Assembly: GCA_015478775.1 (NCBI GenBank)
Contig: JADMKP010000004.1
Location: forward strand, 62,001 to 126,000
From: Fermentimonas sp.
GTDB taxonomy: Bacteria > Bacteroidota > Bacteroidia > Bacteroidales > Dysgonomonadaceae
DNA length: 64,000 bases
Reading direction: 5' to 3'
The notes below the pieces were generated by a model. It searched no databases and was not told the DNA's origin. It saw only the letters and a program-made list of their open reading frames with translations. Below are positions 1 through 64,000 of this stretch, piece after piece. Position 1 is the stretch's first letter, and each line of letters begins with the position of its first letter. The position numbers were made by a program, and so were the translations under genes.

Positions 1-43
1 GATGACAGAAAAGGAGTTCTTTGAAATTTTGCAAAAGACATAA
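1..43 (+). CDS. possible 3' end of a gene entering from the left
   Basis: The second reading frame is open from the left edge to a TAA at 41-43 and ends in MTEKEFFEILQKT. It could be the last codons of a gene beginning outside the window, but only about 14 codons are visible and no family can be named. The two other frames close sooner or are less protein-like. Confidence 0.3.
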   Translation, partial: MTEKEFFEILQKT

Positions 44-650
44 AAAGATTATCATTCTAGAGATGATTAAACTTGTTTAATCAATCTCCGATGTTTATAA
101 TAACTAAAAGCTTATTTGTTTTTTTTCATACAAACTGAATGATATATCTATGCATCATGCGATAAAGTATCAGCATTTAGAAATACATTTCTAACGAAAT
201 TATTACTACTTACTGCAAATGCCAAGAAGATTAAGAATTGTTTTATTTACTACATAATTTCATTCGTGAAATTTATAGTATTTATTTCGTGCTGAATTTA
301 TTTAAAATCAAGGTTTTTCTAATTCTGCTTCACGATCTGGAAAATTAGTATCTAACGATTCAATTGTTATCGAACCGAATGATATATAAGACTTCTCAGA
401 GCAGCTTAATCAACCTAAAAAACTGATCAAGACGTTATTTGAAGTATCCGCATTCTGAAGTATTAGCACTTAGATAATTAGAATGAACCTCAACGTTTGT
501 TTCTATTTTTTAAGTTTTTTAATCTTCATTAGATATTTACACTTTATCATCATTAGCAAATGTCTGAGTAAAATGATAAGGACTCCTTCTTTATACAAAA
601 AAGCTGACTCAATAGTCGGCTTTTTTTTATGTCTCAATTCAACGTATATA
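44..650. other. gene-poor 600-bp stretch
   Basis: I see no convincing gene here. An 81-codon reading frame at 483-728 runs through a terminator hairpin and over the antisense end of the sigma-factor gene, so it is probably chance. A short 9-bp palindrome lies at 64-83 (arms meeting at a TT loop) without a T-run. The string GAATGATATAT occurs twice (about 136 and 376). About 26 open codons just before a TAA near 390 could be a decayed gene end, but I recognise nothing in them. Confidence 0.5.
597..630. terminator. bidirectional intrinsic terminator
   Basis: A stem AAGCTGACT / AGTCGGCTT (one G-T pair, loop CAAT) is flanked by a T-run of eight on the + strand and of six on the - strand. It lies just past the stop codon of the minus-strand sigma-factor gene and can end that transcript. 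It could also end transcription arriving from the left. Confidence 0.8.
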
Positions 651-1244
651 TCAATTCAACGTAAGTATCATCTTATTATCACTAGCCATCTTACGCATAT
701 TCAAAATAGCATATCGCATTCTACCTAATGCTGTATTTATACTAACACCAGTTATGTCTGCAATCTCCTGAAAACTTAAATCTTTATAATACCTCATCAC
801 AAGAACCTCACGTTGCTTGTCGGGCAAATAACATACAAGCTTTTTAACGTCTTGCAGGACTTGAGCTTTAACTAAATGCGACTCAAATGTATCATCGCAA
901 AGATTTACATTATTCAATAAATCAACCTCGTACGAATCGTTAAATATAGTGTTTTCGTGTTTCTTTTGCCTAAAGAAATCGATCATCAAATTATGAGCTA
1001 TCCGCATAACCCATGCCTTAAACTTACCGGTTTCGGTATATTTGCCATGCCTTATAGTTGTTATGGCTTTTATAAAAGTGTCTTGGAAGATATCGTCTGC
1101 CAAATCAGCATCTCTTACTGTATAATTAATGTACGCATATACGGTTTGTTTGTGCCTTTCAAGAAGTGTGTCAAATGCTGTATCATTGCCATCAGCATAC
1201 AAAACAACCAACTGCTCATCGGTCATCGCTGAGTAATTATCCAT
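651..1244 (-). CDS. ECF-type RNA polymerase sigma factor
   Basis: A sigma-70 family factor of the extracytoplasmic type, 197 residues, the normal size. Region 2 (about residues 25-97) has the DIFQDTFIKA core-binding helix and the FKAWVMRIAHNLMIDFFR promoter-melting stretch. Region 4 (about 135-190) has LPDKQREVLVMRYYKDLSF followed by the helix-turn-helix EIADITGVSINTALGRMRYA. No anti-sigma factor is encoded next to it, and the divergent neighbour is an outer-membrane-type protein that could be a target; this is inference. Downstream there is a bidirectional terminator. The last 12 bases of the gene are repeated directly after its stop codon. Confidence 0.93.
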   Translation of the reverse strand: MDNYSAMTDEQLVVLYADGNDTAFDTLLERHKQTVYAYINYTVRDADLADDIFQDTFIKAITTIRHGKYTETGKFKAWVMRIAHNLMIDFFRQKKHENTIFNDSYEVDLLNNVNLCDDTFESHLVKAQVLQDVKKLVCYLPDKQREVLVMRYYKDLSFQEIADITGVSINTALGRMRYAILNMRKMASDNKMILTLN

Positions 1245-1387
1245 AGCTTTACTGCTTAAATCTTTATGTTAATTTAGTTGAGTAAAGAGGACTTATAGGC
1301 AATTATTTTAGAGTTTATTATTTATCACTAACAAAAGCAAAGAAAAACAAAAAGTTGGATATATGCAAACAACTTAAAATAAAAATT

Positions 1388-1395
1388 TATCTTTG
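1388..1395 (+). promoter_or_regulatory. Bacteroidota -7 promoter element
   Basis: TATCTTTG, an exact match to the Bacteroidota TAnnTTTG element, lies 41 bases before the ATG of the outer-membrane protein at 1437. No clear -33 TTTG is seen. Confidence 0.6.
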
Positions 1396-1436
1396 TTCAA
1401 TTGGAGCTATCCTAATTCTAATGAAATAAGTTTATT

Positions 1437-2330
1437 ATGAATATGAATTTGAGGCATTTGTTAAATATCACTTTTTTGTTTACTGCATATATTTGCTATG
1501 GGCAAGAAGCCAAAGTCACTTATCCCGACAGCACAAAAATTGATATAACTAAATCAATTCTAATTGAAAATGAATTGAATAATTATGACCAGATCAATCT
1601 AAAATTCCCTCGATTAAACCCTGCCGATAAACTTCAACCTCAATTTAGCCCTTTCCAGAGATTTACTCTCACTCCCCCTAATTATACTAGAAATGGAATA
1701 CTGCCCGATATACATTGGAACGGTATTGCTTCTGATTTCATATTTTCTAAAAGTAGTACTGCCGTAGCTACAGCTATGCCTACAAGTAGATTGCTTCTGC
1801 ACTCGTCGGCCACCCTTGGAATAATTGAAACTCCTTTTTTTGGCAAGGCAAATTTTTATTCAATTAATGCAGGTGGAATCTATGCTGTTTCTCCTTTTCT
1901 AAATGTCGGACTAAGGGGTGGATACTTCTCCAATTATGATATTATACCCACTTGGAATATTGGGGCAGATGCAAGCTATGTTATAAATCCTAATTTGATG
2001 GTCGACGGATCAATAACTTATATGGAAACAGCAAATAATTACTTTGGTGTTAATCAAGCCGTAGTTACAGCAGACCTGCATAGTCGCTACCGCATCAATA
2101 ACGATTGGTTCTTAAACGCTTATGGAGGCGCACCAATAAAACAATTTAATAATAATCCCAGTCAGCCTATGTTGCCTATGATGAGCACTCCTTACTTTGG
2201 TGGAACTGTCGAGCATTGGTTTAAACCAACAATGGGTGTTGAAGGTGGTATGATTTGGAGCAGAGATATGATGTCGGGGAAGATGAGACCACGCCCAAAA
2301 CTTGAGCTCAAATTTAGACCGGGAAGATGA
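1437..2330 (+). CDS. outer-membrane beta-barrel-like protein, unknown function
   Basis: A 297-residue protein with a cleavable signal peptide (hydrophobic core about residues 8-20, ending ICYGQ). The mature part is rich in short alternating, glycine- and aromatic-containing segments (for example NAGGIYAVSPFLNVGLRGGYF and later YGGAPIKQFN), as in small outer-membrane barrels. I recognise no named family. It has its own -7 element and is divergent from the ECF sigma factor. Its end lies only 9 bases from the end of the convergent exchanger gene. An anchored non-barrel exported protein is the alternative. Confidence 0.75.
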   Translation: MNMNLRHLLNITFLFTAYICYGQEAKVTYPDSTKIDITKSILIENELNNYDQINLKFPRLNPADKLQPQFSPFQRFTLTPPNYTRNGILPDIHWNGIASDFIFSKSSTAVATAMPTSRLLLHSSATLGIIETPFFGKANFYSINAGGIYAVSPFLNVGLRGGYFSNYDIIPTWNIGADASYVINPNLMVDGSITYMETANNYFGVNQAVVTADLHSRYRINNDWFLNAYGGAPIKQFNNNPSQPMLPMMSTPYFGGTVEHWFKPTMGVEGGMIWSRDMMSGKMRPRPKLELKFRPGR

Positions 2331-2339
2331 TTATAAGCC

Positions 2340-3278
2340 TTAAACAGACAATTTAAACACTATATATAGCACATACAATACAAGAAATGTAGCTCCCTGC
2401 CAGCGACGAATGCTTGCACTCTTCTTCATAAATAACCAAAGCAATATTCCGATGGCTACAACTACAAGTGAGTCTATGTAGTTTATTTGGGGTGTGCTTA
2501 TGGGATGTACTAGTCCGGTTACTCCCAGGATCAAGAGGATGTTAAATATATTTGAACCTACAATATTTCCTATGGCAATATCTGAGCGTTTTTTTATGGC
2601 TGCCACAACTGATGTCGCTAGCTCTGGCATACTGGTGCCGGCTGCCACAATGGTTAAACCAATCATTGCTTCTGACATACCCAGTCGCTCGGCAATGATT
2701 ATAGCATTCACAACCAGCAGGTCTGAGCCATATACCAAGGCTATTAGTCCCACCACTATAAATATTATATCAAGCGACCAGTGTTTTGTTAACTTTATAT
2801 CATCGTCTTGGTCTGTATTGGATTTGCTCTTTTTACTTTTTTTTGATGATACAAGTAAATATATTGTGTATGTTAAGAATAGCAGTGTCAATAACAGCGC
2901 TTCAATTCTTGATATCCTGGAATCTAAAAACAGTAATAGGAAAAGTACCGAGGTTAATATCATTACCGGTACATCAAACTTCAATAGCTGTTTCTTTGCC
3001 AATAAAGGATATATAATTGCAGAGAGGCCTAAGATAATGCCTATGTTAAATAGATTTGAGCCCAGCACGTTGCCAACTGACAGGGCACTCTGCCCATGTA
3101 AGGCTGCTTTAACGCTCACTACCAGCTCGGGCAAGCTGGTACCAAGTGAAACTATAGTTAATCCAATTACAAGTGCACTAATGCCTAAACGCTTTGCCAG
3201 TGATGATGCACCAAACACCAGTCCCTCAGCCCCATAATAAAGTATCAATAACGATATTAATAACCAAACAATCTCCAT
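2340..3278 (-). CDS. Ca2+/Na+ antiporter of the CaCA family (YrbG-like)
   Basis: Inner-membrane cation exchanger of 312 residues with about ten membrane helices. The two inverted alpha repeats that form the ion site are plain: GTSLPELVVSVKAAL with GNVLGSNLFNIG in the first half, and AAGTSMPELATSVVAA with GNIVGSNIFNILL in the second. A hydrophilic lysine- and serine-rich loop (about residues 145-165) separates the halves. The family exchanges Ca2+ for Na+ or H+; the exact ions cannot be read from sequence. It has a putative promoter and lies downstream of the aspA terminator, so it is probably transcribed alone. Confidence 0.93.
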   Translation of the reverse strand: MEIVWLLISLLILYYGAEGLVFGASSLAKRLGISALVIGLTIVSLGTSLPELVVSVKAALHGQSALSVGNVLGSNLFNIGIILGLSAIIYPLLAKKQLLKFDVPVMILTSVLFLLLFLDSRISRIEALLLTLLFLTYTIYLLVSSKKSKKSKSNTDQDDDIKLTKHWSLDIIFIVVGLIALVYGSDLLVVNAIIIAERLGMSEAMIGLTIVAAGTSMPELATSVVAAIKKRSDIAIGNIVGSNIFNILLILGVTGLVHPISTPQINYIDSLVVVAIGILLWLFMKKSASIRRWQGATFLVLYVLYIVFKLSV

Positions 3279-3305
3279 AATTTATCTTTTTTATAACCTT
3301 GAAGA

Positions 3306-3313
3306 CAAAGGTA
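3306..3313 (-). promoter_or_regulatory. candidate -7 element of the CaCA exchanger gene
   Basis: On the - strand the sequence reads TACCTTTG, matching TAnnTTTG, 28 bases before the ATG of the exchanger gene. It sits between the aspA terminator and the gene. Confidence 0.5.
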
Positions 3314-3325
3314 ATTAATTAGAGC

Positions 3326-3366
3326 AAAAAAAACCGGACTCTCTTATAGTTGGTCCGACTTTTTTA
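3326..3366 (-). terminator. terminator after aspA
   Basis: Arms CGGAC (3335-3339) and GTCCG (3353-3357) pair. On the - strand the hairpin is followed by a run of eight T. It follows the aspartase stop codon by about 30 bases. The stem is short and the loop is 13 bases. Confidence 0.55.
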
Positions 3367-3395
3367 GTTTATTAAGCTTATGCGATTAATTAAAG

Positions 3396-4829
3396 TTAGT
3401 TCAGATTTATTTTCCTAGGCTTAATCATATTCTCGGGTTTAAGTACTTCATCCAGCAAATCTTTATCCATTAAACCCTGATCTAAGATAATATTGTATAT
3501 CTTTTTGCCCGTTAGCATAGCTTCTTTAGCTATCTTAGATGAGTTTTCGTAACCAAGGTATGGGTTAAGAGCAGTAACCAATCCTATAGAATTCATAACC
3601 ATCTCTTTGCAATGTTCTTCGTTGGCGGTTATGCCCACTATGCACTTTTCTCTTAAGGTGTCCATGCCATTAATCAGTATATCTATACTCTCAAGTAGCG
3701 AAAATGCTATTATTGGTTCCATTACATTAAGTTGCAGCTGACCTGCCTCTGAGGCCATAGTAATTGTGAGATCGTTGCCCACTACCCTATATGCTATTTG
3801 ATTAACTACCTCGGGGATTACCGGGTTTACTTTTCCGGGCATGATAGAAGATCCCGGTTGCATTGGTGGAAGGTTGATTTCATTTAAACCTGTTCGTGGG
3901 CCCGATGATAGGAGTCGCAAGTCATTTGATATCTTTGATAGTTTTATAGCTAACCTTTTTACAGTAGATGAGTTCATAACAAATACACCCGTATCGCTTG
4001 TTGCCTCAATCATGTTTGGAGCCTCTCTGAGTGGTATCTGTGTAATCTGTGCAAGATGGCGGGTTACAAGAGGAGTATAATCTGGGTCGGAATTTATACC
4101 TGTGCCAATTGCAGTGGCTCCCATGTTAATCTCGAGGAATAAATCTCTGTTTTGTTTTATTCGTTGTACCTCTTCATTGAGGGTATATGCAAATGCTTCA
4201 AACTCTTGTCCCAGTGTCATTGGCACGGCATCTTGTAATTGAGTGCGACCCATTTTAATGACTTGAGAGAACTCTTTGCCTTTTTCTCTAAATGCTTCAA
4301 CCAGTTTTTCGAGCGACTTCATTAAATCGCCAATATGACGATATAATGCTATTTTCATTGCCGATGGGTAAGCGTCGTTGGTAGACTGCGATAGGTTTAC
4401 ATGATTATTGGGGTGGCAGTGTATATAATCGCCTTTCTCGTAGCCCAATATTTCAAGTGCCCTGTTTGCTACCACTTCATTTATATTCATGTTAGTGGAG
4501 GTTCCGGCGCCCCCCTGTATCATATCAACAACAAAATACTGGTGTAGCTTGCCTTCTTTTATTTCTTGGCATGCTTCTATAATTGCATTGGCAATATCTT
4601 CATCCATCAATTTAAGATCTCTGTTGGCCAATGTTGCCCCTTCTTTTACATCGGCAAGGGCAACAACAAATTGAGGGTAATGGTAGAGTTTGGTGCGACT
4701 GATACTGAAGTTCTCGAGTGCTCTTTGTGTTTGAATTCCGAAGTAGTGCTCTATTGGGATTTCTCTTTCTCCTAATAAATCTTTCTCTTTACGCGTTTTA
4801 CCGCTTAATTTTAAATTTCTTAGATCCAT
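3396..4829 (-). CDS. aspA: aspartate ammonia-lyase (aspartase)
   Basis: Cytoplasmic enzyme of the fumarase/aspartase superfamily that deaminates L-aspartate to fumarate and ammonia, feeding fumarate into succinate-forming fermentation. The protein is 477 residues, the usual length. The family signature GSSIMPGKVNP sits at residues 326-336, forming the catalytic serine loop. Other superfamily blocks are GGAGTSTNMNINEV (about 106-119), SQSTNDAYPSA (147-157) and GRTQLQDAVPMTLGQEF (194-210). The last two with GTGINSDP point to aspartase rather than fumarase or argininosuccinate lyase. It appears monocistronic, with a terminator downstream. Confidence 0.95.
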   Translation of the reverse strand: MDLRNLKLSGKTRKEKDLLGEREIPIEHYFGIQTQRALENFSISRTKLYHYPQFVVALADVKEGATLANRDLKLMDEDIANAIIEACQEIKEGKLHQYFVVDMIQGGAGTSTNMNINEVVANRALEILGYEKGDYIHCHPNNHVNLSQSTNDAYPSAMKIALYRHIGDLMKSLEKLVEAFREKGKEFSQVIKMGRTQLQDAVPMTLGQEFEAFAYTLNEEVQRIKQNRDLFLEINMGATAIGTGINSDPDYTPLVTRHLAQITQIPLREAPNMIEATSDTGVFVMNSSTVKRLAIKLSKISNDLRLLSSGPRTGLNEINLPPMQPGSSIMPGKVNPVIPEVVNQIAYRVVGNDLTITMASEAGQLQLNVMEPIIAFSLLESIDILINGMDTLREKCIVGITANEEHCKEMVMNSIGLVTALNPYLGYENSSKIAKEAMLTGKKIYNIILDQGLMDKDLLDEVLKPENMIKPRKINLN

Positions 4830-4903
4830 AGTTTTATTAATTTTTTAAGCTCTGATATTAGAGGCAACTGATAAATAATATAATTTATTGATTAATAATT
4901 TTA

Positions 4904-7219
4904 TTAGAATGGATATCCTATTGCAAAATGAAATGCAAAGTCTCTATTAAAGTTTGGTTTAAATATTGTCCAACGCGATCCTTCGGGTAGTGCGGGGTTG
5001 TGTGCTTTCATACCTCCATCTACTCTTATTAGGAGGAAGTTGAGGTCGAATCGTACACCTATTCCATATGCCACACCTAGCTCTTTATAAAAATCGCTGA
5101 AATTAAATAAACCCCCGGGTTGCTCAACATATTCTTTTATTGTCCATATATTACCGACATCTACAAAACCGGCAAGTTCTATTAGTTTTGATACCTTGCG
5201 CCTGTACTCTACACTAAAATCTAGTTTAATTTCACCTACCCTGTGACCAAAATCGTGACCTGTTGAGTCTCTGCTGTATGTGCCCGGTCCAAGTGTTCGG
5301 GTGCTCCATCCTCTTACGCTATTGGCGCCGCCTCCAAAATATCTCTTCTCAAATGGCATAACATCCGAGTTGCCATACGGCACTGCCACTCCCAAAGAAA
5401 GGTGTGCTGCAATGGTTTTGGTGTTGTCTAATCTAAAGAGTGGTGCAATATCAAAATCGCCCTTCACGTATTCTGAGTATTGTATTCCAAAGAACTCCTC
5501 TACGCCCCTATCGTTTTGCTTGCCGCCACCCATGCCGGTAATTATGCGGGGTAGCCAGCCTGCAACCTCTATTCCGGATTTTATTCGAAATGGAATATTG
5601 GGCATGTCGCCTCGGGATATACGGTTGTAATTGGTATAGGTAATATTGTATGATGAACGAACAATAAGTTGCTCGTCGTAACTATAACGTAATATAGGGT
5701 TTACATCTTCACTGAGGTAAAGATCTTTAAATCGTTGCGACGACCAGGGCATTCTAACATAGGTGACACCCAATGGCTCTAATGTATTTACTAGTTTCCA
5801 TTCCATTGACGACCATTGAAAGCGGTTTGCCAGATTGAAGAATTGACGAAAATATTCGGGTCTTTTCTGAAAGTTGGCTCCAATTGAAAACTCTGTTGAT
5901 GCCGATGGCTGATCTCTAAGTTGCTTCAATACCCATGGCAGCAGCAATTGCGGAATTGATAGAAACACCTCGGCGCCATATTCGTAATAGCTGTTGTCAA
6001 GCAAGTCGAGACTATCCGTTGCACGTATAAATTCATATGCTGCATTTAATCTCACTCTAAATGTTTCGCCACCGTTTAAAAAATTGCGGTGTTCATAGGT
6101 CAGGTTGCTTCCTACACCCAGGTCGCCCGCCGAGTTTGTGCCATCAACCCCAAACTGCATATAGTGAACATTACCTGGGAACAAAGAGATTTTTGAATCG
6201 AGTAAGGTCGAGTCGTTCCTAACTACCGGAGTTAGGTTTATAGCCGTTTGATTAATGGGGCCCATGCCGTTAAGCGACGAGTAAGTTCTTTCCACTATAC
6301 GATCTGAGTATAGCCTGCCAGGTCTTAGAAAAGTGTTGTAATAAACAGCTCTTGCAGTAAGAAACGGGTCCTTCTCTTGCACAATGCTTATTCCTCTATA
6401 TTCTATGGTATCCAGGTTTATATGCTTAGTGGAATCGTCTAGCACATCTGATCTTATACCATTAATAACTAAAACATCACCTATATAATATTGACTAAAT
6501 CTTGTGCTATCGGTTGGGTTGTTTAATGTTAATGTTACATCTACTTCATTCTGACCAACTGTTGTATCGGCTAAGAAAATAAAGTTTTCTTTTGAGAAGT
6601 TATAATATCCTCTGTTTTTGAGCATGGTAGTCATATTTTCTCTTCCCTGCTCAAGCACCTCAAGATCAAATATATCGTTTTCTTTAATAATATCTAACCT
6701 GTTTGTGGTGCTTAGTATATTGTAGATGGTGGTGTCTACCGAGTTTATTGTATCATTAAAATTTCGTATACGGTGTGGCTCGTTACCAATTACATCATAA
6801 ATAACTTCTGCTTTTTTATCTTCTTTTATTACCGTTGTATCCACTTCTGCATTGAGATATCCTTTATTGCTTAAATGTAAACGAATCTGTTCTGCAGAGA
6901 TTATAGCTAACTGCTCGTTATATAAAACAGGTGGTTCGCCATATTTTAGTAATTGGCGATTAAGCCAAGTAGAGTCGTTGTCTGGAATATTGTACATGTG
7001 CAACTTCCATTTTCCTATAAGCGGTATTGATGAATTGGGCTTTTGTCTGAGGTATGGTTTAAGATCTGATGATCCTATTCCTTTTATATCAGATTTAATA
7101 TCTACCTTATCGAGCAGATAACTACCATCGGGCACCTTTTTTGTGACATTGCATGATGATAATATCAACAATGTAAACACAAACCATATATATGTCTTTA
7201 CCTGTCTATTCATTTTCAT
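4904..7219 (-). CDS. BamA/TamA-family outer-membrane assembly protein (lipoprotein type)
   Basis: Omp85-superfamily protein of 771 residues. Unlike proteobacterial TamA it begins with a lipoprotein signal (LLILSSC, lipid-bearing Cys23), the form common in Bacteroidota. POTRA-like segments occupy about residues 30-330 and a 16-strand type surface-antigen barrel follows, with the YFGGGANSVRGWSTRTLGPG lid-loop motif near residue 645 and a C-terminal aromatic FAIGYPF strand. Its start overlaps the end of the TamB-like gene by 14 bases, so the two are translationally linked. Inferred role: insertion of outer-membrane or surface proteins together with the TamB-like partner. Confidence 0.9.
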   Translation of the reverse strand: MKMNRQVKTYIWFVFTLLILSSCNVTKKVPDGSYLLDKVDIKSDIKGIGSSDLKPYLRQKPNSSIPLIGKWKLHMYNIPDNDSTWLNRQLLKYGEPPVLYNEQLAIISAEQIRLHLSNKGYLNAEVDTTVIKEDKKAEVIYDVIGNEPHRIRNFNDTINSVDTTIYNILSTTNRLDIIKENDIFDLEVLEQGRENMTTMLKNRGYYNFSKENFIFLADTTVGQNEVDVTLTLNNPTDSTRFSQYYIGDVLVINGIRSDVLDDSTKHINLDTIEYRGISIVQEKDPFLTARAVYYNTFLRPGRLYSDRIVERTYSSLNGMGPINQTAINLTPVVRNDSTLLDSKISLFPGNVHYMQFGVDGTNSAGDLGVGSNLTYEHRNFLNGGETFRVRLNAAYEFIRATDSLDLLDNSYYEYGAEVFLSIPQLLLPWVLKQLRDQPSASTEFSIGANFQKRPEYFRQFFNLANRFQWSSMEWKLVNTLEPLGVTYVRMPWSSQRFKDLYLSEDVNPILRYSYDEQLIVRSSYNITYTNYNRISRGDMPNIPFRIKSGIEVAGWLPRIITGMGGGKQNDRGVEEFFGIQYSEYVKGDFDIAPLFRLDNTKTIAAHLSLGVAVPYGNSDVMPFEKRYFGGGANSVRGWSTRTLGPGTYSRDSTGHDFGHRVGEIKLDFSVEYRRKVSKLIELAGFVDVGNIWTIKEYVEQPGGLFNFSDFYKELGVAYGIGVRFDLNFLLIRVDGGMKAHNPALPEGSRWTIFKPNFNRDFAFHFAIGYPF

Positions 7220-10200
7220 CTTTTGGCCTTATAAACCTAAACCTTAGAAGATCTCTAAAAGATTGTGCCTCGCGGGTAACAACAACTCCTACACCTTGTG
7301 TGGTGGGATTGCGACGATAGAAACGATCATTTGCCCTGTTATAGGCACGAAGCATTAACCAGTTTTTTAAATCATATTCAAGTTCAAACTCACCCATAAA
7401 AGCTTGCTCTGATGCCATCATACTGTTATCGCCATAACTAAGATTGGTGGATAAACGCAAGCGATTATTAAGTAGTCGCGTAGATACATCAAGTCCCATT
7501 CGCACGTTATCTAATGTACCGTCAACCGATTCCAGGTTAGTGCTCACCGTCCAGTTGTCACTTAGAGCATTTGCAAACAGTGCATCCAACCCCCTTGATA
7601 AAGTGTTTGCAGCAAATTTTGAGAACATAGAACCGCCAAAATTGAGGTCGGGTGACCCTTCTGAAGGGATGAAGCTACCGGTGGTTGCGAGGTATGCAAA
7701 CTGAAGTATTTTTGTTTCTTCATCGCTGATAAAACTATTTACTCGTTGTTGTATGTCGTTTGTACTCTCTGGTAATTCTATATCATACTGAAGGTCCATT
7801 GCTTCAAGATCCCCTCTTATTTGTAGTAACGCGTTTACCGGCACTCGTGTATTTACCATTTCTGTTGTGAAGGTTGGACTAAGAGCTGCTAAATCTGCTC
7901 GTACGGGCAAGAAAGCAATAATATTAAACTGAGTATTCATAGGGTTGCCTTCCATCGTGAGGCGACTACCTTCGCGTATACTAAAGTCTATTGTTCTTAG
8001 GTTTTGAAGGTTGTAATGAAATTTACCACTGTTTATTTCATAATCGCCATAGAGTAGCACAGGAGGCGTAGATTTGGAATTGTAGTTTATACTAATCTCT
8101 CCACCTCCGCTTACTTCTAGTGCATTCCCGGTGGTGGGGTCTAATACAACCTTTGCCTCCAGCAGTGGCGTTAAGTTTACCGTTGCTTTCATTATAATGG
8201 GTATGGCGGTGGCGGGGCGACGGTTTGTTTTGTTAGTGGTCTCGTCTTTTATTCTAAGAAATGCAAGCGAATCCTCCTGCTCTGTATTAATATAAATGAC
8301 TCCGCTATATTCTGTTGCTTTGGCTGTTTGAGGAAGTACAAATGTTAGTTCTGATTCACTTTCTGTGGTTAGATTAGCATCGCCATATATTCCGTTTGGA
8401 GAACCGGTTAGATTGAGCTTACCCGATATTCTCATATCTCCATAAACCATCAGATCGGTTCGCTCTTTATTGTTCAACAGCATAAAATCATCGAGTGTTA
8501 TACCTGCTGTATAAACGAGGCGACCAAAGTTTGTGTGTGTTAATTTTAAATTGAGATTTGCTGTTTTACCATTTTGATCTCGAATTACAAGACCATCGAG
8601 TCCCACGTTATCTCTGCTAATCTCAATGGTATCTGACATGTAATAGGTTACATTGGTAAATGCCACCTTCATTTTGCCTTCGTCTATGCCTAGCCACCCT
8701 TCTGTTATTGGTTCTGCCAGCGAGCCGGATATATTGATACTTGAGTTTAGCCTACCCGTTAGCTCGCTTAGTGCAGAGGCTGCAAGTGGTTGAAGAGCAT
8801 ACAGCTCAAAATTTTCCATTGTAAGATTTACATCCATAGGGTTAGGGCTATTATCTCCCGTAGGAACAAACCCTCCAATATTTAGTTTTCGCTCTCCCTT
8901 ATTTACAAGTTCTGCACTCAAGCTTAATCCTGAAAACATCTGATCCCAATTGCCCTCTATTTGCAGTGTACCAATAGTGTCGGAGTGAACAGTTATATTT
9001 TCTATACGCAACGCCTCTGTTCTAATCATAGGGGTTTCAAGTGCTTGGCGAACAAAAATTTCTCCATTGATAGAGCCAGAGAAGTTGGGGACATTGAATG
9101 CCGCCAGGATATTCGACAGCTCGGTGTTATTAAAATAGATACGAATATTATCAGCTTCACTTTTTGAAGCTATTCCTTCTATACCCAAAAGAAGCATTTC
9201 ATTTTCTCTAATACCAAAATTGTCTATTGTTATTCTGTCTTTGATATAAACAATTGATGCTTCGCTGATATCAACTTTAGTATTATTGAAATCTACAGAT
9301 GTAGAGTGTATTGTTATGTTTGTTGTCAGTTCATCCATTGCGTTTCGATTGAATCCTAATGAAATGAGCAATTCGCCATCGGCATGACTATTACTCTTTT
9401 CAACATCAAAACCTATTCTATTTATTATCGAGTCATTTGCAACACTGCTATTTAATTTAGCATTTATATAACCATTATTCTGTACGAGGTAACTGTTTAA
9501 ATCTAAATTAACACCCGAAGATCTGCTATTTAAATTGACGTTGGTTTGTCTCACATCATTATTACCGAACATTAATCGCGGCACATACGCATCTAACGTC
9601 AACCCGGTTTGTTGTGCCATATCTATAGTTCCATTGATTGTAGCTTCCTCTACGTTATAAAATGGAAGTGCAAATGTATAAGAGAAATCCTCGGTATTGT
9701 TTAGTGTAATTTTAAAATCAAAATTGTTTTTACCGGCTGATAATTGTAAATCGGAACCTGTTGATTGTAAATCAGAAACATTACCTGATGTTTGTGAATA
9801 AGCATAAGTTGTTGTTGATTGTGAACCGGTATGTGTTTGGGCCATTTGCAATAACGACGGCAAATGAGGTTGTAATTGTCGCTTAAACTCATCTGCTATG
9901 GTTGTGAAATAGTAATCACCTGTAACTTCGGCCTCCAGGAAACTCGACATCAACTGAATTTTCTTACCCTCTCCCTCATCTGCAAGGGCTTGCAGGTAAA
10001 TGGGACCCGGATTATAAATAAAGTTGCTATCTACAATTGAGGTGTTGTCAATTATAAGTGTTCCGGCAATATCATCTATTGTATTTCCCGACATATTGGC
10101 ATCTATGCTTGTAGATAACACTGGCGATTTCCAGTTCTCCATCATAAGGAAAGGTCTCATATCAAGCTCCTCAACATCTCCTTTTACAATAAATGCCAGT

Positions 10201-11735
10201 TGATTGCCAAAAGTGAGATCACCAAATATGTTGAATTTATTACCGGGTGAGTCCATATTAATGGTTGCAGCTACGTTATTGCCCTGATATAGACCATCAA
10301 AATTGATATCATTGTATGTAAACTCTTTATAATCAACCGACTGAATACTACCATCGGCAGCAACAGAAATAATACCTCCGCGTGGTATATCTACTTTTAC
10401 ATCTGTGCGCAAGGTGGTATTTCCTACACCGGCACCTTCACCGATTATATTTGCTACTTGGAAATTGTTGACTGCAACCGGCCCTTGTAAGTTTAGGTTT
10501 TTAAAACCTGTACTTATTCTTCCTACACCATTGAGATCTACACTGCCCTGCTCGGTTTTGACGTTACCATTATATCTAAATTGACTGAGCTTGCCAAATG
10601 CAGTAAGTTTTACACCTACATCACCCAAAGCAACCAATTGATGGACAGAACTATATTCAGGAGCCCAAACTTTTATAAGTGCTTCTAAATCTTTCTGATT
10701 GGTTTGAACCATTCTTAAATCTGCCCTTAGGTTGCTATTATTAAAGTTGCTGTAGTCAGATATCATTCCCGAAATATTTAATTTTGTATCGGTTCCATAC
10801 TCAAGTTCAAGTTTGGCAAGATTGGCCTCTGGCAAGGTACCATCTGCTTCAATATTTAGCGATAGCATCTTATCTAAACCATTTAGAGGTGAATAAAAAA
10901 TGCCAACATCTTTTGGATCTATCTGGTCGCTCGAAAGCTTTAAAGCGAATGCTTTAGTTCCTAAATGGTAACTAGCATCACGTAGTTGCAAATCGGTATG
11001 ATTTAATTCAAGGTGCAACCTCCTGCTCTTTAAAAGAGAGTCTTTGCCAACTATCTCTGCCTCTAGCTTATTGAGTAAAACGCCTGAGTTTATTTCGTTG
11101 AAACTTAACAGCTTCACCTTTGCACTCATATCATTTATAGATACAAAATCTGCAGATGCTCTGAAGTTTAAATTCTCAACTTCGATATGATTAGTGTTGA
11201 ACTGACCAGGTGTATGTGGTGCAGATAAGACATTATAGCTTAAATTTCCATTCTTAAGTATAACATCTTGGGCACTAATTTGCCAAGCTTTCTTTTCTAT
11301 TACTATTGTGTCTTTTTCAACTACAAGAGAATCGAGTATAAATTGAAAATTGAAGGGATCTTCGGGTGTATTTCTGTTAACATTGGCTACAAAATCCTCT
11401 AACACTACTTTATGTGCAGTTATCCTGTCTTTTAATAGGTCAAGTGCTCTAATTCTAACAGAGATGCTCTTGGTATATAATAGAGTATCTTGCTGTTGAT
11501 CTTCAACATAAAGTCCAATGAGCTCTACAGAATTGAGCATACGTATACGAATTCCTTCAAGCTGGGAATTCGTGCCTAGTATATTACCAATTTTATTTAA
11601 TGCAAAATCTGCTGCTTTTTTTTGCACTTGAGGAATGCTAAAGGTCAAAAAGAGTAATATATTAAGCAGTATAATACTGATAACAATAATTGCGAATATG
11701 CGTAATATCTTTTTAATCAATTGTAGTTTAGTCAA
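7206..11735 (-). CDS. TamB-like translocation and assembly protein (DUF490/AsmA-like)
   Basis: A 1509-residue protein with one N-terminal membrane helix (about residues 10-32) and a long run of repeating beta-strand segments, as in TamB and other bridge-like proteins that span the periplasm. The C-terminal third carries the conserved TamB block around GDYEINSGKFHYNLQNLRT and VNALLQIRGDLEAMDLQYDI. The length fits the family. Together with the overlapping TamA-type gene it should form the inner-to-outer membrane module; lipid transport is an alternative role discussed for AsmA-like proteins. The promoter must lie in the 120 bases before it, but I see no clear element there. Confidence 0.9.
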   Translation of the reverse strand: MTKLQLIKKILRIFAIIVISIILLNILLFLTFSIPQVQKKAADFALNKIGNILGTNSQLEGIRIRMLNSVELIGLYVEDQQQDTLLYTKSISVRIRALDLLKDRITAHKVVLEDFVANVNRNTPEDPFNFQFILDSLVVEKDTIVIEKKAWQISAQDVILKNGNLSYNVLSAPHTPGQFNTNHIEVENLNFRASADFVSINDMSAKVKLLSFNEINSGVLLNKLEAEIVGKDSLLKSRRLHLELNHTDLQLRDASYHLGTKAFALKLSSDQIDPKDVGIFYSPLNGLDKMLSLNIEADGTLPEANLAKLELEYGTDTKLNISGMISDYSNFNNSNLRADLRMVQTNQKDLEALIKVWAPEYSSVHQLVALGDVGVKLTAFGKLSQFRYNGNVKTEQGSVDLNGVGRISTGFKNLNLQGPVAVNNFQVANIIGEGAGVGNTTLRTDVKVDIPRGGIISVAADGSIQSVDYKEFTYNDINFDGLYQGNNVAATINMDSPGNKFNIFGDLTFGNQLAFIVKGDVEELDMRPFLMMENWKSPVLSTSIDANMSGNTIDDIAGTLIIDNTSIVDSNFIYNPGPIYLQALADEGEGKKIQLMSSFLEAEVTGDYYFTTIADEFKRQLQPHLPSLLQMAQTHTGSQSTTTYAYSQTSGNVSDLQSTGSDLQLSAGKNNFDFKITLNNTEDFSYTFALPFYNVEEATINGTIDMAQQTGLTLDAYVPRLMFGNNDVRQTNVNLNSRSSGVNLDLNSYLVQNNGYINAKLNSSVANDSIINRIGFDVEKSNSHADGELLISLGFNRNAMDELTTNITIHSTSVDFNNTKVDISEASIVYIKDRITIDNFGIRENEMLLLGIEGIASKSEADNIRIYFNNTELSNILAAFNVPNFSGSINGEIFVRQALETPMIRTEALRIENITVHSDTIGTLQIEGNWDQMFSGLSLSAELVNKGERKLNIGGFVPTGDNSPNPMDVNLTMENFELYALQPLAASALSELTGRLNSSINISGSLAEPITEGWLGIDEGKMKVAFTNVTYYMSDTIEISRDNVGLDGLVIRDQNGKTANLNLKLTHTNFGRLVYTAGITLDDFMLLNNKERTDLMVYGDMRISGKLNLTGSPNGIYGDANLTTESESELTFVLPQTAKATEYSGVIYINTEQEDSLAFLRIKDETTNKTNRRPATAIPIIMKATVNLTPLLEAKVVLDPTTGNALEVSGGGEISINYNSKSTPPVLLYGDYEINSGKFHYNLQNLRTIDFSIREGSRLTMEGNPMNTQFNIIAFLPVRADLAALSPTFTTEMVNTRVPVNALLQIRGDLEAMDLQYDIELPESTNDIQQRVNSFISDEETKILQFAYLATTGSFIPSEGSPDLNFGGSMFSKFAANTLSRGLDALFANALSDNWTVSTNLESVDGTLDNVRMGLDVSTRLLNNRLRLSTNLSYGDNSMMASEQAFMGEFELEYDLKNWLMLRAYNRANDRFYRRNPTTQGVGVVVTREAQSFRDLLRFRFIRPKDENE

Positions 11736-11856
11736 TAAATTTAATTATATCTTAATTAGATAAATATAACTTTTAAAGCATTCTTAAAGTTTACAATAAT
11801 ACAAAAAAAATAGATAGTTAATGAGTGCTGAATTTCATTTTAACCAATTTACATGA

Positions 11857-13185
11857 TTATTTGATGTTTTTCCATATGATGGAGCTATCACCATAACTTA
11901 GAAACCTGTAGTTGTTATTTAATGCATAATCATAGATACTCATCCAGTTCTCTCCTGCAAAGGCGGAAACAAGTAAAAGTAGAGTACTTTGTGGTTGATG
12001 AAAATTAGTAATTAACGCATCCGGATAATGAAACGTGTAACCTGGCGCTATCATCAATCTGGTAGATGAAATAAGGTTATCTTGTCCGCTTTTATCGAGA
12101 TAATCTATTATCGCTTGCAGAGAAGCTGAGGGGGTAAGAGATGTTGAAGGGTTAAGATAAGGCGAGGGATGGATTGAGCTATTTTGTGTCTCGTGTTCCT
12201 CCTCACACAGTTCTTCGTATGGCTCCCACTGGTTGACCGACAAATTGCTTGCACTAATTTTAGGATTTGAAATAAGTTTTTTACCGATGTAATATAAACT
12301 CTCGAGTGTACGCATAGAAGTGGTTCCTACAACCACGATTTTGCCTTTATGGTTATATATCTTATTAATTGTTTCCTTAGAAACCGAAAAGAACTCGTTA
12401 TGCATCTCATGCTCTGCAATATGTTCAGATTTTACCGGTTTAAATGTACCGGCCCCAACATGAAGAGTTACATGTGCAGTTTTGATCCCTTTCTCTTCTA
12501 ATGCTTTTAATATCTCGGGGGTGAAATGAAGTCCTGCCGTTGGTGCTGCAACAGAACCTTCTACGTGAGAATATACAGTTTGATATGTTTCATCGTCCGA
12601 ATCCTCCGCCTCTCTGTTTAAATACGGAGGAATGGGCAACTTGCCTGCTACCTCAATAATTTCGGGAAAAGTGTATTCTGAATTATCCCATGTGAATTTG
12701 ATAATTGAATCGGTTGTTGTAGATTGCTCACCTTGGGGGACAGTTATTCTTTCTGCTTTTAATGTTACACTAACTCCATTAATTTTTATGATCATATTAA
12801 GTGATCCAGATTTCCATCTACGCGAGTTGCCAACCATACATACCCATGAACAACTATGGGTTTGAGCAAAACTTTCGGTGTAGTCTGAAGGATTGAATGG
12901 TGAGAGACAAAAAATCTCTATACCTGCCCCGCTATCTTTTTTAAATAACAAACGAGCATGAATAACTTTTGTATTATTCATAATAAGTAGAGTATCGTTT
13001 GGAAGATAGTCTGTTAGATTGTTGAAAGTTTGAGATTGAATGCTCGTTCTACCTCCTTCTGCATCTCCATATATGAGTAATTTAGAATGATCTCTTACTG
13101 ATAATGGGTATTTAGCTATTTTATCGTCGGGAAGCGGATAATTGAAATCAGCAATTCTTATCTTATGGACGGTATCTTTTTTCAT
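11857..13185 (-). CDS. queA: tRNA preQ1(34) S-adenosylmethionine ribosyltransferase-isomerase
   Basis: Cytoplasmic enzyme that moves the ribosyl part of SAM onto preQ1 at the wobble position of tRNA, giving epoxyqueuosine. Typical blocks are FNYPLPDDKIAKYPL at the start, VEGSVAAPTAGLHFT (about 208-222), ITLHVGAGTFKPV-like HVTLHVGAGTFKPV (238-251) and DALITNFHQPQSTLLLLVSAF near the end. At 442 residues it is about 90 longer than E. coli QueA. Part of this is a polar, Glu- then Ser/Pro-rich insertion at about residues 305-356. The gene is divergent from the DUF2027 gene. Confidence 0.95.
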   Translation of the reverse strand: MKKDTVHKIRIADFNYPLPDDKIAKYPLSVRDHSKLLIYGDAEGGRTSIQSQTFNNLTDYLPNDTLLIMNNTKVIHARLLFKKDSGAGIEIFCLSPFNPSDYTESFAQTHSCSWVCMVGNSRRWKSGSLNMIIKINGVSVTLKAERITVPQGEQSTTTDSIIKFTWDNSEYTFPEIIEVAGKLPIPPYLNREAEDSDDETYQTVYSHVEGSVAAPTAGLHFTPEILKALEEKGIKTAHVTLHVGAGTFKPVKSEHIAEHEMHNEFFSVSKETINKIYNHKGKIVVVGTTSMRTLESLYYIGKKLISNPKISASNLSVNQWEPYEELCEEEHETQNSSIHPSPYLNPSTSLTPSASLQAIIDYLDKSGQDNLISSTRLMIAPGYTFHYPDALITNFHQPQSTLLLLVSAFAGENWMSIYDYALNNNYRFLSYGDSSIIWKNIK

Positions 13186-13205
13186 TTTTTAATTCATTTA
13201 TTCCG

Positions 13206-13213
13206 CAAAATTA
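13206..13213 (-). promoter_or_regulatory. candidate -7 element of queA
   Basis: On the - strand TAATTTTG matches TAnnTTTG, about 20 bases before the queA start. A TTTTTGTTG stretch about 20 bases further upstream could act as the -33 element. Confidence 0.55.
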
Positions 13214-13300
13214 CTCAACTTTGCAAGAGTCAACAAAAATATTTTCACCAACGGCTTTAATCTTATTATTTTGAAGGAGGTGAATTGAATAAACTACACG

Positions 13301-14401
13301 ATGAGAAAATTATATATAGGAGACAAAGTTAGATTCCTTAATACAGTGGGAGGAGGAACTGTGAAAGGTTTCCAAAACAAACAAATTGTAATAGTGGAAG
13401 ATGAGCATGGTTTTGATGTGCCTGTGCTTATTACCGAATGTGTTGTGGTGGAATCCGCTTCTGATGAGAAGATGGGCATGATTCCGGAAGAAAGTGATGA
13501 TAAGTCAGAAAATGAGACATATGAGCCTGTGAGCAGGGTTGGCAAAGAGAGTGAATCGCGACCAGAAGCTAAAGTGGATAGTTATTATGTACCTGAAGAG
13601 ACGGTTGAGGGCGAGAGCATTACGGCATGTTTAGCTTTTCTGCCTATGGATATAAAGAGCTTGTCCACAACTACTTATGAGGCTTATTTTGTGAATGATA
13701 GTAATTACTATCTATTTTTTAATTACATGAGCAGAGAAAATAACTCATGGAAGTCGCGCTTTTCGGGCACAGTTGAGCCTAACACAAAAATATTCTTAGA
13801 GGAGTTTGACAAGAGTGTACTTAATGATATCGAGAAGGTTGCAATTCAATATATCGCTTTTAAACATGAGAAAACTTTTAAGTTTAAAAATCCTTGTTCT
13901 GTTGAACTTCGTATTGACACAGTGAAATTCTACAAACTACATAGTTTTAAAGAGAACGATTACTTTGATGATAATGCAATTGTATATTATATAATGCGCG
14001 ATGATGTTCCTGAGAAAGAAATACTTGTATCCGCAGGAGATGTGGAGCGTGCATTGAAAGAAAAGCAGATTGAGCTGAAAAGACCCGCAAGGCAGCGTAT
14101 AGAGAGGAAAGAAAGGAATCCAATTATTGAGGTTGACCTGCATATAAATGAACTGCTTGACTCAACTGCAGGAATGGATAATGCAGCTATTTTGGAATAC
14201 CAGCTCAACAAATTTCATGAAACTATGAGAAATAGCTTGAAGTTTAAAAACAGGAAAATTGTTTTTATTCATGGTAAGGGCGATGGTGTATTAAAAACAA
14301 GTTTAATTAATGAGTTGAAAAAAAAATATCCTAGTTGTCAGTATCAGGATGCCTCTTTTCAGGAGTATGGCTATGGTGCCACTATGGTAATTATTAAATA
14401 A
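13301..14401 (+). CDS. DUF2027 protein with C-terminal Smr domain
   Basis: A 366-residue protein typical of Bacteroidota. The N-terminal 55 residues form a KOW/SH3-like DUF2027 region (YIGDKVRFLNTVGGGTVKGF). A middle beta-rich domain follows after an acidic linker (about 65-100). The C-terminal Smr domain (about 275-366) shows the DLH motif and HGKGDGVLKTSL nucleic-acid loop. Smr domains elsewhere nick or bind nucleic acid, in recombination control or ribosome rescue. Which of these applies is unknown. It is divergent from queA, and the lipoprotein gene starts 13 bases after its stop, so the two are probably cotranscribed. Confidence 0.88.
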   Translation: MRKLYIGDKVRFLNTVGGGTVKGFQNKQIVIVEDEHGFDVPVLITECVVVESASDEKMGMIPEESDDKSENETYEPVSRVGKESESRPEAKVDSYYVPEETVEGESITACLAFLPMDIKSLSTTTYEAYFVNDSNYYLFFNYMSRENNSWKSRFSGTVEPNTKIFLEEFDKSVLNDIEKVAIQYIAFKHEKTFKFKNPCSVELRIDTVKFYKLHSFKENDYFDDNAIVYYIMRDDVPEKEILVSAGDVERALKEKQIELKRPARQRIERKERNPIIEVDLHINELLDSTAGMDNAAILEYQLNKFHETMRNSLKFKNRKIVFIHGKGDGVLKTSLINELKKKYPSCQYQDASFQEYGYGATMVIIK

Positions 14402-14414
14402 AAACTAATAAATA

Positions 14415-15020
14415 ATGAAAAAAATAACTAAAACTCTAGTTTCTTTAATTGTTCTGTTTTCTTTAACCTTCACACCTTCGTGTGATGTAATGAATAATAT
14501 AGGGGGTGCTTACAGACTTTCGCAAAGTATTTATAAATATAGTTCACTGAACGATATTCAATTGGCTGGCATGAAGCTTGGCAATGCTTCTAGTATATCA
14601 ATTTCTAATCTTGCATCTATTGCAACAGTTTTGGCTGGTGGTAATTCGCAAACCATACCATTTAGCATGACATTAAATATGGATGTTACAAACCCTAACA
14701 CTGCAGCGGCATTTTTGGACGCTCTTGATTACCAAATAATTATTAACGATCTAGAGTTTGTTGAAGGTAAAATGGATATGCCCATTCGTATTGAGCCGGG
14801 TGAGACAAAGGTTGTTCCTATTCCTGTGAGTGTTGATTTAAGGAGTTTGATAAACCGCTACTCGCAAGAGAGAGTAACTAAAGAGATGAGCTCTTTTTTG
14901 GGTATCACACCTAATGAAACAACTGTTATGGTGAAGTTATGGCCTAAACTTACGGTAGGAAACACGTTGGTAAAGGTTCCTGCAGCCATTCCGGTGGAGT
15001 TTAAATTCGGCGGCAGATAA
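14415..15020 (+). CDS. LEA-like (WHy-type) lipoprotein
   Basis: A 201-residue predicted lipoprotein: signal peptide ending FTPSC with Cys23 as the lipid site. The mature part resembles the LEA type 2 / water-stress fold: a TLNMDVTNPNTAAAFLDALDYQIIIND strand pair of which DVTNPN is the hallmark, then a PIRIEPGETKVVPIPV stretch. Function is unknown; members are envelope proteins. It lies 13 bases after the DUF2027-Smr gene and 48 bases before hisS, which has its own promoter element in the gap. Confidence 0.75.
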   Translation: MKKITKTLVSLIVLFSLTFTPSCDVMNNIGGAYRLSQSIYKYSSLNDIQLAGMKLGNASSISISNLASIATVLAGGNSQTIPFSMTLNMDVTNPNTAAAFLDALDYQIIINDLEFVEGKMDMPIRIEPGETKVVPIPVSVDLRSLINRYSQERVTKEMSSFLGITPNETTVMVKLWPKLTVGNTLVKVPAAIPVEFKFGGR

Positions 15021-15029
15021 AAAAAGCAC

Positions 15030-15037
15030 TATCTTTG
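15030..15037 (+). promoter_or_regulatory. -7 element of hisS
   Basis: TATCTTTG, an exact TAnnTTTG match, lies 32 bases before the hisS ATG in the short gap after the lipoprotein gene. Confidence 0.6.
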
Positions 15038-15068
15038 TAGTTAATTGAATAAGTAAGAATTTAGTAAG

Positions 15069-16427
15069 ATGCAAAAACCCTCAATTCCTAAAGGTACACG
15101 TGATTTCTCGCCCGAAGAGATGGCGAAACGCAACTATATATTTGATACAATCAAAGAGGTTTATAAATTATATGGCTTCAGTCAGATTGAGACTCCAGCA
15201 ATGGAGAACCTAAATACTCTGATGGGGAAATATGGTGAAGAGGGTGATAAGCTTCTTTTTAAGATTCTAAATTCAGGTGACTTCTTGCGCAGCATGAGCA
15301 ATGAGGATATTGATGAAGGCAACTCTGTTAAGACTGCCAACAAGATATCTGAAAAGGGTTTAAGATATGATCTTACAGTGCCGTTTGCAAGGTATGTTGT
15401 GATGCATAGAAATGAAATAACTTTTCCTTTCAAGAGATATCAAATTCAACAAGTCTGGAGGGCCGATCGTCCGCAAAAGGGTCGTTATCGCGAATTCTAT
15501 CAATGTGATGCCGATATAGTTGGCTCGGACTCTCTTTTAAATGAGGTGGAACTGCTTCAGATAATTGATGAGGTTTTTACTCGTTTTGGCATTAATGTAT
15601 CTATCAGGATTAATAACAGAAAAATATTATCGGGTATTGCAGAAATAATTGGTGAAGCCGACAATATTACAGTTATCACTACAGCAATTGATAAGATTGA
15701 TAAAATTGGTGTAGAGAAAGTTAATGAAGAGTTAAGCTTAGCCGGTATTAATGATGCGGCGATACAAAAACTTCAGCCAATACTTCAGCTTAGTGGAACC
15801 ACAAGTGAGAAACTGCTTGAGCTAAGAGGTCTTTTTGAGGCTTCGGAGATAGGACAAAATGGTGTTGAAGAGATGGAGTATATTTTTAATAAGTGTGCCG
15901 CTCTTCAATTGAAAAACGAGCTTGTGCTTGATTTAACTCTTGCCAGAGGGCTTAACTATTATACTGGTGCAATTATTGAGGTGAAAGCGCTTGATGCGCA
16001 GATGGGCAGTATAACAGGTGGAGGAAGGTATGATAACTTAACTGGTATATTTGGACTTAAAGATGTTTCGGGTGTTGGTATTTCATTTGGTGCCGATCGT
16101 ATTTATGATGTACTCACCGACTTAAGTCTTTTCCCCAATAACTTTTCTCACTCTACCGATCTTTTGTTTGTTAATTTTGGAGAGAAAGAGTCTGACTTCA
16201 TATTACCCCTAATTACTAAAATGAGAAAATCAGGAGTACGCTGTGAGCTATATCCTGAGTCGGCTAAAATGAAGAAGCAATTATCGTATGCCGATACTAA
16301 TAATATCCCCTATGTTGCACTTATAGGGGAAAATGAAATGAAAAACAGTTCTGTTACTCTTAAGAATATGATTTCGGGTGAACAGAAAACTGTTTTAGTT
16401 GATGATTTAAAGAGGAAGTTTATTTAG
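15069..16427 (+). CDS. hisS: histidyl-tRNA synthetase
   Basis: Class II aminoacyl-tRNA synthetase charging tRNA-His, 452 residues. Motif 2 is seen as [28 protein letters not shown] (about 123-150; key residues R131 and the REFYQCD block). The histidine-specific motifs are [12 protein letters not shown] and [13 protein letters not shown], and the C-terminal anticodon-binding domain begins near residue 355. Its stop codon overlaps the end of the convergent cold-shock gene by 8 bases. The only tRNA gene in the window happens to be tRNA-His, 43 kb away. Confidence 0.97.
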
Positions 16428-16863
16428 CTAGCTTTACGTCTACAGCATTTACACCCTTTAGTCCGTTTTCTAATCTATAGGTTACCAGGTCATCTTCTCC
16501 TATTCCATGCTCTGCATTGCTTTTATGGAAAAAGAACTTTCTTGGACTATTTGCTTCTTTGATAAAGCCAAAACCTCTGCTTTCATCATAGAAGTCTACC
16601 CTGCCTGTTGGGTCGCCTACTACCTCTACTACTTCTTGTGGAGGTATTGATATTTCGATATCTTCAAGTGCTATAGCATCGGCTTTTGAAGGTTCTGGAC
16701 GTTCGTCAGTGATTACACCGTGGGCATCAACATATGCAATCATATCTTCAAAACTATCCGTTGGTTGGTTCTTTCGAGCTTCTCTTCTTAATTGTTTCTC
16801 TTTTCTTTTCTGGCTTTTGTTTTTTTCTATTTCTCTTTTATTAAATGAATTTGATTTTGCCAT
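16420..16863 (-). CDS. cold-shock domain protein with long charged N-terminal extension
   Basis: A 147-residue protein. The C-terminal 70 residues are a cold-shock domain: [18 protein letters not shown] contains the RNP1 KGFGFI-type motif, and KFFFHKSNA the RNP2-type motif. The N-terminal 40 residues are Lys/Arg-rich and probably add nucleic-acid binding; an acidic linker joins them. A role as an RNA chaperone is likely from family knowledge. The gene is convergent with hisS with overlapping ends. A promoter element 120-130 bases upstream gives it a long 5' leader, as for other cold-shock genes. Confidence 0.9.
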
Positions 16864-16985
16864 TGTTTATTTTTAAGTTGTTTTTTGAGTTAATTTCTAT
16901 TATCGCTACAGATTGAAAGATAATTGTATGTCGGCAAGTCGTTTGATAGTCGACTATTTGAGTTTCAATATGTAATGCGAAGGTG
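16864..16985 (-). promoter_or_regulatory. long 5' leader of the cold-shock gene
   Basis: If transcription starts a few bases after the -7 element at 16986-16993, the mRNA has about 115 untranslated bases. It contains inverted GTCGACT / AGTCG-type pairs near 16934-16965 that can fold into hairpins. Long structured leaders act as temperature sensors in cspA-type genes; here this is inference. Confidence 0.35.
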
Positions 16986-16993
16986 CAAATTTA
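16986..16993 (-). promoter_or_regulatory. candidate -7 element of the cold-shock gene
   Basis: On the - strand TAAATTTG matches TAnnTTTG. It is the only good match between the two divergent genes on this strand. Confidence 0.5.
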
Positions 16994-17072
16994 ATAAAAA
17001 TTCTTGAATTTATCAAGCTCGATTTTTTTTGTCAATCAAAATACATTTTCTTTGCACAAAAAATTTGTTCAA

Positions 17073-19043
17073 ATGCTCTCTATAGAAAATATCACAGTTG
17101 AATTTGGTGGCTTCACTCTTTTAGATAAAATCTCTTTTGTTCTCAATAAAAATGAACGGGTAGCACTTACGGGTAAAAACGGTGCAGGAAAATCTACTCT
17201 GCTTAAGATTATGGCAGGTATACAATCTGCTACAAAAGGCAATGTATCAACCCCCAAGGATATAACTATAGGTTACCTTCCTCAACAAATGATATTGGAT
17301 GATAGCCGCACAGTTATGGAGGAGGCTTCACTGGCATTTGAACATCTGCAGCAGATGGATGAAGAACTGAATAGACTACACAATGAGATGGCAGAACGAA
17401 CAGATTATGAGTCTGATGCATATCATAAGATTATTGAAAAGGCAACCGACCTACAGGAGCTATTACAGATTTCTGATATTCATAACTTTGAAGCAAAAGT
17501 TGAAAAAACACTGATGGGACTTGGTTTTTCCAGAAGTGATTTCAATAGACCAACAAAAGAGTTTAGTGGTGGATGGAGAATGAGAATTGAGCTGGCTAAA
17601 ATATTGCTGCAATCTCCCGAAGTATTACTGCTTGATGAACCCACCAACCACCTCGATATAGAATCTATTCAGTGGCTTGAGAACTTTCTCTTAAATGAAG
17701 CTAACGCTGTTATGCTTGTGTCGCACGACCGCGCTTTTCTAGATGCTGTGACAAATAGAACTATTGAAATTGTACTTGGAGATGTACATGATTATAAGGT
17801 TAACTATTCTAAGTATGTTGAACTTCGAAAAGAGCGGAGAGAGCAACAAATAAGATCGTTTGAGAATCAACAAAAACAAATAAAAGAGACTGAAGATTTT
17901 ATTGAGCGTTTTAGATATAAGCCTACAAAATCAAATCAGGTTCAATCGCGAATTAAGCAACTTGATAAAATTGAGCGGATTGAGGTAGATGAAATTGATA
18001 GCTCAAGACTTAATCTTAAATTTCCTCCTGCACCTCGCTCGGGTTCCTACCCTGTTGTTATGGAAGATCTCTATAAAAACTATGGAGATCATATGGTTAT
18101 TAAAGATGTGAATCTGACTATTGAGAGGGGTGAGAAAATTGCCTTTGTAGGAAAAAATGGTGAAGGTAAATCCACCCTGGTTAAATGTATTATGAGCCAG
18201 ATAGATTTTGGCGGAAAGCTAGAGCTTGGACATAACGTAAGCATTGGTTATTTTGCTCAAAACCAGGCTCAGATGCTAGATGACAATCTTTCGGTATTTG
18301 AGACTATTGATGATGTGGCTATTGGGGATATTAGAACAAAAGTAAGAGATATACTTGGGGCCTTTATGTTTGGAGGAGAGGCATCTGACAAGAAAGTAAA
18401 AGTGCTTTCAGGAGGTGAAAGAAGTCGTTTGGCAATGATTCGTCTACTACTAGAGCCCGTGAACCTATTGATTTTGGATGAGCCTACTAACCACCTCGAC
18501 CTGGCATCTAAGGATGTACTTAAAAAGGCAATTTTGGAATTTGATGGCACTGCAATTATTGTTTCGCACGATAGGGACTTTCTGGATGGTTTGGTAAATA
18601 AAGTTTATGAGTTTGGTGGGGGCAGGGTGTTGGAGCATATTGGAGGTATCTATGATTATCTTTCTAAAAAGAAGCTCGACAGTTTGCAGCAGTTGGAGTT
18701 ATCAAAATCACCAACTAAACCTGCAACTGAGCCTGTATTGGGGACAAAAGTTGAATCGAAAGTAAATTCTAACTTATCCACAAATAAATTGTCGTATCAG
18801 GAACAGAAAGAGCTGAACAGTAAAATACGTAAAGTAGAGAGACAGATAGAGCAGGATGAAGTGAAGATTGAAGTATATGAGAATGAAATCTCGACAATGG
18901 AGGTTTATCTTGCATCACCCGAAGGTGCATCTGACATGAACTACCTTCAGAAATATTTGGATATCAAAAATAAGCTGGACAAGGTTATGAACAAATGGGA
19001 ACGCTCTACGTTAGAATTAGAGAAACTTCAGGAAGGCTTATAA
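17073..19043 (+). CDS. ABC-F family ATPase
   Basis: Soluble tandem-ATPase protein of 656 residues without membrane segments. Each half has a Walker A (GKNGAGKSTLLK, GKNGEGKSTLVK), an ABC signature (FSGGWRMRIELAK, LSGGERSRLAMIR) and LLLDEPTNHLD or LILDEPTNHLD, joined by a charged linker. The C-terminal 100 residues form a charged coiled coil, as in Uup/YdiF-type members. ABC-F proteins act on ribosomes or DNA branches; the exact role here is unknown. An in-frame TTG at 17004 lies upstream, but the ATG at 17073 starts exactly at the conserved MLSIENIT, and a promoter-like TTTG stretch with a TTTTCTTTG occupies 17029-17056, so I use the ATG. Confidence 0.93.
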   Translation: MLSIENITVEFGGFTLLDKISFVLNKNERVALTGKNGAGKSTLLKIMAGIQSATKGNVSTPKDITIGYLPQQMILDDSRTVMEEASLAFEHLQQMDEELNRLHNEMAERTDYESDAYHKIIEKATDLQELLQISDIHNFEAKVEKTLMGLGFSRSDFNRPTKEFSGGWRMRIELAKILLQSPEVLLLDEPTNHLDIESIQWLENFLLNEANAVMLVSHDRAFLDAVTNRTIEIVLGDVHDYKVNYSKYVELRKERREQQIRSFENQQKQIKETEDFIERFRYKPTKSNQVQSRIKQLDKIERIEVDEIDSSRLNLKFPPAPRSGSYPVVMEDLYKNYGDHMVIKDVNLTIERGEKIAFVGKNGEGKSTLVKCIMSQIDFGGKLELGHNVSIGYFAQNQAQMLDDNLSVFETIDDVAIGDIRTKVRDILGAFMFGGEASDKKVKVLSGGERSRLAMIRLLLEPVNLLILDEPTNHLDLASKDVLKKAILEFDGTAIIVSHDRDFLDGLVNKVYEFGGGRVLEHIGGIYDYLSKKKLDSLQQLELSKSPTKPATEPVLGTKVESKVNSNLSTNKLSYQEQKELNSKIRKVERQIEQDEVKIEVYENEISTMEVYLASPEGASDMNYLQKYLDIKNKLDKVMNKWERSTLELEKLQEGL

Positions 19044-19086
19044 CTTTAATTTATTCTTCAAAAACACTTAATCAATTCATTAACTT

Positions 19087-19629
19087 ATGGGCAATCTTAG
19101 CAAATTTATCATAAACAAAATAATGGGTTGGAAAGTTATTGATCCATTTCCTGTTATCCCTAAATGTGTACTTGCCGTGGCGCCTCACACTAGCAACTGG
19201 GATTTTGTTGTGGGAAAACTTGCTTACAACTCTTTGGGCAGGCAGGCTAATTTTCTTATAAAGGCCGAATGGTTCTTCTTTCCTTTTAATATTATCTTTA
19301 GCAAAATGGGGGGGATACCTGTTAATAGAGATAGAAAAGAATCTCTTACAAATAAACTGGCCAAGGAGTTTAAAGTACGTAAATGGATGCACTTGGGCAT
19401 AACTCCCGAAGGAACACGCAAACCGGTGAAAGAATGGAAGAAAGGATTCTATTTTATTGCATTGAATGCAAAAGTGCCAATATTATTAATCGGCCTGGAT
19501 TATGGGAAGAAAGAGGCTCGAGTATTAGATATGTTCTACCCTACTGGAAACTACGAAGTAGATATTCTTAATATAAAAGATAGCTTTAAGGATATTGAAG
19601 CTAAAAAGCCTGAGAATTTCATTTTATAA
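19087..19629 (+). CDS. 1-acyl-glycerol-3-phosphate acyltransferase family protein
   Basis: PlsC-type acyltransferase of 180 residues. The catalytic box is APHTSNWD (His and Asp four residues apart) near residue 33, followed by the acceptor blocks GGIPVNRDRKE and ITPEGTRKP. It is shorter than E. coli PlsC (about 245), but this compact type is common in Bacteroidota. It may acylate lysophosphatidate or another lipid precursor at the inner membrane. It lies 43 bases after the ABC-F gene and may share its transcript. Confidence 0.88.
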   Translation: MGNLSKFIINKIMGWKVIDPFPVIPKCVLAVAPHTSNWDFVVGKLAYNSLGRQANFLIKAEWFFFPFNIIFSKMGGIPVNRDRKESLTNKLAKEFKVRKWMHLGITPEGTRKPVKEWKKGFYFIALNAKVPILLIGLDYGKKEARVLDMFYPTGNYEVDILNIKDSFKDIEAKKPENFIL

Positions 19630-19990
19630 AAACACCTAATCATTGCAAAAAAGTCTAAGTCTTGACGATTTAATTCCCAAACAAAGTAAGATTTCTCTCT
19701 AATTTTATAGGCAATTTGCTCTTACTTTAGTATTACCTTGCTCTTATGTTGCTCGTTTAAACTCCCTTTATATTAGGATTTGGTAATGCGCAAGTTAAAG
19801 TAAAGTTATAAACTGCACTGTCCTAAATAAGCTTGAATTTTTTATTAACACAAAGAATTAATCTAAAAACAAGGAATAAAAGAAATATAAACAAGGAGAT
19901 ATAATCCGAATGAAAATTATCTATAAACAAAGAAAATACAACCAGAAACATAATTAATCTATAAACAAAGAAAAAAAATCAAAGACAAAA
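19630..19990. other. 360-bp intergenic stretch between convergent genes
   Basis: No gene is visible. It holds a 9-bp inverted repeat (AAAGTAAGA at 19683-19691 and TCTTACTTT at 19720-19728, loop 28) that might be a weak terminator, and a cluster of short A-rich direct repeats at 19857-19974. Confidence 0.5.
19857..19974. repeat. cluster of imperfect A-rich direct repeats
   Basis: Two near-identical copies, AATTATCTATAAACAAAG (19915-19932) and AATTAATCTATAAACAAAG (19952-19970), each followed by AAAA. A weaker copy AATTAATCTAAAAACAAGG starts at 19857, and a partial one ATATAAACAAGG near 19886. The repeats lie directly after the dinB stop codon. Confidence 0.7.
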
Positions 19991-21076
19991 TTAATCCTCA
20001 AAATCGAGTTTCAACTGAATTCCTTCGGAGAGTAAAAAATTGAGGTCGGCTTCAGATTTTTTGATAGTAAGTCCCATTAACCTGATTTTCTTTTCTTCAA
20101 TATCCTCCACTTGCAAGAGAAGCTCTTTGCCTATTTCGAATAATTTATCGTAACTATTTACAAAGTTTTTAACCGTTTTGCTTCGTGTAACCATGGTAAA
20201 ATCGGCATACTTAACCTTTAGAGTAACTGTTTTGGCCATAAACTTTTTCTTCTCCAACCTTCGTTGTACCTCGTGTGCAATTTGGTCCAGAGCTCCAAGG
20301 ATATCTACAATCTCATCAAGGTCGTCTAAGAAGGTAACTTCAGCACCGAGTGACTTGCGAACCCTCTCCGACTCCACATCTCTATCGTCTATGCCTCTAA
20401 CATAATTATAGTAAGAGATTCCTGCTTTGCCAAACTCTTTTGCAAGGTCTAATTCGGACCACTGTTTTAAATCATATCCGGTTTTAATGCCCATTTCATC
20501 CATACGCCTAGCTGTGACTTTGCCCACTCCAAAGAATTTGTTTACAGGTAGTTTTTCTATGAAATCTTCAGCTTTATCAGGTTCGATAACAAATATCCCA
20601 TTAGGCTTTTTAACATCTGATGCAATCTTGGCGAGGAACTTATTGTATGATACTCCGGCAGATGCGGTAAGATGTGTACGGTTAAATATTTTCTGCTTTA
20701 TCTCTTTTGCAATGATAGTAGCAGAACGTGAGCCCTTATTATTCACTGTTACATCAAGAAATGCTTCATCAAGTGAAAGTGGCTCAACCATTGAAGTGTA
20801 TTCCAGAAATATCTGCATAATCTGATTTGATACGCTTCGGTAAACATCAAATCGGGGAGCTGCAAATATTAGATGTGGACATTTGCGAAGTGCTGTAACC
20901 GATGGCATGGCAGAGTAAACCCCATACTTGCGAGCTTCGTAACTGGCTGCTGCAACCACACCTCGCTTTTCGCCATAACCCACAGCTACAGGCTTACCAC
21001 GATACTCGGGATGATCGCGTTGCTCAATGGAGGCGTAGAAGGCGTCCATGTCGATATGGATTATCTTTCGGTTCAC
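19991..21076 (-). CDS. dinB: DNA polymerase IV (Y family)
   Basis: Translesion DNA polymerase of 361 residues. It begins with the Y-family catalytic block KIIHIDMDAFYASIEQRD, has the second acidic motif SLDEAFLDVT and the GVSYNKFLAKIASD palm motif, the helix-hairpin-helix GVGKVTARRMDEMGI and a C-terminal little-finger domain (from about 235). The C-terminus lacks an obvious beta-clamp motif that I can be sure of, though QLKLDFED is in the right place. It is the last gene of the umuD-umuC-DUF1697-dinB series, all in one direction; a 119-base gap with a umuC remnant separates it from DUF1697. Confidence 0.96.
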   Translation of the reverse strand: MNRKIIHIDMDAFYASIEQRDHPEYRGKPVAVGYGEKRGVVAAASYEARKYGVYSAMPSVTALRKCPHLIFAAPRFDVYRSVSNQIMQIFLEYTSMVEPLSLDEAFLDVTVNNKGSRSATIIAKEIKQKIFNRTHLTASAGVSYNKFLAKIASDVKKPNGIFVIEPDKAEDFIEKLPVNKFFGVGKVTARRMDEMGIKTGYDLKQWSELDLAKEFGKAGISYYNYVRGIDDRDVESERVRKSLGAEVTFLDDLDEIVDILGALDQIAHEVQRRLEKKKFMAKTVTLKVKYADFTMVTRSKTVKNFVNSYDKLFEIGKELLLQVEDIEEKKIRLMGLTIKKSEADLNFLLSEGIQLKLDFED

Positions 21077-21096
21077 GATTACAAATATAATATTTA

Positions 21097-21147
21097 TTAA
21101 TTACATTTAACCTTCAGAATATCATTTATATTAGTGGTATATTTTTA
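21097..21147 (-). pseudogene. remnant copy of the umuC 3' end
   Basis: Read on the - strand this encodes [15 protein letters not shown] and a stop. The true UmuC ends [16 protein letters not shown] and a stop. Over 21097-21143 it matches 21759-21805 at 42 of 47 bases, in the same frame and with the same stop codon. A stop (TAA) precedes the remnant, so it cannot be a gene. It shows that a second umuC tail lies on the far side of the DUF1697 gene. Confidence 0.85.
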
Positions 21148-21195
21148 CATCGTGTAATATTCATATGTTAATCGCCATTCGGTTGGCAACTTTTG

Positions 21196-21744
21196 TCATA
21201 TTATTTTTGTTGCTAATCTTAGAAGCTCATTTGTCGTTTTCCAATTTCGTGTTGTTGCTTTAACTTTTAGTTTGTTTTCCAAAAAGTTGTTGTTGAGTTT
21301 AGTATTTCCATATCCGTTTGGACAATACAAATAAACTGCATTTTGCGTAAAAGCTAATTCTTCACCTGCCTGTTTCTTTTCAACAATTTTTTCTTTATTA
21401 AATTCGGCGGGGTTATCGGCTAAAAAAGTTACGTGTAAAAATTGAGGTTCTTTGGAGTTGTCTTTCGTAAAAGGATTATTTTCTATAATTGTCTCTAAAG
21501 TTTTTGCACTTAGTACAATTACAGGTACGTCAAATCCAAATTCTTTTTCAATTTGTGATAAGATTATTTTCTCAATTACTTTCGTGTCTGTTTCTTTTAC
21601 TGAAAATATGACATTGCCACTTTGCACATAGGTCTGTACATTTTCAAAGTTTAGCTTTTCATACATTCTTTTCAAAGCGTCCATTTTAATTATTTTTTGT
21701 CCGCTAACGTTTATTCCTCTTAGAATTGAAATATATGTCGTCAT
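21196..21744 (-). CDS. DUF1697 protein
   Basis: A 182-residue protein of the DUF1697 family: N-terminal TTYISILRGINVSGQKIIKMDAL, then the FENVQTYVQSGNVIF block and a C-terminal NWKTTNELLRLA. Function is unknown for the family. It starts 14 bases after umuC and lies between umuC and a second umuC tail, so it has probably been inserted into a umuC-dinB operon. Base composition is A/T-rich and Lys/Asn/Glu-rich, slightly more so than its neighbours by eye. Whether it has a role in DNA repair is open. Confidence 0.85.
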   Translation of the reverse strand: MTTYISILRGINVSGQKIIKMDALKRMYEKLNFENVQTYVQSGNVIFSVKETDTKVIEKIILSQIEKEFGFDVPVIVLSAKTLETIIENNPFTKDNSKEPQFLHVTFLADNPAEFNKEKIVEKKQAGEELAFTQNAVYLYCPNGYGNTKLNNNFLENKLKVKATTRNWKTTNELLRLATKII

Positions 21745-21758
21745 TTGTATGGTTGTTA

Positions 21759-21805
21759 TTAATCACACATAACCTCCAGAATATCATTTATATTAGTAGT
21801 ATATT
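21759..21805 (-). repeat. umuC 3' end, upstream copy of a 47-bp direct repeat
   Basis: Matches 21097-21143 at 42 of 47 bases. The copies are 662 bases apart and enclose the whole DUF1697 gene. Confidence 0.85.
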
Positions 21806-23021
21806 CTTTTGAGAGATGGTTGCGATGCATTTTAAATGTTTGTGCATCTCTTGAAGCTATTCTAACACCACTTTTGGTTCGCCTGTTGATATAATCCATC
21901 GCTTCCATAAGTTTAATGTGGCGGGGATTGGTATTCATCTCTGGGAAAAGAGAGGGTTGTAGGTTTTGGGTATTGATGAAGTCATAAAGTGTAACTCCTG
22001 CCCTTTTATAGCGACGATGAGGTTCATGTATTTGCTTGAGCCCTGCGACTACAAACTTTGCGATTTCGAGGGTTGATGAAGTGGGATATGGCAGCCTTAT
22101 CTCTACACTTCTGGCAATAGGCTCTACGCTATCTTTGAAAAAATTGGTTTGGATAAAAACCTGTATGCGGCGACAAAGAGATTCTTGACCACGCAATTTT
22201 ATTGCTGCTAGCGATGCAAATGTTATTACCCTCTCCTTCAATTCATCAAAGGTATCGTATTCTTTTTCGAATGTACGGGTGACAGAAAAGCTTTTAGATT
22301 TTTCACTATCATCTATCAACTCTATGGAGGGCATTCCTTTGAGTTCGCGTTGAAGGTTTACTCCCGTAATGGTCATGTGCTTTCGCACCCAAGACTCTGG
22401 CATCTGAACGAAATCTATCGCTTTTTTGGCACCCTCGGCATGGAGCTTTCTTGCACCACTACGCCCTACTCCCCATAAATCTTCAATTGGGAGCCATGCT
22501 AAAGCTTTGAGTCGTTTTTCTTCAGTATCCATAACATGGCAACCATTGGTTTGCACGGAGTACTTTTTGGCAATTCGATTGGCTATTTTGGCTAAAGCTT
22601 TTGTGGGAGCAATGCCTATGCCCACAGGTATAGATGTCCATTGGAAAACGCTATTCTTGATTTTTAGTCCGTACTCTCTCATATCTTCCTGAATACCTGA
22701 TAGGTGAAGGAAGCACTCGTCTATTGAGTAAATCTCTTGGTGGGGAGTAAAGTTTGATAGTATGCTCATTACCCGGCGACTCATATCTCCATAAAGGGCA
22801 AAGTTGGCTGAGTAGACTGCTATATTGTGTCTTTTGATTAGATCTGCCGCTTTAAATGCAGGGATGCCCATATCGATTCCTGCTGCTTTGGCTTCGTTGC
22901 TACGGGCAATAACGCATCCGTCGTTGTTGGAAAGCACAACAACGGGACGACCGTTTAAAGAGGGGTTGAAAACCCTCTCACAAGAGGCATAAAAATTATT
23001 GCAATCTACCAGAGCTACCAT
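21759..23021 (-). CDS. umuC: DNA polymerase V catalytic subunit (UmuC)
   Basis: Y-family translesion polymerase of 420 residues, the UmuC size. Seen: [20 protein letters not shown] with the first catalytic Asp, then [29 protein letters not shown] with the catalytic DE pair, and the C-terminal UmuC-specific region (about 300-420). It lies 34 bases after umuD, as in the usual umuDC operon, and probably needs cleaved UmuD for activity. The last 47 bases are duplicated beyond the next gene. Confidence 0.96.
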
Positions 23022-23055
23022 TTTACTATCAGAGATATCATTTTATAAAAAAAAA

Positions 23056-23493
23056 TCAATTATGCCTTCTTATAGAATAGAGTATAATACCCCATACCAC
23101 CAAAGTATTTTCGGAAGTGATTGTGATAGGTTCGAATTGTGGGTTGGAGGGCATTAGCCTGCATACACCTTTCTCTATCTCGATACGCTTAACTGTGAAC
23201 TCTCCATCTAAGTAACAGAGAGCTATGCGGCCATGCGACCATTCTTCGGCTTTATCCACCACCAGCAGATCGCCTTCGCTGAAGTCTTCATTCATTGAGC
23301 TTCCTTTTACCTTAGCGTAAAAGGTTGCCTCTGGATGCTTGATGAGTAACCTATTTAAATCGATGCGCTCGCTCACAAAATCATCTACATTGGTGAAAGG
23401 GCCGGCAGCAACGATACCTGCTAAAGGAATTTCCATCTGTGAAAACTCGGGCTTATATATTTCGATTTGAGACGAACTGAACAGCTTTTTCAT
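23056..23493 (-). CDS. umuD: UmuD-like S24 autoprotease, mutagenesis subunit
   Basis: LexA-fold self-cleaving protein of 145 residues. The cleavage site is VAAGP (between Ala30 and Gly31). The catalytic serine is Ser66 in KGSSMNE and the lysine Lys102 in FTVKRI. No DNA-binding domain precedes the peptidase, so it is UmuD-like rather than LexA. Cleaved UmuD forms DNA polymerase V with UmuC, the next gene. A TAAGTTTG element ends four bases before the start codon, so the transcript may have almost no leader. A dyad lies further upstream. Confidence 0.93.
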   Translation of the reverse strand: MKKLFSSSQIEIYKPEFSQMEIPLAGIVAAGPFTNVDDFVSERIDLNRLLIKHPEATFYAKVKGSSMNEDFSEGDLLVVDKAEEWSHGRIALCYLDGEFTVKRIEIEKGVCRLMPSNPQFEPITITSENTLVVWGIILYSIRRHN

Positions 23494-23496
23494 CTT

Positions 23497-23543
23497 ACAA
23501 ACTTACATAAAAAATGATTTGCAGAAGAGTAGAAAATATGCAA
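23497..23543 (-). promoter_or_regulatory. umuDC promoter region with upstream dyad
   Basis: On the - strand TAAGTTTG (23497-23504) matches the -7 element. A perfect 6-bp dyad, TTTGCA (23517-23522) and TGCAAA (23538-23543) with a 15-base spacer, covers the expected -33 region. It could be an operator for damage induction; no consensus SOS box is known to me for this group. Confidence 0.4.
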
Positions 23544-23590
23544 AAAAACTTTTTTTTCGTAACAAATTCGCAACATCTTATTTTATTGGT

Positions 23591-23598
23591 TACATTTG
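23591..23598 (+). promoter_or_regulatory. candidate -7 element for the CDP-alcohol phosphotransferase gene
   Basis: TACATTTG matches TAnnTTTG and lies 48 bases before the ATG at 23646. Confidence 0.5.
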
Positions 23599-23645
23599 TA
23601 TAACGTGAAGATGGCACCTTACCAATAATAAAAACTAACAGCTAT

Positions 23646-24371
23646 ATGAATCTCGATAAACTAAAAATGGCCAAGTCGCTCAGACTTATATCAACTGGTA
23701 GGCAAAGAACTAATATATTACGTGGATGGGAACAAAAAACAATAGCTTACCTGGTACAGAAAATACCGGCTTGGATTAGCTCCGACGGTCTAACGGCAAT
23801 TGGTTTATTTGGCAATCTTATGGTTGCTGCAAGTTTTGTTCTTGGTGCGTTTGTAAATAGGTACATGTTGCTTATATCTGTTATTGGATTTGCTATAAAT
23901 TGGTTTGGCGACTCGTTGGACGGAAGGCTCGCTTACTATAGAAATACTCCCCGTAAATGGTATGGTTTCTCTCTCGATGTTACCGTAGACTGGATTGGTA
24001 CTCTGCTGATTGGTACAGGATTTACTATTTATGCACCCGGAATTTGGAAGTATACCGGCTTCTTCTTTGTGGTACTCTATGGATGGGAAATGATTACTGC
24101 TCAATTGCGATACAAAATTAGTGGACAATACTCTATTGATTCAGGAATTTTTGGCCCTACCGAGGTGCGAGTTCTTATTGCAACCATACTTATACTTGAG
24201 GTTTTTATTCCTGGTTCGATAAGATATCTGGCCACTCTGGCGTGTGTTGTTATTCTGATATCAAATTTGGTAGAAACACGCAAACTCCTTAAAATGGCAG
24301 ATGAACGTGATAAAGAAGAGAAGCGACTTAAAAAGGAGGAATTGAAAAACTTACACAAGGAGAATGCTTGA
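23646..24371 (+). CDS. CDP-alcohol phosphatidyltransferase family protein
   Basis: Inner-membrane enzyme of 241 residues with about six membrane helices. The family motif is seen at residues 89-115: D89, D92-G93, Gly107, D111 and D115 (DSLDG ... YGFSLDVTVD). These acidic residues bind the metal and CDP head. The substrate alcohol cannot be told; the motif has Tyr where AR is usual. A highly charged Lys/Glu tail (about 213-241) ends the protein. It is divergent from umuD and followed after 84 bases by yicC, which has its own promoter. Confidence 0.88.
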   Translation: MNLDKLKMAKSLRLISTGRQRTNILRGWEQKTIAYLVQKIPAWISSDGLTAIGLFGNLMVAASFVLGAFVNRYMLLISVIGFAINWFGDSLDGRLAYYRNTPRKWYGFSLDVTVDWIGTLLIGTGFTIYAPGIWKYTGFFFVVLYGWEMITAQLRYKISGQYSIDSGIFGPTEVRVLIATILILEVFIPGSIRYLATLACVVILISNLVETRKLLKMADERDKEEKRLKKEELKNLHKENA

Positions 24372-24430
24372 TATTGATACCCAGTTTTTTTTTTAAACCT
24401 CTACAACTTAATAAAATCGATCTAAATCTT

Positions 24431-24438
24431 TATCTTTG
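24431..24438 (+). promoter_or_regulatory. -7 element of the yicC-gmk unit
   Basis: TATCTTTG, an exact TAnnTTTG match, 17 bases before the yicC ATG. Confidence 0.65.
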
Positions 24439-24455
24439 CATAAAACAAGACAAAG

Positions 24456-25328
24456 ATGACACATTCAATGACGGGCTATGGTAAAGCTGTAGCTGAACTC
24501 CCAAATAAGAAAGTAACCATAGAGATAAGATCTCTTAATAGTAAGCAATTTGATCTTTATACACGTGTTCCGGTTATATATCGTGTGAAAGAGATAGAGC
24601 TTAGGAACTCGATTTCGCAGTTGCTTGAAAGGGGTAAGGTTGACTTAACTATTAATGTGGAGCAGTTTGCCAAAGATGTTTCTTCACGGATAGATTACAA
24701 TGTTCTCAATCAATACAAAAAAGATATTGAGCAGTGGTCCAACGACATGGGTGTTTCAGCGCCTGATGATTGGTTTTCTGTGCTATTGAGACTTCCTGAT
24801 GTAATGAAACAGGAAGTTGAGGAGCTAGACGATGAAGAATGGAACATCATAAAAGCAACTATCAATAAAGCAGTTGAAAGCCTAATAGTGTTTCGTGAAC
24901 AGGAGGGTAGGATGATGGAAAATGTGTTGATTGAGAAAATTAGCAATATCCGAAACCTCTTATCTGATATTGCTCCATTTGAAGGGGAGCGAATTGATAA
25001 AGTTAGAAATCGTATTTTAGAAGAATTAAACAATCTGGGAGGAATAGAATACGACAAAAATAGATTTGAACAGGAGCTTATTTACTATCTGGAAAAGCTT
25101 GACATTAACGAAGAAAAGACTCGCCTTTCTCATCACCTCAACTTTTTTGAAGAAATTCTTAAGGAGAATAAATCGCAGGGAAAAAAGCTTGGATTTATTA
25201 CACAAGAAATTGGTCGTGAGATTAATACACTGGGATCAAAATCTAACCAGTCGGGTATGCAACGGATTGTAGTTCAAATGAAAGATGAGCTAGAACAAAT
25301 AAAAGAACAGGTATTGAATATTCTTTAG
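24456..25328 (+). CDS. yicC: YicC-family endoribonuclease
   Basis: A 290-residue YicC/YloC protein. It starts with the family hallmark MTHSMTGYGKA and has IEIRSLNSKQFDLYTRVP near residue 25, and the C-terminal DUF1732 block GKKLGFITQEIGREINTLGSKSN. E. coli YicC is an RNA-cleaving protein; activity here is inferred. It precedes gmk by 49 bases, the common order in Bacteroidota and other bacteria, and the two probably form one transcript. Confidence 0.95.
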   Translation: MTHSMTGYGKAVAELPNKKVTIEIRSLNSKQFDLYTRVPVIYRVKEIELRNSISQLLERGKVDLTINVEQFAKDVSSRIDYNVLNQYKKDIEQWSNDMGVSAPDDWFSVLLRLPDVMKQEVEELDDEEWNIIKATINKAVESLIVFREQEGRMMENVLIEKISNIRNLLSDIAPFEGERIDKVRNRILEELNNLGGIEYDKNRFEQELIYYLEKLDINEEKTRLSHHLNFFEEILKENKSQGKKLGFITQEIGREINTLGSKSNQSGMQRIVVQMKDELEQIKEQVLNIL

Positions 25329-25377
25329 CAGAATATTAGGATATTACAATATCTCAAGTATAAATAAAGTGAGAAAG

Positions 25378-25935
25378 ATGGCCAAATTAATCATTATTTC
25401 AGCTCCATCAGGTGCTGGTAAATCAACATTAGTAAGATATCTGCTATCGCAGGATTTAAATATCAGATTTTCTATCTCTGCAACAAGTCGCAAGCCACGC
25501 GGGGAAGAGAAAGATGGAATAGAATATTATTTTCTTCCTCCTGATCAGTTTCGCTCACAAATTGAGAATAACGAGTTTCTTGAATATGAAGAGGTATACC
25601 CAGACAGGTTTTATGGTACACTTAAATCTGAAGTAGATAGGATAATTGCTGAAGGTAGTAATGTTATTTTTGATGTTGATTGCATAGGAGGATTAAATAT
25701 AAAGAAGATTTATGGAGATAAAGCACTGAGTATTTTTATTATGCCCCCTTCACTTGAGGTTTTGCGAGAGAGATTGGAAAAAAGAGGAACCGACTCGCCT
25801 AAAGTAATAGAGGGCAGACTAGCAAAAGCAGAGTATGAGATAAGCTTTGCCCCTCAATTTGACGTTACTATTTGCAATGATGATTATGATAGAACCAGGA
25901 CGGAGATTCTGAAAATTGTTACCGATTTTATATGA
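25378..25935 (+). CDS. gmk: guanylate kinase
   Basis: Cytoplasmic enzyme turning GMP and ATP into GDP and ADP, 185 residues from the chosen start. The P-loop SAPSGAGKSTLVRYLL is at the N-terminus, followed by the GMP-binding SATSRKPRGEEKDGIEYYF block and FLEYEEVYPDRFYGT. A GTG three codons upstream (25369) is in frame, but the ATG at 25378 begins exactly at the family start MAKLIIISAPSG, so it is preferred. Follows yicC. Confidence 0.96.
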   Translation: MAKLIIISAPSGAGKSTLVRYLLSQDLNIRFSISATSRKPRGEEKDGIEYYFLPPDQFRSQIENNEFLEYEEVYPDRFYGTLKSEVDRIIAEGSNVIFDVDCIGGLNIKKIYGDKALSIFIMPPSLEVLRERLEKRGTDSPKVIEGRLAKAEYEISFAPQFDVTICNDDYDRTRTEILKIVTDFI

Positions 25936-25986
25936 CTAATTAATACTTGCGGACATCCAATATAAAATCGTCTTTTATAGTTAATT

Positions 25987-26886
25987 ATGCAAAAGTTTCT
26001 TGAGAAATATTTGCTTCCTATAGCTATGGTATTGGGAATTGCATTCCACAAGCAACTTTCAGTTCTCTCACCAATACTTCCATTTCTTATAGCTTTAATG
26101 CTGTTTATTTCTTATTGCCGAGTAAGCATGAGTGATATCAGGCTAACTAAGTTTCATTACATTCTTCTGGCAATTCAATATGTGGGCAGTGCCACTATTT
26201 ACCTTCTTTTACGGCCTTTAAATGAGGTGTTGGCTCAGGCAGCGATGATATGCGTTCTTACTTCAACAGCCACATCTGCACCAGTAGTTGCCGGTTTACT
26301 AGGAGGTAGCATTTCGGTAACTGCAGCTTATTCAATCATCAGCAACCTGTCTATTGCATTAATTGGTCCTGTTTTTCTATCTTTTATTGGCCAAACGGAT
26401 AGAGATATAAGTTTAACCTCTTCATTTTGGCATATTTTAATTAGTGTTATCCCTATTCTTATCCTCCCGTTTATTATTGCTCTAACAGTACAAAAAGTTG
26501 CTCCCGTTGTTCATAAAAAGATACAATCGGCACAGATAATATCATTTTATATTTGGGCTGCTGCTCTTACTATTGTTATTGGAAATATTACTCAATACAT
26601 CCTGCTACAGGCTGATGGAAATTACACACTTGAAATTATTATAGCATCTACTTCACTTGTGATATGTTTGTTGCAGTTTTACTTTGGAAGAAAAATTGGA
26701 AGAAAGTTTGGGAGGACGGTAGCTGGTGGACAAGGGTTAGGTCAGAAAAACACAGTTCTTGCAATTTGGCTTACACAAACATATCTGAACCCGCTTGCAA
26801 CACTTGGCCCAGGTGCTTATGTTTTATGGCAGAATTTAGTTAATTCATGGCAGATTTGGAATCATGCTAAAATAAAGCATCAATAA
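25987..26886 (+). CDS. BASS-like (bile acid:sodium symporter type) membrane transporter
   Basis: A 299-residue polytopic membrane protein with about nine or ten helices. The conserved stretch AQAAMICVLTSTATSAPVVAGLLGG and the C-terminal GLGQKNTVLAIWLTQTYLNPLATLGPG resemble the BASS fold with its crossover helix. The substrate is unknown. It lies 51 bases after gmk in the same direction and may be the last gene of that unit. A 510-base gap follows. Confidence 0.75.
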   Translation: MQKFLEKYLLPIAMVLGIAFHKQLSVLSPILPFLIALMLFISYCRVSMSDIRLTKFHYILLAIQYVGSATIYLLLRPLNEVLAQAAMICVLTSTATSAPVVAGLLGGSISVTAAYSIISNLSIALIGPVFLSFIGQTDRDISLTSSFWHILISVIPILILPFIIALTVQKVAPVVHKKIQSAQIISFYIWAAALTIVIGNITQYILLQADGNYTLEIIIASTSLVICLLQFYFGRKIGRKFGRTVAGGQGLGQKNTVLAIWLTQTYLNPLATLGPGAYVLWQNLVNSWQIWNHAKIKHQ

Positions 26887-27395
26887 AAAACCCATAATAT
26901 ACATTAATGCCCAAATGTTATATAAAACTAACCAATATTAGCATTCACAACTTTTTAACATCATTTCGTAATTAAATTACATAAATTCCATACAAATAGA
27001 CTAAAATTTGATTTATTTAGTTTGGAAAAGTTACATATTACACCGAAATATTTGTATAAATGAAAAGCAATAATAAAAGTTTTGTATAGAAAGATATTTA
27101 AAAATGGTTTTTTTTCAAATAAAATAATTAAACTTGCATTTAGAAACTTTAAATAGAATAATACAATAACTGTATAAAAACACTGACAAAGTGTTAAACC
27201 AGCTAATTTAAAATTATATGCCTATGCTTAAACAAAAAAAACTATGAATGATAATGATTGTAGGTTTATTAGTGATTTTACACATACTAACCCTAAACAC
27301 GAAATAAAATAAGGATTGACTACTAATACTAATTTCTTATTTAAGAGGATTATAATTTTTCGGTATCAAATTTTTTAAATCAAACCAAAAAAGAT
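26887..27395 (+). other. long upstream region of the SusC/SusD pair
   Basis: This A/T-rich gap should hold the susC promoter and leader. No exact TAnnTTTG element with a proper TTTG upstream is seen; GTTTGG near 27020 followed by AAATATTTG near 27050 is the closest. A 22-codon reading frame (27244-27312, MNDNDCRFIS...) is present but has no supporting signal. No regulator gene (hybrid two-component, ECF/anti-sigma or SusR type) lies in or beside the gap. Confidence 0.5.
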
Positions 27396-30300
27396 ATGCA
27401 AATAAAGTTTACTTATCAACAACGTACTTTTATAAAACACAATAAGTTTATAAATATCATATGCATATGTATTCTTATAACTACTTTATGTGTTTTTACA
27501 GTAGGTGCAGAAAACACCTTTACAGAATCGAATACATCTCAGCAGAGTGGTAAAATTATTACAGGAAATATTGTTGATGCTTATGGTGATCCTATCATAG
27601 GTGCAAACATCATTGAGATGGGAACTTCTAATGGTACTATTACCGATATAAATGGAACTTTCTCATTAGAAGTAGCCAACAATGCAGTAATACAAATTAC
27701 ATATATCGGCTATCTAAGTCAGAATATAAATACAACAGGCAATACAAACTTCAACATTACTTTAATTGAAGACTCTCAATCTTTGGAAGAGGTGGTGGTT
27801 GTGGGATACGGTACCCAAAGGAAAGAGAGCCTTACAGGGGCAGTATCATCTATTAATGTTGAAGAAACTTTAGGTAGTCGCCCGATATCTGATGTTGGAC
27901 GAGGGTTACAAGGATCAACTCCTGGTTTATCGGTAATAATTCCGAGTGGTGAGGTTGGTTCTGATCCTTTAATAAAAATTAGAGGTCAAATTGGTTCTTT
28001 TGAAGGTGGATCTCAACCTTTGATTTTATTGGATAACGTAGAAATACCAAGCATACAGATTGTTAATCCTAACGACATTGAATCAATTTCTATTCTAAAA
28101 GACGCTGCCAGCGCATCTATATATGGAGCCAAAGGAGCGTTTGGTGTTGTTTTGATTACTACCAAAAAAGGAGCTAATCAGGATAGAGTGGATGTGCAAT
28201 ATTCAAACAACTTTGCATGGCAAAATATTTCTAAGAAAATGGAAATGGGTATGCTAGACGCCATGGAATATTCTATTCTATCAATGGAAAGAGTTGGTGG
28301 ATCTGTTGCAGGTGCCTTTTGGCAGATAACTCGTGAAAGTTATGAGAAATCGAGAGACTGGCATTCGACTTATGGAAGTATGGGCCCTGAACAAGAAATG
28401 GTTTATGGTAGGGATTGGTACGTAGATGCAAACAACCGCAAACTAGGACTACGCACATACGATCCTTATGATTACATGATTAGAGAATGGACACCTACTA
28501 TGACTCATAATTTGTCGGTAAATGGTAGAAGTGGAAAGACTAATTTCAATGTAGGCTTAGGTTACCTTCATCAAACAGGATTGATGGAACCAGCCAAACA
28601 TGACGATTTTACTAGATACAATGGAACTATTAGATTGAGTACGGAACTAACCAAATATGTAACATTAAGAGCCGGAGCAATATATTCTAATAGAGACAAA
28701 AGGTATCCTTACATTACCAATAGCACTACTGCTGACCCCTGGCTATATCTTTATAGATGGGGCCCCGTACAACCAATGGGAACGGAAAATGGAGACCCCA
28801 TTCGAAGTCCAGCTTCAGAAGCTACACAGGCCAATACTGCAAATCAGGAGAATAAATATTTTAATGTGAATATTGGCGCATTGGTTAATTTGACCGATAA
28901 TTGGACGCTTGATTTTGATTTTACAAATGCTAATGAAACATATATCAATAACCGATTAGGTACACGATATACTGCATTGAATTCATGGGGAGGGGCTCTT
29001 CCTTTAAATGATGAAAGCGGAAATAGAATCTATGTAAATGACCAGGGTCAATCAGTTTCCTCCACAACACCTGGTGCATTACCAGGCTATCAACTTAGTT
29101 TAACTGAATATACCGGACATGGAGCAAATCCTGATCATATATACCGAAATGTATTGAATGGTGTGACAAACACCTTAAATATCTTTACAACTTATAACCT
29201 TAATCTGAATCAAGATCATGCTTTTAAGTTTATGCTTGGTATGAATAGGGTGACTTATGATGCGAAAAACAATTGGTCGCAGCAAACCGATTTGGCTGAT
29301 ATTACCAATCCTCAATTCGGCAAAGCTGTTGGAACAATGACAGCCGGCGGTAATACTTATTGGGATGCTCAATTAGGTTATTTTGGTCGTATAAATTACT
29401 CATTAAAAAATAGATATCTATTAGAAGGTAGTCTTCGTTATGATGGTAGTTCTAAATTCCCATCAAGACTATGGTGGCGATTCTTCCCCTCTGTATCTGC
29501 CGGATGGATGATAACAGAAGAACCATGGATGGAGTGGATTCAACCAACAGTTTCTTGGATGAAGATTAGAGGTTCATGGGGTGTAATTGGTGATCAAACG
29601 GTACCGAGCGGACTCTATTCACCTTCAATGACAACAACGCAAACTATGTGGCTTGATGGAGCTGCAAAAACAGTAGCAGTGGGCACACCTTCAGCCATTA
29701 CAAGGGATATAACCTGGCAGGATTTAGAGAACGCGAACTTAGGTTTAGACTTACGCTTCTTTAATAATGCACTAGGCGTTACCTTTGATGTGTTTAGAAG
29801 AGATACAAAGAATATGATTGTACCTGGTGAAGGTGTTTCACTTACATTTGGTGCTGGAGCCCCAAAAGGCAACTTTGGTTCTATGAGAACTGAAGGTTGG
29901 GATTTGAGTGTAGACTATAAACATACTTTCGACAACGGATTGGGTATTAGTTTAATGGGTACTATGTCTGATGCGGTAACCACCATATTAAAATATGGAG
30001 ATACCCAAAGTGTTGATGGATGGTATGAAGGTAAGAGGTATGGCGAGATTTGGGGTTATAGAACAGACAGATTGTATCAGGAAAGTGATTTTGTTTTAGA
30101 TGCAAATGGCAACCCTGAAAGAATTGTACTTACAGCCAATGAAAGTGCAAAATATGCTGGAAGAACAGCTAATAAACTATCGGATTCGAACGGTGTTTAT
30201 CAAGCATTTTTACAAAACAGTTCCAATTTCTTTTTCGGACCTGGTGACGTGAAATTTGTAGACCTAAACGGTGATGGCGAAATTGATGCTGGTAGCCGTT

Positions 30301-30878
30301 TGATTGATGATCATGGTGATTTGGAAATAATAGGAAATTCAACTCCTCGTTTTGAATATGGTCTTCGCTTAGGGGCCGACTGGTATGGAGTGGATGCTTC
30401 TGTATTCTTGCAAGGTATAGGAAGCAGACAAGTTTGGGGTGTGGGGTTCTTATCAACTCCCGGTTTTCACGCTTCTGACGGTGCAATGCCACAAACAATT
30501 GCTGGAGATTTCTGGAGACCAGATAGGACAGATGCTTTTTATCCGGCACCATATAATATGGCTGGAAGCAACTCGGGTAACAATATGCAAGTACAGTCTA
30601 AGTATCTACTAGACATGTCATATTTGAGAATAAAGAATATTACTGTAGGTTACAGCTTTCCACCAAGCGTAATAAATAAAGTAATGATAAATCAACTACG
30701 TGTATATTTATCTCTTGAAAACTTCTTCACTTTTGATAATCTTAGAGGATTACCTATTGATCCGGAAGTAATTTCTGGTTACTCAATGTTTAACGATACT
30801 AATTATAACTCTGGCAGAACAGGTGTTGGAACACCTACCTTTAAGAGTGGATCTGTAGGATTACAAATTAATTTCTAA
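27396..30878 (+). CDS. SusC/RagA-family TonB-linked outer-membrane transporter
   Basis: A 1160-residue TonB-dependent nutrient importer. Signal peptide about residues 1-38, then a carboxypeptidase-regulatory-like domain (about 53-135, GNIVDAYGDPIIGANI), the SLEEVVVVGYGTQ TonB-box region, the plug (KDAASASIYGAKGAFGVVLI near 235) and the long barrel ending VGLQINF. There is no N-terminal STN domain, so it is not directly coupled to a FecR-type anti-sigma. Stop and susD start are 11 bases apart. With the downstream enzymes the likely cargo is a peptidoglycan-derived or related glycan fragment, by context only. Confidence 0.97.
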   Translation: MQIKFTYQQRTFIKHNKFINIICICILITTLCVFTVGAENTFTESNTSQQSGKIITGNIVDAYGDPIIGANIIEMGTSNGTITDINGTFSLEVANNAVIQITYIGYLSQNINTTGNTNFNITLIEDSQSLEEVVVVGYGTQRKESLTGAVSSINVEETLGSRPISDVGRGLQGSTPGLSVIIPSGEVGSDPLIKIRGQIGSFEGGSQPLILLDNVEIPSIQIVNPNDIESISILKDAASASIYGAKGAFGVVLITTKKGANQDRVDVQYSNNFAWQNISKKMEMGMLDAMEYSILSMERVGGSVAGAFWQITRESYEKSRDWHSTYGSMGPEQEMVYGRDWYVDANNRKLGLRTYDPYDYMIREWTPTMTHNLSVNGRSGKTNFNVGLGYLHQTGLMEPAKHDDFTRYNGTIRLSTELTKYVTLRAGAIYSNRDKRYPYITNSTTADPWLYLYRWGPVQPMGTENGDPIRSPASEATQANTANQENKYFNVNIGALVNLTDNWTLDFDFTNANETYINNRLGTRYTALNSWGGALPLNDESGNRIYVNDQGQSVSSTTPGALPGYQLSLTEYTGHGANPDHIYRNVLNGVTNTLNIFTTYNLNLNQDHAFKFMLGMNRVTYDAKNNWSQQTDLADITNPQFGKAVGTMTAGGNTYWDAQLGYFGRINYSLKNRYLLEGSLRYDGSSKFPSRLWWRFFPSVSAGWMITEEPWMEWIQPTVSWMKIRGSWGVIGDQTVPSGLYSPSMTTTQTMWLDGAAKTVAVGTPSAITRDITWQDLENANLGLDLRFFNNALGVTFDVFRRDTKNMIVPGEGVSLTFGAGAPKGNFGSMRTEGWDLSVDYKHTFDNGLGISLMGTMSDAVTTILKYGDTQSVDGWYEGKRYGEIWGYRTDRLYQESDFVLDANGNPERIVLTANESAKYAGRTANKLSDSNGVYQAFLQNSSNFFFGPGDVKFVDLNGDGEIDAGSRLIDDHGDLEIIGNSTPRFEYGLRLGADWYGVDASVFLQGIGSRQVWGVGFLSTPGFHASDGAMPQTIAGDFWRPDRTDAFYPAPYNMAGSNSGNNMQVQSKYLLDMSYLRIKNITVGYSFPPSVINKVMINQLRVYLSLENFFTFDNLRGLPIDPEVISGYSMFNDTNYNSGRTGVGTPTFKSGSVGLQINF

Positions 30879-30889
30879 ATAAGGATAAA

Positions 30890-32725
30890 ATGAAAAAGAA
30901 TATAATATTAAGCAGTTTAATACTTATCGCTTTTTTAATAAGTAGTTGTTCAGATATTCTTGAAAGACCAGAATTAAATAATATGAACGACGATACTTAT
31001 TGGAGAAATGAGACTGACCTTCGCCTCTTTGCCAATGGTTTTTATATTAATTATTTTGTAGGATATAACAACACTTGGGGAGTTGCTTATGCTCCATTGA
31101 GAGGCTATTACTTTAGTGATGATTTCTCTAACGCGAATGTGCAATCTAATTTTGAATCAAGTGCTCCTTCAAGTAGAGGAAGTACTTCGGAATCACCTGA
31201 TATGTTGGTACAATATGCTGGTCCGAACTGGAATTTTGCATGGGTACGTAAATCTAACTTGTTCATTGACAGAATTGAGAATGTAGCCAAATCGCAAGTT
31301 AATGATGAAGCATACAAACACTGGATGGGAGTTGCCCGATTCTTTAAAGGTTTTGAATACCACAGACTTGTTAGTGTATTTGGAGATGTGCCCTATTATG
31401 AAGACCAGTTTGATTCAAGTGACTTTGAAAACATGTATAAGGATAGAACTCCTAGAGGTGAGGTTATGGATCATGTGTACGATGATCTTAAGTATGCTTT
31501 TGAAAATGTACGCTTGAATGATGGCAGTAATGTTCTTAACAGATATATAGTTGCAGGATTTATATCTAGAATTATGTTGTTTGAAGGAACCTGGCAAAAA
31601 TATCATCACAACGATCAGGCAAGAGCTCAAAAATACCTAGAGCTGGCAATTTCTGCAGGAGATTTTGTTATCAATAGCGGACAATATGATATTACTTCAG
31701 ATTTTAGGAGTTTGTTTGGCTCACAGGATCTGAAGGGAAATCCAGAGATGTTGATGTATCGTCATTATGATGCAGCAGTAGGTGTAACACATCATGTGGC
31801 TTCTTATTCAAATGGATATGAAAGTCAAATACCTTCGGCAAATCTGTCCTTGGCAAAATCTTTTATAGCCATTGACGGACAGCCCTATACATTATCTACA
31901 GTTGAAAATGCCGATTCGCTGAATATCAGTAATATGATAGTAACTCGTGATCCTAGGTTTGAAGCAACATTTCAGAGTGTACCCAAGGTACAATCTGCAA
32001 CCCTACTATATGCGAGCAAGTTCATAGACAGAACCGGTCCCACATTTTGGGATTCAGGTAATATACCACCCATGTATGCAAGTAATACCAACACAAATGA
32101 TGCTCCGGTAATGCGCTACTCGGAAGTTCTATTGAACTGGATTGAGGCCAAAGCAGAACTTGCTACCATGGGCGGTGCTGCAGTAACTCAGGCCAATATT
32201 GACGCTTCCATCAATAAGATTAGGAATAGGCCTTTGGATTCAGAAGCCATTGCAAAAGGTGTGCAAAAAACCGCTCCTATGAGTTTAGCAACATTACCTG
32301 ATGATCCGGATCGTGACCCTGATGTATCGCCATTGATTTGGGAAATTAGACGTGAAAGAAGAATGGAATTTGTTTTTGAATACTCAAGGCTGTTGGATAT
32401 TAAACGTTGGAAGAAAATTAACTATATGAGTGCAACGCAAAATCCAGACCTTTTGCTAGGATTATGGATAAATGTAAAAGAGGAAGTACCTTCTCTTTTA
32501 ACAAGTGAGAAAGTTGGACTTTTAAAAGTACAAAAAGCCGATGGTACTGTTGTCACTTATGACGGTACAAATGGTGATGAAATGGTAGGTTTCTATATGA
32601 TTGAAAGAGCCGCCGATAGACAAGCTTTTGATGACAGAGTTTATCTGGCACCTGTTGGAAATGCTCAAATAGATCAATACAAGGACAAAGGTTTTACACT
32701 AACACAAACTCCTGGTTGGAATTAA
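30890..32725 (+). CDS. SusD/RagB-family surface glycan-binding lipoprotein
   Basis: Outer-membrane lipoprotein of 611 residues that caps its SusC partner and binds the substrate. Lipobox LISSC with Cys20. Seen: the typical N-terminal MNDDTYWRNETDLRLFANGFY, TPR-like helices, and the C-terminal RRERRMEFVFEYSRLLDIKRWKK, the best conserved SusD segment. It is longer than many SusD proteins (about 500-550). A strong terminator follows, so the enzyme genes downstream are transcribed separately or by read-through. Confidence 0.97.
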   Translation: MKKNIILSSLILIAFLISSCSDILERPELNNMNDDTYWRNETDLRLFANGFYINYFVGYNNTWGVAYAPLRGYYFSDDFSNANVQSNFESSAPSSRGSTSESPDMLVQYAGPNWNFAWVRKSNLFIDRIENVAKSQVNDEAYKHWMGVARFFKGFEYHRLVSVFGDVPYYEDQFDSSDFENMYKDRTPRGEVMDHVYDDLKYAFENVRLNDGSNVLNRYIVAGFISRIMLFEGTWQKYHHNDQARAQKYLELAISAGDFVINSGQYDITSDFRSLFGSQDLKGNPEMLMYRHYDAAVGVTHHVASYSNGYESQIPSANLSLAKSFIAIDGQPYTLSTVENADSLNISNMIVTRDPRFEATFQSVPKVQSATLLYASKFIDRTGPTFWDSGNIPPMYASNTNTNDAPVMRYSEVLLNWIEAKAELATMGGAAVTQANIDASINKIRNRPLDSEAIAKGVQKTAPMSLATLPDDPDRDPDVSPLIWEIRRERRMEFVFEYSRLLDIKRWKKINYMSATQNPDLLLGLWINVKEEVPSLLTSEKVGLLKVQKADGTVVTYDGTNGDEMVGFYMIERAADRQAFDDRVYLAPVGNAQIDQYKDKGFTLTQTPGWN

Positions 32726-32748
32726 AGTACTAATTTAAACATATCTTT

Positions 32749-32787
32749 AAAGAGGGTAAAATCTAATCGGGTTATTACCCTCTTTTT
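32749..32787 (+). terminator. intrinsic terminator after susD
   Basis: Perfect 11-bp arms AAAGAGGGTAA (32749-32759) and TTACCCTCTTT (32775-32785), loop 15 bases, followed by more T. It closes the susCD transcript 24 bases after the susD stop. Confidence 0.85.
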
Positions 32788-32869
32788 AAATAATATATGT
32801 ATATTCAGCCTTTGATATTATTGTATCAAGAAGTAAAAATTGTTCAGCATCTGCTAAATGGAATTATAA

Positions 32870-35164
32870 ATGAAAACACAAGATTTTAGATTTAAACTAC
32901 TCATTATAATTTTTTTATCGATTTCGATAGGAGTTCAAGGTCAAAAGAAACATGAAGGAATTGAAAAAGACTTTTTCCCTTTTTCTGTTTGGTATAGTGG
33001 CGGTAAAGCCCGAGCTCCGATGTTGTCTGAGATTACCACTAATTCTGAGGAAGAGTGGAGAATTGATCTCCAACAGATAAAGGATTTGGGGTTTAACACC
33101 GTTCGCACATGGGTTGAATGGGCAAATTGTGAACCTGAACCTGGAAATTACAACTTCGATAACCTGAACCTTCTTTTGAAACTAGCAAATGAAGTGGGAT
33201 TGAGAGTGTTTATACAGATATATGTGGATTCGGCTCCTGACTGGGTTGCACATATTCATCCGCACGCTCTGTTTGAGGCACAAAGTGGCGATAAAGTACA
33301 TCCTCAATCGGCACCAGGTGCTTGTATAGACAATAAAGCTATTGAAGATGCCATACTCAATTTTTATTCTGAAACAGCCAAAGTAGCCTCTCAATATCCT
33401 ACCTTTTTTGGATGGGACCTTTGGAGCGAACCTCATGTTATTAACTGGGCATCACTTGATTATATTCCGAACGTTCAATTTTGTTTCTGTGATGGAACAC
33501 GTTCGAGATTTAGAGAATGGCTTAAAAATAAGTATAGCTCGTTGGATAACCTTAACACGGCATGGTACCGTAACTTCAAGGAGTGGGATCAAGTGGATCC
33601 TCCTAGGTTTAGCACTATTCTGAGTTATACAGATTTTATTGACTGGAAGACGTTTATTTATGAAAAGCTGGAGGAAGATATGGCTGCTCGTTACAAGGCA
33701 ATCAGAAGCATTGATAAAACACATCTTATTACGGCACACGCAGTGGGAGCATCACTATTCCAGTCGCCCCACGTTGGTGCGGGAGCCACGGACGACTTCC
33801 TAATGGCGCGACCGCTTGACTATTATGGTGTATCACTATACCCGAAACACAACAATCCTAAACAGGCATGGAGTGTTACTACATTACGTACTGTGATGGA
33901 CTTTATTCGTAGTGCAAACCGTGAAAACGGTGGGTGGTATGTTGGAGAATTGCAAGCTGGTTTAGGGACTGTAGCCCTTCAAGTAAGCGACCCAGTTACT
34001 TCGGCAGACCATAGAGTATGGGCTTGGTCGGCAATTGCCAAAGGTGCCAAGGGTGTAAATATCTATGCATATTATCCAATGTCATCAGGGTATGAAGCGG
34101 GAGGATATGGGTTGATTAACTTAGATGGGACAATAACCGAAAGGGCCGTGAACGCAGGGCAGATGGCAGATGTGGTGAACCGTAATCAATCACTCTTTCT
34201 GAATGCGACCCCGGCAGAAGCAGAAATTGGTATTGTGTATAACCCACTCACCCAAATGGTAGGAGGTATGCAACGACGTGATTACCCCGGTGCTTTAAGC
34301 CAGTCGCTAATTGGGTATTACCAAACATATGCGAATCATAATATACCAGTAGACTTCATTCATAGAGAACATATTGAAAATCAAGATTTAGATCAGTATA
34401 AACTGATCATTATCCCCTACCCGATTATGTTTACCCAAGAAGCAGCTGCCGGTTTACGAGCTTATATTGAAAACGGTGGACACGTATTGGCTGAAGCTCG
34501 TATTGGATGGAACGACGACAGAGGTTATGCTTCGGAAATCATCCCTGGCATGGGTATGCATGATATATTTGGTGTGAGGGAAGATGAAATTAGGATGCGA
34601 GATGATATCAATTTCATCTTAACAGACGAAAACCATCCTGCAATTAAAGGTTTCGAGAAAGTAAGTAAACTCACCGGATCGCTATATAACCAGTCCTTAA
34701 GCATCCTCGGTGATAGTGATGTTAAAATACTGGCTACTAACGAACAAGAACAACCAACAATTGTGAGTACACAGTATGGAAAGGGAGAGTCTATGTTGGT
34801 TGGCACTTATATGGGAATGGCCAATTTTCAGAAATTTAATAAAGATAACGATCGATTCTTTGTTAATCTGTTGGATTGGGCTAAAATAAAAAGACCTTTC
34901 ACAACATCGTTAGATGGAAGAATATCAGATCAAGTTGAAGTGCGTTTGCAGAATACGCCCGAAGGCTTTATTGTTTTTGCTATCAATCACAGCTCTGGCA
35001 ATGAGGAGGTGAATATAAATCTAAACGTTAATTTAGACGGGGTTTATACACTTAGGGATGTAATAAATGAGACTCAAGAAAAAGTTAAAAGCAATGGTAA
35101 CATACTTACCATAGAAATGGGGGTTAATAGCAAAAATGTGAGGGTGATTGAAATAAAAAGATGA
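32870..35164 (+). CDS. secreted GH42-like glycoside hydrolase (clan GH-A)
   Basis: A 764-residue exported glycosidase with signal peptide (about 1-24). The barrel starts with FGFNTVRTWVEWANCEPEPG-like DLGFNTVRTWVEWANCEPE. Candidate catalytic residues are Glu187 in WDLWSEPH (acid/base) and Glu360 in VGELQAG (nucleophile), the latter matching GH42 ExQ motifs. A trimerisation-type GH42M domain follows (about 500-660: YKLIIIPYPIMFTQEA) and a small C-terminal beta domain. GH42 enzymes are usually beta-galactosidases, but Ser186 replaces the near-invariant Asn before the acid/base, so specificity is uncertain. The next gene starts within about 35 bases. Confidence 0.82.
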   Translation: MKTQDFRFKLLIIIFLSISIGVQGQKKHEGIEKDFFPFSVWYSGGKARAPMLSEITTNSEEEWRIDLQQIKDLGFNTVRTWVEWANCEPEPGNYNFDNLNLLLKLANEVGLRVFIQIYVDSAPDWVAHIHPHALFEAQSGDKVHPQSAPGACIDNKAIEDAILNFYSETAKVASQYPTFFGWDLWSEPHVINWASLDYIPNVQFCFCDGTRSRFREWLKNKYSSLDNLNTAWYRNFKEWDQVDPPRFSTILSYTDFIDWKTFIYEKLEEDMAARYKAIRSIDKTHLITAHAVGASLFQSPHVGAGATDDFLMARPLDYYGVSLYPKHNNPKQAWSVTTLRTVMDFIRSANRENGGWYVGELQAGLGTVALQVSDPVTSADHRVWAWSAIAKGAKGVNIYAYYPMSSGYEAGGYGLINLDGTITERAVNAGQMADVVNRNQSLFLNATPAEAEIGIVYNPLTQMVGGMQRRDYPGALSQSLIGYYQTYANHNIPVDFIHREHIENQDLDQYKLIIIPYPIMFTQEAAAGLRAYIENGGHVLAEARIGWNDDRGYASEIIPGMGMHDIFGVREDEIRMRDDINFILTDENHPAIKGFEKVSKLTGSLYNQSLSILGDSDVKILATNEQEQPTIVSTQYGKGESMLVGTYMGMANFQKFNKDNDRFFVNLLDWAKIKRPFTTSLDGRISDQVEVRLQNTPEGFIVFAINHSSGNEEVNINLNVNLDGVYTLRDVINETQEKVKSNGNILTIEMGVNSKNVRVIEIKR

Positions 35165-35198
35165 TTTGAGAAAACAACATTCCTTCAGTTTAAGAATA

Positions 35199-38100
35199 AT
35201 GGGATTAATAAAAACCAACAGAAAACTAAATCTGCTAAAGATAATTTATGCGGTTTTACTTTTTATATTTAGTATCGACACATTTGCAAAACAGCCTGAA
35301 ATGTTATTAGGTGGTATCATAAAGGGAGATGCTTCTGAGAAACAGATTTGCCTTGTTTTTACTGGTGACGAACATGCCGATGGTGCCAATGTTATAATGG
35401 AAATGCTTGAAAGGAATAAGATAAAAGGAACTTTTTTTCTGACAGGTAATTTCTATCGAAATCACCCTGCAATAACACGAGATCTTCAAGATGATGGACA
35501 TTATCTTGGTCCACATTCAGACAAACACCTCTTGTACACAGATTGGCAAAATAGGGATTCTACGTTGGTATCGAAGGATATTTTCGAGAAAGACCTTAAC
35601 GATAACTATCTTGCAATGAAAAATAGTGGCGTTAATATTGAATTGCCACACTATTTTATGCCGCCTTACGAATGGTACAATATGGAAATTAGTAATTGGG
35701 CAAAGGCAATGGGCGTGCAAATAGTTAATTTCACTCCGGGAACCTCCTCCAATGCCGATTACACTACACCAGATATGAATAACTACAGATCATCGGAAAC
35801 TATCTATAACAACATTTTAGCCTATGAAGAAGAGAATGGTCTAAATGGTTTTTTATTGTTGATACATATTGGTACTGATCCTAAACGAACTGATAAATTA
35901 TATAATCGACTGGATGATCTTATTAAAGAGTTAAGTAACAGAGGATATTTATTTAAAAGAATTAATGAATTGATTCCGCTTACCCCTCAGGATTTGCAGG
36001 ACGAATTGTTTAAACAATATATTAATAAATCGTTAACTAATATTTATAAGGAGACTTTACTACGTAACGGAAGGGTAACGGTGGATAGCATTGCACTAGA
36101 TGAAAGGAAGAAAAGCATTGAGTTTCATACTAACTTGTCTTTATCTTACCTCCCAATTAGAGACGAGACTGTACAGCTAATATATGATAGTGTACGTTTT
36201 CACCTTCCCCTGGAATATAAGAAATTCCGCATTGCTGTTTTTTCTGACCAACAAGAGATAAGCCACCTTGTTCCGAACTTCTTTCGCAAAAAACAAATAG
36301 ATAAAAACCGATTGATAGCGTATAAGGTGAATACACCATTGGTAATGCGTGTTTCTGACCCCTCGGATATACCAACTAAAGGATTGCAAAACAACCATCT
36401 TGCAGTATGGCAGAGCCACGGGTGGCACTACGAACAGAAGCTGGCTCGTTGGGAATGGCAACGGGCACGTATATTTCAAACAGTTGAAGACCTTTATACG
36501 CAAAGTTATGTGGTGCCCTTCTTAGTGCCTATGCTTGAGAATGCCGGTGCAAATGTTCTGTTGCCTCGTGAACGAGATTACAATCGGATGGAGATAATTG
36601 TTGATAACGACCCCGGTATAGGTAAATCAACCTATAAAGAACATAACGGTAAGGAATCGTGGAAGGAAAGCGCTGTAGATGGATTTGCCCATTCTAAACA
36701 GGTCTATCTTAATGGAGAGAACCCGTTCCGGATGGGAACGATACGCCAAATACAATCTATCAACCGTGGAGAGGTGAGTTTAGCCGAATGGATACCCGTA
36801 ATTCCTGAGAAAGGAAAGTACGGCGTCTATGTCTCCTACCAAACTGTGAAGAATAGTGCCAATAATGCTCTATATAGCGTATACCACGCTGGGGGTAAGA
36901 CAGATTTCAAGGTAAACCAACAGATGGGTGGTGGAACATGGATATATTTAGGGGAATTTCAATTCGAAGTGGAGAAAGGACATAAGGTTACACTTTCTAA
37001 CAAGAGCAAGAGCGCTAATAGAGTCATAACTGCCGATGCCGTAAAGATTGGTGGAGGAATGGGAAATATAGCTAGAATGCCCCACCCCGACGGTTTTGAA
37101 GTAGAAAATACCAAAAGTTCCGATGCTCAGATGGTGAAAACAGTGATTCCGAAGATAAACTATTCTCCTGAAGTAAGCGGTTATCCACGTTATACTGAAG
37201 GTGCACGTTATTGGATGCAATGGGCAGGTGTACCAGACTCGGTATATAATCGATCTGAAGGTAAAAACGATTATACCGATGACTTTGCAAGTCGCGGCGT
37301 ATGGGTCAACTGGCTAGCAGGTGGCTCTTCGGTACTTCCCAAAGAAGAAGGACTCAATATTCCTCTTGACTTAGCTTTCGCATTCCATACCGATGCTGGC
37401 ACTTTCTGGGGTGATACCATTGTTGGCACTCTTGGTATTTACATGACGCAGTTTAACAACGGTTTGTTCGAAAACGGGAAATCTAGGTGGGCTTCACGAG
37501 ACCTTAGTGAACTTATTATGGAGGAAATTACCTCGGATATTATACGTGAGTTTGAACCGGAATGGACTCGTCGTCACCTATGGAACCGTTCATATGCGGA
37601 GGCACGAGTGCCAAATGTGCCAACTATGCTGCTGGAATTACTATCTCATCAGAATTTTGCCGATATGAGGTATGGGCTTGATCCCACATTCCGTTTCGTT
37701 GTGAGTCGCTCTATCTATAAAGGCATGCTCAAGTTTCTGGCTACGCAATACAACCGCCCATACGTAATTCAACCCTTGCCGGTAAAGGATTTTCATGCAC
37801 ATTTTTTAAGTGATACAAAAGTGGTGCTATCATGGCTACCAACCGAGGATCCAGTAGAAACATCGGCAACCCCTACCCAATACATTGTATACACCAGAGT
37901 CAATGGTGAAGGTTTCGATAATGGTGTTATAGCTAAAAGCAACAGCTTTAAAACATCGATTAGAAAGGGTGACATCTATAGCTTCAAGATTGTTGCAGTA
38001 AATGATGGGGGCAAAAGCTTTCCCTCTGAGATTTTATCGGTATGTAGATCACATAACACGTTGGATGAAGTGCTTATAGTTAATGGATTCACCCGATTGT

Positions 38101-38978
38101 CGGCCCCCTTCAGCTTCAAAACTTCCAGCGATAGTATCGCAGGGTTTATGGGGAGCGTTGACAATGGTGTTCCTTATATAGCAGATCATCACTTTATTGG
38201 GCAGATGCATGAATTCAGGAGGGTAATACCCTGGATGGATGACGACGCATCGGGCTTCGGAGATAGCAACGCCAATTATGAAACAACTGCAATTGCAGGG
38301 AATACTTTCGACTATCCCTACCTACATGGCTTAGCTTTCGCAGAAGCGGGCTACTCTTTCATCTCCTCTTCTGCAAGTGCGGTTGAAAATGGTTACGTGA
38401 GACTTACTGATTACGCAATTGTGGACTGGATACTTGGCAAACAAAAGGAAGGGGTGATTGCACGGGGTGCTAATCCACCTAAATATAAAACATTTTCAAA
38501 CGAAGCAATGTGGGCAATCACTGATTTTTGTCATCAAGGTGGTAATATCCTTGTAAGTGGTGCCTTTGTAGGCACTGATTTATGGGACAACCCCTTAGCC
38601 ACCGAAGAAGACAGAAAATGGGCAATGGAAACTCTTAAGTACCGTTGGCGAAACAATAATGGGGCGGTAACCGGACAAGTAAAAGCCGTGCCTTCTCCTT
38701 TTCCTGCTATTAATGGATACTATACTTATTACAACACACTTAATAGTGAGAGTTACGTGGTGGAGAACCCCGATGCCATTGAACCGGCCGATGAGGGTGC
38801 ATTCACAATTTTACGATACTCTGAGAATAACCTAAGTGCGGGAGTTCTCTACCTGGGGGAGAAGTACAAAACATGTATACTGGGCTTCCCCGTAGAATCC
38901 ATAAATGGGCAGGATAACCGTAACAAGCTTATTAAACAAATTACCGATGCATTCAATTCAGAATCGATAATCAATTGA
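35199..38978 (+). CDS. multidomain cell-wall enzyme: NodB deacetylase, split amidase with golvesin-like insert, Fn3
   Basis: A 1259-residue exported protein (signal about 10-33). Order seen: a NodB polysaccharide-deacetylase domain (about 35-250) with FTGDEHADG, GPHSDKH and MPPYEW; the first part of an N-acetylmuramoyl-L-alanine amidase (about 385-480, WQSHGWHYEQ, VPMLENAGANVLLPRERD); a golvesin-like beta domain (about 520-640, YGVYVSYQ ... YHAGGKTDF); the second amidase part (about 710-850, LAFAFHTDAG, EARVPNVPTMLLELLSHQNF); an Fn3-like domain; and a C-terminal region of unknown fold. It may remove acetyl groups and cut stem peptides from peptidoglycan. A TTG at 35166 is in frame, but the ATG at 35199 directly precedes the signal peptide. 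Confidence 0.85.
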   Translation: MGLIKTNRKLNLLKIIYAVLLFIFSIDTFAKQPEMLLGGIIKGDASEKQICLVFTGDEHADGANVIMEMLERNKIKGTFFLTGNFYRNHPAITRDLQDDGHYLGPHSDKHLLYTDWQNRDSTLVSKDIFEKDLNDNYLAMKNSGVNIELPHYFMPPYEWYNMEISNWAKAMGVQIVNFTPGTSSNADYTTPDMNNYRSSETIYNNILAYEEENGLNGFLLLIHIGTDPKRTDKLYNRLDDLIKELSNRGYLFKRINELIPLTPQDLQDELFKQYINKSLTNIYKETLLRNGRVTVDSIALDERKKSIEFHTNLSLSYLPIRDETVQLIYDSVRFHLPLEYKKFRIAVFSDQQEISHLVPNFFRKKQIDKNRLIAYKVNTPLVMRVSDPSDIPTKGLQNNHLAVWQSHGWHYEQKLARWEWQRARIFQTVEDLYTQSYVVPFLVPMLENAGANVLLPRERDYNRMEIIVDNDPGIGKSTYKEHNGKESWKESAVDGFAHSKQVYLNGENPFRMGTIRQIQSINRGEVSLAEWIPVIPEKGKYGVYVSYQTVKNSANNALYSVYHAGGKTDFKVNQQMGGGTWIYLGEFQFEVEKGHKVTLSNKSKSANRVITADAVKIGGGMGNIARMPHPDGFEVENTKSSDAQMVKTVIPKINYSPEVSGYPRYTEGARYWMQWAGVPDSVYNRSEGKNDYTDDFASRGVWVNWLAGGSSVLPKEEGLNIPLDLAFAFHTDAGTFWGDTIVGTLGIYMTQFNNGLFENGKSRWASRDLSELIMEEITSDIIREFEPEWTRRHLWNRSYAEARVPNVPTMLLELLSHQNFADMRYGLDPTFRFVVSRSIYKGMLKFLATQYNRPYVIQPLPVKDFHAHFLSDTKVVLSWLPTEDPVETSATPTQYIVYTRVNGEGFDNGVIAKSNSFKTSIRKGDIYSFKIVAVNDGGKSFPSEILSVCRSHNTLDEVLIVNGFTRLSAPFSFKTSSDSIAGFMGSVDNGVPYIADHHFIGQMHEFRRVIPWMDDDASGFGDSNANYETTAIAGNTFDYPYLHGLAFAEAGYSFISSSASAVENGYVRLTDYAIVDWILGKQKEGVIARGANPPKYKTFSNEAMWAITDFCHQGGNILVSGAFVGTDLWDNPLATEEDRKWAMETLKYRWRNNNGAVTGQVKAVPSPFPAINGYYTYYNTLNSESYVVENPDAIEPADEGAFTILRYSENNLSAGVLYLGEKYKTCILGFPVESINGQDNRNKLIKQITDAFNSESIIN

Positions 38979-38998
38979 TAATTTAATTATACAAAATA

Positions 38999-40462
38999 AT
39001 GAAAAAAATAAACGCTTTTATCTTTTATACCGAACCAGAACAGACATTAAAAACAGTGAATGAACTCAAGCAATCTAATCTAATCCATCAGATTTACTTG
39101 TTAGCACCGAAAAGTCAAAGCGGTATAGACAATAACAACATTGAAGGGTGTGAAATCATAGAAATAGATGGTATAGGAAGTAGCCAAACTGTTGAATTAA
39201 TAGCAAGCAAATCTATAGTTGACTACACACTTATTTACATTAAACCAACCATGCTTAAACTGGGTTACTTCGCCTTAGAGAGAATGGTTGGTATAGCAGA
39301 AGATACCCAAGCAGGGATGGTGTATGCCGACTATTACACCGTAATTAACGGCGAGAAGAAAAACCATCCTGTAATCGATTATCAGGAAGGAAGTCTTAGG
39401 GATGATTTCGACTTTGGATCGCTCCTACTCTATAATTCTAAGGCTTTGAAGGAGGCAGTTACGGAAAATGATAAGCCCTACATGTTTGCAGGATTATATG
39501 ATTTGCGCCTCAAGGTGTCTCAGAAGCATCCGCTGATTAGAATTAACGAATATCTATATACTGAGATTGAAGAGGATACGCGAGCTTCTGGTGAAAAGAT
39601 ATTCGACTACGTGGATCCTAAAAACCGACAAGTTCAGATAGAGATGGAGCATGCATGCACACAACACCTTCTGAAAATAGGTGCTTGTTTGGAACCAGTA
39701 ACCAGAGAAATTGAATTCGACCGCTCATCATTCGTAAACGAAGCATCGGTTATTATTCCCGTTCGAAATCGTATCAAAACCATCAGGGACGCCATTAACT
39801 CAGTGTTGATGCAAAAAACCAGTTTTCCTTTTAACCTTATTGTGGTGGATAACCACTCCACAGATGGTACCACGGAAGCAATTGCTGATATCAAGGACAG
39901 TAGACTCATTCACCTAATCCCTAATAGAGACGACCTGGGAATTGGTGGTTGTTGGAATATGGGAATACATCACCCCGATTGCGGTATGTTTGCAGTTCAA
40001 CTTGATAGTGACGATGTTTATAGTGGTAGCGATACATTGCAAAAGATTGTGAATGCTTTTCACGAGCAGAACTGCGCCATGGTGGTGGGTACCTACCAGA
40101 TGACTAACTTTGAAATGCAAGAAATACCACCTGGTATTATCGACCATAAGGAATGGACTCCTGATAATGGACACAACAACGCATTGCGTATTAATGGTTT
40201 GGGTGCACCTCGCGCTTTCTACACACCTGTTTTACGTGATATAAAAATACCAAATACCAGCTATGGTGAAGATTATGCAGTGGGCCTCAATATATCTCGT
40301 CGCTACCGGATAGGCCGTGTGTACGATGTTATCTACCTATGCCGGCGTTGGGAAGGCAACAGTGATGCGTCACTAGATATAATGAAGATGAATGCACACA
40401 ACCTCTATAAAGACCGAATTAGGACATGGGAAGTGCAAGCGAGAAAGCAGCTGAAAGTGTAA
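38999..40462 (+). CDS. tandem GT2-type glycosyltransferase-like protein
   Basis: A 487-residue cytoplasmic-type protein without signal peptide. The C-terminal half (about 245-480) is a clear family-2 GT-A domain: ASVIIPVRNRIKTIRDAINSVL, LIVVDNHSTDGT and the metal motif QLDSDD. The N-terminal half looks like a degenerate second GT-A copy (AGMVYADYYTV and FDFGSLLLYNSKALKEA), lacking a clear DxD. It lies 20 bases after the deacetylase-amidase gene and 45 before namZ, so it belongs to the same operon. A synthetic enzyme inside a degradation locus is odd; its acceptor is unknown. Confidence 0.8.
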   Translation: MKKINAFIFYTEPEQTLKTVNELKQSNLIHQIYLLAPKSQSGIDNNNIEGCEIIEIDGIGSSQTVELIASKSIVDYTLIYIKPTMLKLGYFALERMVGIAEDTQAGMVYADYYTVINGEKKNHPVIDYQEGSLRDDFDFGSLLLYNSKALKEAVTENDKPYMFAGLYDLRLKVSQKHPLIRINEYLYTEIEEDTRASGEKIFDYVDPKNRQVQIEMEHACTQHLLKIGACLEPVTREIEFDRSSFVNEASVIIPVRNRIKTIRDAINSVLMQKTSFPFNLIVVDNHSTDGTTEAIADIKDSRLIHLIPNRDDLGIGGCWNMGIHHPDCGMFAVQLDSDDVYSGSDTLQKIVNAFHEQNCAMVVGTYQMTNFEMQEIPPGIIDHKEWTPDNGHNNALRINGLGAPRAFYTPVLRDIKIPNTSYGEDYAVGLNISRRYRIGRVYDVIYLCRRWEGNSDASLDIMKMNAHNLYKDRIRTWEVQARKQLKV

Positions 40463-40507
40463 AGTATTTTCAATTATTGTAAAATTTAAAGGATTAAAAC
40501 AAGGATA

Positions 40508-41830
40508 ATGAGCAAAATGAACAAACCGGATATTCTTACAGGTATAAATAAATATTCTACATCGGGTAAACCTGTTTCTAGAAAATTAGGTAAACTGCAA
40601 CTAATATCAGTCTTTATTATATGTGGTTTAATTATCTCACTACATTCTTCTGCGCAGACAATTCGTGTGAAAACGGGGATAGAGATATTGAAAGAGAGTA
40701 ATTTTAAAATTCTGCAAGGAAAGCGTGTAGGCCTTATCACAAACCCGACAGGGGTTGATAACAACTTGAAATCTACCATTGATATTTTGCACGAAGCGTC
40801 GGAAGTACAGCTTGTTGCATTGTACGGACCTGAGCATGGCGTGCGTGGTGATGTACATGCGGGCGACAAGATATCTGACTTCCGTGATACTAACACTGGC
40901 GTTCCTGTTTTCTCGCTTTATGGTGCTACTCGCAAGCCTACCCCTGAAATGCTAGAAGGGGTGGACGTGATAGTATATGATATTCAGGATATCGGATGCC
41001 GTTCTTATACCTATATCTCAACCATGTACCTAGCTATGCAGGCAGCGGCAGAAAATGATATCGAATTTGTCGTGCTGGACCGACCTAATCCGTTAGGGGG
41101 AATGAAAGTGGAAGGCAATCTGGTGGAAGAGGGTTTTTTCTCTTTTGTAAGCCAACTAAAGATACCTTATGTGTACGGACTTACCTGTGGTGAGCTAGCA
41201 GAGATGATAATTGGAGAACGTATGATGCCCAAACCCTGCAAGCTGACAGTGGTGAAAATGAAAAAATGGCGTAGAAAGATGAATTTCGAGGATACAGGCC
41301 TGCCATGGGTTCCAACATCTCCTCATATTCCGTTTGCTCATTCTGCATATTTCTACCCCGTATCGGGTATTCTTGGTGAGTTAGGCTATATGTCCATTGG
41401 CGTAGGATACACACTTCCTTTCGAGATGATTGCTGCAGAATGGATAATCGCCGAAGAATTTTCCGCTGCTTTGAATGCAAAACAACTACCGGGTATTACA
41501 TTCCGTCCAATCCACCTTAAACCTTATTATTCGGTAGGTCAGGGAAATAATCTTCAGGGGGTACAAATTTATCTTACTGATTTCCAAAAGGCACAACTGT
41601 CGGAAATCCAGTTCCACGTTATGGAGGTAGCAGCTAAACTCTACCCCGATAAGAAGGTATTCGATCACGCTCCTGAGGATCGATTTGATATGTTCAATAA
41701 GGTATCAGGTAGCGACTTTATTAAACGAGAATTCTCTAAAAACCATAGTTTTGCAGATATTCAAAATTACTGGAGTAAAGACGTAGAATCATTTAGAAAA
41801 TTATCGAAGAAATATTACCTTTACAAATAA
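40508..41830 (+). CDS. namZ: exo-beta-N-acetylmuramidase NamZ-type (DUF1343)
   Basis: A 440-residue DUF1343 protein, now known as the NamZ (GH171) family, which releases terminal MurNAc from the non-reducing end of peptidoglycan fragments. A signal peptide lies inside a 50-residue N-terminal segment (IICGLIISLHSSAQ). Family blocks: GKRVGLITNPTGVD, LYGPEHGVRGDVHAG, DIQDIGCRSYTYISTM, LDRPNPLGGMKVEGN and SPHIPFAHSAYFYP. It precedes the MurNAc transporter, kinase and etherase genes, which fits release of MurNAc in the periplasm. The long pre-signal N-terminus suggests ATG 40517 or later could also be the start. Confidence 0.9.
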   Translation: MSKMNKPDILTGINKYSTSGKPVSRKLGKLQLISVFIICGLIISLHSSAQTIRVKTGIEILKESNFKILQGKRVGLITNPTGVDNNLKSTIDILHEASEVQLVALYGPEHGVRGDVHAGDKISDFRDTNTGVPVFSLYGATRKPTPEMLEGVDVIVYDIQDIGCRSYTYISTMYLAMQAAAENDIEFVVLDRPNPLGGMKVEGNLVEEGFFSFVSQLKIPYVYGLTCGELAEMIIGERMMPKPCKLTVVKMKKWRRKMNFEDTGLPWVPTSPHIPFAHSAYFYPVSGILGELGYMSIGVGYTLPFEMIAAEWIIAEEFSAALNAKQLPGITFRPIHLKPYYSVGQGNNLQGVQIYLTDFQKAQLSEIQFHVMEVAAKLYPDKKVFDHAPEDRFDMFNKVSGSDFIKREFSKNHSFADIQNYWSKDVESFRKLSKKYYLYK

Positions 41831-41896
41831 TTTTTTAGAACCTAATTAATTTTTTTTGAACGCAATGCCAACAGTCTAATACAAATATATTTGGAA

Positions 41897-43069
41897 ATGA
41901 ATAAAATCGCAACATCACAACATAACAACCGCTTACTATCACTTGACATTCTTAGGGGAATAACCATTGCGGGAATGATTATGGTAAACAACCCCGGATC
42001 TTGGAGCTACGTATACACACCTCTTGGGCATGCGCAATGGCATGGACTTACTCCAACTGACTTAGTGTTTCCATTCTTCATGTTTATAATGGGAGTCTCC
42101 ACTTTTATGTCGTTAAGGAAATTCAACTTCGAGCCCTCAAGAGCTGCCGTATGGAAGATAGTCCGACGCACCATCTTAATCTTCGTAATTGGCTTGACAC
42201 TAGGCTGGTTTGGTATGTTTACCAGTGGGCTAAGCCAAGGGGAATCGATTCTGGTGGCTGCTAACCATTTCGATACACTTCGTATTCTGGGAGTGCTACA
42301 ACGTCTTGCTCTAGCGTATGGTTTCTCAGCATTACTTGCAGTGATAGTGAAAAATAAGCATATACCATGGGTAATTGGGATACTGCTGGTTGGTTACCAT
42401 TTACTCTTAAAATTAGGGAATGGATATGAAATGATGGAGCAGAATATTATTGCCATAGTTGATAGAGCCATGTGGGGGGCAGAACATATGTATAAGGATT
42501 GGACGCCAGCGGGAGAGCGTATCGCTTTCGATCCCGAAGGGTTGCTTAGTGCTATCCCCTCTATTGCCCATGTATTGATAGGGTTCCTTTTCGGTAAGCT
42601 GATTATTGAAAATAAAGACAACCACACGCGGGTAGAAAAGCTTTTGATTTGGGGAACTATCCTCGCTTTCTCCGGGTTATTATTGCAATATGGGGTTCCT
42701 TTAAACAAGAAAATATGGAGTGCTACCTTTGTTCTTGTCACTACTGGTTTTGCAGCCCAACTTCTAGGATTGCTTATTTGGATAATCGATATTCATAAAA
42801 AAGAGCGATGGAGCCGTTTTTTCCACTCATTTGGATTAAACCCTCTGATTGTGTATATCTTCGCAGGTGTGTTGGCAAACCTGTTTTCTAGCATCAGGTT
42901 TAACTGGCAAGGTGAAATTATCTCCATAAAAGGATTTACCTACGAGGTGTTACTGCGTCCATGGGCTGGCGACTATTTAGGCTCGTTATTCTACGCATTA
43001 CTGTTTGTTACCATCTGTTGGCTATTTGGGTATATCCTCTATAAGCGAAATATTTATATAAAACTTTAG
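41897..43069 (+). CDS. DUF5009/NagX-type sugar transporter, probable MurNAc importer
   Basis: Inner-membrane protein of 390 residues with ten or so helices, of the DUF5009 family (related to heparan-alpha-glucosaminide acetyltransferase). The hallmark LLSLDILRGITIAGMIMVNN with HAQWHGLTPTDLVFPFFMFI is at the N-terminus. Family members are linked to import of amino sugars (NagX) and, in Tannerella, a MurNAc transporter is described beside MurK and MurQ. The start is ATG 41897; a TTG two codons upstream is in frame. It sits between namZ and the kinase gene, so MurNAc is the best guess for the substrate. Confidence 0.82.
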   Translation: MNKIATSQHNNRLLSLDILRGITIAGMIMVNNPGSWSYVYTPLGHAQWHGLTPTDLVFPFFMFIMGVSTFMSLRKFNFEPSRAAVWKIVRRTILIFVIGLTLGWFGMFTSGLSQGESILVAANHFDTLRILGVLQRLALAYGFSALLAVIVKNKHIPWVIGILLVGYHLLLKLGNGYEMMEQNIIAIVDRAMWGAEHMYKDWTPAGERIAFDPEGLLSAIPSIAHVLIGFLFGKLIIENKDNHTRVEKLLIWGTILAFSGLLLQYGVPLNKKIWSATFVLVTTGFAAQLLGLLIWIIDIHKKERWSRFFHSFGLNPLIVYIFAGVLANLFSSIRFNWQGEIISIKGFTYEVLLRPWAGDYLGSLFYALLFVTICWLFGYILYKRNIYIKL

Positions 43070-43085
43070 AAAACTGACCCTTCAT

Positions 43086-43940
43086 ATGTATCAATCAAAA
43101 GAAGAATTAATTCTGATTGTAGATAGTGGTGCAACCAAAGCCGACTGGTACCTGGTAAGCAGTAAAGAAATAGCTCATAATCTCAAAAGCAATGGAATTA
43201 GTCCAGTCTTCCAGACTAAGGAGGAGATGGAGCATGAGATCAGAGAGAATATACTGCCTCTACTTAAAGAAGAATCTATTAAGGCTATTTACTTCTACGG
43301 TTCTGGATGCACCCCTGAAAATGTACCAATAGTGAAAGATGCGCTACATGCTTCATTTCCATTAGAAACTATTGAGGTATATAGCGACTTGATTGCAGCA
43401 GCTCATGCTCTATGTGGACGCCAAGCAGGAATTGCCTGCATATTAGGCACAGGCAGCAACTCATGCGAATGGGACGGCACAAAAGTGATAAAACAGGTCT
43501 CTCCACTCGGCTTTATCTTAGGCGATGAAGGGAGTGGAGCTTCGTTGGGTAAGCAGTTGTTAAGCGATGCCCTGAAGGGACAGCTAACTGCAGGTTTGAA
43601 AGAGACATTACTCCAAGAATACCAGCTAACCCCTGCACTCGTGATTGAGAAAGTATACAGACAACAATTTCCCAGTCGTTTCCTTGCTAGCCTATCACCA
43701 TTCATACTAAAGCATATTGATGACCCCACGATTAGTCGCCTTGTGCATCAGAGTTTTTCCGATTTCTTCGAAAGAAACGTTATGCAGTACGACTTTAAAA
43801 ATAATAAGGTTAATTTTGTGGGATCAATCGCCTGGCACTATTCGTCAATTATAAAGGAAGTAGCGTTGAAAAAAGGAATTGAAATCGGCAACATAATTCA
43901 ATCACCTATGGAGGGATTAATCACTTATTATAACGCATAA
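43086..43940 (+). CDS. murK: BadF/BadG-family sugar kinase, probable MurNAc kinase
   Basis: A 284-residue cytoplasmic ATPase of the BadF/BadG/BcrA/BcrD type, which includes N-acetylglucosamine kinase and MurNAc kinase MurK. Seen: phosphate 1 motif LIVDSGATKADWYLV, the sugar site SDLIAAAHALCGRQAG, phosphate 2 ILGTGSNSCEWDG and GFILGDEGSGASLGKQLL. It would phosphorylate imported MurNAc at C6 to give the substrate of MurQ, the next gene. GlcNAc may be used as well. Start ATG is 16 bases after the transporter stop. Confidence 0.87.
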   Translation: MYQSKEELILIVDSGATKADWYLVSSKEIAHNLKSNGISPVFQTKEEMEHEIRENILPLLKEESIKAIYFYGSGCTPENVPIVKDALHASFPLETIEVYSDLIAAAHALCGRQAGIACILGTGSNSCEWDGTKVIKQVSPLGFILGDEGSGASLGKQLLSDALKGQLTAGLKETLLQEYQLTPALVIEKVYRQQFPSRFLASLSPFILKHIDDPTISRLVHQSFSDFFERNVMQYDFKNNKVNFVGSIAWHYSSIIKEVALKKGIEIGNIIQSPMEGLITYYNA

Positions 43941-44016
43941 TATGCACATATGCAGTTAATACTTCATAGATAAAACATCAAATCAATTTTCACATTTGTA
44001 AATAAACACATTAATT

Positions 44017-44835
44017 ATGAGTTTTATTAAAGTTACCGAACAGTCGTCATTGTATGATGATCTAGATAAAAAATCAGTCTTCGACATACTCAGCGAGATC
44101 AACAAGGAGGATCAAAAAGTAGCGGATGCCGTGCAAAAGACTATTCCCGAAATCGAAAAACTGGTAACGGGAATTGTGGAGCGAATGCTACGAGGGGGCC
44201 GACTTTTCTACGTAGGAGCAGGTACAAGCGGCCGACTTGGCGTGCTTGATGCTTCCGAGATTCCTCCCACTTTTGGGATGCCTGACACTTACATCATAGG
44301 TTTGATAGCAGGTGGTGATATGGCTTTGCGAAACCCAGTGGAAGCAGCTGAAGATAATTTGGAGAAAGGTTGGGAGGATCTCATGGTTTATAAGATAAAT
44401 CAAAACGATGTTCTTGTGGGCATTGCTGCCTCGGGCACCACTCCCTACGTTATTGGTGCACTACGTAACGCACGAGAAAGAGGAATCCTCACTGCAGCCA
44501 TCAGTTGTAACCCCAATTCACCAGTGGCAATGGAAGCTGAAATAAAAATAGAACCGATTGTTGGACCGGAATACGTAACTGGTAGTACCCGAATGAAGGC
44601 AGGCACAGCACAAAAACTTGTACTTAATATGATTACAACCAGCACCATGATTAAGCTGGGCAGGGTAAAAGGCAACCGCATGGTTAATATGCAACTCACA
44701 AACCAAAAGCTAGTGGATAGGGGTACGCGCATGATTGTGGAAGAATTGGGTTTATCATATGAACAGGCAAAGAACCTGTTATTGCTCAACGGATCGGTTA
44801 AAAATGCTATCGACAGTTACAATAAATTGATTTGA
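44017..44835 (+). CDS. murQ: N-acetylmuramic acid 6-phosphate etherase
   Basis: Cytoplasmic SIS-domain lyase of 272 residues that splits MurNAc-6-phosphate into GlcNAc-6-phosphate and D-lactate. The characteristic block GAGTSGRLGVLDASEIPPTFG is at about residues 67-87 and includes the catalytic Glu of DASE. GSTRMKAGTAQKLVLNMITT follows near residue 192. Length is slightly below E. coli MurQ (298). It ends the import-kinase-etherase series and fixes the purpose of this operon as MurNAc catabolism. NagA and NagB, needed for the next steps, are not in the window. Confidence 0.96.
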   Translation: MSFIKVTEQSSLYDDLDKKSVFDILSEINKEDQKVADAVQKTIPEIEKLVTGIVERMLRGGRLFYVGAGTSGRLGVLDASEIPPTFGMPDTYIIGLIAGGDMALRNPVEAAEDNLEKGWEDLMVYKINQNDVLVGIAASGTTPYVIGALRNARERGILTAAISCNPNSPVAMEAEIKIEPIVGPEYVTGSTRMKAGTAQKLVLNMITTSTMIKLGRVKGNRMVNMQLTNQKLVDRGTRMIVEELGLSYEQAKNLLLLNGSVKNAIDSYNKLI

Positions 44836-44879
44836 TATGTGATTGCTTTCTGATTAATAGTTTTTAATTGAAAAACATA

Positions 44880-44887
44880 TATCTTTG
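44880..44887 (+). promoter_or_regulatory. -7 element before the alginate-export-type porin gene
   Basis: TATCTTTG, an exact TAnnTTTG match, 38 bases before the ATG at 44925. It suggests the porin gene can be transcribed apart from murQ. Confidence 0.6.
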
Positions 44888-44924
44888 CTTTTATAACCAT
44901 TTTTATTCATAAACAACTTTTTCT

Positions 44925-46208
44925 ATGAAGAAATTTATCCTAGTAATATTATTAGCAACTTTGTTAACACCATATCAACTACATGCTCAGCTTGAAGAGA
45001 AAGGTGGAGAATTTTCAATAGACATCAATCTGCGTCCCCGATTAGAGTATCGTAATGGTTACAACCAGCCTCGTTTGGAATCAGATAAACCTTCGGCGTT
45101 TATTTCAAATCGTGCACGCTTAGGTATTAATTTTGATAATGGTTTTTTATCTGCACGTATGGCAGCACAAGATATTTCATTATGGGGACAGAAGCCTCAA
45201 AATGATAATGAAGGTAACAGATTTACCTTAAATGAAGCCTGGGCACAAATTACACATAATGAGTTTTTTGTGAAAGTAGGTAGACAATCTCTAAATTATG
45301 ATGATGGCAGAATTTTATCGGTCTCAAATTGGACTCCTACAGGAATATGGCACGATGCTCTTAAACTAGGTTATGAAAACGAACTAAATACTCTACATTT
45401 AATCTTGGCTTATAACCAATCTAGAGAAGTCACAAACTCTGGCACATTCTATTTTCCTATAGGACAGCCTTATCAGAATATGCAAACGATATGGTATCAG
45501 TACCATAATCAAACTGGCTTTAGTGCATCAGCTCTTTTTATAAATCTTGGGTTTGAAACTGGCGATCCTACTGCTGATGCTCTAATTTCGGATAAAGAGT
45601 ACTTACAAACTATGGGTACAAATATTGGATATAAAAACAACCTTTGGAATATAATGGGTACTGCCTACTACCAAATGGGTAAGAATGCTAACAGACAAGA
45701 CGTCAGTGCTTATATGCTTGCTCTACGTGGAGGTTATAAAATAGCCCCAGTGTTCTCTGTATATAGTGGAACAGAGTTTCATCCTGGACAGGATTCCGAC
45801 TCGGATATAAAGTCATATATGGATTTACTTTACAGATCAAATCACACCTTTATGGGTGCAATGGACTACTTCAAAGGGAACGATTACTATGGCGTTTTCC
45901 ATAAATACTTAGGATTTAAATGGAATGCTAGCAAAAAACTTGAATTAGATTTAAGCTATCATCATTTCAATTCTGATAAATATATTGAAGTTTCGGGAAA
46001 TGATAAAAAGAATTTAGGCTCAGAAATAGATTTCAAATTCACCTACCCTATTCGAAAATACATTGTATTTGAAGGAGGTTACTCATTTATGCTAGCTACA
46101 GATGCTATGCCTATAGCAAAAGGCAGACCAGGAAACCCAGATTCATGGCAGGATTGGGCATATATAAGTCTTACTATTAATCCGACTATCTTCAGCGGGA
46201 AATTCTAG
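44925..46208 (+). CDS. alginate-export-type outer-membrane barrel protein
   Basis: A 427-residue outer-membrane protein: signal peptide about 1-21 (ending LHAQ) and a series of amphipathic strands. It matches the alginate-export domain type in FSIDINLRPRLEYRNGY, FISNRARLGINFDNGFLSARMAAQD and AWAQITHNEFFVKVGRQSLNYDDGRIL. These are general substrate channels; alginate is not implied. It may act in peptidoglycan-fragment uptake because of its place after murQ, but it has its own promoter, so that is uncertain. A 20-bp stem terminator ends the gene. Confidence 0.82.
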   Translation: MKKFILVILLATLLTPYQLHAQLEEKGGEFSIDINLRPRLEYRNGYNQPRLESDKPSAFISNRARLGINFDNGFLSARMAAQDISLWGQKPQNDNEGNRFTLNEAWAQITHNEFFVKVGRQSLNYDDGRILSVSNWTPTGIWHDALKLGYENELNTLHLILAYNQSREVTNSGTFYFPIGQPYQNMQTIWYQYHNQTGFSASALFINLGFETGDPTADALISDKEYLQTMGTNIGYKNNLWNIMGTAYYQMGKNANRQDVSAYMLALRGGYKIAPVFSVYSGTEFHPGQDSDSDIKSYMDLLYRSNHTFMGAMDYFKGNDYYGVFHKYLGFKWNASKKLELDLSYHHFNSDKYIEVSGNDKKNLGSEIDFKFTYPIRKYIVFEGGYSFMLATDAMPIAKGRPGNPDSWQDWAYISLTINPTIFSGKF

Positions 46209-46264
46209 ACTTACTCAATTTATACTTTTACTTTAACACTCTCCTATACTTTAGCCCTCTCCTA

Positions 46265-46315
46265 AAAATAAGTGACTCCATAATATCTCTTTTGAATTAT
46301 GGAGTCACTTATTTT
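46265..46315. terminator. bidirectional terminator with a perfect 20-bp stem
   Basis: Arms 46265-46284 and 46296-46315 are perfect inverted copies (core AAGTGACTCCATAAT), with an 11-base loop. The arms begin with AAAAT and end ATTTT, giving short T-runs in both directions. It lies between the convergent porin and Gfo/Idh/MocA genes. Confidence 0.85.
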
Positions 46316-46328
46316 GGAGCTTTTTAAA

Positions 46329-47327
46329 TTATAATTTTCCTAATATTTTATCCATTATATAATTAGTTCGAATTGCAGTTGCTCCTGTACTAACAGGAAT
46401 TTCCTCTATACTAACAGGGGCTTCTCCCTTATCATTCAGGTAATTTACAATATTTTGAATTAAATAGAATTGTATATTCTCAGGATTTTCTAATAAGAAC
46501 TCTTGCTTATCGTTTGAAGTTTCTAGTTCAATTGGAGAAAAATTAAAGGTAGAGAAAGTCAGTTTACCTTTTGTCCCCACAATAGTGATTTGGTCTAAAC
46601 GTGTATTTTTTGGAGCTACGAAAGTCCAGCTTCCACTACCAACCACTCCATTCTTAAAACGGAATGTAGTAGACACAGTATCTTCCACATCATATAAACC
46701 AGCAGTGTTATGAGTGAATCCATAAACGTCTTCAATTTCACCAAAAATAAAATCTAAAAGATCTAATTGATGCGAAGCTAGATCATAAAAATATCCAGCA
46801 CCTGCAATTTCTTTTTTAACCCTCCAAGGCAAATTATCACTATTATAATCTGTAGCATAAGGAGGTATGGCAAAACCTATTTGTACTGTTGAAATGTCTC
46901 CTAGCTTGCCACTATCTATGAGTTGTTTCACTTTTAAAAAATAGGGCAAAGTTCGACGATAATAAGCAACAAAACATGGAATACCGGTCTCTTCGGATAC
47001 TTTATTTATCTCTACACATTCGTCATAGGATGCTGCCATAGGCTTTTCTATATAGACAGGCTTACCTGCCTTCATTGCTGCAATTGCATATTTATAATGT
47101 GACCCTGGAGGTGTGGCTATATAAACAGCATTTACATCATTATCATTAATTAAATTATTTGCATTATCATACCATTTTTTAATATTATGACGAATAGCAT
47201 AATCCCTTGCTTTCTCTTTATTACGACGCATCACTGCAACAATTTCTGAGCCATCAACTTTATTAAAGGCTGGTCCACTTTTCTTTTCTGTTACCGACCC
47301 ACAACCAATAAATCCCCATCGTATCAT
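46329..47327 (-). CDS. Gfo/Idh/MocA-family oxidoreductase (cytoplasmic)
   Basis: NAD(P)-dependent sugar or cyclitol dehydrogenase of 332 residues. N-terminal Rossmann motif IRWGFIGCGSVTEKKSGP, the EKP motif YIEKPMAASYDECVEI (about 92-107) whose Lys is catalytic, and the C-terminal substrate domain with AGAGYFYDLASHQLDLLDF. There is no signal peptide, unlike the paralogue at 50769-52145. It lies 25 bases after ccsBA in the same direction and probably shares its transcript. The substrate is unknown. Confidence 0.92.
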   Translation of the reverse strand: MIRWGFIGCGSVTEKKSGPAFNKVDGSEIVAVMRRNKEKARDYAIRHNIKKWYDNANNLINDNDVNAVYIATPPGSHYKYAIAAMKAGKPVYIEKPMAASYDECVEINKVSEETGIPCFVAYYRRTLPYFLKVKQLIDSGKLGDISTVQIGFAIPPYATDYNSDNLPWRVKKEIAGAGYFYDLASHQLDLLDFIFGEIEDVYGFTHNTAGLYDVEDTVSTTFRFKNGVVGSGSWTFVAPKNTRLDQITIVGTKGKLTFSTFNFSPIELETSNDKQEFLLENPENIQFYLIQNIVNYLNDKGEAPVSIEEIPVSTGATAIRTNYIMDKILGKL

Positions 47328-47352
47328 AAATACTCGTTTTTATTTTTCACAA

Positions 47353-49701
47353 CTAATCCTTTTTGATTCTTGCATATGAGATATATCCCAAAAGTGCAAA
47401 AGCAATAAATGCAATTAAAATGTATATTAATATAGAAGCCGTACTGTCCATCTGACCATAAGAGTGCATTCCACTAAAGAAATAATTTACACCTAAGTAT
47501 GTCATTAAAACAGTAGAAAATGCATAAACCGAAAGAAGATTAAATAACCAACTGTTATTCCATTTCTTTACAAGATGAATATGAGTTACAATTGAATATA
47601 CTACAACAGTAATTAGAGCCCAGGTCTCTTTTGGATCCCAACCCCAATATCTGCCCCAAGATTCATTGGCCCAAACTGCACCTAAAAATGTTCCTATTGT
47701 CATAAGGGCAAGTCCAATCAACATAGACATATTATTTATTATAGTCAACTCTTTAATTCGATATGCTAATAACGTACTTTTTTTTGCAAATGAAATTGTG
47801 AAAAGATTCGTAATTCCAATTAAGAAGCTAATTCCAAAAAAACCATAAGCAGCAACAATAACTGCAACATGAAACATGAGCCAAGGCGACTTAAGCACGG
47901 GAACCAGGGTATTAATTTGTGGATCCATCCAATTAAGGCTAGAAACGAATAGTATTACTCCACCAAATAAAGTGGCAAGTGCAAGTGTTATTGTACTTTT
48001 TCTTCCAAAAATAAAACCCGCCAAAACGGTAGCCCAAGCAACATAAACCATTGTTTCATATGAATTACTCCATGGAGCATATCCAGAAATATACCATCGC
48101 ATACCCATTCCTACCATATGATATACAAAAGAAAGGATAATTCCTGCTATCAAAAAAATGGATATATTTCTCATCCATTTCTGTTTACGAAACAACTGAA
48201 TAAAAGAAAAAATTAAAAGCAACCCACCAAATATAAAATAACCAAGCTTATTGCTATTAAAAATATTCATTTGGTTATATATTAGTTCTGCTTTTAATTT
48301 ATTTGTATTTATAAGATTTGCTCTATCATTTTCTATTTGATATCTAGCTATTATCTTCAATGCCTCATCAGCCTTTACCCAATCGTCACTTTTCAATGCA
48401 TAATTAACCTCTGTCAAATAGTTATTGAACAATTGCAAACTATCTTCATTAGGTGGTATCCACGAATGTGTATCATCTGTCGGATCTGGAAAAACTCCAG
48501 GCATAGAATGAGACATAAGCATATAAAAAATATTAATCTGCTCATCAAGTTTAATTAAATCTTTATCAGCAGCAGTTAGCTCACCATTAGGCTTGTGATA
48601 GATCTCTTGCAACTGTGGCAATAATCTATAATTACCTTGATTATCAAAATACCTGTGATATGATACATGCTCATCATTTACAGCAATAAATGGAATTTGC
48701 ATCCATATTTGAGGAGTAGCAAGCACACTAAGCATAAATTGATCTGAATTAAGATTATAGATTGTAGTTTCTTTATGTAACTTGCGTAAGATCTCAGATG
48801 AGAAAGTATTCATAGGCATTACCCTACCTTTAAATTGTACCGACAATGCTCCAAATCGTTCGGCATGAATTTGATTAATCTTATTCTGTTCTACAGATAC
48901 AGTTATTAAGCTTTCTTGTCCAATACCTTTAAAAGGCATTAGTAGAAATATTAGTAATACCGTAATTATCTTTGATGCTTCTCTAACTTCTTTCAAATCT
49001 CTTCCTAATTTGCGAAATCTGGAATTGGGCATAAAAAACATAAAAAGAAATCCTACTAACAATAATGTGTAACCTAAATATGTAATTGTACGACCAGCAA
49101 TATCTCTGTTGACAGATAAAATTGTTCCCAACTCATCCTGATCATATGATGCCTGAAAGAAACGATATCCTTTCATATCAAGTACATTATTCATATATAT
49201 AGAAGCTTCAATTACTTTGTCATCCACGTGTACTAAAAGATCGCTTTCGTAGGAAGAGGGGCTTTGAGATCCTGGATATCTATTCAATCTAAAATCGACT
49301 AACTCAAGCTCAAACGGCAATATTTCAGTTTTCATGCCTTTTGATGTGTGCATTACCATCTTATTGGATTTTTCTCCTTCACGTATATGTATTTGACCCT
49401 CTTTACCAAACAAAAAGGTTGTAAGTGCCCCACCTAATATGACAATAAGCGATATGTGTATTACTACCATTGTCCACTTCTTTTTTGTAATATATTTGCT
49501 GTTAAAAAGAATAAGTATAAAATTAACCACTAACAGTAATTGAAGAAAAATAAAAAAGGGAGAATAATAAATTAGCATTTTTGCGGCTTCTGTGCCAACT
49601 ATACTTTCAACAAATGTAGCAGATGCTAGTCCAATTGCATAGAATAACATCAATATAATAGAACCTCTATAAGAGGCTAAGAAAATATAAAATCGTTCCA
49701 T
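47353..49701 (-). CDS. ccsBA: CcsBA-type cytochrome c synthase (System II fusion)
   Basis: A 782-residue polytopic membrane protein joining a ResB/CcsB-like part (residues 1 to about 230, with a periplasmic domain around HIREGEKSNKM) to a long middle periplasmic region and a CcsA part (about 500-782). The heme-handling WWD motif WANESWGRYWGWDPKE is at 677-692 and TWALI follows. It moves heme outward and attaches it to CXXCH motifs of c-type cytochromes. The tetraheme protein at 52210-53784 is an obvious client. It has its own promoter element behind a terminator. Confidence 0.92.
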   Translation of the reverse strand: MERFYIFLASYRGSIILMLFYAIGLASATFVESIVGTEAAKMLIYYSPFFIFLQLLLVVNFILILFNSKYITKKKWTMVVIHISLIVILGGALTTFLFGKEGQIHIREGEKSNKMVMHTSKGMKTEILPFELELVDFRLNRYPGSQSPSSYESDLLVHVDDKVIEASIYMNNVLDMKGYRFFQASYDQDELGTILSVNRDIAGRTITYLGYTLLLVGFLFMFFMPNSRFRKLGRDLKEVREASKIITVLLIFLLMPFKGIGQESLITVSVEQNKINQIHAERFGALSVQFKGRVMPMNTFSSEILRKLHKETTIYNLNSDQFMLSVLATPQIWMQIPFIAVNDEHVSYHRYFDNQGNYRLLPQLQEIYHKPNGELTAADKDLIKLDEQINIFYMLMSHSMPGVFPDPTDDTHSWIPPNEDSLQLFNNYLTEVNYALKSDDWVKADEALKIIARYQIENDRANLINTNKLKAELIYNQMNIFNSNKLGYFIFGGLLLIFSFIQLFRKQKWMRNISIFLIAGIILSFVYHMVGMGMRWYISGYAPWSNSYETMVYVAWATVLAGFIFGRKSTITLALATLFGGVILFVSSLNWMDPQINTLVPVLKSPWLMFHVAVIVAAYGFFGISFLIGITNLFTISFAKKSTLLAYRIKELTIINNMSMLIGLALMTIGTFLGAVWANESWGRYWGWDPKETWALITVVVYSIVTHIHLVKKWNNSWLFNLLSVYAFSTVLMTYLGVNYFFSGMHSYGQMDSTASILIYILIAFIAFALLGYISYARIKKD

Positions 49702-49730
49702 CTACAATAAAAATAAAAAATTATTTGGCA

Positions 49731-49738
49731 CAAAGATA
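49731..49738 (-). promoter_or_regulatory. -7 element of ccsBA
   Basis: On the - strand TATCTTTG lies 30 bases before the ccsBA ATG, just after the terminator of the upstream unit. Confidence 0.65.
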
Positions 49739-49743
49739 TAGAA

Positions 49744-49784
49744 AAATGGGTAAGAGTAACTTATAAAAGCCATCTTACCCATTT
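49744..49784 (-). terminator. terminator between the isomerase gene and ccsBA
   Basis: Perfect 12-bp arms AAATGGGTAAGA (49744-49755) and TCTTACCCATTT (49773-49784), loop 17 bases, with TTTTTC following on the - strand. It ends the cytochrome-oxidoreductase-isomerase transcript, about 60 bases after the isomerase stop. Confidence 0.8.
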
Positions 49785-49847
49785 AAAATATTATAGAGAA
49801 ACAGAATCTTCTTAAGTTTCTACAAAACCATCTTCAACAAGATGGCA

Positions 49848-50762
49848 TTATGCTTCTTCCCATTGCTTACGTAAAAGCTCTAGAGCTGCTGGTACTACCA
49901 CCTCACGATCGCCCTGACTACCACATTCAAAACTCACATACTTATCATATCCAAGCTTCTTTAGGGCTTTAAAGCCATCTACATAGTAATCTGCTTCACC
50001 ATCTTCACCAGGCATGCTACGACGTTTTCTACTTGCCATATGCACGTGTTGCAAGTGCTTACCTGCCGAAATAAAGGCTGCATAATCTGATGTTTCTTCC
50101 CAAGTCATATGCCAGAAATCACCCAAGAGAGTAACTCCCGGATTGTTTATATCACGGCATATTGAAGCTGCATCAGCTACTTGACGAAGATAAAAAGCTT
50201 CTTTCCTATTCAGAGGCTCTAAAATAACCGTAGTGCCATGCTGATGAGCTAAAGTTCCCATTTCATCAAATTGCTCACACAAGAAGTCTCGTGTCTCCTG
50301 GGTATGAGGCATAACCGGAACCTGATGATTAAATGCAGGTACGATTATAACACCCGTCGACCCTACTTCACCTGCAGCAATAATTAGCTGAGTCATACTG
50401 TCAATACATTGTTTACGAATTTCTGGATCAGTAGAAAGTATAAATCCATCAAATCCTGCACATACGGCACTCATTTTTATGTCTCTGCCCCTCAGTGCTT
50501 CTATATATTCACTCTTTCTTTCCAGCAGAGGTTTTCCATGAGGTTCAAAACCAACAACTCCATGCTCCTCCATGAAGTCGAACTTCTCATTTAGATTAGC
50601 ACCAGGTGCTGTACCCTCCTGAAATGAAATATTCAGTTTAACGTCTTTAGAGGAATTATTATCTTTTGATCCAGCAGATGCAAATGAGTTGCATCCTCCT
50701 ATAACAATAGCAGCTGAACCCGCTATTGACGATTTAAGAAAATTTCTTCTATCAAATTTCAT
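49848..50762 (-). CDS. Tat-exported sugar phosphate isomerase/epimerase-like TIM-barrel protein
   Basis: A 304-residue AP-endonuclease-2-type TIM barrel resembling hydroxypyruvate isomerase. It begins with a twin-arginine signal (DRRNFLK) followed by IGGC, so Cys24 may carry lipid. Metal and catalytic residues are seen in VILEPLNR (Glu), LLGDFWHM (Asp and His), LQHVHMAS and YVSFECGS (Glu). Export of a fully folded isomerase is unusual and points to sugar chemistry in the periplasm. It starts 6 bases after the Tat-type oxidoreductase gene and ends before a terminator. Confidence 0.87.
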   Translation of the reverse strand: MKFDRRNFLKSSIAGSAAIVIGGCNSFASAGSKDNNSSKDVKLNISFQEGTAPGANLNEKFDFMEEHGVVGFEPHGKPLLERKSEYIEALRGRDIKMSAVCAGFDGFILSTDPEIRKQCIDSMTQLIIAAGEVGSTGVIIVPAFNHQVPVMPHTQETRDFLCEQFDEMGTLAHQHGTTVILEPLNRKEAFYLRQVADAASICRDINNPGVTLLGDFWHMTWEETSDYAAFISAGKHLQHVHMASRKRRSMPGEDGEADYYVDGFKALKKLGYDKYVSFECGSQGDREVVVPAALELLRKQWEEA

Positions 50763-50768
50763 AATATG

Positions 50769-52145
50769 TTATCTTTGACCTGAACCAGGTACTGGAGTAG
50801 TATATCCTGACATATCCATCTTTCCGATGTTAAGATCTGCCGGTGTATAATCAAGTGGAGAAGCTGTCATTGCATCCCATGTAGTCTCTTGACCTGTGTA
50901 TGATGACTCTCTTCCCATTATTGCTGCTAGGTTAGAAATAGCAGTCTCAGAAGCCTGTTCAATTGGCTTATTTGCGCGAATGCAGTTTACCATGTTTACA
51001 TGTTCAAGTGTATATGGGTCGGTCTGTTTGAAGTTGGTCTTTTCAGCATCATGATCATATTCCCATACAACATTTCCTGCAAGATCTTTTATGACATGAC
51101 CACCATTTGATGACCACGAACCACGAGTTCCCTGAATAAATTCACTTACGTTATTTGCACAACCATCAATCTGACGGCACATACTATGTAAATGAATTCC
51201 ATTTTCCATTGTGAAATCAATACTGAAATTGTCATATTGATCACCTGTTACACGACGTTGACGTGAACCAAAGCCAACAGCACTAACTGGTTTAAGTCCT
51301 GAAAACCATGTAAAGACATCAATATTATGAACATGTTGCTCAACAATATGATCTCCAGACAGCCATTTCCAGTTTACCCAGTCGCGTACCATAAATTCAA
51401 AATCGTTCCATTGAGGTTGACGATCGCGATACCACAACATACTCTGATTCCAATAAACAGCTCCTCCTGTTATTTCTCCAATTGCACCATTCATTATTTG
51501 TTGGAATGATTCAACATAGCTACGTTGATGATGACGTTGTGTTCCTGTAACAACTGTTAGATTTTTTGCCTGTGCCTGTTTTGCGGCAGCAACAATTGTA
51601 CGATAACCTACAGAATCAACACATATTGGTTTCTCGAGGAAACAGTGCTTATTCTTTTCTACGGCATATTTAAAATGCTCTGCACGGAAAAACGGAGGAG
51701 TACAATCTATTAGTACGTCAATACCACTATCTATAACTTGTTTGTATGCGTCTAAGCCTACAAAACGCATTGATTCTGGAATATCTATGCTCTTATCTGT
51801 TTTCAAGCTATTTGCAAGACCATCTACTCTATCTTGAAATACATCTCCTAATGCAACTATAGTAACTCCATTGGCTGCATTAAGAAAATTGATTGCTGCG
51901 CCAGAGCCTCTGCCTCCACAACCAACAACACCTGCTTTTAGTTCTTTTCCATCCGTAGCTAAATCGGGAAGTTCTGGGATATAATAAGTCCCCGATTCTC
52001 TTAAAGGTACAACAGCACCATTTTTTTTATTTGTATCACTACATGACGACAGCAAGCCTGCCGATCCTGTGCCAATTACTCCTACAGCCCCTGCTACGGC
52101 AGAAGTTTTCAGGAATGATCTTCTGGTTAAATTGTTTTCTTTCAT
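50769..52145 (-). CDS. Tat-exported Gfo/Idh/MocA-family oxidoreductase
   Basis: A 458-residue oxidoreductase with a twin-arginine signal (TRRSFLK, Arg8-Arg9) and LLSSC, so Cys35 may be lipid-modified after Tat export. The Rossmann motif AGVVGCGGRGSGAA is at about 72-85 and the EKP motif KHCFLEKPICVD at about 165-176. The C-terminal part has HIVEQHVHNIDVFTWF, typical of exported Bacteroidota members. Such enzymes carry tightly bound NAD(P), and some act on sugars to make 3-keto sugars; the substrate here is not known. It is sandwiched between the tetraheme cytochrome and the isomerase genes. Confidence 0.92.
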   Translation of the reverse strand: MKENNLTRRSFLKTSAVAGAVGVIGTGSAGLLSSCSDTNKKNGAVVPLRESGTYYIPELPDLATDGKELKAGVVGCGGRGSGAAINFLNAANGVTIVALGDVFQDRVDGLANSLKTDKSIDIPESMRFVGLDAYKQVIDSGIDVLIDCTPPFFRAEHFKYAVEKNKHCFLEKPICVDSVGYRTIVAAAKQAQAKNLTVVTGTQRHHQRSYVESFQQIMNGAIGEITGGAVYWNQSMLWYRDRQPQWNDFEFMVRDWVNWKWLSGDHIVEQHVHNIDVFTWFSGLKPVSAVGFGSRQRRVTGDQYDNFSIDFTMENGIHLHSMCRQIDGCANNVSEFIQGTRGSWSSNGGHVIKDLAGNVVWEYDHDAEKTNFKQTDPYTLEHVNMVNCIRANKPIEQASETAISNLAAIMGRESSYTGQETTWDAMTASPLDYTPADLNIGKMDMSGYTTPVPGSGQR

Positions 52146-52209
52146 TTGAATTAATATTTAAAAGTCCGTAATTATTTGGTAATTTACTTGTCTAATTTAC
52201 AAAATAGTG

Positions 52210-53784
52210 TTATTTTATTAATGAGTCAGGTTCACATACAACTCTAAAACCGATACCCTTAATGTCTGAGTACCACCATATACTCTTAGGTTGTTGAGGA
52301 TCTGTTCTCATCCAGTCATCATGTTCAGTATAACTTCTTGATGCATTTCTTACGTCTGCCGCATCAGAATTATAAAAACCGCCACGAACTACCCACTCAT
52401 CTCCTACTGTTACAATAGGGTCCACAGTACGTGCTCCTCTTTTATTATATGCTTCTGAATCATATTTATCTGAAGTATATTCCATAACGTTACCCAACAT
52501 ATTTTTTAAACCAAATGGGTTAGGCATTACTTCGCTTGGCAATTGAGTACGTCCATTGCTATTTTGATTATAAATTACATAAGAACTTATACTATCTGTT
52601 TTAGGTTTAAATATATTTCTCATAAAACCATGTTCAGAGAAATCTTTTGCACTACCAGGGAAAAAATATGAAGTTTCTTTTCCACCTCTTGCAGCATACT
52701 CCCACTCAGCCTCAGTTGGTAACCTATATTTCTTACCTGTTTTTTCAGATAACCATTGACAAAATGTCTCAGCAGCATAATGAGTCATTGTAATTGCTGG
52801 TCGGTCTCCCTGTCCCCATCCCTGATCGGGATAACCAAAAGGAGGTGTGGGTCCTGAAATAGCATCAACACCCAATGCATTCAAATTATTTTGGTACACC
52901 ACTTCTGGTGGGGTTCTTCCTTCACTCATGGTTTCAGAATAGAATGCCCAGTATTGATTCCATGTTGTTTCTACTTCCGCCATAAAAAAGGGACTAACAG
53001 TAACCTCATGTTGTGGAGATTCATCCGGATTACGAAATGGCTCTTTCTCAGGACTTCCCATTTTAAAAGTACCACCATCAATTGCAATCATATTAAAAGA
53101 GATAGCAGTTCGAGGTATTTGCTCTCTGAAATTAGTAAAACGAGTAATATGAGCTGGTTCTGTATAGAAGCTACTACTGTCTACCTCATAGGAACCGGAC
53201 ATCCCTGGTATGCCCACCATCTGTCCATGTGCATAATTCGGATTATAATGACCTGCATCCAAGTGACAACTTATACACTGAAGGTCGAGTTTTTCTACAT
53301 TATCTTCATAATATAAATGTGCTGTAATACCATCATCTGTTACTCCCAATGGGAATAGGTTTTGATGACATTTCACACATGATTCATTTGGAATATATTT
53401 AACAGCATGTTCTAATTCAGATTTCATATCCCAATTAAAATCTGCACTATCTTTAGTAATAAATCCCCAAACATCACGAGCTCCTAAAGCAAGTTTTGCA
53501 GTATAATGAGCATATGTATCATCTTTTGGTGGTAGGTGACAATCAACGCAGTTAACCATAACCCCACTACCATTATTTACGTGAACAGATAGTTCCCAAC
53601 TTTCTTCTGCATGAGGGTGCACATGACACATCATACACGATTCGTTTGTAGAAAAATATACCGATGTCTGGTACAATCCAGCCACACATACAACTCCTAT
53701 TATAATTCCTGTAATTAGGAAAAAACCTTTACGTTTATAAAATTTCTTTTTAGGTTTGTTGTTCCTCATTGAAATTCTCGCCAT
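52210..53784 (-). CDS. tetraheme NapC/NrfH-type cytochrome c fused to an FGE-like domain
   Basis: A 524-residue fusion. After a basic N-terminus comes one membrane anchor (about 20-44), then four CXXCH heme sites at residues 50-54, 79-83, 136-140 and 170-174, as in NapC/NirT/NrfH quinol dehydrogenases. From about 229 to 520 a formylglycine-generating-enzyme (SUMF1/EgtB) type domain follows: MIAIDGGTFKMGSPEKEP, FCQWLSEKTGKKYRLPTEAEWEYAARGG, NVMEYTSD. The region of the two copper-binding cysteines of FGE reads RGGFYNSDAADVRNASRS (467-484), with no Cys, so classic FGE activity is unlikely. Probably passes electrons from menaquinol, or from periplasmic enzymes, through its hemes. Confidence 0.92.
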   Translation of the reverse strand: MARISMRNNKPKKKFYKRKGFFLITGIIIGVVCVAGLYQTSVYFSTNESCMMCHVHPHAEESWELSVHVNNGSGVMVNCVDCHLPPKDDTYAHYTAKLALGARDVWGFITKDSADFNWDMKSELEHAVKYIPNESCVKCHQNLFPLGVTDDGITAHLYYEDNVEKLDLQCISCHLDAGHYNPNYAHGQMVGIPGMSGSYEVDSSSFYTEPAHITRFTNFREQIPRTAISFNMIAIDGGTFKMGSPEKEPFRNPDESPQHEVTVSPFFMAEVETTWNQYWAFYSETMSEGRTPPEVVYQNNLNALGVDAISGPTPPFGYPDQGWGQGDRPAITMTHYAAETFCQWLSEKTGKKYRLPTEAEWEYAARGGKETSYFFPGSAKDFSEHGFMRNIFKPKTDSISSYVIYNQNSNGRTQLPSEVMPNPFGLKNMLGNVMEYTSDKYDSEAYNKRGARTVDPIVTVGDEWVVRGGFYNSDAADVRNASRSYTEHDDWMRTDPQQPKSIWWYSDIKGIGFRVVCEPDSLIK

Positions 53785-53894
53785 TGTAAAATATGATATG
53801 AAAAATTTAATTATAACTTTTATCTATAGTCTAAAGCTATTTGCCTATAAAAGTAATATATTTTTACACAAAAGAGAAAAATTAGTTGTACTTA

Positions 53895-54623
53895 TTACAT
53901 TCTATAGTTCCATTCTCTATTTGTATATTTACTTCTTCTCAACTCTTCAATTAGCTCTATATCACTGTCATGAAGTGTGGCCAGCTCCAAAACATTAAAA
54001 TAACACAAAAGTCTATCTGTTAAATCATCCAAAAAAGTAGAAATAGTCGGAACATCTCTATTTTTATTAAGAAGATAAGTATAGATATTTATAACTGGAC
54101 TAGGCACTGATGCCGTTGCTTTTTTTGTAATATCTTTTTGTTTTGATGATAGTGCATTTTGAAGTTTGATTAAATCAGAATGATAAAGTAGTGTTCCGTG
54201 ATGCAATTCCCGCCCCTTAGATACATGTGAAGCTGTGCCTGATATCTTATATCCTTCCAACCATATATCTTTTCGTTTACCTACTTCAACAGGAATTTCC
54301 ATCGAATGAAGTACCTCTATAATGGGTTCTAAAAATTGTGCGCTTAGTGGTGCACCTGTTTTATCATGTATAAAAGAATAGTTTATATTGCCATTATCAT
54401 GATATACAGCTCCACCCCCCGACATACGTCTAATAATTGTAATGTTGTTATCAATACAATAATCAATATCAACCTCATTCATTATAGCTTGGTTAGATCC
54501 AATTATAACACTCGGATCATTCTTATATAAGAAAAGGAAATTTTCTCCGGTCTTTTTAAAAAGGTACTCTTCTGCAGAAAGGTTGAATGATGATATAGTG
54601 GAAGGAGAAAAAACAATGTTCAT
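53895..54623 (-). CDS. lplA: lipoate-protein ligase A family protein
   Basis: BPL/LplA-fold ligase of 242 residues that attaches lipoate to E2 or GcvH proteins using ATP. Seen: the RRMSGGGAVYHDNGNINYSF block (about 65-85) binding lipoyl-AMP and the GYKISGTASHVSKGRELHHGTLLY stretch with the catalytic Lys. It lacks the C-terminal accessory domain of E. coli LplA (about 337 residues), as many short family members do; octanoyl transfer is an alternative activity. It is the last gene of a tkt-rpiB-S41-lplA series, 15 bases after the peptidase. Confidence 0.88.
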   Translation of the reverse strand: MNIVFSPSTISSFNLSAEEYLFKKTGENFLFLYKNDPSVIIGSNQAIMNEVDIDYCIDNNITIIRRMSGGGAVYHDNGNINYSFIHDKTGAPLSAQFLEPIIEVLHSMEIPVEVGKRKDIWLEGYKISGTASHVSKGRELHHGTLLYHSDLIKLQNALSSKQKDITKKATASVPSPVINIYTYLLNKNRDVPTISTFLDDLTDRLLCYFNVLELATLHDSDIELIEELRRSKYTNREWNYRM

Positions 54624-54638
54624 AAATTGATGTTAAAA

Positions 54639-55652
54639 TTAATTACTTAACAATTCACGTGCTTTTTCTATGATGGTATCTCTGTTTTCATCTATATCAA
54701 CCTGACTCATATTAACAAAAACATCTGGTTCTACACCAAATTCAATATGTTCTTTATTTGCATTAAACATTGGAGATGCAGAAAAACGGATTGACCATCC
54801 ATTTGGCAACTCCGAGCTAAAAGGTAAGCCACTGCCACCTCCTGTTTTATCACCAATAGTAGTTACATTCTCGGCATGTCTCATAATGCTTACAAACTCA
54901 TTTGTTGCACTATAACAACCTCTATTTGTGAGAATAACAACTGGTTTCTGATATCTTACTCTGTTCGAACTTTCTGTATATCTAGGATATAGCTCAGAAA
55001 AATCATTGTGCCGGGGACCAATTTTATGGGAAATGTAACCTACATGTGTTCGTTCATTAAAAAACCTGCTTGCAATCTTTTCAACATTCGAAAGGCTACC
55101 ACCTCCATTGTTTCTTACATCAATTATAAGTCCTTTACAAATTGCCATTCGGTTTAAAATTAGATCTAATCCCGATTCACTGACATCATTAGAGAAGCTG
55201 CCATAATAAACATAACCAACATTATCTTCTAATATCTTATACCTCATTCCTGAAGTAATACCATAATCCTTTTGAAGATAATTTTTCTGAATCTCACTAT
55301 CGAAATTAGGAGGGTAGTTTTCCTGCCACTCCCAGTAACGTGTAATATCATGAGAAGCGGTTAGATTTACATGACCATCCTTTAATTCGGAAAGCATTTC
55401 ACCCATCAACTTAAAGAGACTCTCATTACTCATCTCAGATGATATTCTCGATTCGTATTCTTCATAAACACTAGACCAATCAATATCTTTGTATTCAAAA
55501 AAACAGTAATTCTTGTCGATTATACTCCATATAGCTTCAAAGTTGCCTTTGGGGTTATTATCGAACTCCATATTCATATTCATGCAACTCGGTAATAATA
55601 CTAGTTGCATGAATAAAAATATGATAGTCTGTTTGGTGAATTTCATTAGCAA
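54639..55652 (-). CDS. S41-family peptidase lipoprotein
   Basis: A 337-residue predicted lipoprotein (LLPSC, Cys23) of the tail-specific protease family. The N-terminal helical region precedes the catalytic S41 domain: GLIIDVRNNGGGSLSNVEKIA, VVILTNRGCYSATNEFVSIM with the catalytic Ser in YSA, and IGDKTGGGSGLPFSS with the Lys. No clear PDZ domain is seen, unlike CtpA. It is 12 bases after rpiB. The substrate is unknown; retention in the outer membrane or inner membrane cannot be told. Confidence 0.9.
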   Translation of the reverse strand: MLMKFTKQTIIFLFMQLVLLPSCMNMNMEFDNNPKGNFEAIWSIIDKNYCFFEYKDIDWSSVYEEYESRISSEMSNESLFKLMGEMLSELKDGHVNLTASHDITRYWEWQENYPPNFDSEIQKNYLQKDYGITSGMRYKILEDNVGYVYYGSFSNDVSESGLDLILNRMAICKGLIIDVRNNGGGSLSNVEKIASRFFNERTHVGYISHKIGPRHNDFSELYPRYTESSNRVRYQKPVVILTNRGCYSATNEFVSIMRHAENVTTIGDKTGGGSGLPFSSELPNGWSIRFSASPMFNANKEHIEFGVEPDVFVNMSQVDIDENRDTIIEKARELLSN

Positions 55653-55664
55653 GATTGCTCTTAA

Positions 55665-56120
55665 TCAGCCACAAGGAATCTTATCTATTCTCCTTTGGTG
55701 TCTGCCACCCTCAAAAGGCGTGTTTATAAACATTTTCAGAATTTCATAAAATTCCTCATCGGTAAGCAATCTGCCTGGGAGAGAAAGAACATTTGCATCA
55801 TTATGTGATCTGGCATAGAAAGCAATTTCAGGCGTCCAGCATAATGCTGCACGTATACCCTGATGCTTATTCATTGTCATATTGATACCATTACCTGAGC
55901 CACAAATTGCAATTCCAAACCTACATTCTCCACTTTCAACAGCTTTAGCCAAAGGGTGTGCATAGTCTGCATAATCACTGCTTTCTGGGGAATTGGTCCC
56001 AAAATCAATATATTCAAGACCCATATTTTCCAAAACTGTTACTAAATAATTCTTCGCATCAAATCCCGCATGGTCTGAAGCCAATCCAATAGGTTTATTT
56101 AAATTATCGACTAATGACAT
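55665..56120 (-). CDS. rpiB: ribose-5-phosphate isomerase B
   Basis: Cytoplasmic enzyme interconverting ribose-5-phosphate and ribulose-5-phosphate, 151 residues, the family length. Seen: IGLASDHAGFDAKNYLV at the start, FGIAICGSGNGINMTMNKHQGIRAA with the active-site Cys, and HNDANVLSLPGRLL. It lies 32 bases after tkt, so both enzymes of the non-oxidative pentose phosphate pathway come from one transcript. LacA/LacB-type isomerases share this fold but are unlikely in this context. Confidence 0.96.
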   Translation of the reverse strand: MSLVDNLNKPIGLASDHAGFDAKNYLVTVLENMGLEYIDFGTNSPESSDYADYAHPLAKAVESGECRFGIAICGSGNGINMTMNKHQGIRAALCWTPEIAFYARSHNDANVLSLPGRLLTDEEFYEILKMFINTPFEGGRHQRRIDKIPCG

Positions 56121-56152
56121 AATTTACTATTTTTTAATTTCTCATATCGCTC

Positions 56153-58177
56153 CTATAAAATTTTCTTAACTTGATCATAAATATTTTGTCCTGTATATCC
56201 AAGTTTCTGATCTAATATAGTATAAGGAGCAGAAAATCCAAATGAATTCATTCCCCATACTGCACCGTCTCCTGCAACTAGTCCTTCTAATGTAACAGGT
56301 AGTCCTGCAGTAAGACCAAATTTCTTTTTTCCTTTAGGTAACACCAAATCCTGATATTCTTGGGGTTGTGATCTGAATAACCCCTCAGATGGTACAGATA
56401 CAATTCTCACCTTTACACCATCATTCCTAAGCAACTCTGCGCCTTCTACCAATGTAGAAACTTCAGATCCCGAAGCAAGTAAGATAACATCATAGTTTTC
56501 GTCATCTTCTACAATGTAAGCTCCTTTGGATGCTTGCAATGATTCTTCATATCTGGATCCCTTAGCTGGTAAATCTTTTATGTTTTGTCTTGAAAGAATT
56601 AATCCTGTAGGAGAATTACTATTTTCTAAAGCCATTTTCCAAGCTACGGTTGTTTCATTAACATCTGCAGGACGAAGCACCAGCATAGAGTTATTGCCAG
56701 AGTGATTTTGCAGTTTCTCTAAAAGACGAATCTGAGCTTCTTGCTCTACAGGCTGGTGTGTTGGACCGTCTTCTCCCACGCGGAAAGCATCATGAGTCCA
56801 TATAAATATTACAGGAGTCTCCATAATTGCAGCAACGCGTATCGAAGGCTTCATATAATCTGAAAACGCGAAGAATGTTCCGCAAGCGGGAATAACACCT
56901 CCATGTAGACTCATACCTATACTTAAGCATGACATAGTAAACTCCGAAACACCAGCTTGTAAAAATGCACCTGAAAAATCTCCTTTTGCGAATGCTGTTG
57001 TTTCTTTTAGGAAACCATCTGTCTTATCTGAATTAGAGAGATCGGCAGAAGCTACAATCATATTTTCTACTTGTTTTGCCAATTCACTCAAAACAGTTGC
57101 AGAAGCAGCTCTTGTTGCTGCATTTGGTTTTTGTTGTATCGCTTTCCAATCAATATTTGGCAACTCTCTAGAAAACCATTTGTTTTTTTTCTCGGCCAAA
57201 GTGGGATTTTCTTTTTCCCATACATTTTCATTCTCTTTCTTGGCGGCCACAATAGCTTTTAAATCTTCCATTCTTTTAGCATAAAGTTCTTCAACTTCAC
57301 TAAAAATAACAAAAGGATTATCAGGATTACCTCCCAGATTCTTTATTGTCTGATCAAAATCAGCTCCAGCGGCACTCAATGGCTGGCCATGAGTTGAAAC
57401 TTGACACTCAAATGAAGTACAATCTACTGTTAAAGCGCCTCTTCCCATTATTGTATCACCAATAATTAGAGTTGGTTTATCTTTTTCTGCTTTTGCGTCT
57501 GTTAAAGCTTGGCGTATCTGATCAACATCATTACCGTCAATCTTAATCACTCTCCAGTTCCAAGCTTCATATTTTTTTCCAACATCTTCACTTGTTACCA
57601 CATTGGTGGTAGATGAAAGTTGAATTTCATTGGAGTCATAAAACATTATTAAGTTATTCAACCCTAAATGTCCGGCTATTCGACCAACTCCCTGTGATAT
57701 TTCTTCCTGAACTGATCCATCTGAGATGTAGCTGTAAATAGTATGATCCATTGTATCACCTAAACGATTCTGAAGGAACTTAGCAGCTATTGCGGCACCT
57801 GCTGCAAACGCATGACCTTGACCAAGTGGACCCGATGTGTTTTCAATTCCTCTATTTAAATCTATTTCAGGATGTCCTGGAGTTGGACTTCCCCATTGTC
57901 TAAAGTTTTTTAATTCATTTAAAGAGAACTTCCCGCTTAAACATAGAACAGAATAAAGCATTGCTGACATATGTCCTGGATCAAGAAAAAACCTGTCTCT
58001 CGATGCCCAACGAGGATTCTCGGGATCGTACTCTAAAAACTCTGTGAATAAAACATTTATAAAATCAGCTCCTCCCATGGCACCGCCAGGATGTCCTGAT
58101 TTAGCCTCCTCAACCATCGATGCTGATAAAATTCTGATGTTATCAGCTGCTTTATTCATTAATGCACTATTGTTCAT
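56153..58177 (-). CDS. tkt: transketolase
   Basis: Thiamine-diphosphate enzyme of 674 residues moving two-carbon units between sugar phosphates. Seen: EEAKSGHPGGAMGGAD (His of the active site), ENTSGPLGQGHAFAAGAAIAAKF, the ThDP motif GDTIMGRGA region and the pyrimidine-domain VGEDGPTHQPVEQEAQ. Length and order fit the family. The gene is divergent from the RNA methyltransferase gene and heads the tkt-rpiB-S41-lplA unit. Confidence 0.97.
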   Translation of the reverse strand: MNNSALMNKAADNIRILSASMVEEAKSGHPGGAMGGADFINVLFTEFLEYDPENPRWASRDRFFLDPGHMSAMLYSVLCLSGKFSLNELKNFRQWGSPTPGHPEIDLNRGIENTSGPLGQGHAFAAGAAIAAKFLQNRLGDTMDHTIYSYISDGSVQEEISQGVGRIAGHLGLNNLIMFYDSNEIQLSSTTNVVTSEDVGKKYEAWNWRVIKIDGNDVDQIRQALTDAKAEKDKPTLIIGDTIMGRGALTVDCTSFECQVSTHGQPLSAAGADFDQTIKNLGGNPDNPFVIFSEVEELYAKRMEDLKAIVAAKKENENVWEKENPTLAEKKNKWFSRELPNIDWKAIQQKPNAATRAASATVLSELAKQVENMIVASADLSNSDKTDGFLKETTAFAKGDFSGAFLQAGVSEFTMSCLSIGMSLHGGVIPACGTFFAFSDYMKPSIRVAAIMETPVIFIWTHDAFRVGEDGPTHQPVEQEAQIRLLEKLQNHSGNNSMLVLRPADVNETTVAWKMALENSNSPTGLILSRQNIKDLPAKGSRYEESLQASKGAYIVEDDENYDVILLASGSEVSTLVEGAELLRNDGVKVRIVSVPSEGLFRSQPQEYQDLVLPKGKKKFGLTAGLPVTLEGLVAGDGAVWGMNSFGFSAPYTILDQKLGYTGQNIYDQVKKIL

Positions 58178-58190
58178 AAGAAATTGATAT
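58175..58190 (+). repeat. 16-bp direct repeat, left copy
   Basis: CATAAGAAATTGATAT, covering the tkt start codon (read on the other strand). An identical copy lies exactly 100 bases away at 58275-58290. Confidence 0.85.
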
Positions 58191-58222
58191 AATATATAGG
58201 TTTAAAATTATTTGATTTGTTA

Positions 58223-58230
58223 CAAAGATA
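58223..58230 (-). promoter_or_regulatory. -7 element of tkt
   Basis: On the - strand TATCTTTG lies 46 bases before the tkt ATG. Confidence 0.6.
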
Positions 58231-58241
58231 GTGTTTTTTTA

Positions 58242-58269
58242 TTTGTATGAGATAAAATAAGTACTTTTG
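58242..58269 (+). promoter_or_regulatory. promoter of the RNA methyltransferase gene
   Basis: TTTG (58242-58245) and TACTTTTG (58262-58269) match the -33 and -7 elements with a 16-base spacer, which is a little short. The ATG is 20 bases downstream. Confidence 0.5.
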
Positions 58270-58274
58270 ATAAT

Positions 58275-58290
58275 CATAAGAAATTGATAT
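58275..58290 (+). repeat. 16-bp direct repeat, right copy
   Basis: Identical to 58175-58190. It ends on the first two bases of the methyltransferase start codon, so both divergent genes begin at a copy of this repeat. Confidence 0.85.
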
Positions 58291-59044
58291 GGGTTTAAGT
58301 CACAATAAAATAAAATACATTAAATCTCTTAAAGAGAAAAGGTTTCGCAGTAAATACAAATGCTTCGTCGCTGAAGGAGAAAAACTTGTTTTTGATTTGA
58401 TGGAAACTTGTAAATGCCAAATGATTGCAGCATTGCCTGGCATCTTATCTTTACATAAGGAGATAGCTGCAGAAGAGATTATAGTAGCTTCTGAGGTTGA
58501 ATTAGACAGAGCAACATCACTTAAAACAGCTCCTGCTGTAATTGCAGTTTTTTATCAACCACAATCAGACATTAACCTACAATCTTTTAACACAAGTTTA
58601 AATCTTATTCTTGATGGAGTACAAGACCCGGGTAATGTAGGAACAATTGTAAGGATTGCAGACTGGTTTGGCATTAATAATATATTTTGTTCGTTTGACT
58701 GTGCTGATGTATTTAATCCAAAAACGGTTCAAGCCACAATGGGTTCAATAGCTAGGGTAAGGGTGACTTATACTGATATATTCGCACTCATTACTAAAAG
58801 CAATAACATTCCTGTTTATGGCACCTTTTTAAGAGGCAAAAACATCTATGAAGAATCACTTTCCAAAAATGGATTAATAGTAATGGGAAGCGAAGGAAAA
58901 GGAATTAGCCGTGAAATTGATAAACTAGTGACTGATCGTTTGTTTATACCATACTTCCCTGTAGACAACAAATCATCTGAATCATTAAATGTAGCAGTAG
59001 CAACAGCCATTACATGCTCAGAGTTTCGAAGAAGACATTTCTGA
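58289..59044 (+). CDS. SpoU/TrmH-family RNA 2'-O-methyltransferase
   Basis: SAM-dependent SPOUT methyltransferase of 251 residues acting on rRNA or tRNA ribose. An N-terminal substrate-binding domain (KFRSKYKCFVAEGEKLVFDL-like, about 15-40) precedes the knotted domain with its three motifs: LILDGVQDPGNVGTIVRIAD (about 110-129), IVMGSEGKGIS, and IPYFPVDNKSSESLNVAVATAI. The target nucleotide is not clear from sequence; RlmB- and TsnR-like members are alternatives. It is convergent with the tRNA-His gene. Confidence 0.92.
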   Translation: MGLSHNKIKYIKSLKEKRFRSKYKCFVAEGEKLVFDLMETCKCQMIAALPGILSLHKEIAAEEIIVASEVELDRATSLKTAPAVIAVFYQPQSDINLQSFNTSLNLILDGVQDPGNVGTIVRIADWFGINNIFCSFDCADVFNPKTVQATMGSIARVRVTYTDIFALITKSNNIPVYGTFLRGKNIYEESLSKNGLIVMGSEGKGISREIDKLVTDRLFIPYFPVDNKSSESLNVAVATAITCSEFRRRHF

Positions 59045-59066
59045 TTAGTATATAACATTTAAACAC

Positions 59067-59096
59067 AAAAAAATCACGTATTGACTAATACGTGAT
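59067..59096 (-). terminator. terminator after tRNA-His
   Basis: Perfect 10-bp arms ATCACGTATT (59073-59082) and AATACGTGAT (59087-59096), loop of four bases, with a run of seven T following on the - strand. It lies about 50 bases past the tRNA end. A smaller CTCCC/GGGAG stem (59128-59142) lies between. Confidence 0.88.
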
Positions 59097-59146
59097 CACC
59101 TAAAACTAATCTAATGAGAATGAAAGACTCCCACAAAGGGAGCCTG

Positions 59147-59220
<74 letters not shown>

Positions 59221-59238
59221 CATTTTTATTTTCGAGTG

Positions 59239-59246
59239 CAAAGATA
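59239..59246 (-). promoter_or_regulatory. -7 element of tRNA-His
   Basis: On the - strand TATCTTTG lies about 18 bases before the tRNA 5' end. Confidence 0.65.
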
Positions 59247-59327
59247 TAATAATTTTATCAATACACATAAAGTTTCTCCAAAATTTAAAATTTATGGATT
59301 AGAAAATTATTCATGCAAAAAATTTAG

Positions 59328-59335
59328 TATATTTG
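59328..59335 (+). promoter_or_regulatory. candidate -7 element of the DUF151 gene
   Basis: TATATTTG matches TAnnTTTG, 30 bases before the ATG at 59365. It supports that start over the in-frame upstream one at 59236. Confidence 0.5.
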
Positions 59336-59364
59336 ATCCAGCTATTAATAAAAGAACCAGATTA

Positions 59365-59961
59365 ATGGAGATTAAAAGAATTAAACTATCAATATTGGGA
59401 ATATCATTTAGCCAGGTACAGGCAGGAGCTTACGCACTCATCTTTTCAGAAGAAAATGGTATTCGACGTCTCCCGATAGTCATCGGAACACCAGAAGCTC
59501 AATCCATTGCAATTGTAATGGAAGGTATTACACCCCCCAGACCACTATCACATGATTTAATTAGTTCAATATTCAAAGAACTAAATATTGATTTAATTGA
59601 AGTTCTCATATATAAGTTTGAAGAAGGTGCTTTTTTCTCTGAGCTTTTATTAGAGCAAAACGGAATCGAATTCAGAATTGATTCTCGTACATCAGACGCA
59701 GTTGCATTGGCTATTCGAACCAACTCTCCAATATATACTACAGAAGAGATTATGAAAAATATGGCTATTGTTTTTGATGAACAATCAGCTTCTGATCATA
59801 TAGACCCGTTTAAAGATGAAACAGTTAAAAACGAAGAGGAATTATCAGATCTTCGTCTCGATGCACTAAAACTTCGTTTGCAAGATGCAGTTAGTGAAGA
59901 AAACTATGAATTGGCTACGCGCTTACGTGACGAAATTAACAGAAGAGAGAATAGATCCTGA
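59365..59961 (+). CDS. DUF151 (bifunctional nuclease-like) protein with UVR motif
   Basis: A 198-residue protein. The N-terminal DUF151 domain (about 1-135) shows SQVQAGAYALIFSEENGIRRLPIVIG and EFRIDSRTSDAVALAIRTNSPIYT. The C-terminal UVR-type helix pair (about 160-195) reads LKLRLQDAVSEENYELATRLRDEI, a protein-contact motif as in UvrB/UvrC. Nuclease activity is known for plant relatives only; the bacterial role is open. The reading frame stays open back to 59236, but that part overlaps the tRNA promoter and is not conserved-looking, so ATG 59365 is used. Confidence 0.9.
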   Translation: MEIKRIKLSILGISFSQVQAGAYALIFSEENGIRRLPIVIGTPEAQSIAIVMEGITPPRPLSHDLISSIFKELNIDLIEVLIYKFEEGAFFSELLLEQNGIEFRIDSRTSDAVALAIRTNSPIYTTEEIMKNMAIVFDEQSASDHIDPFKDETVKNEEELSDLRLDALKLRLQDAVSEENYELATRLRDEINRRENRS

Positions 59962-59973
59962 TTTTATAAAGTG

Positions 59974-60684
59974 ATGTCAGACACACTATTTTATAGTCCC
60001 GATATAATAAATAACCCTCAATTACCCGAAATTGAGTCTCATCATTGTGTAAAGGTATTACGTATGCGAAATGGCGATTTGCTTACTGTAACCGATGGAA
60101 AGGGCCATTTTTATCAATGCACTTTAATTGATGCCAACCCCAAACATAGTACCATAAGCATAATTAATAAAATCGATGTTAAACAGCCAAGAAATTTCAT
60201 CCTTCATGTTGCATTTGCTCCTACAAAACAAATGGACAGAAACGAATGGTTCGTAGAAAAAGCAACTGAAATCGGAATAGATAGGTTAACCCCAATTATT
60301 TCAAATTACTCAGAACGTAAAGAGATAAAATTTGAAAGGCTTATAAAAACGGCTATTTCTGCTATGAAGCAATCGCAGCAACCTTTTTTACCACAAATTG
60401 ATGAAACAGTAAGTTTTAATGATTTCATCAAGCTTCCATTTAAAGGAAATAAGTACATAGCTCACTGTTATGAAACACCAAAAACACCTCTTACACAAAT
60501 ATATAAAAAAGGAGAAAATGCATTAATATTAATAGGACCCGAAGGCGATTTTAGTGAGGAGGAAGTTGAAAGAGCAATAAATAGTGGTTTTAGTCCTATT
60601 AGTCTTGGCGAGTCGCGATTAAGAACTGAAACAGCTTCATTAGTTGCTACTCACACTATACACGTAATAAATAGTTTATCTTAA
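59974..60684 (+). CDS. rsmE: 16S rRNA (uracil(1498)-N3)-methyltransferase
   Basis: SPOUT-class RsmE of 236 residues that methylates U1498 of 16S rRNA with SAM. Seen: N-terminal PUA-like part with HHCVKVLRMRNGDLLTVTDGKG, KQMDRNEWFVEKATEIGIDRL, and the knot motifs LILIGPEGDFSEEEVERAI and SLGESRLRTETASLVA. A GTG directly before the ATG is in frame; the ATG at 59974 is preferred. It lies 12 bases after the DUF151 gene, so they are cotranscribed. Confidence 0.96.
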   Translation: MSDTLFYSPDIINNPQLPEIESHHCVKVLRMRNGDLLTVTDGKGHFYQCTLIDANPKHSTISIINKIDVKQPRNFILHVAFAPTKQMDRNEWFVEKATEIGIDRLTPIISNYSERKEIKFERLIKTAISAMKQSQQPFLPQIDETVSFNDFIKLPFKGNKYIAHCYETPKTPLTQIYKKGENALILIGPEGDFSEEEVERAINSGFSPISLGESRLRTETASLVATHTIHVINSLS

Positions 60685-60714
60685 TTAAAAATCATTTATA
60701 ATATAGCATCAATC

Positions 60715-62271
60715 ATGAATAAGAGCATACTTATCATATCTATACTCCTACTAATCTTTCTTATTTCGTGCAATAATACAGAAAAAGAATTGCCACGAAT
60801 AGCTATAGCAGGAATTGCAATAGAATCAAGTACATTTTCTCCGGCTGTAAGTCATGAAGAAGCATTTAGAGCACGTGAGGGTGAAGATGTTTTTAGTTAT
60901 TATCCTTTTATGTCTCCCGATTCAGGTATTATAAATAGAGCTGTATGGATTCCTACTCTAAGAGGTCATGCAATGCCGGGTGGCATTGTTACAGAAGAAG
61001 CATACGAATCTTTGGTAAATAAAACTTTAAAAATGCTTGAAGAGGCATTACCATTAGATGCTCTGTTTTTTGATATCCACGGTGCCATGAGCGTTCAGGG
61101 AATTGATGATCCCGAAGGGGATTTTTTGGTAAAAATTAGGGAACTAGTAGGCACCAATGTATTAATTTCGACTTCAATGGACCTTCATGGAAGTGTATCT
61201 CCTCGTTTAGCTCAGAACACAGATTTAATTACCTGTTACAGGTTAGCGCCTCACGAAGATGCATTAGAATCAAAGAAAAGAGCGGTAACGAACCTGCTTG
61301 AAAGGCTTGAAAATGGAAAAGGTAAACCGGCATTTAAAGTTTGGATACCAGTGCCTATTTTACTTCCAGGAGAAAAAACAAGTACAAGAATCGAACCCGG
61401 TAAAAGTCTATATGCACAAATTCCAACTTTACTAGATGATGATAATGTTATAGATGCTGCTATATGGATGTCATACCCTTGGGCAGACGAACCTCGTAAT
61501 CATGGGGTCGTAATGGCTTATGGCGATGATGAAGAGGCCGTGGCAAAAGCTGCAGAAACATTAGCCAGCAACTTCTGGAATGTTAGAAAAGAGTTTGAAT
61601 TTGTGGCCCCAACAACATATTTTGATGACGCAATTAGTCAAGCATTAAAGAGTGATAAAAAGCCTTTTATTATCAGCGATATGGGCGATAACCCAACTGC
61701 CGGTGGTGCAGGAGATGTAACATGGACATTACACGAAATATTTAAACGCCCAGAATTTAAATCGCCAAACAGCAAGAGTATTATTTATGCATCTATCCCC
61801 GGACCAGAGCTTATAAGTAAAGCACTTGAAGTGGGTGTCGGAGGAGAAGTTGATGCAATGGCAGGTGCAGAGGTAGACAACAGATTTGCTCCACCTGTAA
61901 GAATAATTGGCGAGGTAACTGCTATTAAAGAGAGTGATAATAATACTGAAGTGGTAGTCAAGAGTGGCAATATATACACAATTATAACTGAAAAGAGAAA
62001 TGCTTACCACTATAAAAAGAACTTCACTGACCTCGGATTAGAACTTGAAAACATAGATATTCTGGTTGTAAAACTTGGATACTTAACAACAGAGCTGTAT
62101 GATTTACGTGCCGATTGGTTAATGGCTCTAACTCCAGGGGGTGTAGATCAAGATTTATTAAGGTTACCTTATAAGAGAATAAATAGACCAATGTACCCTA
62201 TAGATTCTGATATGGACGACCCAGACCTTAAGGCACAATTTATTCCCAGCTCGGATAATATCAAATATTAA
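60715..62271 (+). CDS. M81-family (MlrC-like) metallopeptidase lipoprotein
   Basis: A 518-residue predicted lipoprotein (LISC, Cys19) with the MlrC/DUF1485 fold: RIAIAGIAIESSTFSP at the start, LDALFFDIHGAMSVQG with a metal-ligand Asp and His, STSMDLHGSVSPRL, and YRLAPHEDALESKKRA. The C-terminal MlrC domain begins near residue 320 with PFIISDMGDNPTAGGAGDVT. The namesake degrades linearised microcystin; in most bacteria the substrate is unknown, and the lipoprotein form suggests envelope location. It starts 30 bases after rsmE. Confidence 0.9.
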   Translation: MNKSILIISILLLIFLISCNNTEKELPRIAIAGIAIESSTFSPAVSHEEAFRAREGEDVFSYYPFMSPDSGIINRAVWIPTLRGHAMPGGIVTEEAYESLVNKTLKMLEEALPLDALFFDIHGAMSVQGIDDPEGDFLVKIRELVGTNVLISTSMDLHGSVSPRLAQNTDLITCYRLAPHEDALESKKRAVTNLLERLENGKGKPAFKVWIPVPILLPGEKTSTRIEPGKSLYAQIPTLLDDDNVIDAAIWMSYPWADEPRNHGVVMAYGDDEEAVAKAAETLASNFWNVRKEFEFVAPTTYFDDAISQALKSDKKPFIISDMGDNPTAGGAGDVTWTLHEIFKRPEFKSPNSKSIIYASIPGPELISKALEVGVGGEVDAMAGAEVDNRFAPPVRIIGEVTAIKESDNNTEVVVKSGNIYTIITEKRNAYHYKKNFTDLGLELENIDILVVKLGYLTTELYDLRADWLMALTPGGVDQDLLRLPYKRINRPMYPIDSDMDDPDLKAQFIPSSDNIKY

Positions 62272-62352
62272 TAAAAGCTTGCAAATAAAAACCAGCAAAT
62301 AATAACCTAATATCAAATAAATAAACCACATACAGAAAAGTCTCTTAATAGA

Positions 62353-63006
62353 ATGACAAAAAAAGAGAGATATAAAAACGTACTGAATTGGTTCGAAGCC
62401 AATGCAGAATCAGCCGAAACAGAATTAAATTACAATAATAATTTTGAGTTGCTGACAGCTGTTATATTGTCTGCTCAATGTACAGATAAACGGGTTAATA
62501 TGATCACTCCTGCTTTATTTGAAGCTTTTCCTACTCCTCAAGTAATGATGGAATCGTCTCCTGAAGTAATATTCGAATATATCAAATCATGCACGTATCC
62601 TAACAACAAGTCAAAAAGCTTGTATGGTATGGCAAATAAATTGGTTAACGATTATAATGGAATTGTACCATCCGATATAGATTCCTTACTTACCATTCCC
62701 GGTGTAGGTCGTAAAACGGCCAATGTAATACTCGCTGTAGCTTTCAACAAACCCGCTATGCCGGTTGACACTCATGTGTTTAGAGTTGCAAACCGAATAG
62801 GCCTCACAAATAATTCAAAGTCACCTCTCGAAACTGAGAAATCACTTGTTAAATATATACCCAAAAATCTTGTTACTAAAGCACATCATTGGTTTATATT
62901 ACATGGAAGATACATTTGCATAGCAAGAAAACCCAAATGTGAACAATGTGGCATCAGCAAATGGTGCAAATATTATAGTAAATCAGTTATTATAACTGAT
63001 AGTTAA
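62353..63006 (+). CDS. nth: endonuclease III
   Basis: Base-excision repair DNA glycosylase/AP lyase of 217 residues. Seen: LTAVILSAQCTDKRVN, the helix-hairpin-helix LLTIPGVGRKTANVILAVA with the catalytic Lys, and VDTHVFRVANRIGL with the catalytic Asp. The 4Fe-4S cluster ligands are Cys189, Cys196, Cys199 and Cys205 (spacing 6-2-5), as in E. coli Nth. The gene is 81 bases after the M81 gene and 20 before the carboxyltransferase gene. Confidence 0.97.
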   Translation: MTKKERYKNVLNWFEANAESAETELNYNNNFELLTAVILSAQCTDKRVNMITPALFEAFPTPQVMMESSPEVIFEYIKSCTYPNNKSKSLYGMANKLVNDYNGIVPSDIDSLLTIPGVGRKTANVILAVAFNKPAMPVDTHVFRVANRIGLTNNSKSPLETEKSLVKYIPKNLVTKAHHWFILHGRYICIARKPKCEQCGISKWCKYYSKSVIITDS

Positions 63007-63026
63007 TCCTTATAAATTAAATAACA

Positions 63027-64000
63027 ATGAAAAAAAAACTTTTGATCAGAGATCTTACCCTTCGTGACGGACAACAGTCGGCTTTTGCTACCAGAATGAG
63101 TCAAGCTCAGGTAGACCGTGTACTTCCTTACTATAAGGATGCAAACTTTTATGCAATGGAGGTATGGGGTGGAGCTGTCCCAGACTCAGTGATGCGTTAT
63201 TTAGGAGAGAACCCATGGAACCGTTTAGAGAAAATTAATGAAGCCGTAGGAAACACTAGTAAATTAACCGCTCTTTCCAGAGGAAGAAATCTCTATGGAT
63301 ATGCTCCATACCCAGATGAAATTATTGATGGTTTTTTCAAAAATGCAGTCGATTCAGGCCTAGATATAATGCGCATTTTTGATGCACTTAATGATGTGAA
63401 CAATATCCGTTCAAGCGTTAAGTATATTAAGCAGTATGACGGACAAGCCGATTGTGCTGTTTGTTATACTGTCGACTCAAAATCTGCTTCAAATCAGGAT
63501 GATAGAAGCACGAAAAAAAATAAAGATATATTATCTTTATTTGGTGGAAATAAAGCAGTTGCAGATAAACCAAAGCCTGTATTTACCGACAGCTATTTTC
63601 TATCTAAAGCTAAAGAGATGGTCGCACTCGGTGCAGATATGATAACCATAAAAGATATGAGTGGTTTAATCCCTCCTTCCAGAGTAGCCTCTATGATTTC
63701 GCTATTCAAAAAAGAGCTAAATGTGCCCATTGATTTTCATACACACTGCACTCCCGGATATGGGCTTGCTTCGGTTGTTACAGCTATAATGTACGGAGCA
63801 GATATTGTAGACACCAATATATGGTATTTTGCAGAAGGACCTGCAGCACCGGCAATTGAGCTTATCTATATATTCTGCAAGAAGCTAGGCATAGATTTAG
63901 ATGTAAATATGGAGGCCGTTGCCAAGATTAATAAAGAGTTGTTCTCAATCAGAGAAGAATTGGGGCAATTTGATACCTCAAAGCAATTTCCCAAACCATT
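63027..64000 (+). CDS. biotin-dependent carboxyltransferase subunit (pyruvate carboxylase B / oxaloacetate decarboxylase alpha type), partial
   Basis: The gene starts at ATG 63027 and is still open at the window end, giving 324 residues of a protein usually near 600. The HMGL-like barrel starts with LLIRDLTLRDGQQSAFATRMS. AMEVWGGAVPD, LDIMRIFDALND, ADMITIKDMSGLIPP (the Lys that is carbamylated in this family) and DFHTHCTPGYGLA (metal-binding HxH) follow. It transfers CO2 between carboxybiotin and pyruvate or a related acceptor. The biotinyl domain would lie beyond the window. The precise complex (decarboxylase, carboxylase or transcarboxylase) cannot be decided here. Confidence 0.93.
   Translation, partial: MKKKLLIRDLTLRDGQQSAFATRMSQAQVDRVLPYYKDANFYAMEVWGGAVPDSVMRYLGENPWNRLEKINEAVGNTSKLTALSRGRNLYGYAPYPDEIIDGFFKNAVDSGLDIMRIFDALNDVNNIRSSVKYIKQYDGQADCAVCYTVDSKSASNQDDRSTKKNKDILSLFGGNKAVADKPKPVFTDSYFLSKAKEMVALGADMITIKDMSGLIPPSRVASMISLFKKELNVPIDFHTHCTPGYGLASVVTAIMYGADIVDTNIWYFAEGPAAPAIELIYIFCKKLGIDLDVNMEAVAKINKELFSIREELGQFDTSKQFPKP

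Follow-up and report, generated by a model that had tools for sequence, protein, structure and literature searches.

A SusC/SusD pair joined to a Tannerella-type MurNAc salvage operon in Fermentimonas sp. as a probable murein utilisation locus

The closest described system is the operon Tanf_08345–Tanf_08385 of T. forsythia, whose published description gives a single transcript encoding a 'xanthane lyase', two glycosyltransferases, lytB, ampG, ybbC and murTKQ (PMC5388701). As outlined there, this operon begins at the xanthan-lyase-like gene and has no SusCD (PMC5388701). MurT is assigned in two passages of one paper to the sodium symporter superfamily or to the major facilitator superfamily, and T. 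forsythia is described as lacking MurA and MurB (PMC7670621). The second point of comparison is the polysaccharide-utilisation locus of Bacteroidetes, in which SusCD stands beside glycan-active enzymes and a regulator. In the open-licence literature we found neither a precedent for SusCD in murein uptake nor a description of the route by which large murein fragments pass the outer membrane of Bacteroidetes. The relevant passages of PMC11658791, PMC10877868 and PMC6987092 do not describe SusCD murein uptake; a peptidoglycan enrichment study reports Bacteroidetes, and the word Proteiniphilum is absent from the passages concerned (PMC7511781).

The window analysed here is the whole 64,000-nt stretch at positions 62,001–126,000 (forward strand) of contig JADMKP010000004.1 from Fermentimonas sp. 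(Dysgonomonadaceae; GCA_015478775.1), and coordinates count from its first letter as position 1. The carrier of the locus is a bacterium of the Proteiniphilum group. Seven enzyme-run ORFs lie on the plus strand at 32870–44835 with 1 to 76 bases between them, in agreement with the tight run of the original prediction, and susC and susD lie directly 5' of this run, as had also been claimed. Gene order in the window follows the printed T. forsythia operon from a xanthan-lyase-like (golvesin) protein through a glycosyltransferase and YbbC/NamZ to a membrane protein at the position of murT and then MurK and MurQ, the last four following each other on one strand as in the salvage operon. It differs from that printed plan by one two-domain glycosyltransferase instead of two gtf genes and by the absence of AmpG and LytB/SpoIID, none of which lies between the GT2 and NamZ genes. 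Because these are absent, the window operon is a variant of the T. forsythia-type operon and not a copy; intact copies of AmpG and SpoIID are encoded at other sites of the same genome (G000:C5 and C10). Beyond that plan, the window also has SusCD, the GH42-like gene and a CE4 domain. The GT2 and amidase proteins had been counted as part of the novelty, which does not hold, since the backbone resembles the printed ampG-murTKQ operon with its 'xanthane lyase' and two glycosyltransferases. The MurNAc salvage set is largely known already, and the SusCD link is the part that survives the comparison.

The predicted salvage set of NamZ, a MurK-like kinase and MurQ could be identified throughout by sequence. 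The DUF1343 protein (40508–41830, plus strand, signal peptide) is a putative exo-beta-N-acetylmuramidase of the NamZ family, as predicted, with both NamZ domains over the Pfam cut-off (PF07075, NamZ_N, 288 bits; second domain 128 bits) and a match to PDB 4k05 at 1e-192. We take this family to be GH171 in CAZy. For the kinase (43086–43940, plus strand) the MurK-like character is borne out by a match to a solved MurK chain at 4.8e-90, although the kinase, predicted to be BadF-type, has no Pfam match of any kind at E≤0.001. Its S139-P140-L141 align with S133-P134-L135 of MurK and its S100 with T94; the small lactyl-pocket residues expected of MurK are thus present with SPL kept, and in the alignment P and L are found in 32/32 rows, S in 30/32 and serine at position 94 in 32/32. 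The roles of these pocket residues are set out in the corresponding part of PMC10465942. MurQ, the MurNAc-6-phosphate etherase (44017–44835, plus strand), was recovered as predicted with TIGR00274 at 323 bits (cut-off 302) and subfamily PRK05441 at 379 bits. In contrast to T. forsythia as described, the source genome has MurA, over cut-off, so that MurNAc should be unneeded as a growth factor; on the presence of MurA, a MurNAc auxotrophy like that of T. forsythia was judged unlikely.

The protein of 1270 aa at 35166–38978 (plus strand) is a fusion of CE4, diverged Amidase_3, golvesin and fn3 domains. Of the predicted deacetylase and amidase, the deacetylase part is supported by a PdaA/PdaB-like CE4 domain at about residues 41–285 (Pfam, 51 bits), whose HxxxH zinc motif reads HSDKH at 117. 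Motif 1 is FTGDE where PdaA has FDNGY, so the usual catalytic Asp is off its place: a Thr aligns with it, and Asp/Glu follow 2–3 residues beyond. CwlD and PdaA of the Bacillus spore cortex are likewise an amidase followed by a CE4 enzyme, with the difference that the window unites an Amidase_3-like and a PdaA-like CE4 domain in one protein, outside any spore context and with the altered motif 1. In relatives CE4 is carried by a separate GH9-CE4 protein. The amidase part is diverged and below threshold. Interrupted by the golvesin domain, it matches Amidase_3 with 12.7 bits (E 0.13; Pfam cut-off 27 bits), and at E≤0.001 Pfam reports no amidase anywhere in the fusion protein. A diverged match at E≤10 is seen in all 27 aligned homologues, the best at 3.4e-4, and H118, E141, H441 and E524 are invariant in the aligned amidase fragment; presumably these are the candidate metal and catalytic residues. 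A fold search with the model, which is poor in this region (pLDDT 30–60), gave no amidase among the 50 matches listed, which are to a xanthan lyase, fn3-type domains and a few others. The amidase is therefore best described as a diverged candidate Amidase_3, identified from sequence. In the GT-A glycosyltransferase (38999–40462, plus strand) the C-terminal half matches GT2 of Pfam; the predicted model aligns to the two-domain chondroitin polymerase K4CP across both halves (E 9e-20, with a low TM-score of 0.38), in line with the predicted tandem arrangement.

The GH42-like glycosidase (32870–35164, plus strand, clan GH-A type, signal peptide) scores over the Pfam cut-off in its GH42 domain (PF02449, 155 bits) and trimerisation domain (62 bits), and its closest solved kin reaches only 109 bits. 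E186 and E359 sit at the expected motif positions, where we assume them to hold the known GH42 motif roles. Its proposed membership in the system is not borne out: in four of the six relatives that have an orthologue it lies at another place, and none of the 80 named loci contains it. The gene is a lodger rather than a conserved cluster member.

The protein in the murT position (41891–43069, plus strand) had been called a DUF5009 transporter. It is a multi-pass membrane protein, but not plainly a transporter, as its nearest named families are transmembrane acetyltransferases. DUF5009 itself scores 21.5 against a Pfam cut-off of 25, NagX_SO_3504 (NF046061) matches with 133 bits, below the curated cut-off, and human HGSNAT is matched at 1.9e-23. 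His47 is invariant in 60/60 distinct homologues, and we take it to be the loop histidine with a catalytic role in the HGSNAT/NagX family. Homology and the invariant aligned histidine are shared with that family, to which the protein belongs by its sequence; the protein at this position in the T. forsythia operon is, unlike HGSNAT/NagX, reported as a MurNAc transporter. The kinship turns 'transporter or acetyltransferase' into a testable question for the murT-position protein.

By Pfam and NCBIfam, the SusC-type TonB-dependent outer-membrane transporter (27396–30878, plus strand, 1160 aa; TIGR04056, 768 bits) and the SusD-type surface lipoprotein (30890–32725, plus strand, 611 aa, lipobox Cys20; PF07980, SusD_RagB, 92 bits) form the adjacent susC-susD pair that marks polysaccharide-utilisation loci. 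Separation of susCD from the enzyme genes in all relatives, named beforehand as refuting the prediction, is not what we observe: of the 15 relatives in the same genus whose SusD is full-length and at least 50% identical, 13 keep it next to genes of the cluster, and in two the contig ends there. Outside the genus, SusD of at least 50% identity lies no more than 20 kb from the GT2 gene in three of six genomes and on another contig in the other three (G266, G108, G095); in G260 a SusD at 35% is 155 kb away. Of the genomes beyond the genus, 8/8 whose SusD match reaches E≤1e-60 carry the GT2 marker, which 57/246 have overall (Fisher p 5.6e-6, descriptive only, related genomes being counted as independent). 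SusCD leads directly into the cluster in L227, L228 (divergent), L229 and L230/L231, and is found upstream in 13 of 51 named loci with at least 8 kb in view. The link of SusCD to salvage is looser outside the genus than within. In the Bacteroides versions (L124, L134) a GlcD/CCG-type oxidoreductase gene lies between the NamZ and DUF5009 genes, which would be fitting for disposal of the D-lactate made by MurQ.

Compared with polysaccharide-utilisation loci, the window has a presumed murein target, a cytoplasmic kinase and etherase, and no adjoining regulator: none of the ECF sigma/FecR, HTCS or SusR type was found beside the window copy. Several relatives do carry the traits of such loci, with ECF sigma and/or FecR 5' of SusC in eight loci and, by Pfam, an STN signalling domain in the SusC of G015, G008, G025 and G018, a domain that the window SusC lacks. 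Where upstream sequence is in view, sigma/FecR were not found in the window, G001, G231, G061, G108, G266 and G095. Between susD and the enzyme genes, a terminator-like hairpin followed by a T-run lies at 32749–32785 (plus strand); segment 32735–32800 folds at −18.1 kcal/mol (z −4.8), and a dedicated terminator scan did not report the hairpin.

SusCD and the enzyme genes form one 18-kb block at this site (26887–44924, susC to murQ, plus strand), between an ORF at 25987–26886 on the left and a porin gene on the right. The cluster is absent from the site in the three relatives examined (G008, G013, G015), and G001 has the left part of the window arrangement. The Alginate_exp-type porin (44925–46208, plus strand; PF13372) was rejected as a part of the system, since in G015 it adjoins the orthologue of ORF 25987 without the cluster; it is native to the insertion site. 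The old site retains AmpG and SpoIID beside a murQ scrap of 55 aa, 84% identical to window MurQ and 78–89% to others, too short to discriminate. A tree of SpoIID and AmpG groups the source genome with G008 and G036 (SH-aLRT 100); in the tree of NamZ, MurT, MurK and MurQ this grouping reaches only 71, and G022/G015/G010 are nearer by path (19 genomes common to both trees, from 24 and 26 with complete data). The block may stem from horizontal transfer or from an old duplication with complementary loss. Its flanks share at most 10 bases as exact direct and 11 as inverted repeat, and no convincing mobile-element ends were found.

We conclude that this is probably a locus for both murein foraging and recycling, in which a MurNAc salvage operon of the T. 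forsythia type is combined with a SusCD importer and would work like a polysaccharide-utilisation locus for cell-wall fragments. The original prediction of one SusCD utilisation system for such fragments stands in its salvage set and SusCD tie, and falls short in the GH42-like membership and the plain transporter; it had also overlooked that AmpG and SpoIID are missing from this copy and that a terminator-like hairpin follows susD. Families, gene order, conserved residues, synteny and the one-block insertion are observed; the SusCD substrate, co-regulation, all activities and the roles of the GH42-like, CE4, GT2 and DUF5009 proteins are predictions. SusC/SusD would bring murein glycan fragments across the outer membrane, and a periplasmic amidase would remove stem peptides. 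An exo-glycosidase, perhaps the GH42-like protein with a NagZ-like GH3 encoded elsewhere, would cut off glucosamine units, and NamZ would release MurNAc in the periplasm. The DUF5009 protein may help MurNAc or muramic acid over the inner membrane, by transport or by N-acetylation across it, after which MurK would phosphorylate MurNAc and MurQ would split the product into GlcNAc-6-P and D-lactate. A more specific version, which we find rather unlikely, is a murein-dedicated Bacteroidales SusCD system, ECF sigma/FecR-controlled in relatives, whose inner-membrane member is no ordinary permease but an HGSNAT-type transmembrane acetyltransferase that restores the acetyl group on muramic acid or glucosamine derived from N-deacetylated peptidoglycan. 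Re-acetylation would take place as or after the sugars reach the inner membrane, and would explain the nearby CE4 and glucosaminidase-like (GH9, GH42-like) genes.

Against the probable murein reading we count the hairpin between SusCD and the enzymes, the lack of an upstream SusCD in most named loci, the unlinked SusD in G266, G108, G095 and G260, the missing sigma/FecR at the window copy and the six other loci named above, and the start of the T. forsythia operon at the xanthan-lyase-like gene with no SusCD. The hairpin also fits a SusCD that, together with the GH42-like protein, handles a different glycan and is only a neighbour of a MurNAc recycling operon. In L213, L214 and L215 the neighbours of GH42-like orthologues include different SusC genes as well as a ROK kinase and an MFS transporter, and in G266 and G095 the orthologous SusCD is detached from the cluster and has GH9-CE4 and DUF4623-GHL10 genes next to it. 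We nevertheless hold this to be unlikely: the linked SusD of the 13 same-genus relatives mostly comes without GH42, SusCD and enzymes stand together at the new site, and orthologous SusCD is near the cluster in other genera.

A fair possibility, though one we would not favour, is that the locus serves chiefly to recycle murein released by the cell's own turnover and that SusCD regains leaked fragments rather than foraging on other bacteria. MurA makes MurNAc dispensable for growth, and orthologues of NamZ, MurK and MurQ act in recycling elsewhere, according to passages of PMC5388701 and PMC5790795; the SusCD pair, however, points outward, as do the surface-type lipoprotein GHL10 and the ECF sigma/FecR control in relatives. 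That the window copy is a decaying remnant seems improbable. The move to the new site would have taken away AmpG, SpoIID, the signalling domain of SusC and the sigma/FecR pair, all absent here, and NamZ is decayed or missing in several relatives, yet all nine ORFs are open, their proteins are 92–97% identical to the G001 counterparts, and AmpG and SpoIID persist elsewhere in the genome.

The murein reading suggests that Proteiniphilum-group bacteria with the locus may feed on cell walls as they do on polysaccharides. The locus gives a candidate murein importer and a SusD protein family open to direct testing. If the reading is true, foreign bacterial cell walls would be a further polymer that Bacteroidales import via SusCD, which would matter for the turnover of necromass in guts and digesters.

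The window locus combines a known type of MurNAc salvage set with a SusCD outer-membrane importer. Nine genes, all on the same strand, run from susC (27396) to murQ (44835) and encode, in order, SusC, SusD, a GH42-like protein, a CE4 and golvesin protein with a diverged amidase, GT2, NamZ, DUF5009, a MurK-like kinase and MurQ. The gap between susC and susD measures 11 bases; the next one, before the GH42-like gene, measures 144 and contains a strong terminator-like hairpin. A porin gene starts 89 bases past murQ. The genome comprises 2.9 Mb in 13 contigs. Elsewhere in the window, a single ORF (52210-53784, minus strand) fuses a NapC/NirT-type cytochrome c domain to a formylglycine-enzyme-like domain, and adjacent genes at 19991-23493 (minus strand) encode two Y-family polymerases, a DUF1697 protein and an S24 peptidase.

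The cluster is old and widespread. Its typical order in the genus is SusCD or none, (GH9-CE4), golvesin/amidase, GT2, SpoIID, AmpG, NamZ, DUF5009, MurK and MurQ. Named genomes were scanned with a GT2 alignment; among the best 80 of 575 loci, many of them cut by contig ends, same-strand neighbours are AmpG (66), SpoIID (64), NamZ (48), MurK (46), the DUF5009 gene (36), the amidase protein (34) and MurQ (28). The Tannerella forsythia operon has a similar make-up: according to PMC5388701, 'xanthane lyase', gtf, gtf, lytB, ampG, ybbC and murTKQ form one transcript controlled by GppX. GT2, originally put forward as a new part, and the amidase therefore belong to the known set. Several same-genus relatives keep the rest of the cluster with the NamZ orthologue decayed (remnants at L066, L067, L078) or missing from the AmpG-DUF5009 interval (L076, L077); a distant full-length NamZ paralogue is encoded in four of these five genomes, and G032 has a shorter match. 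In Bacteroides clusters, a GlcD/CCG-type FAD oxidoreductase, which may act on the D-lactate that MurQ sets free, lies between NamZ and the DUF5009 gene (L124:14788-17697, L134:16457-19324), and a sodium:solute symporter family gene adjoining a second NamZ gene (L134:3530-4993) is another candidate for sugar uptake.

SusCD has an evolutionary tie to the salvage set that holds in the genus and loosens outside it. A search with the window SusD gave full-length matches at 50% identity or more in 15 of 36 same-genus relatives; G004 and G006 hold fragments only. SusD shares a contig with the cluster NamZ in ten of the 15 (G008, G034, G018, G015, G020, G031, G013, G027, G012, G010) and with amidase-protein sequence in G029 and G030, while G001 is linked via the GH42-like gene, itself split across two contigs. 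The linkage stands in 13 of 15; in G007 and G021 the contig stops before a link could show, and none of the 15 contradicts the tie. Another SusD (28-36% identity) occupies the same place in G022, G028, G025 and G009, and no SusCD is present in the upstream sequence in view of G017, G036, G005 and G014, among others.

Across 247 genomes of the order, own included, SusD (E<=1e-60) occurs in nine and GT2 in 58, and all nine are GT2-positive (Fisher p 5.6e-6, own genome left out). The tie is looser here: outside the genus, SusDs of at least 50% identity lie within 20 kb of GT2 in three of six genomes (4.6 kb in G169, 8.1 kb and divergent in G231, 19 kb in G061); in G266, G108 and G095 the two genes are on separate contigs. 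Weaker SusDs lie 7.9 kb (G201, 36%) and 155 kb (G260, 35%) away. The SusCD pair sits with a GH9-CE4 gene in G266 and with DUF4623 and GHL10 genes in G095, whose cluster has a different SusCD (25%/35%) beside the amidase gene. A same-strand SusC or SusD lies upstream in 14 of the best 80 of 575 named loci, in 13 of the 51 named loci for which 8 kb or more is in view, and in 12 of the 23 that also have amidase and AmpG. Dysgonomonas loci L107 and L114 carry SusCD of 47-54% identity on the opposite strand. Judged from sequence, SusCD may function in the import of cell-wall fragments.

At the window's spot in G008, the orthologue of ORF 25987, the left neighbour of the block, directly adjoins a Gfo/Idh gene; G013 has Gfo/Idh near gmk with no cluster at that spot, and in G015 the porin adjoins the ORF 25987 orthologue. 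These arrangements indicate that the 18 kb from susC to murQ (26887-44924) arrived as one unit, by insertion or by relocation, and that the porin is native to the site. G001 has the same arrangement as the window. The old site, on contigs C5 and C10 of the window's genome (L073, L074), reads thyA, folA, SpoIID, AmpG, a 55-codon murQ scrap, an alpha/beta hydrolase and downstream genes, matching the order in G017, G005 and G036 minus amidase-GT2 and NamZ-DUF5009-MurK. Since it retains both SpoIID and AmpG, these were left behind by the moved copy, and the window locus by itself could not import disaccharides via AmpG. The moved copy may stem from transfer or from an old duplication. The ~31 kb that C5 and C10 share at 99.9-100% (L073, L074, L218-L221), carrying SpoIID, AmpG and the murQ scrap, may be a redundancy of the assembly or may have been truly duplicated.

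An ECF sigma and FecR pair precedes SusC in G015, G007, G021, G029 (sigma partly in view) and G030, FecR lies at the locus edge in G008 and G025, and divergent forms of sigma and FecR occur at L123, a Tannerellaceae locus; the pair was not found in the upstream sequence in view of G231, G061, G108, G266 and G095. SusC carries an STN domain in G015, G008, G025 and G018 and none in the window and G001. The window copy therefore lost its signalling parts of PUL type through relocation.

The GH42-like gene, originally proposed as a novel part of the system, is best read as a lodger. Its orthologues (at least 72% identity) occur in six relatives, behind the same SusCD in G001 and G015 and elsewhere in G007, G013, G008 and G004, and in none of the best 80 of 575 named loci. 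At those other places it neighbours another SusC gene in G007, G013 and G008, and G007 keeps decayed pieces behind its SusD. In relatives the slot between SusD and amidase holds GHL10 or GH9 genes, so the lodger may replace a glycosidase. Its weak match to the NCBIfam exo-beta-glucosaminidase model (29.5 bits, cut-off 1500) is only a hint. At the loci examined, a ROK kinase and an MFS gene follow (G013; G015, with a SIS gene). This cassette recurs at varied loci (L213, L214, L215, L216 and, with the SIS gene, L217), as seen by domain scan in L213 and L217 and by gene size in the others.

The CE4 domain is the C-terminal part of a GH9-CE4 protein in L034, L038, L040, L041, L088 and L091 and stands nearly alone in L036 and L135. 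G001 and the window (35286-36020) have it as part of the amidase protein. Among solved structures the window domain comes closest to PdaA (1e-11). Its motif 1 reads FTGDE, and FTGHE in most relatives, against FDNGY in PdaA and the usual FDD/FDN type, so deacetylase activity is not certain; SwsB shows that such enzymes can switch reaction (PMC12444981). In the amidase part, two His and two Glu are kept in 27 of 27 homologues. The kinase has 1zxo and T. forsythia MurK as best solved kin and retains the lactyl-pocket residues S-P-L described for MurK in PMC10465942; position 94 has Ser in place of Thr in 32 of 32 rows.

The DUF5009 protein at the murT position matches human HGSNAT (1.9e-23) and, under cut-off, the NagX model (133 bits). 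The histidine that lines up with the catalytic loop histidine of HGSNAT is conserved in 60 of 60 distinct homologues taken from the collected loci. PMC5790795 reports that T. forsythia MurT transports MurNAc and names two different superfamilies for it. Two readings follow: the family has a transporter among its members, or the locus N-acetylates an amino sugar at the membrane.

MurA is encoded in the genome, so dependence on outside MurNAc in the manner of T. forsythia is unlikely. The new elements are the importer link, the control of PUL type seen in relatives and the kinship with acetyltransferases; GT2, the amidase and the GH42-like gene are not among them.
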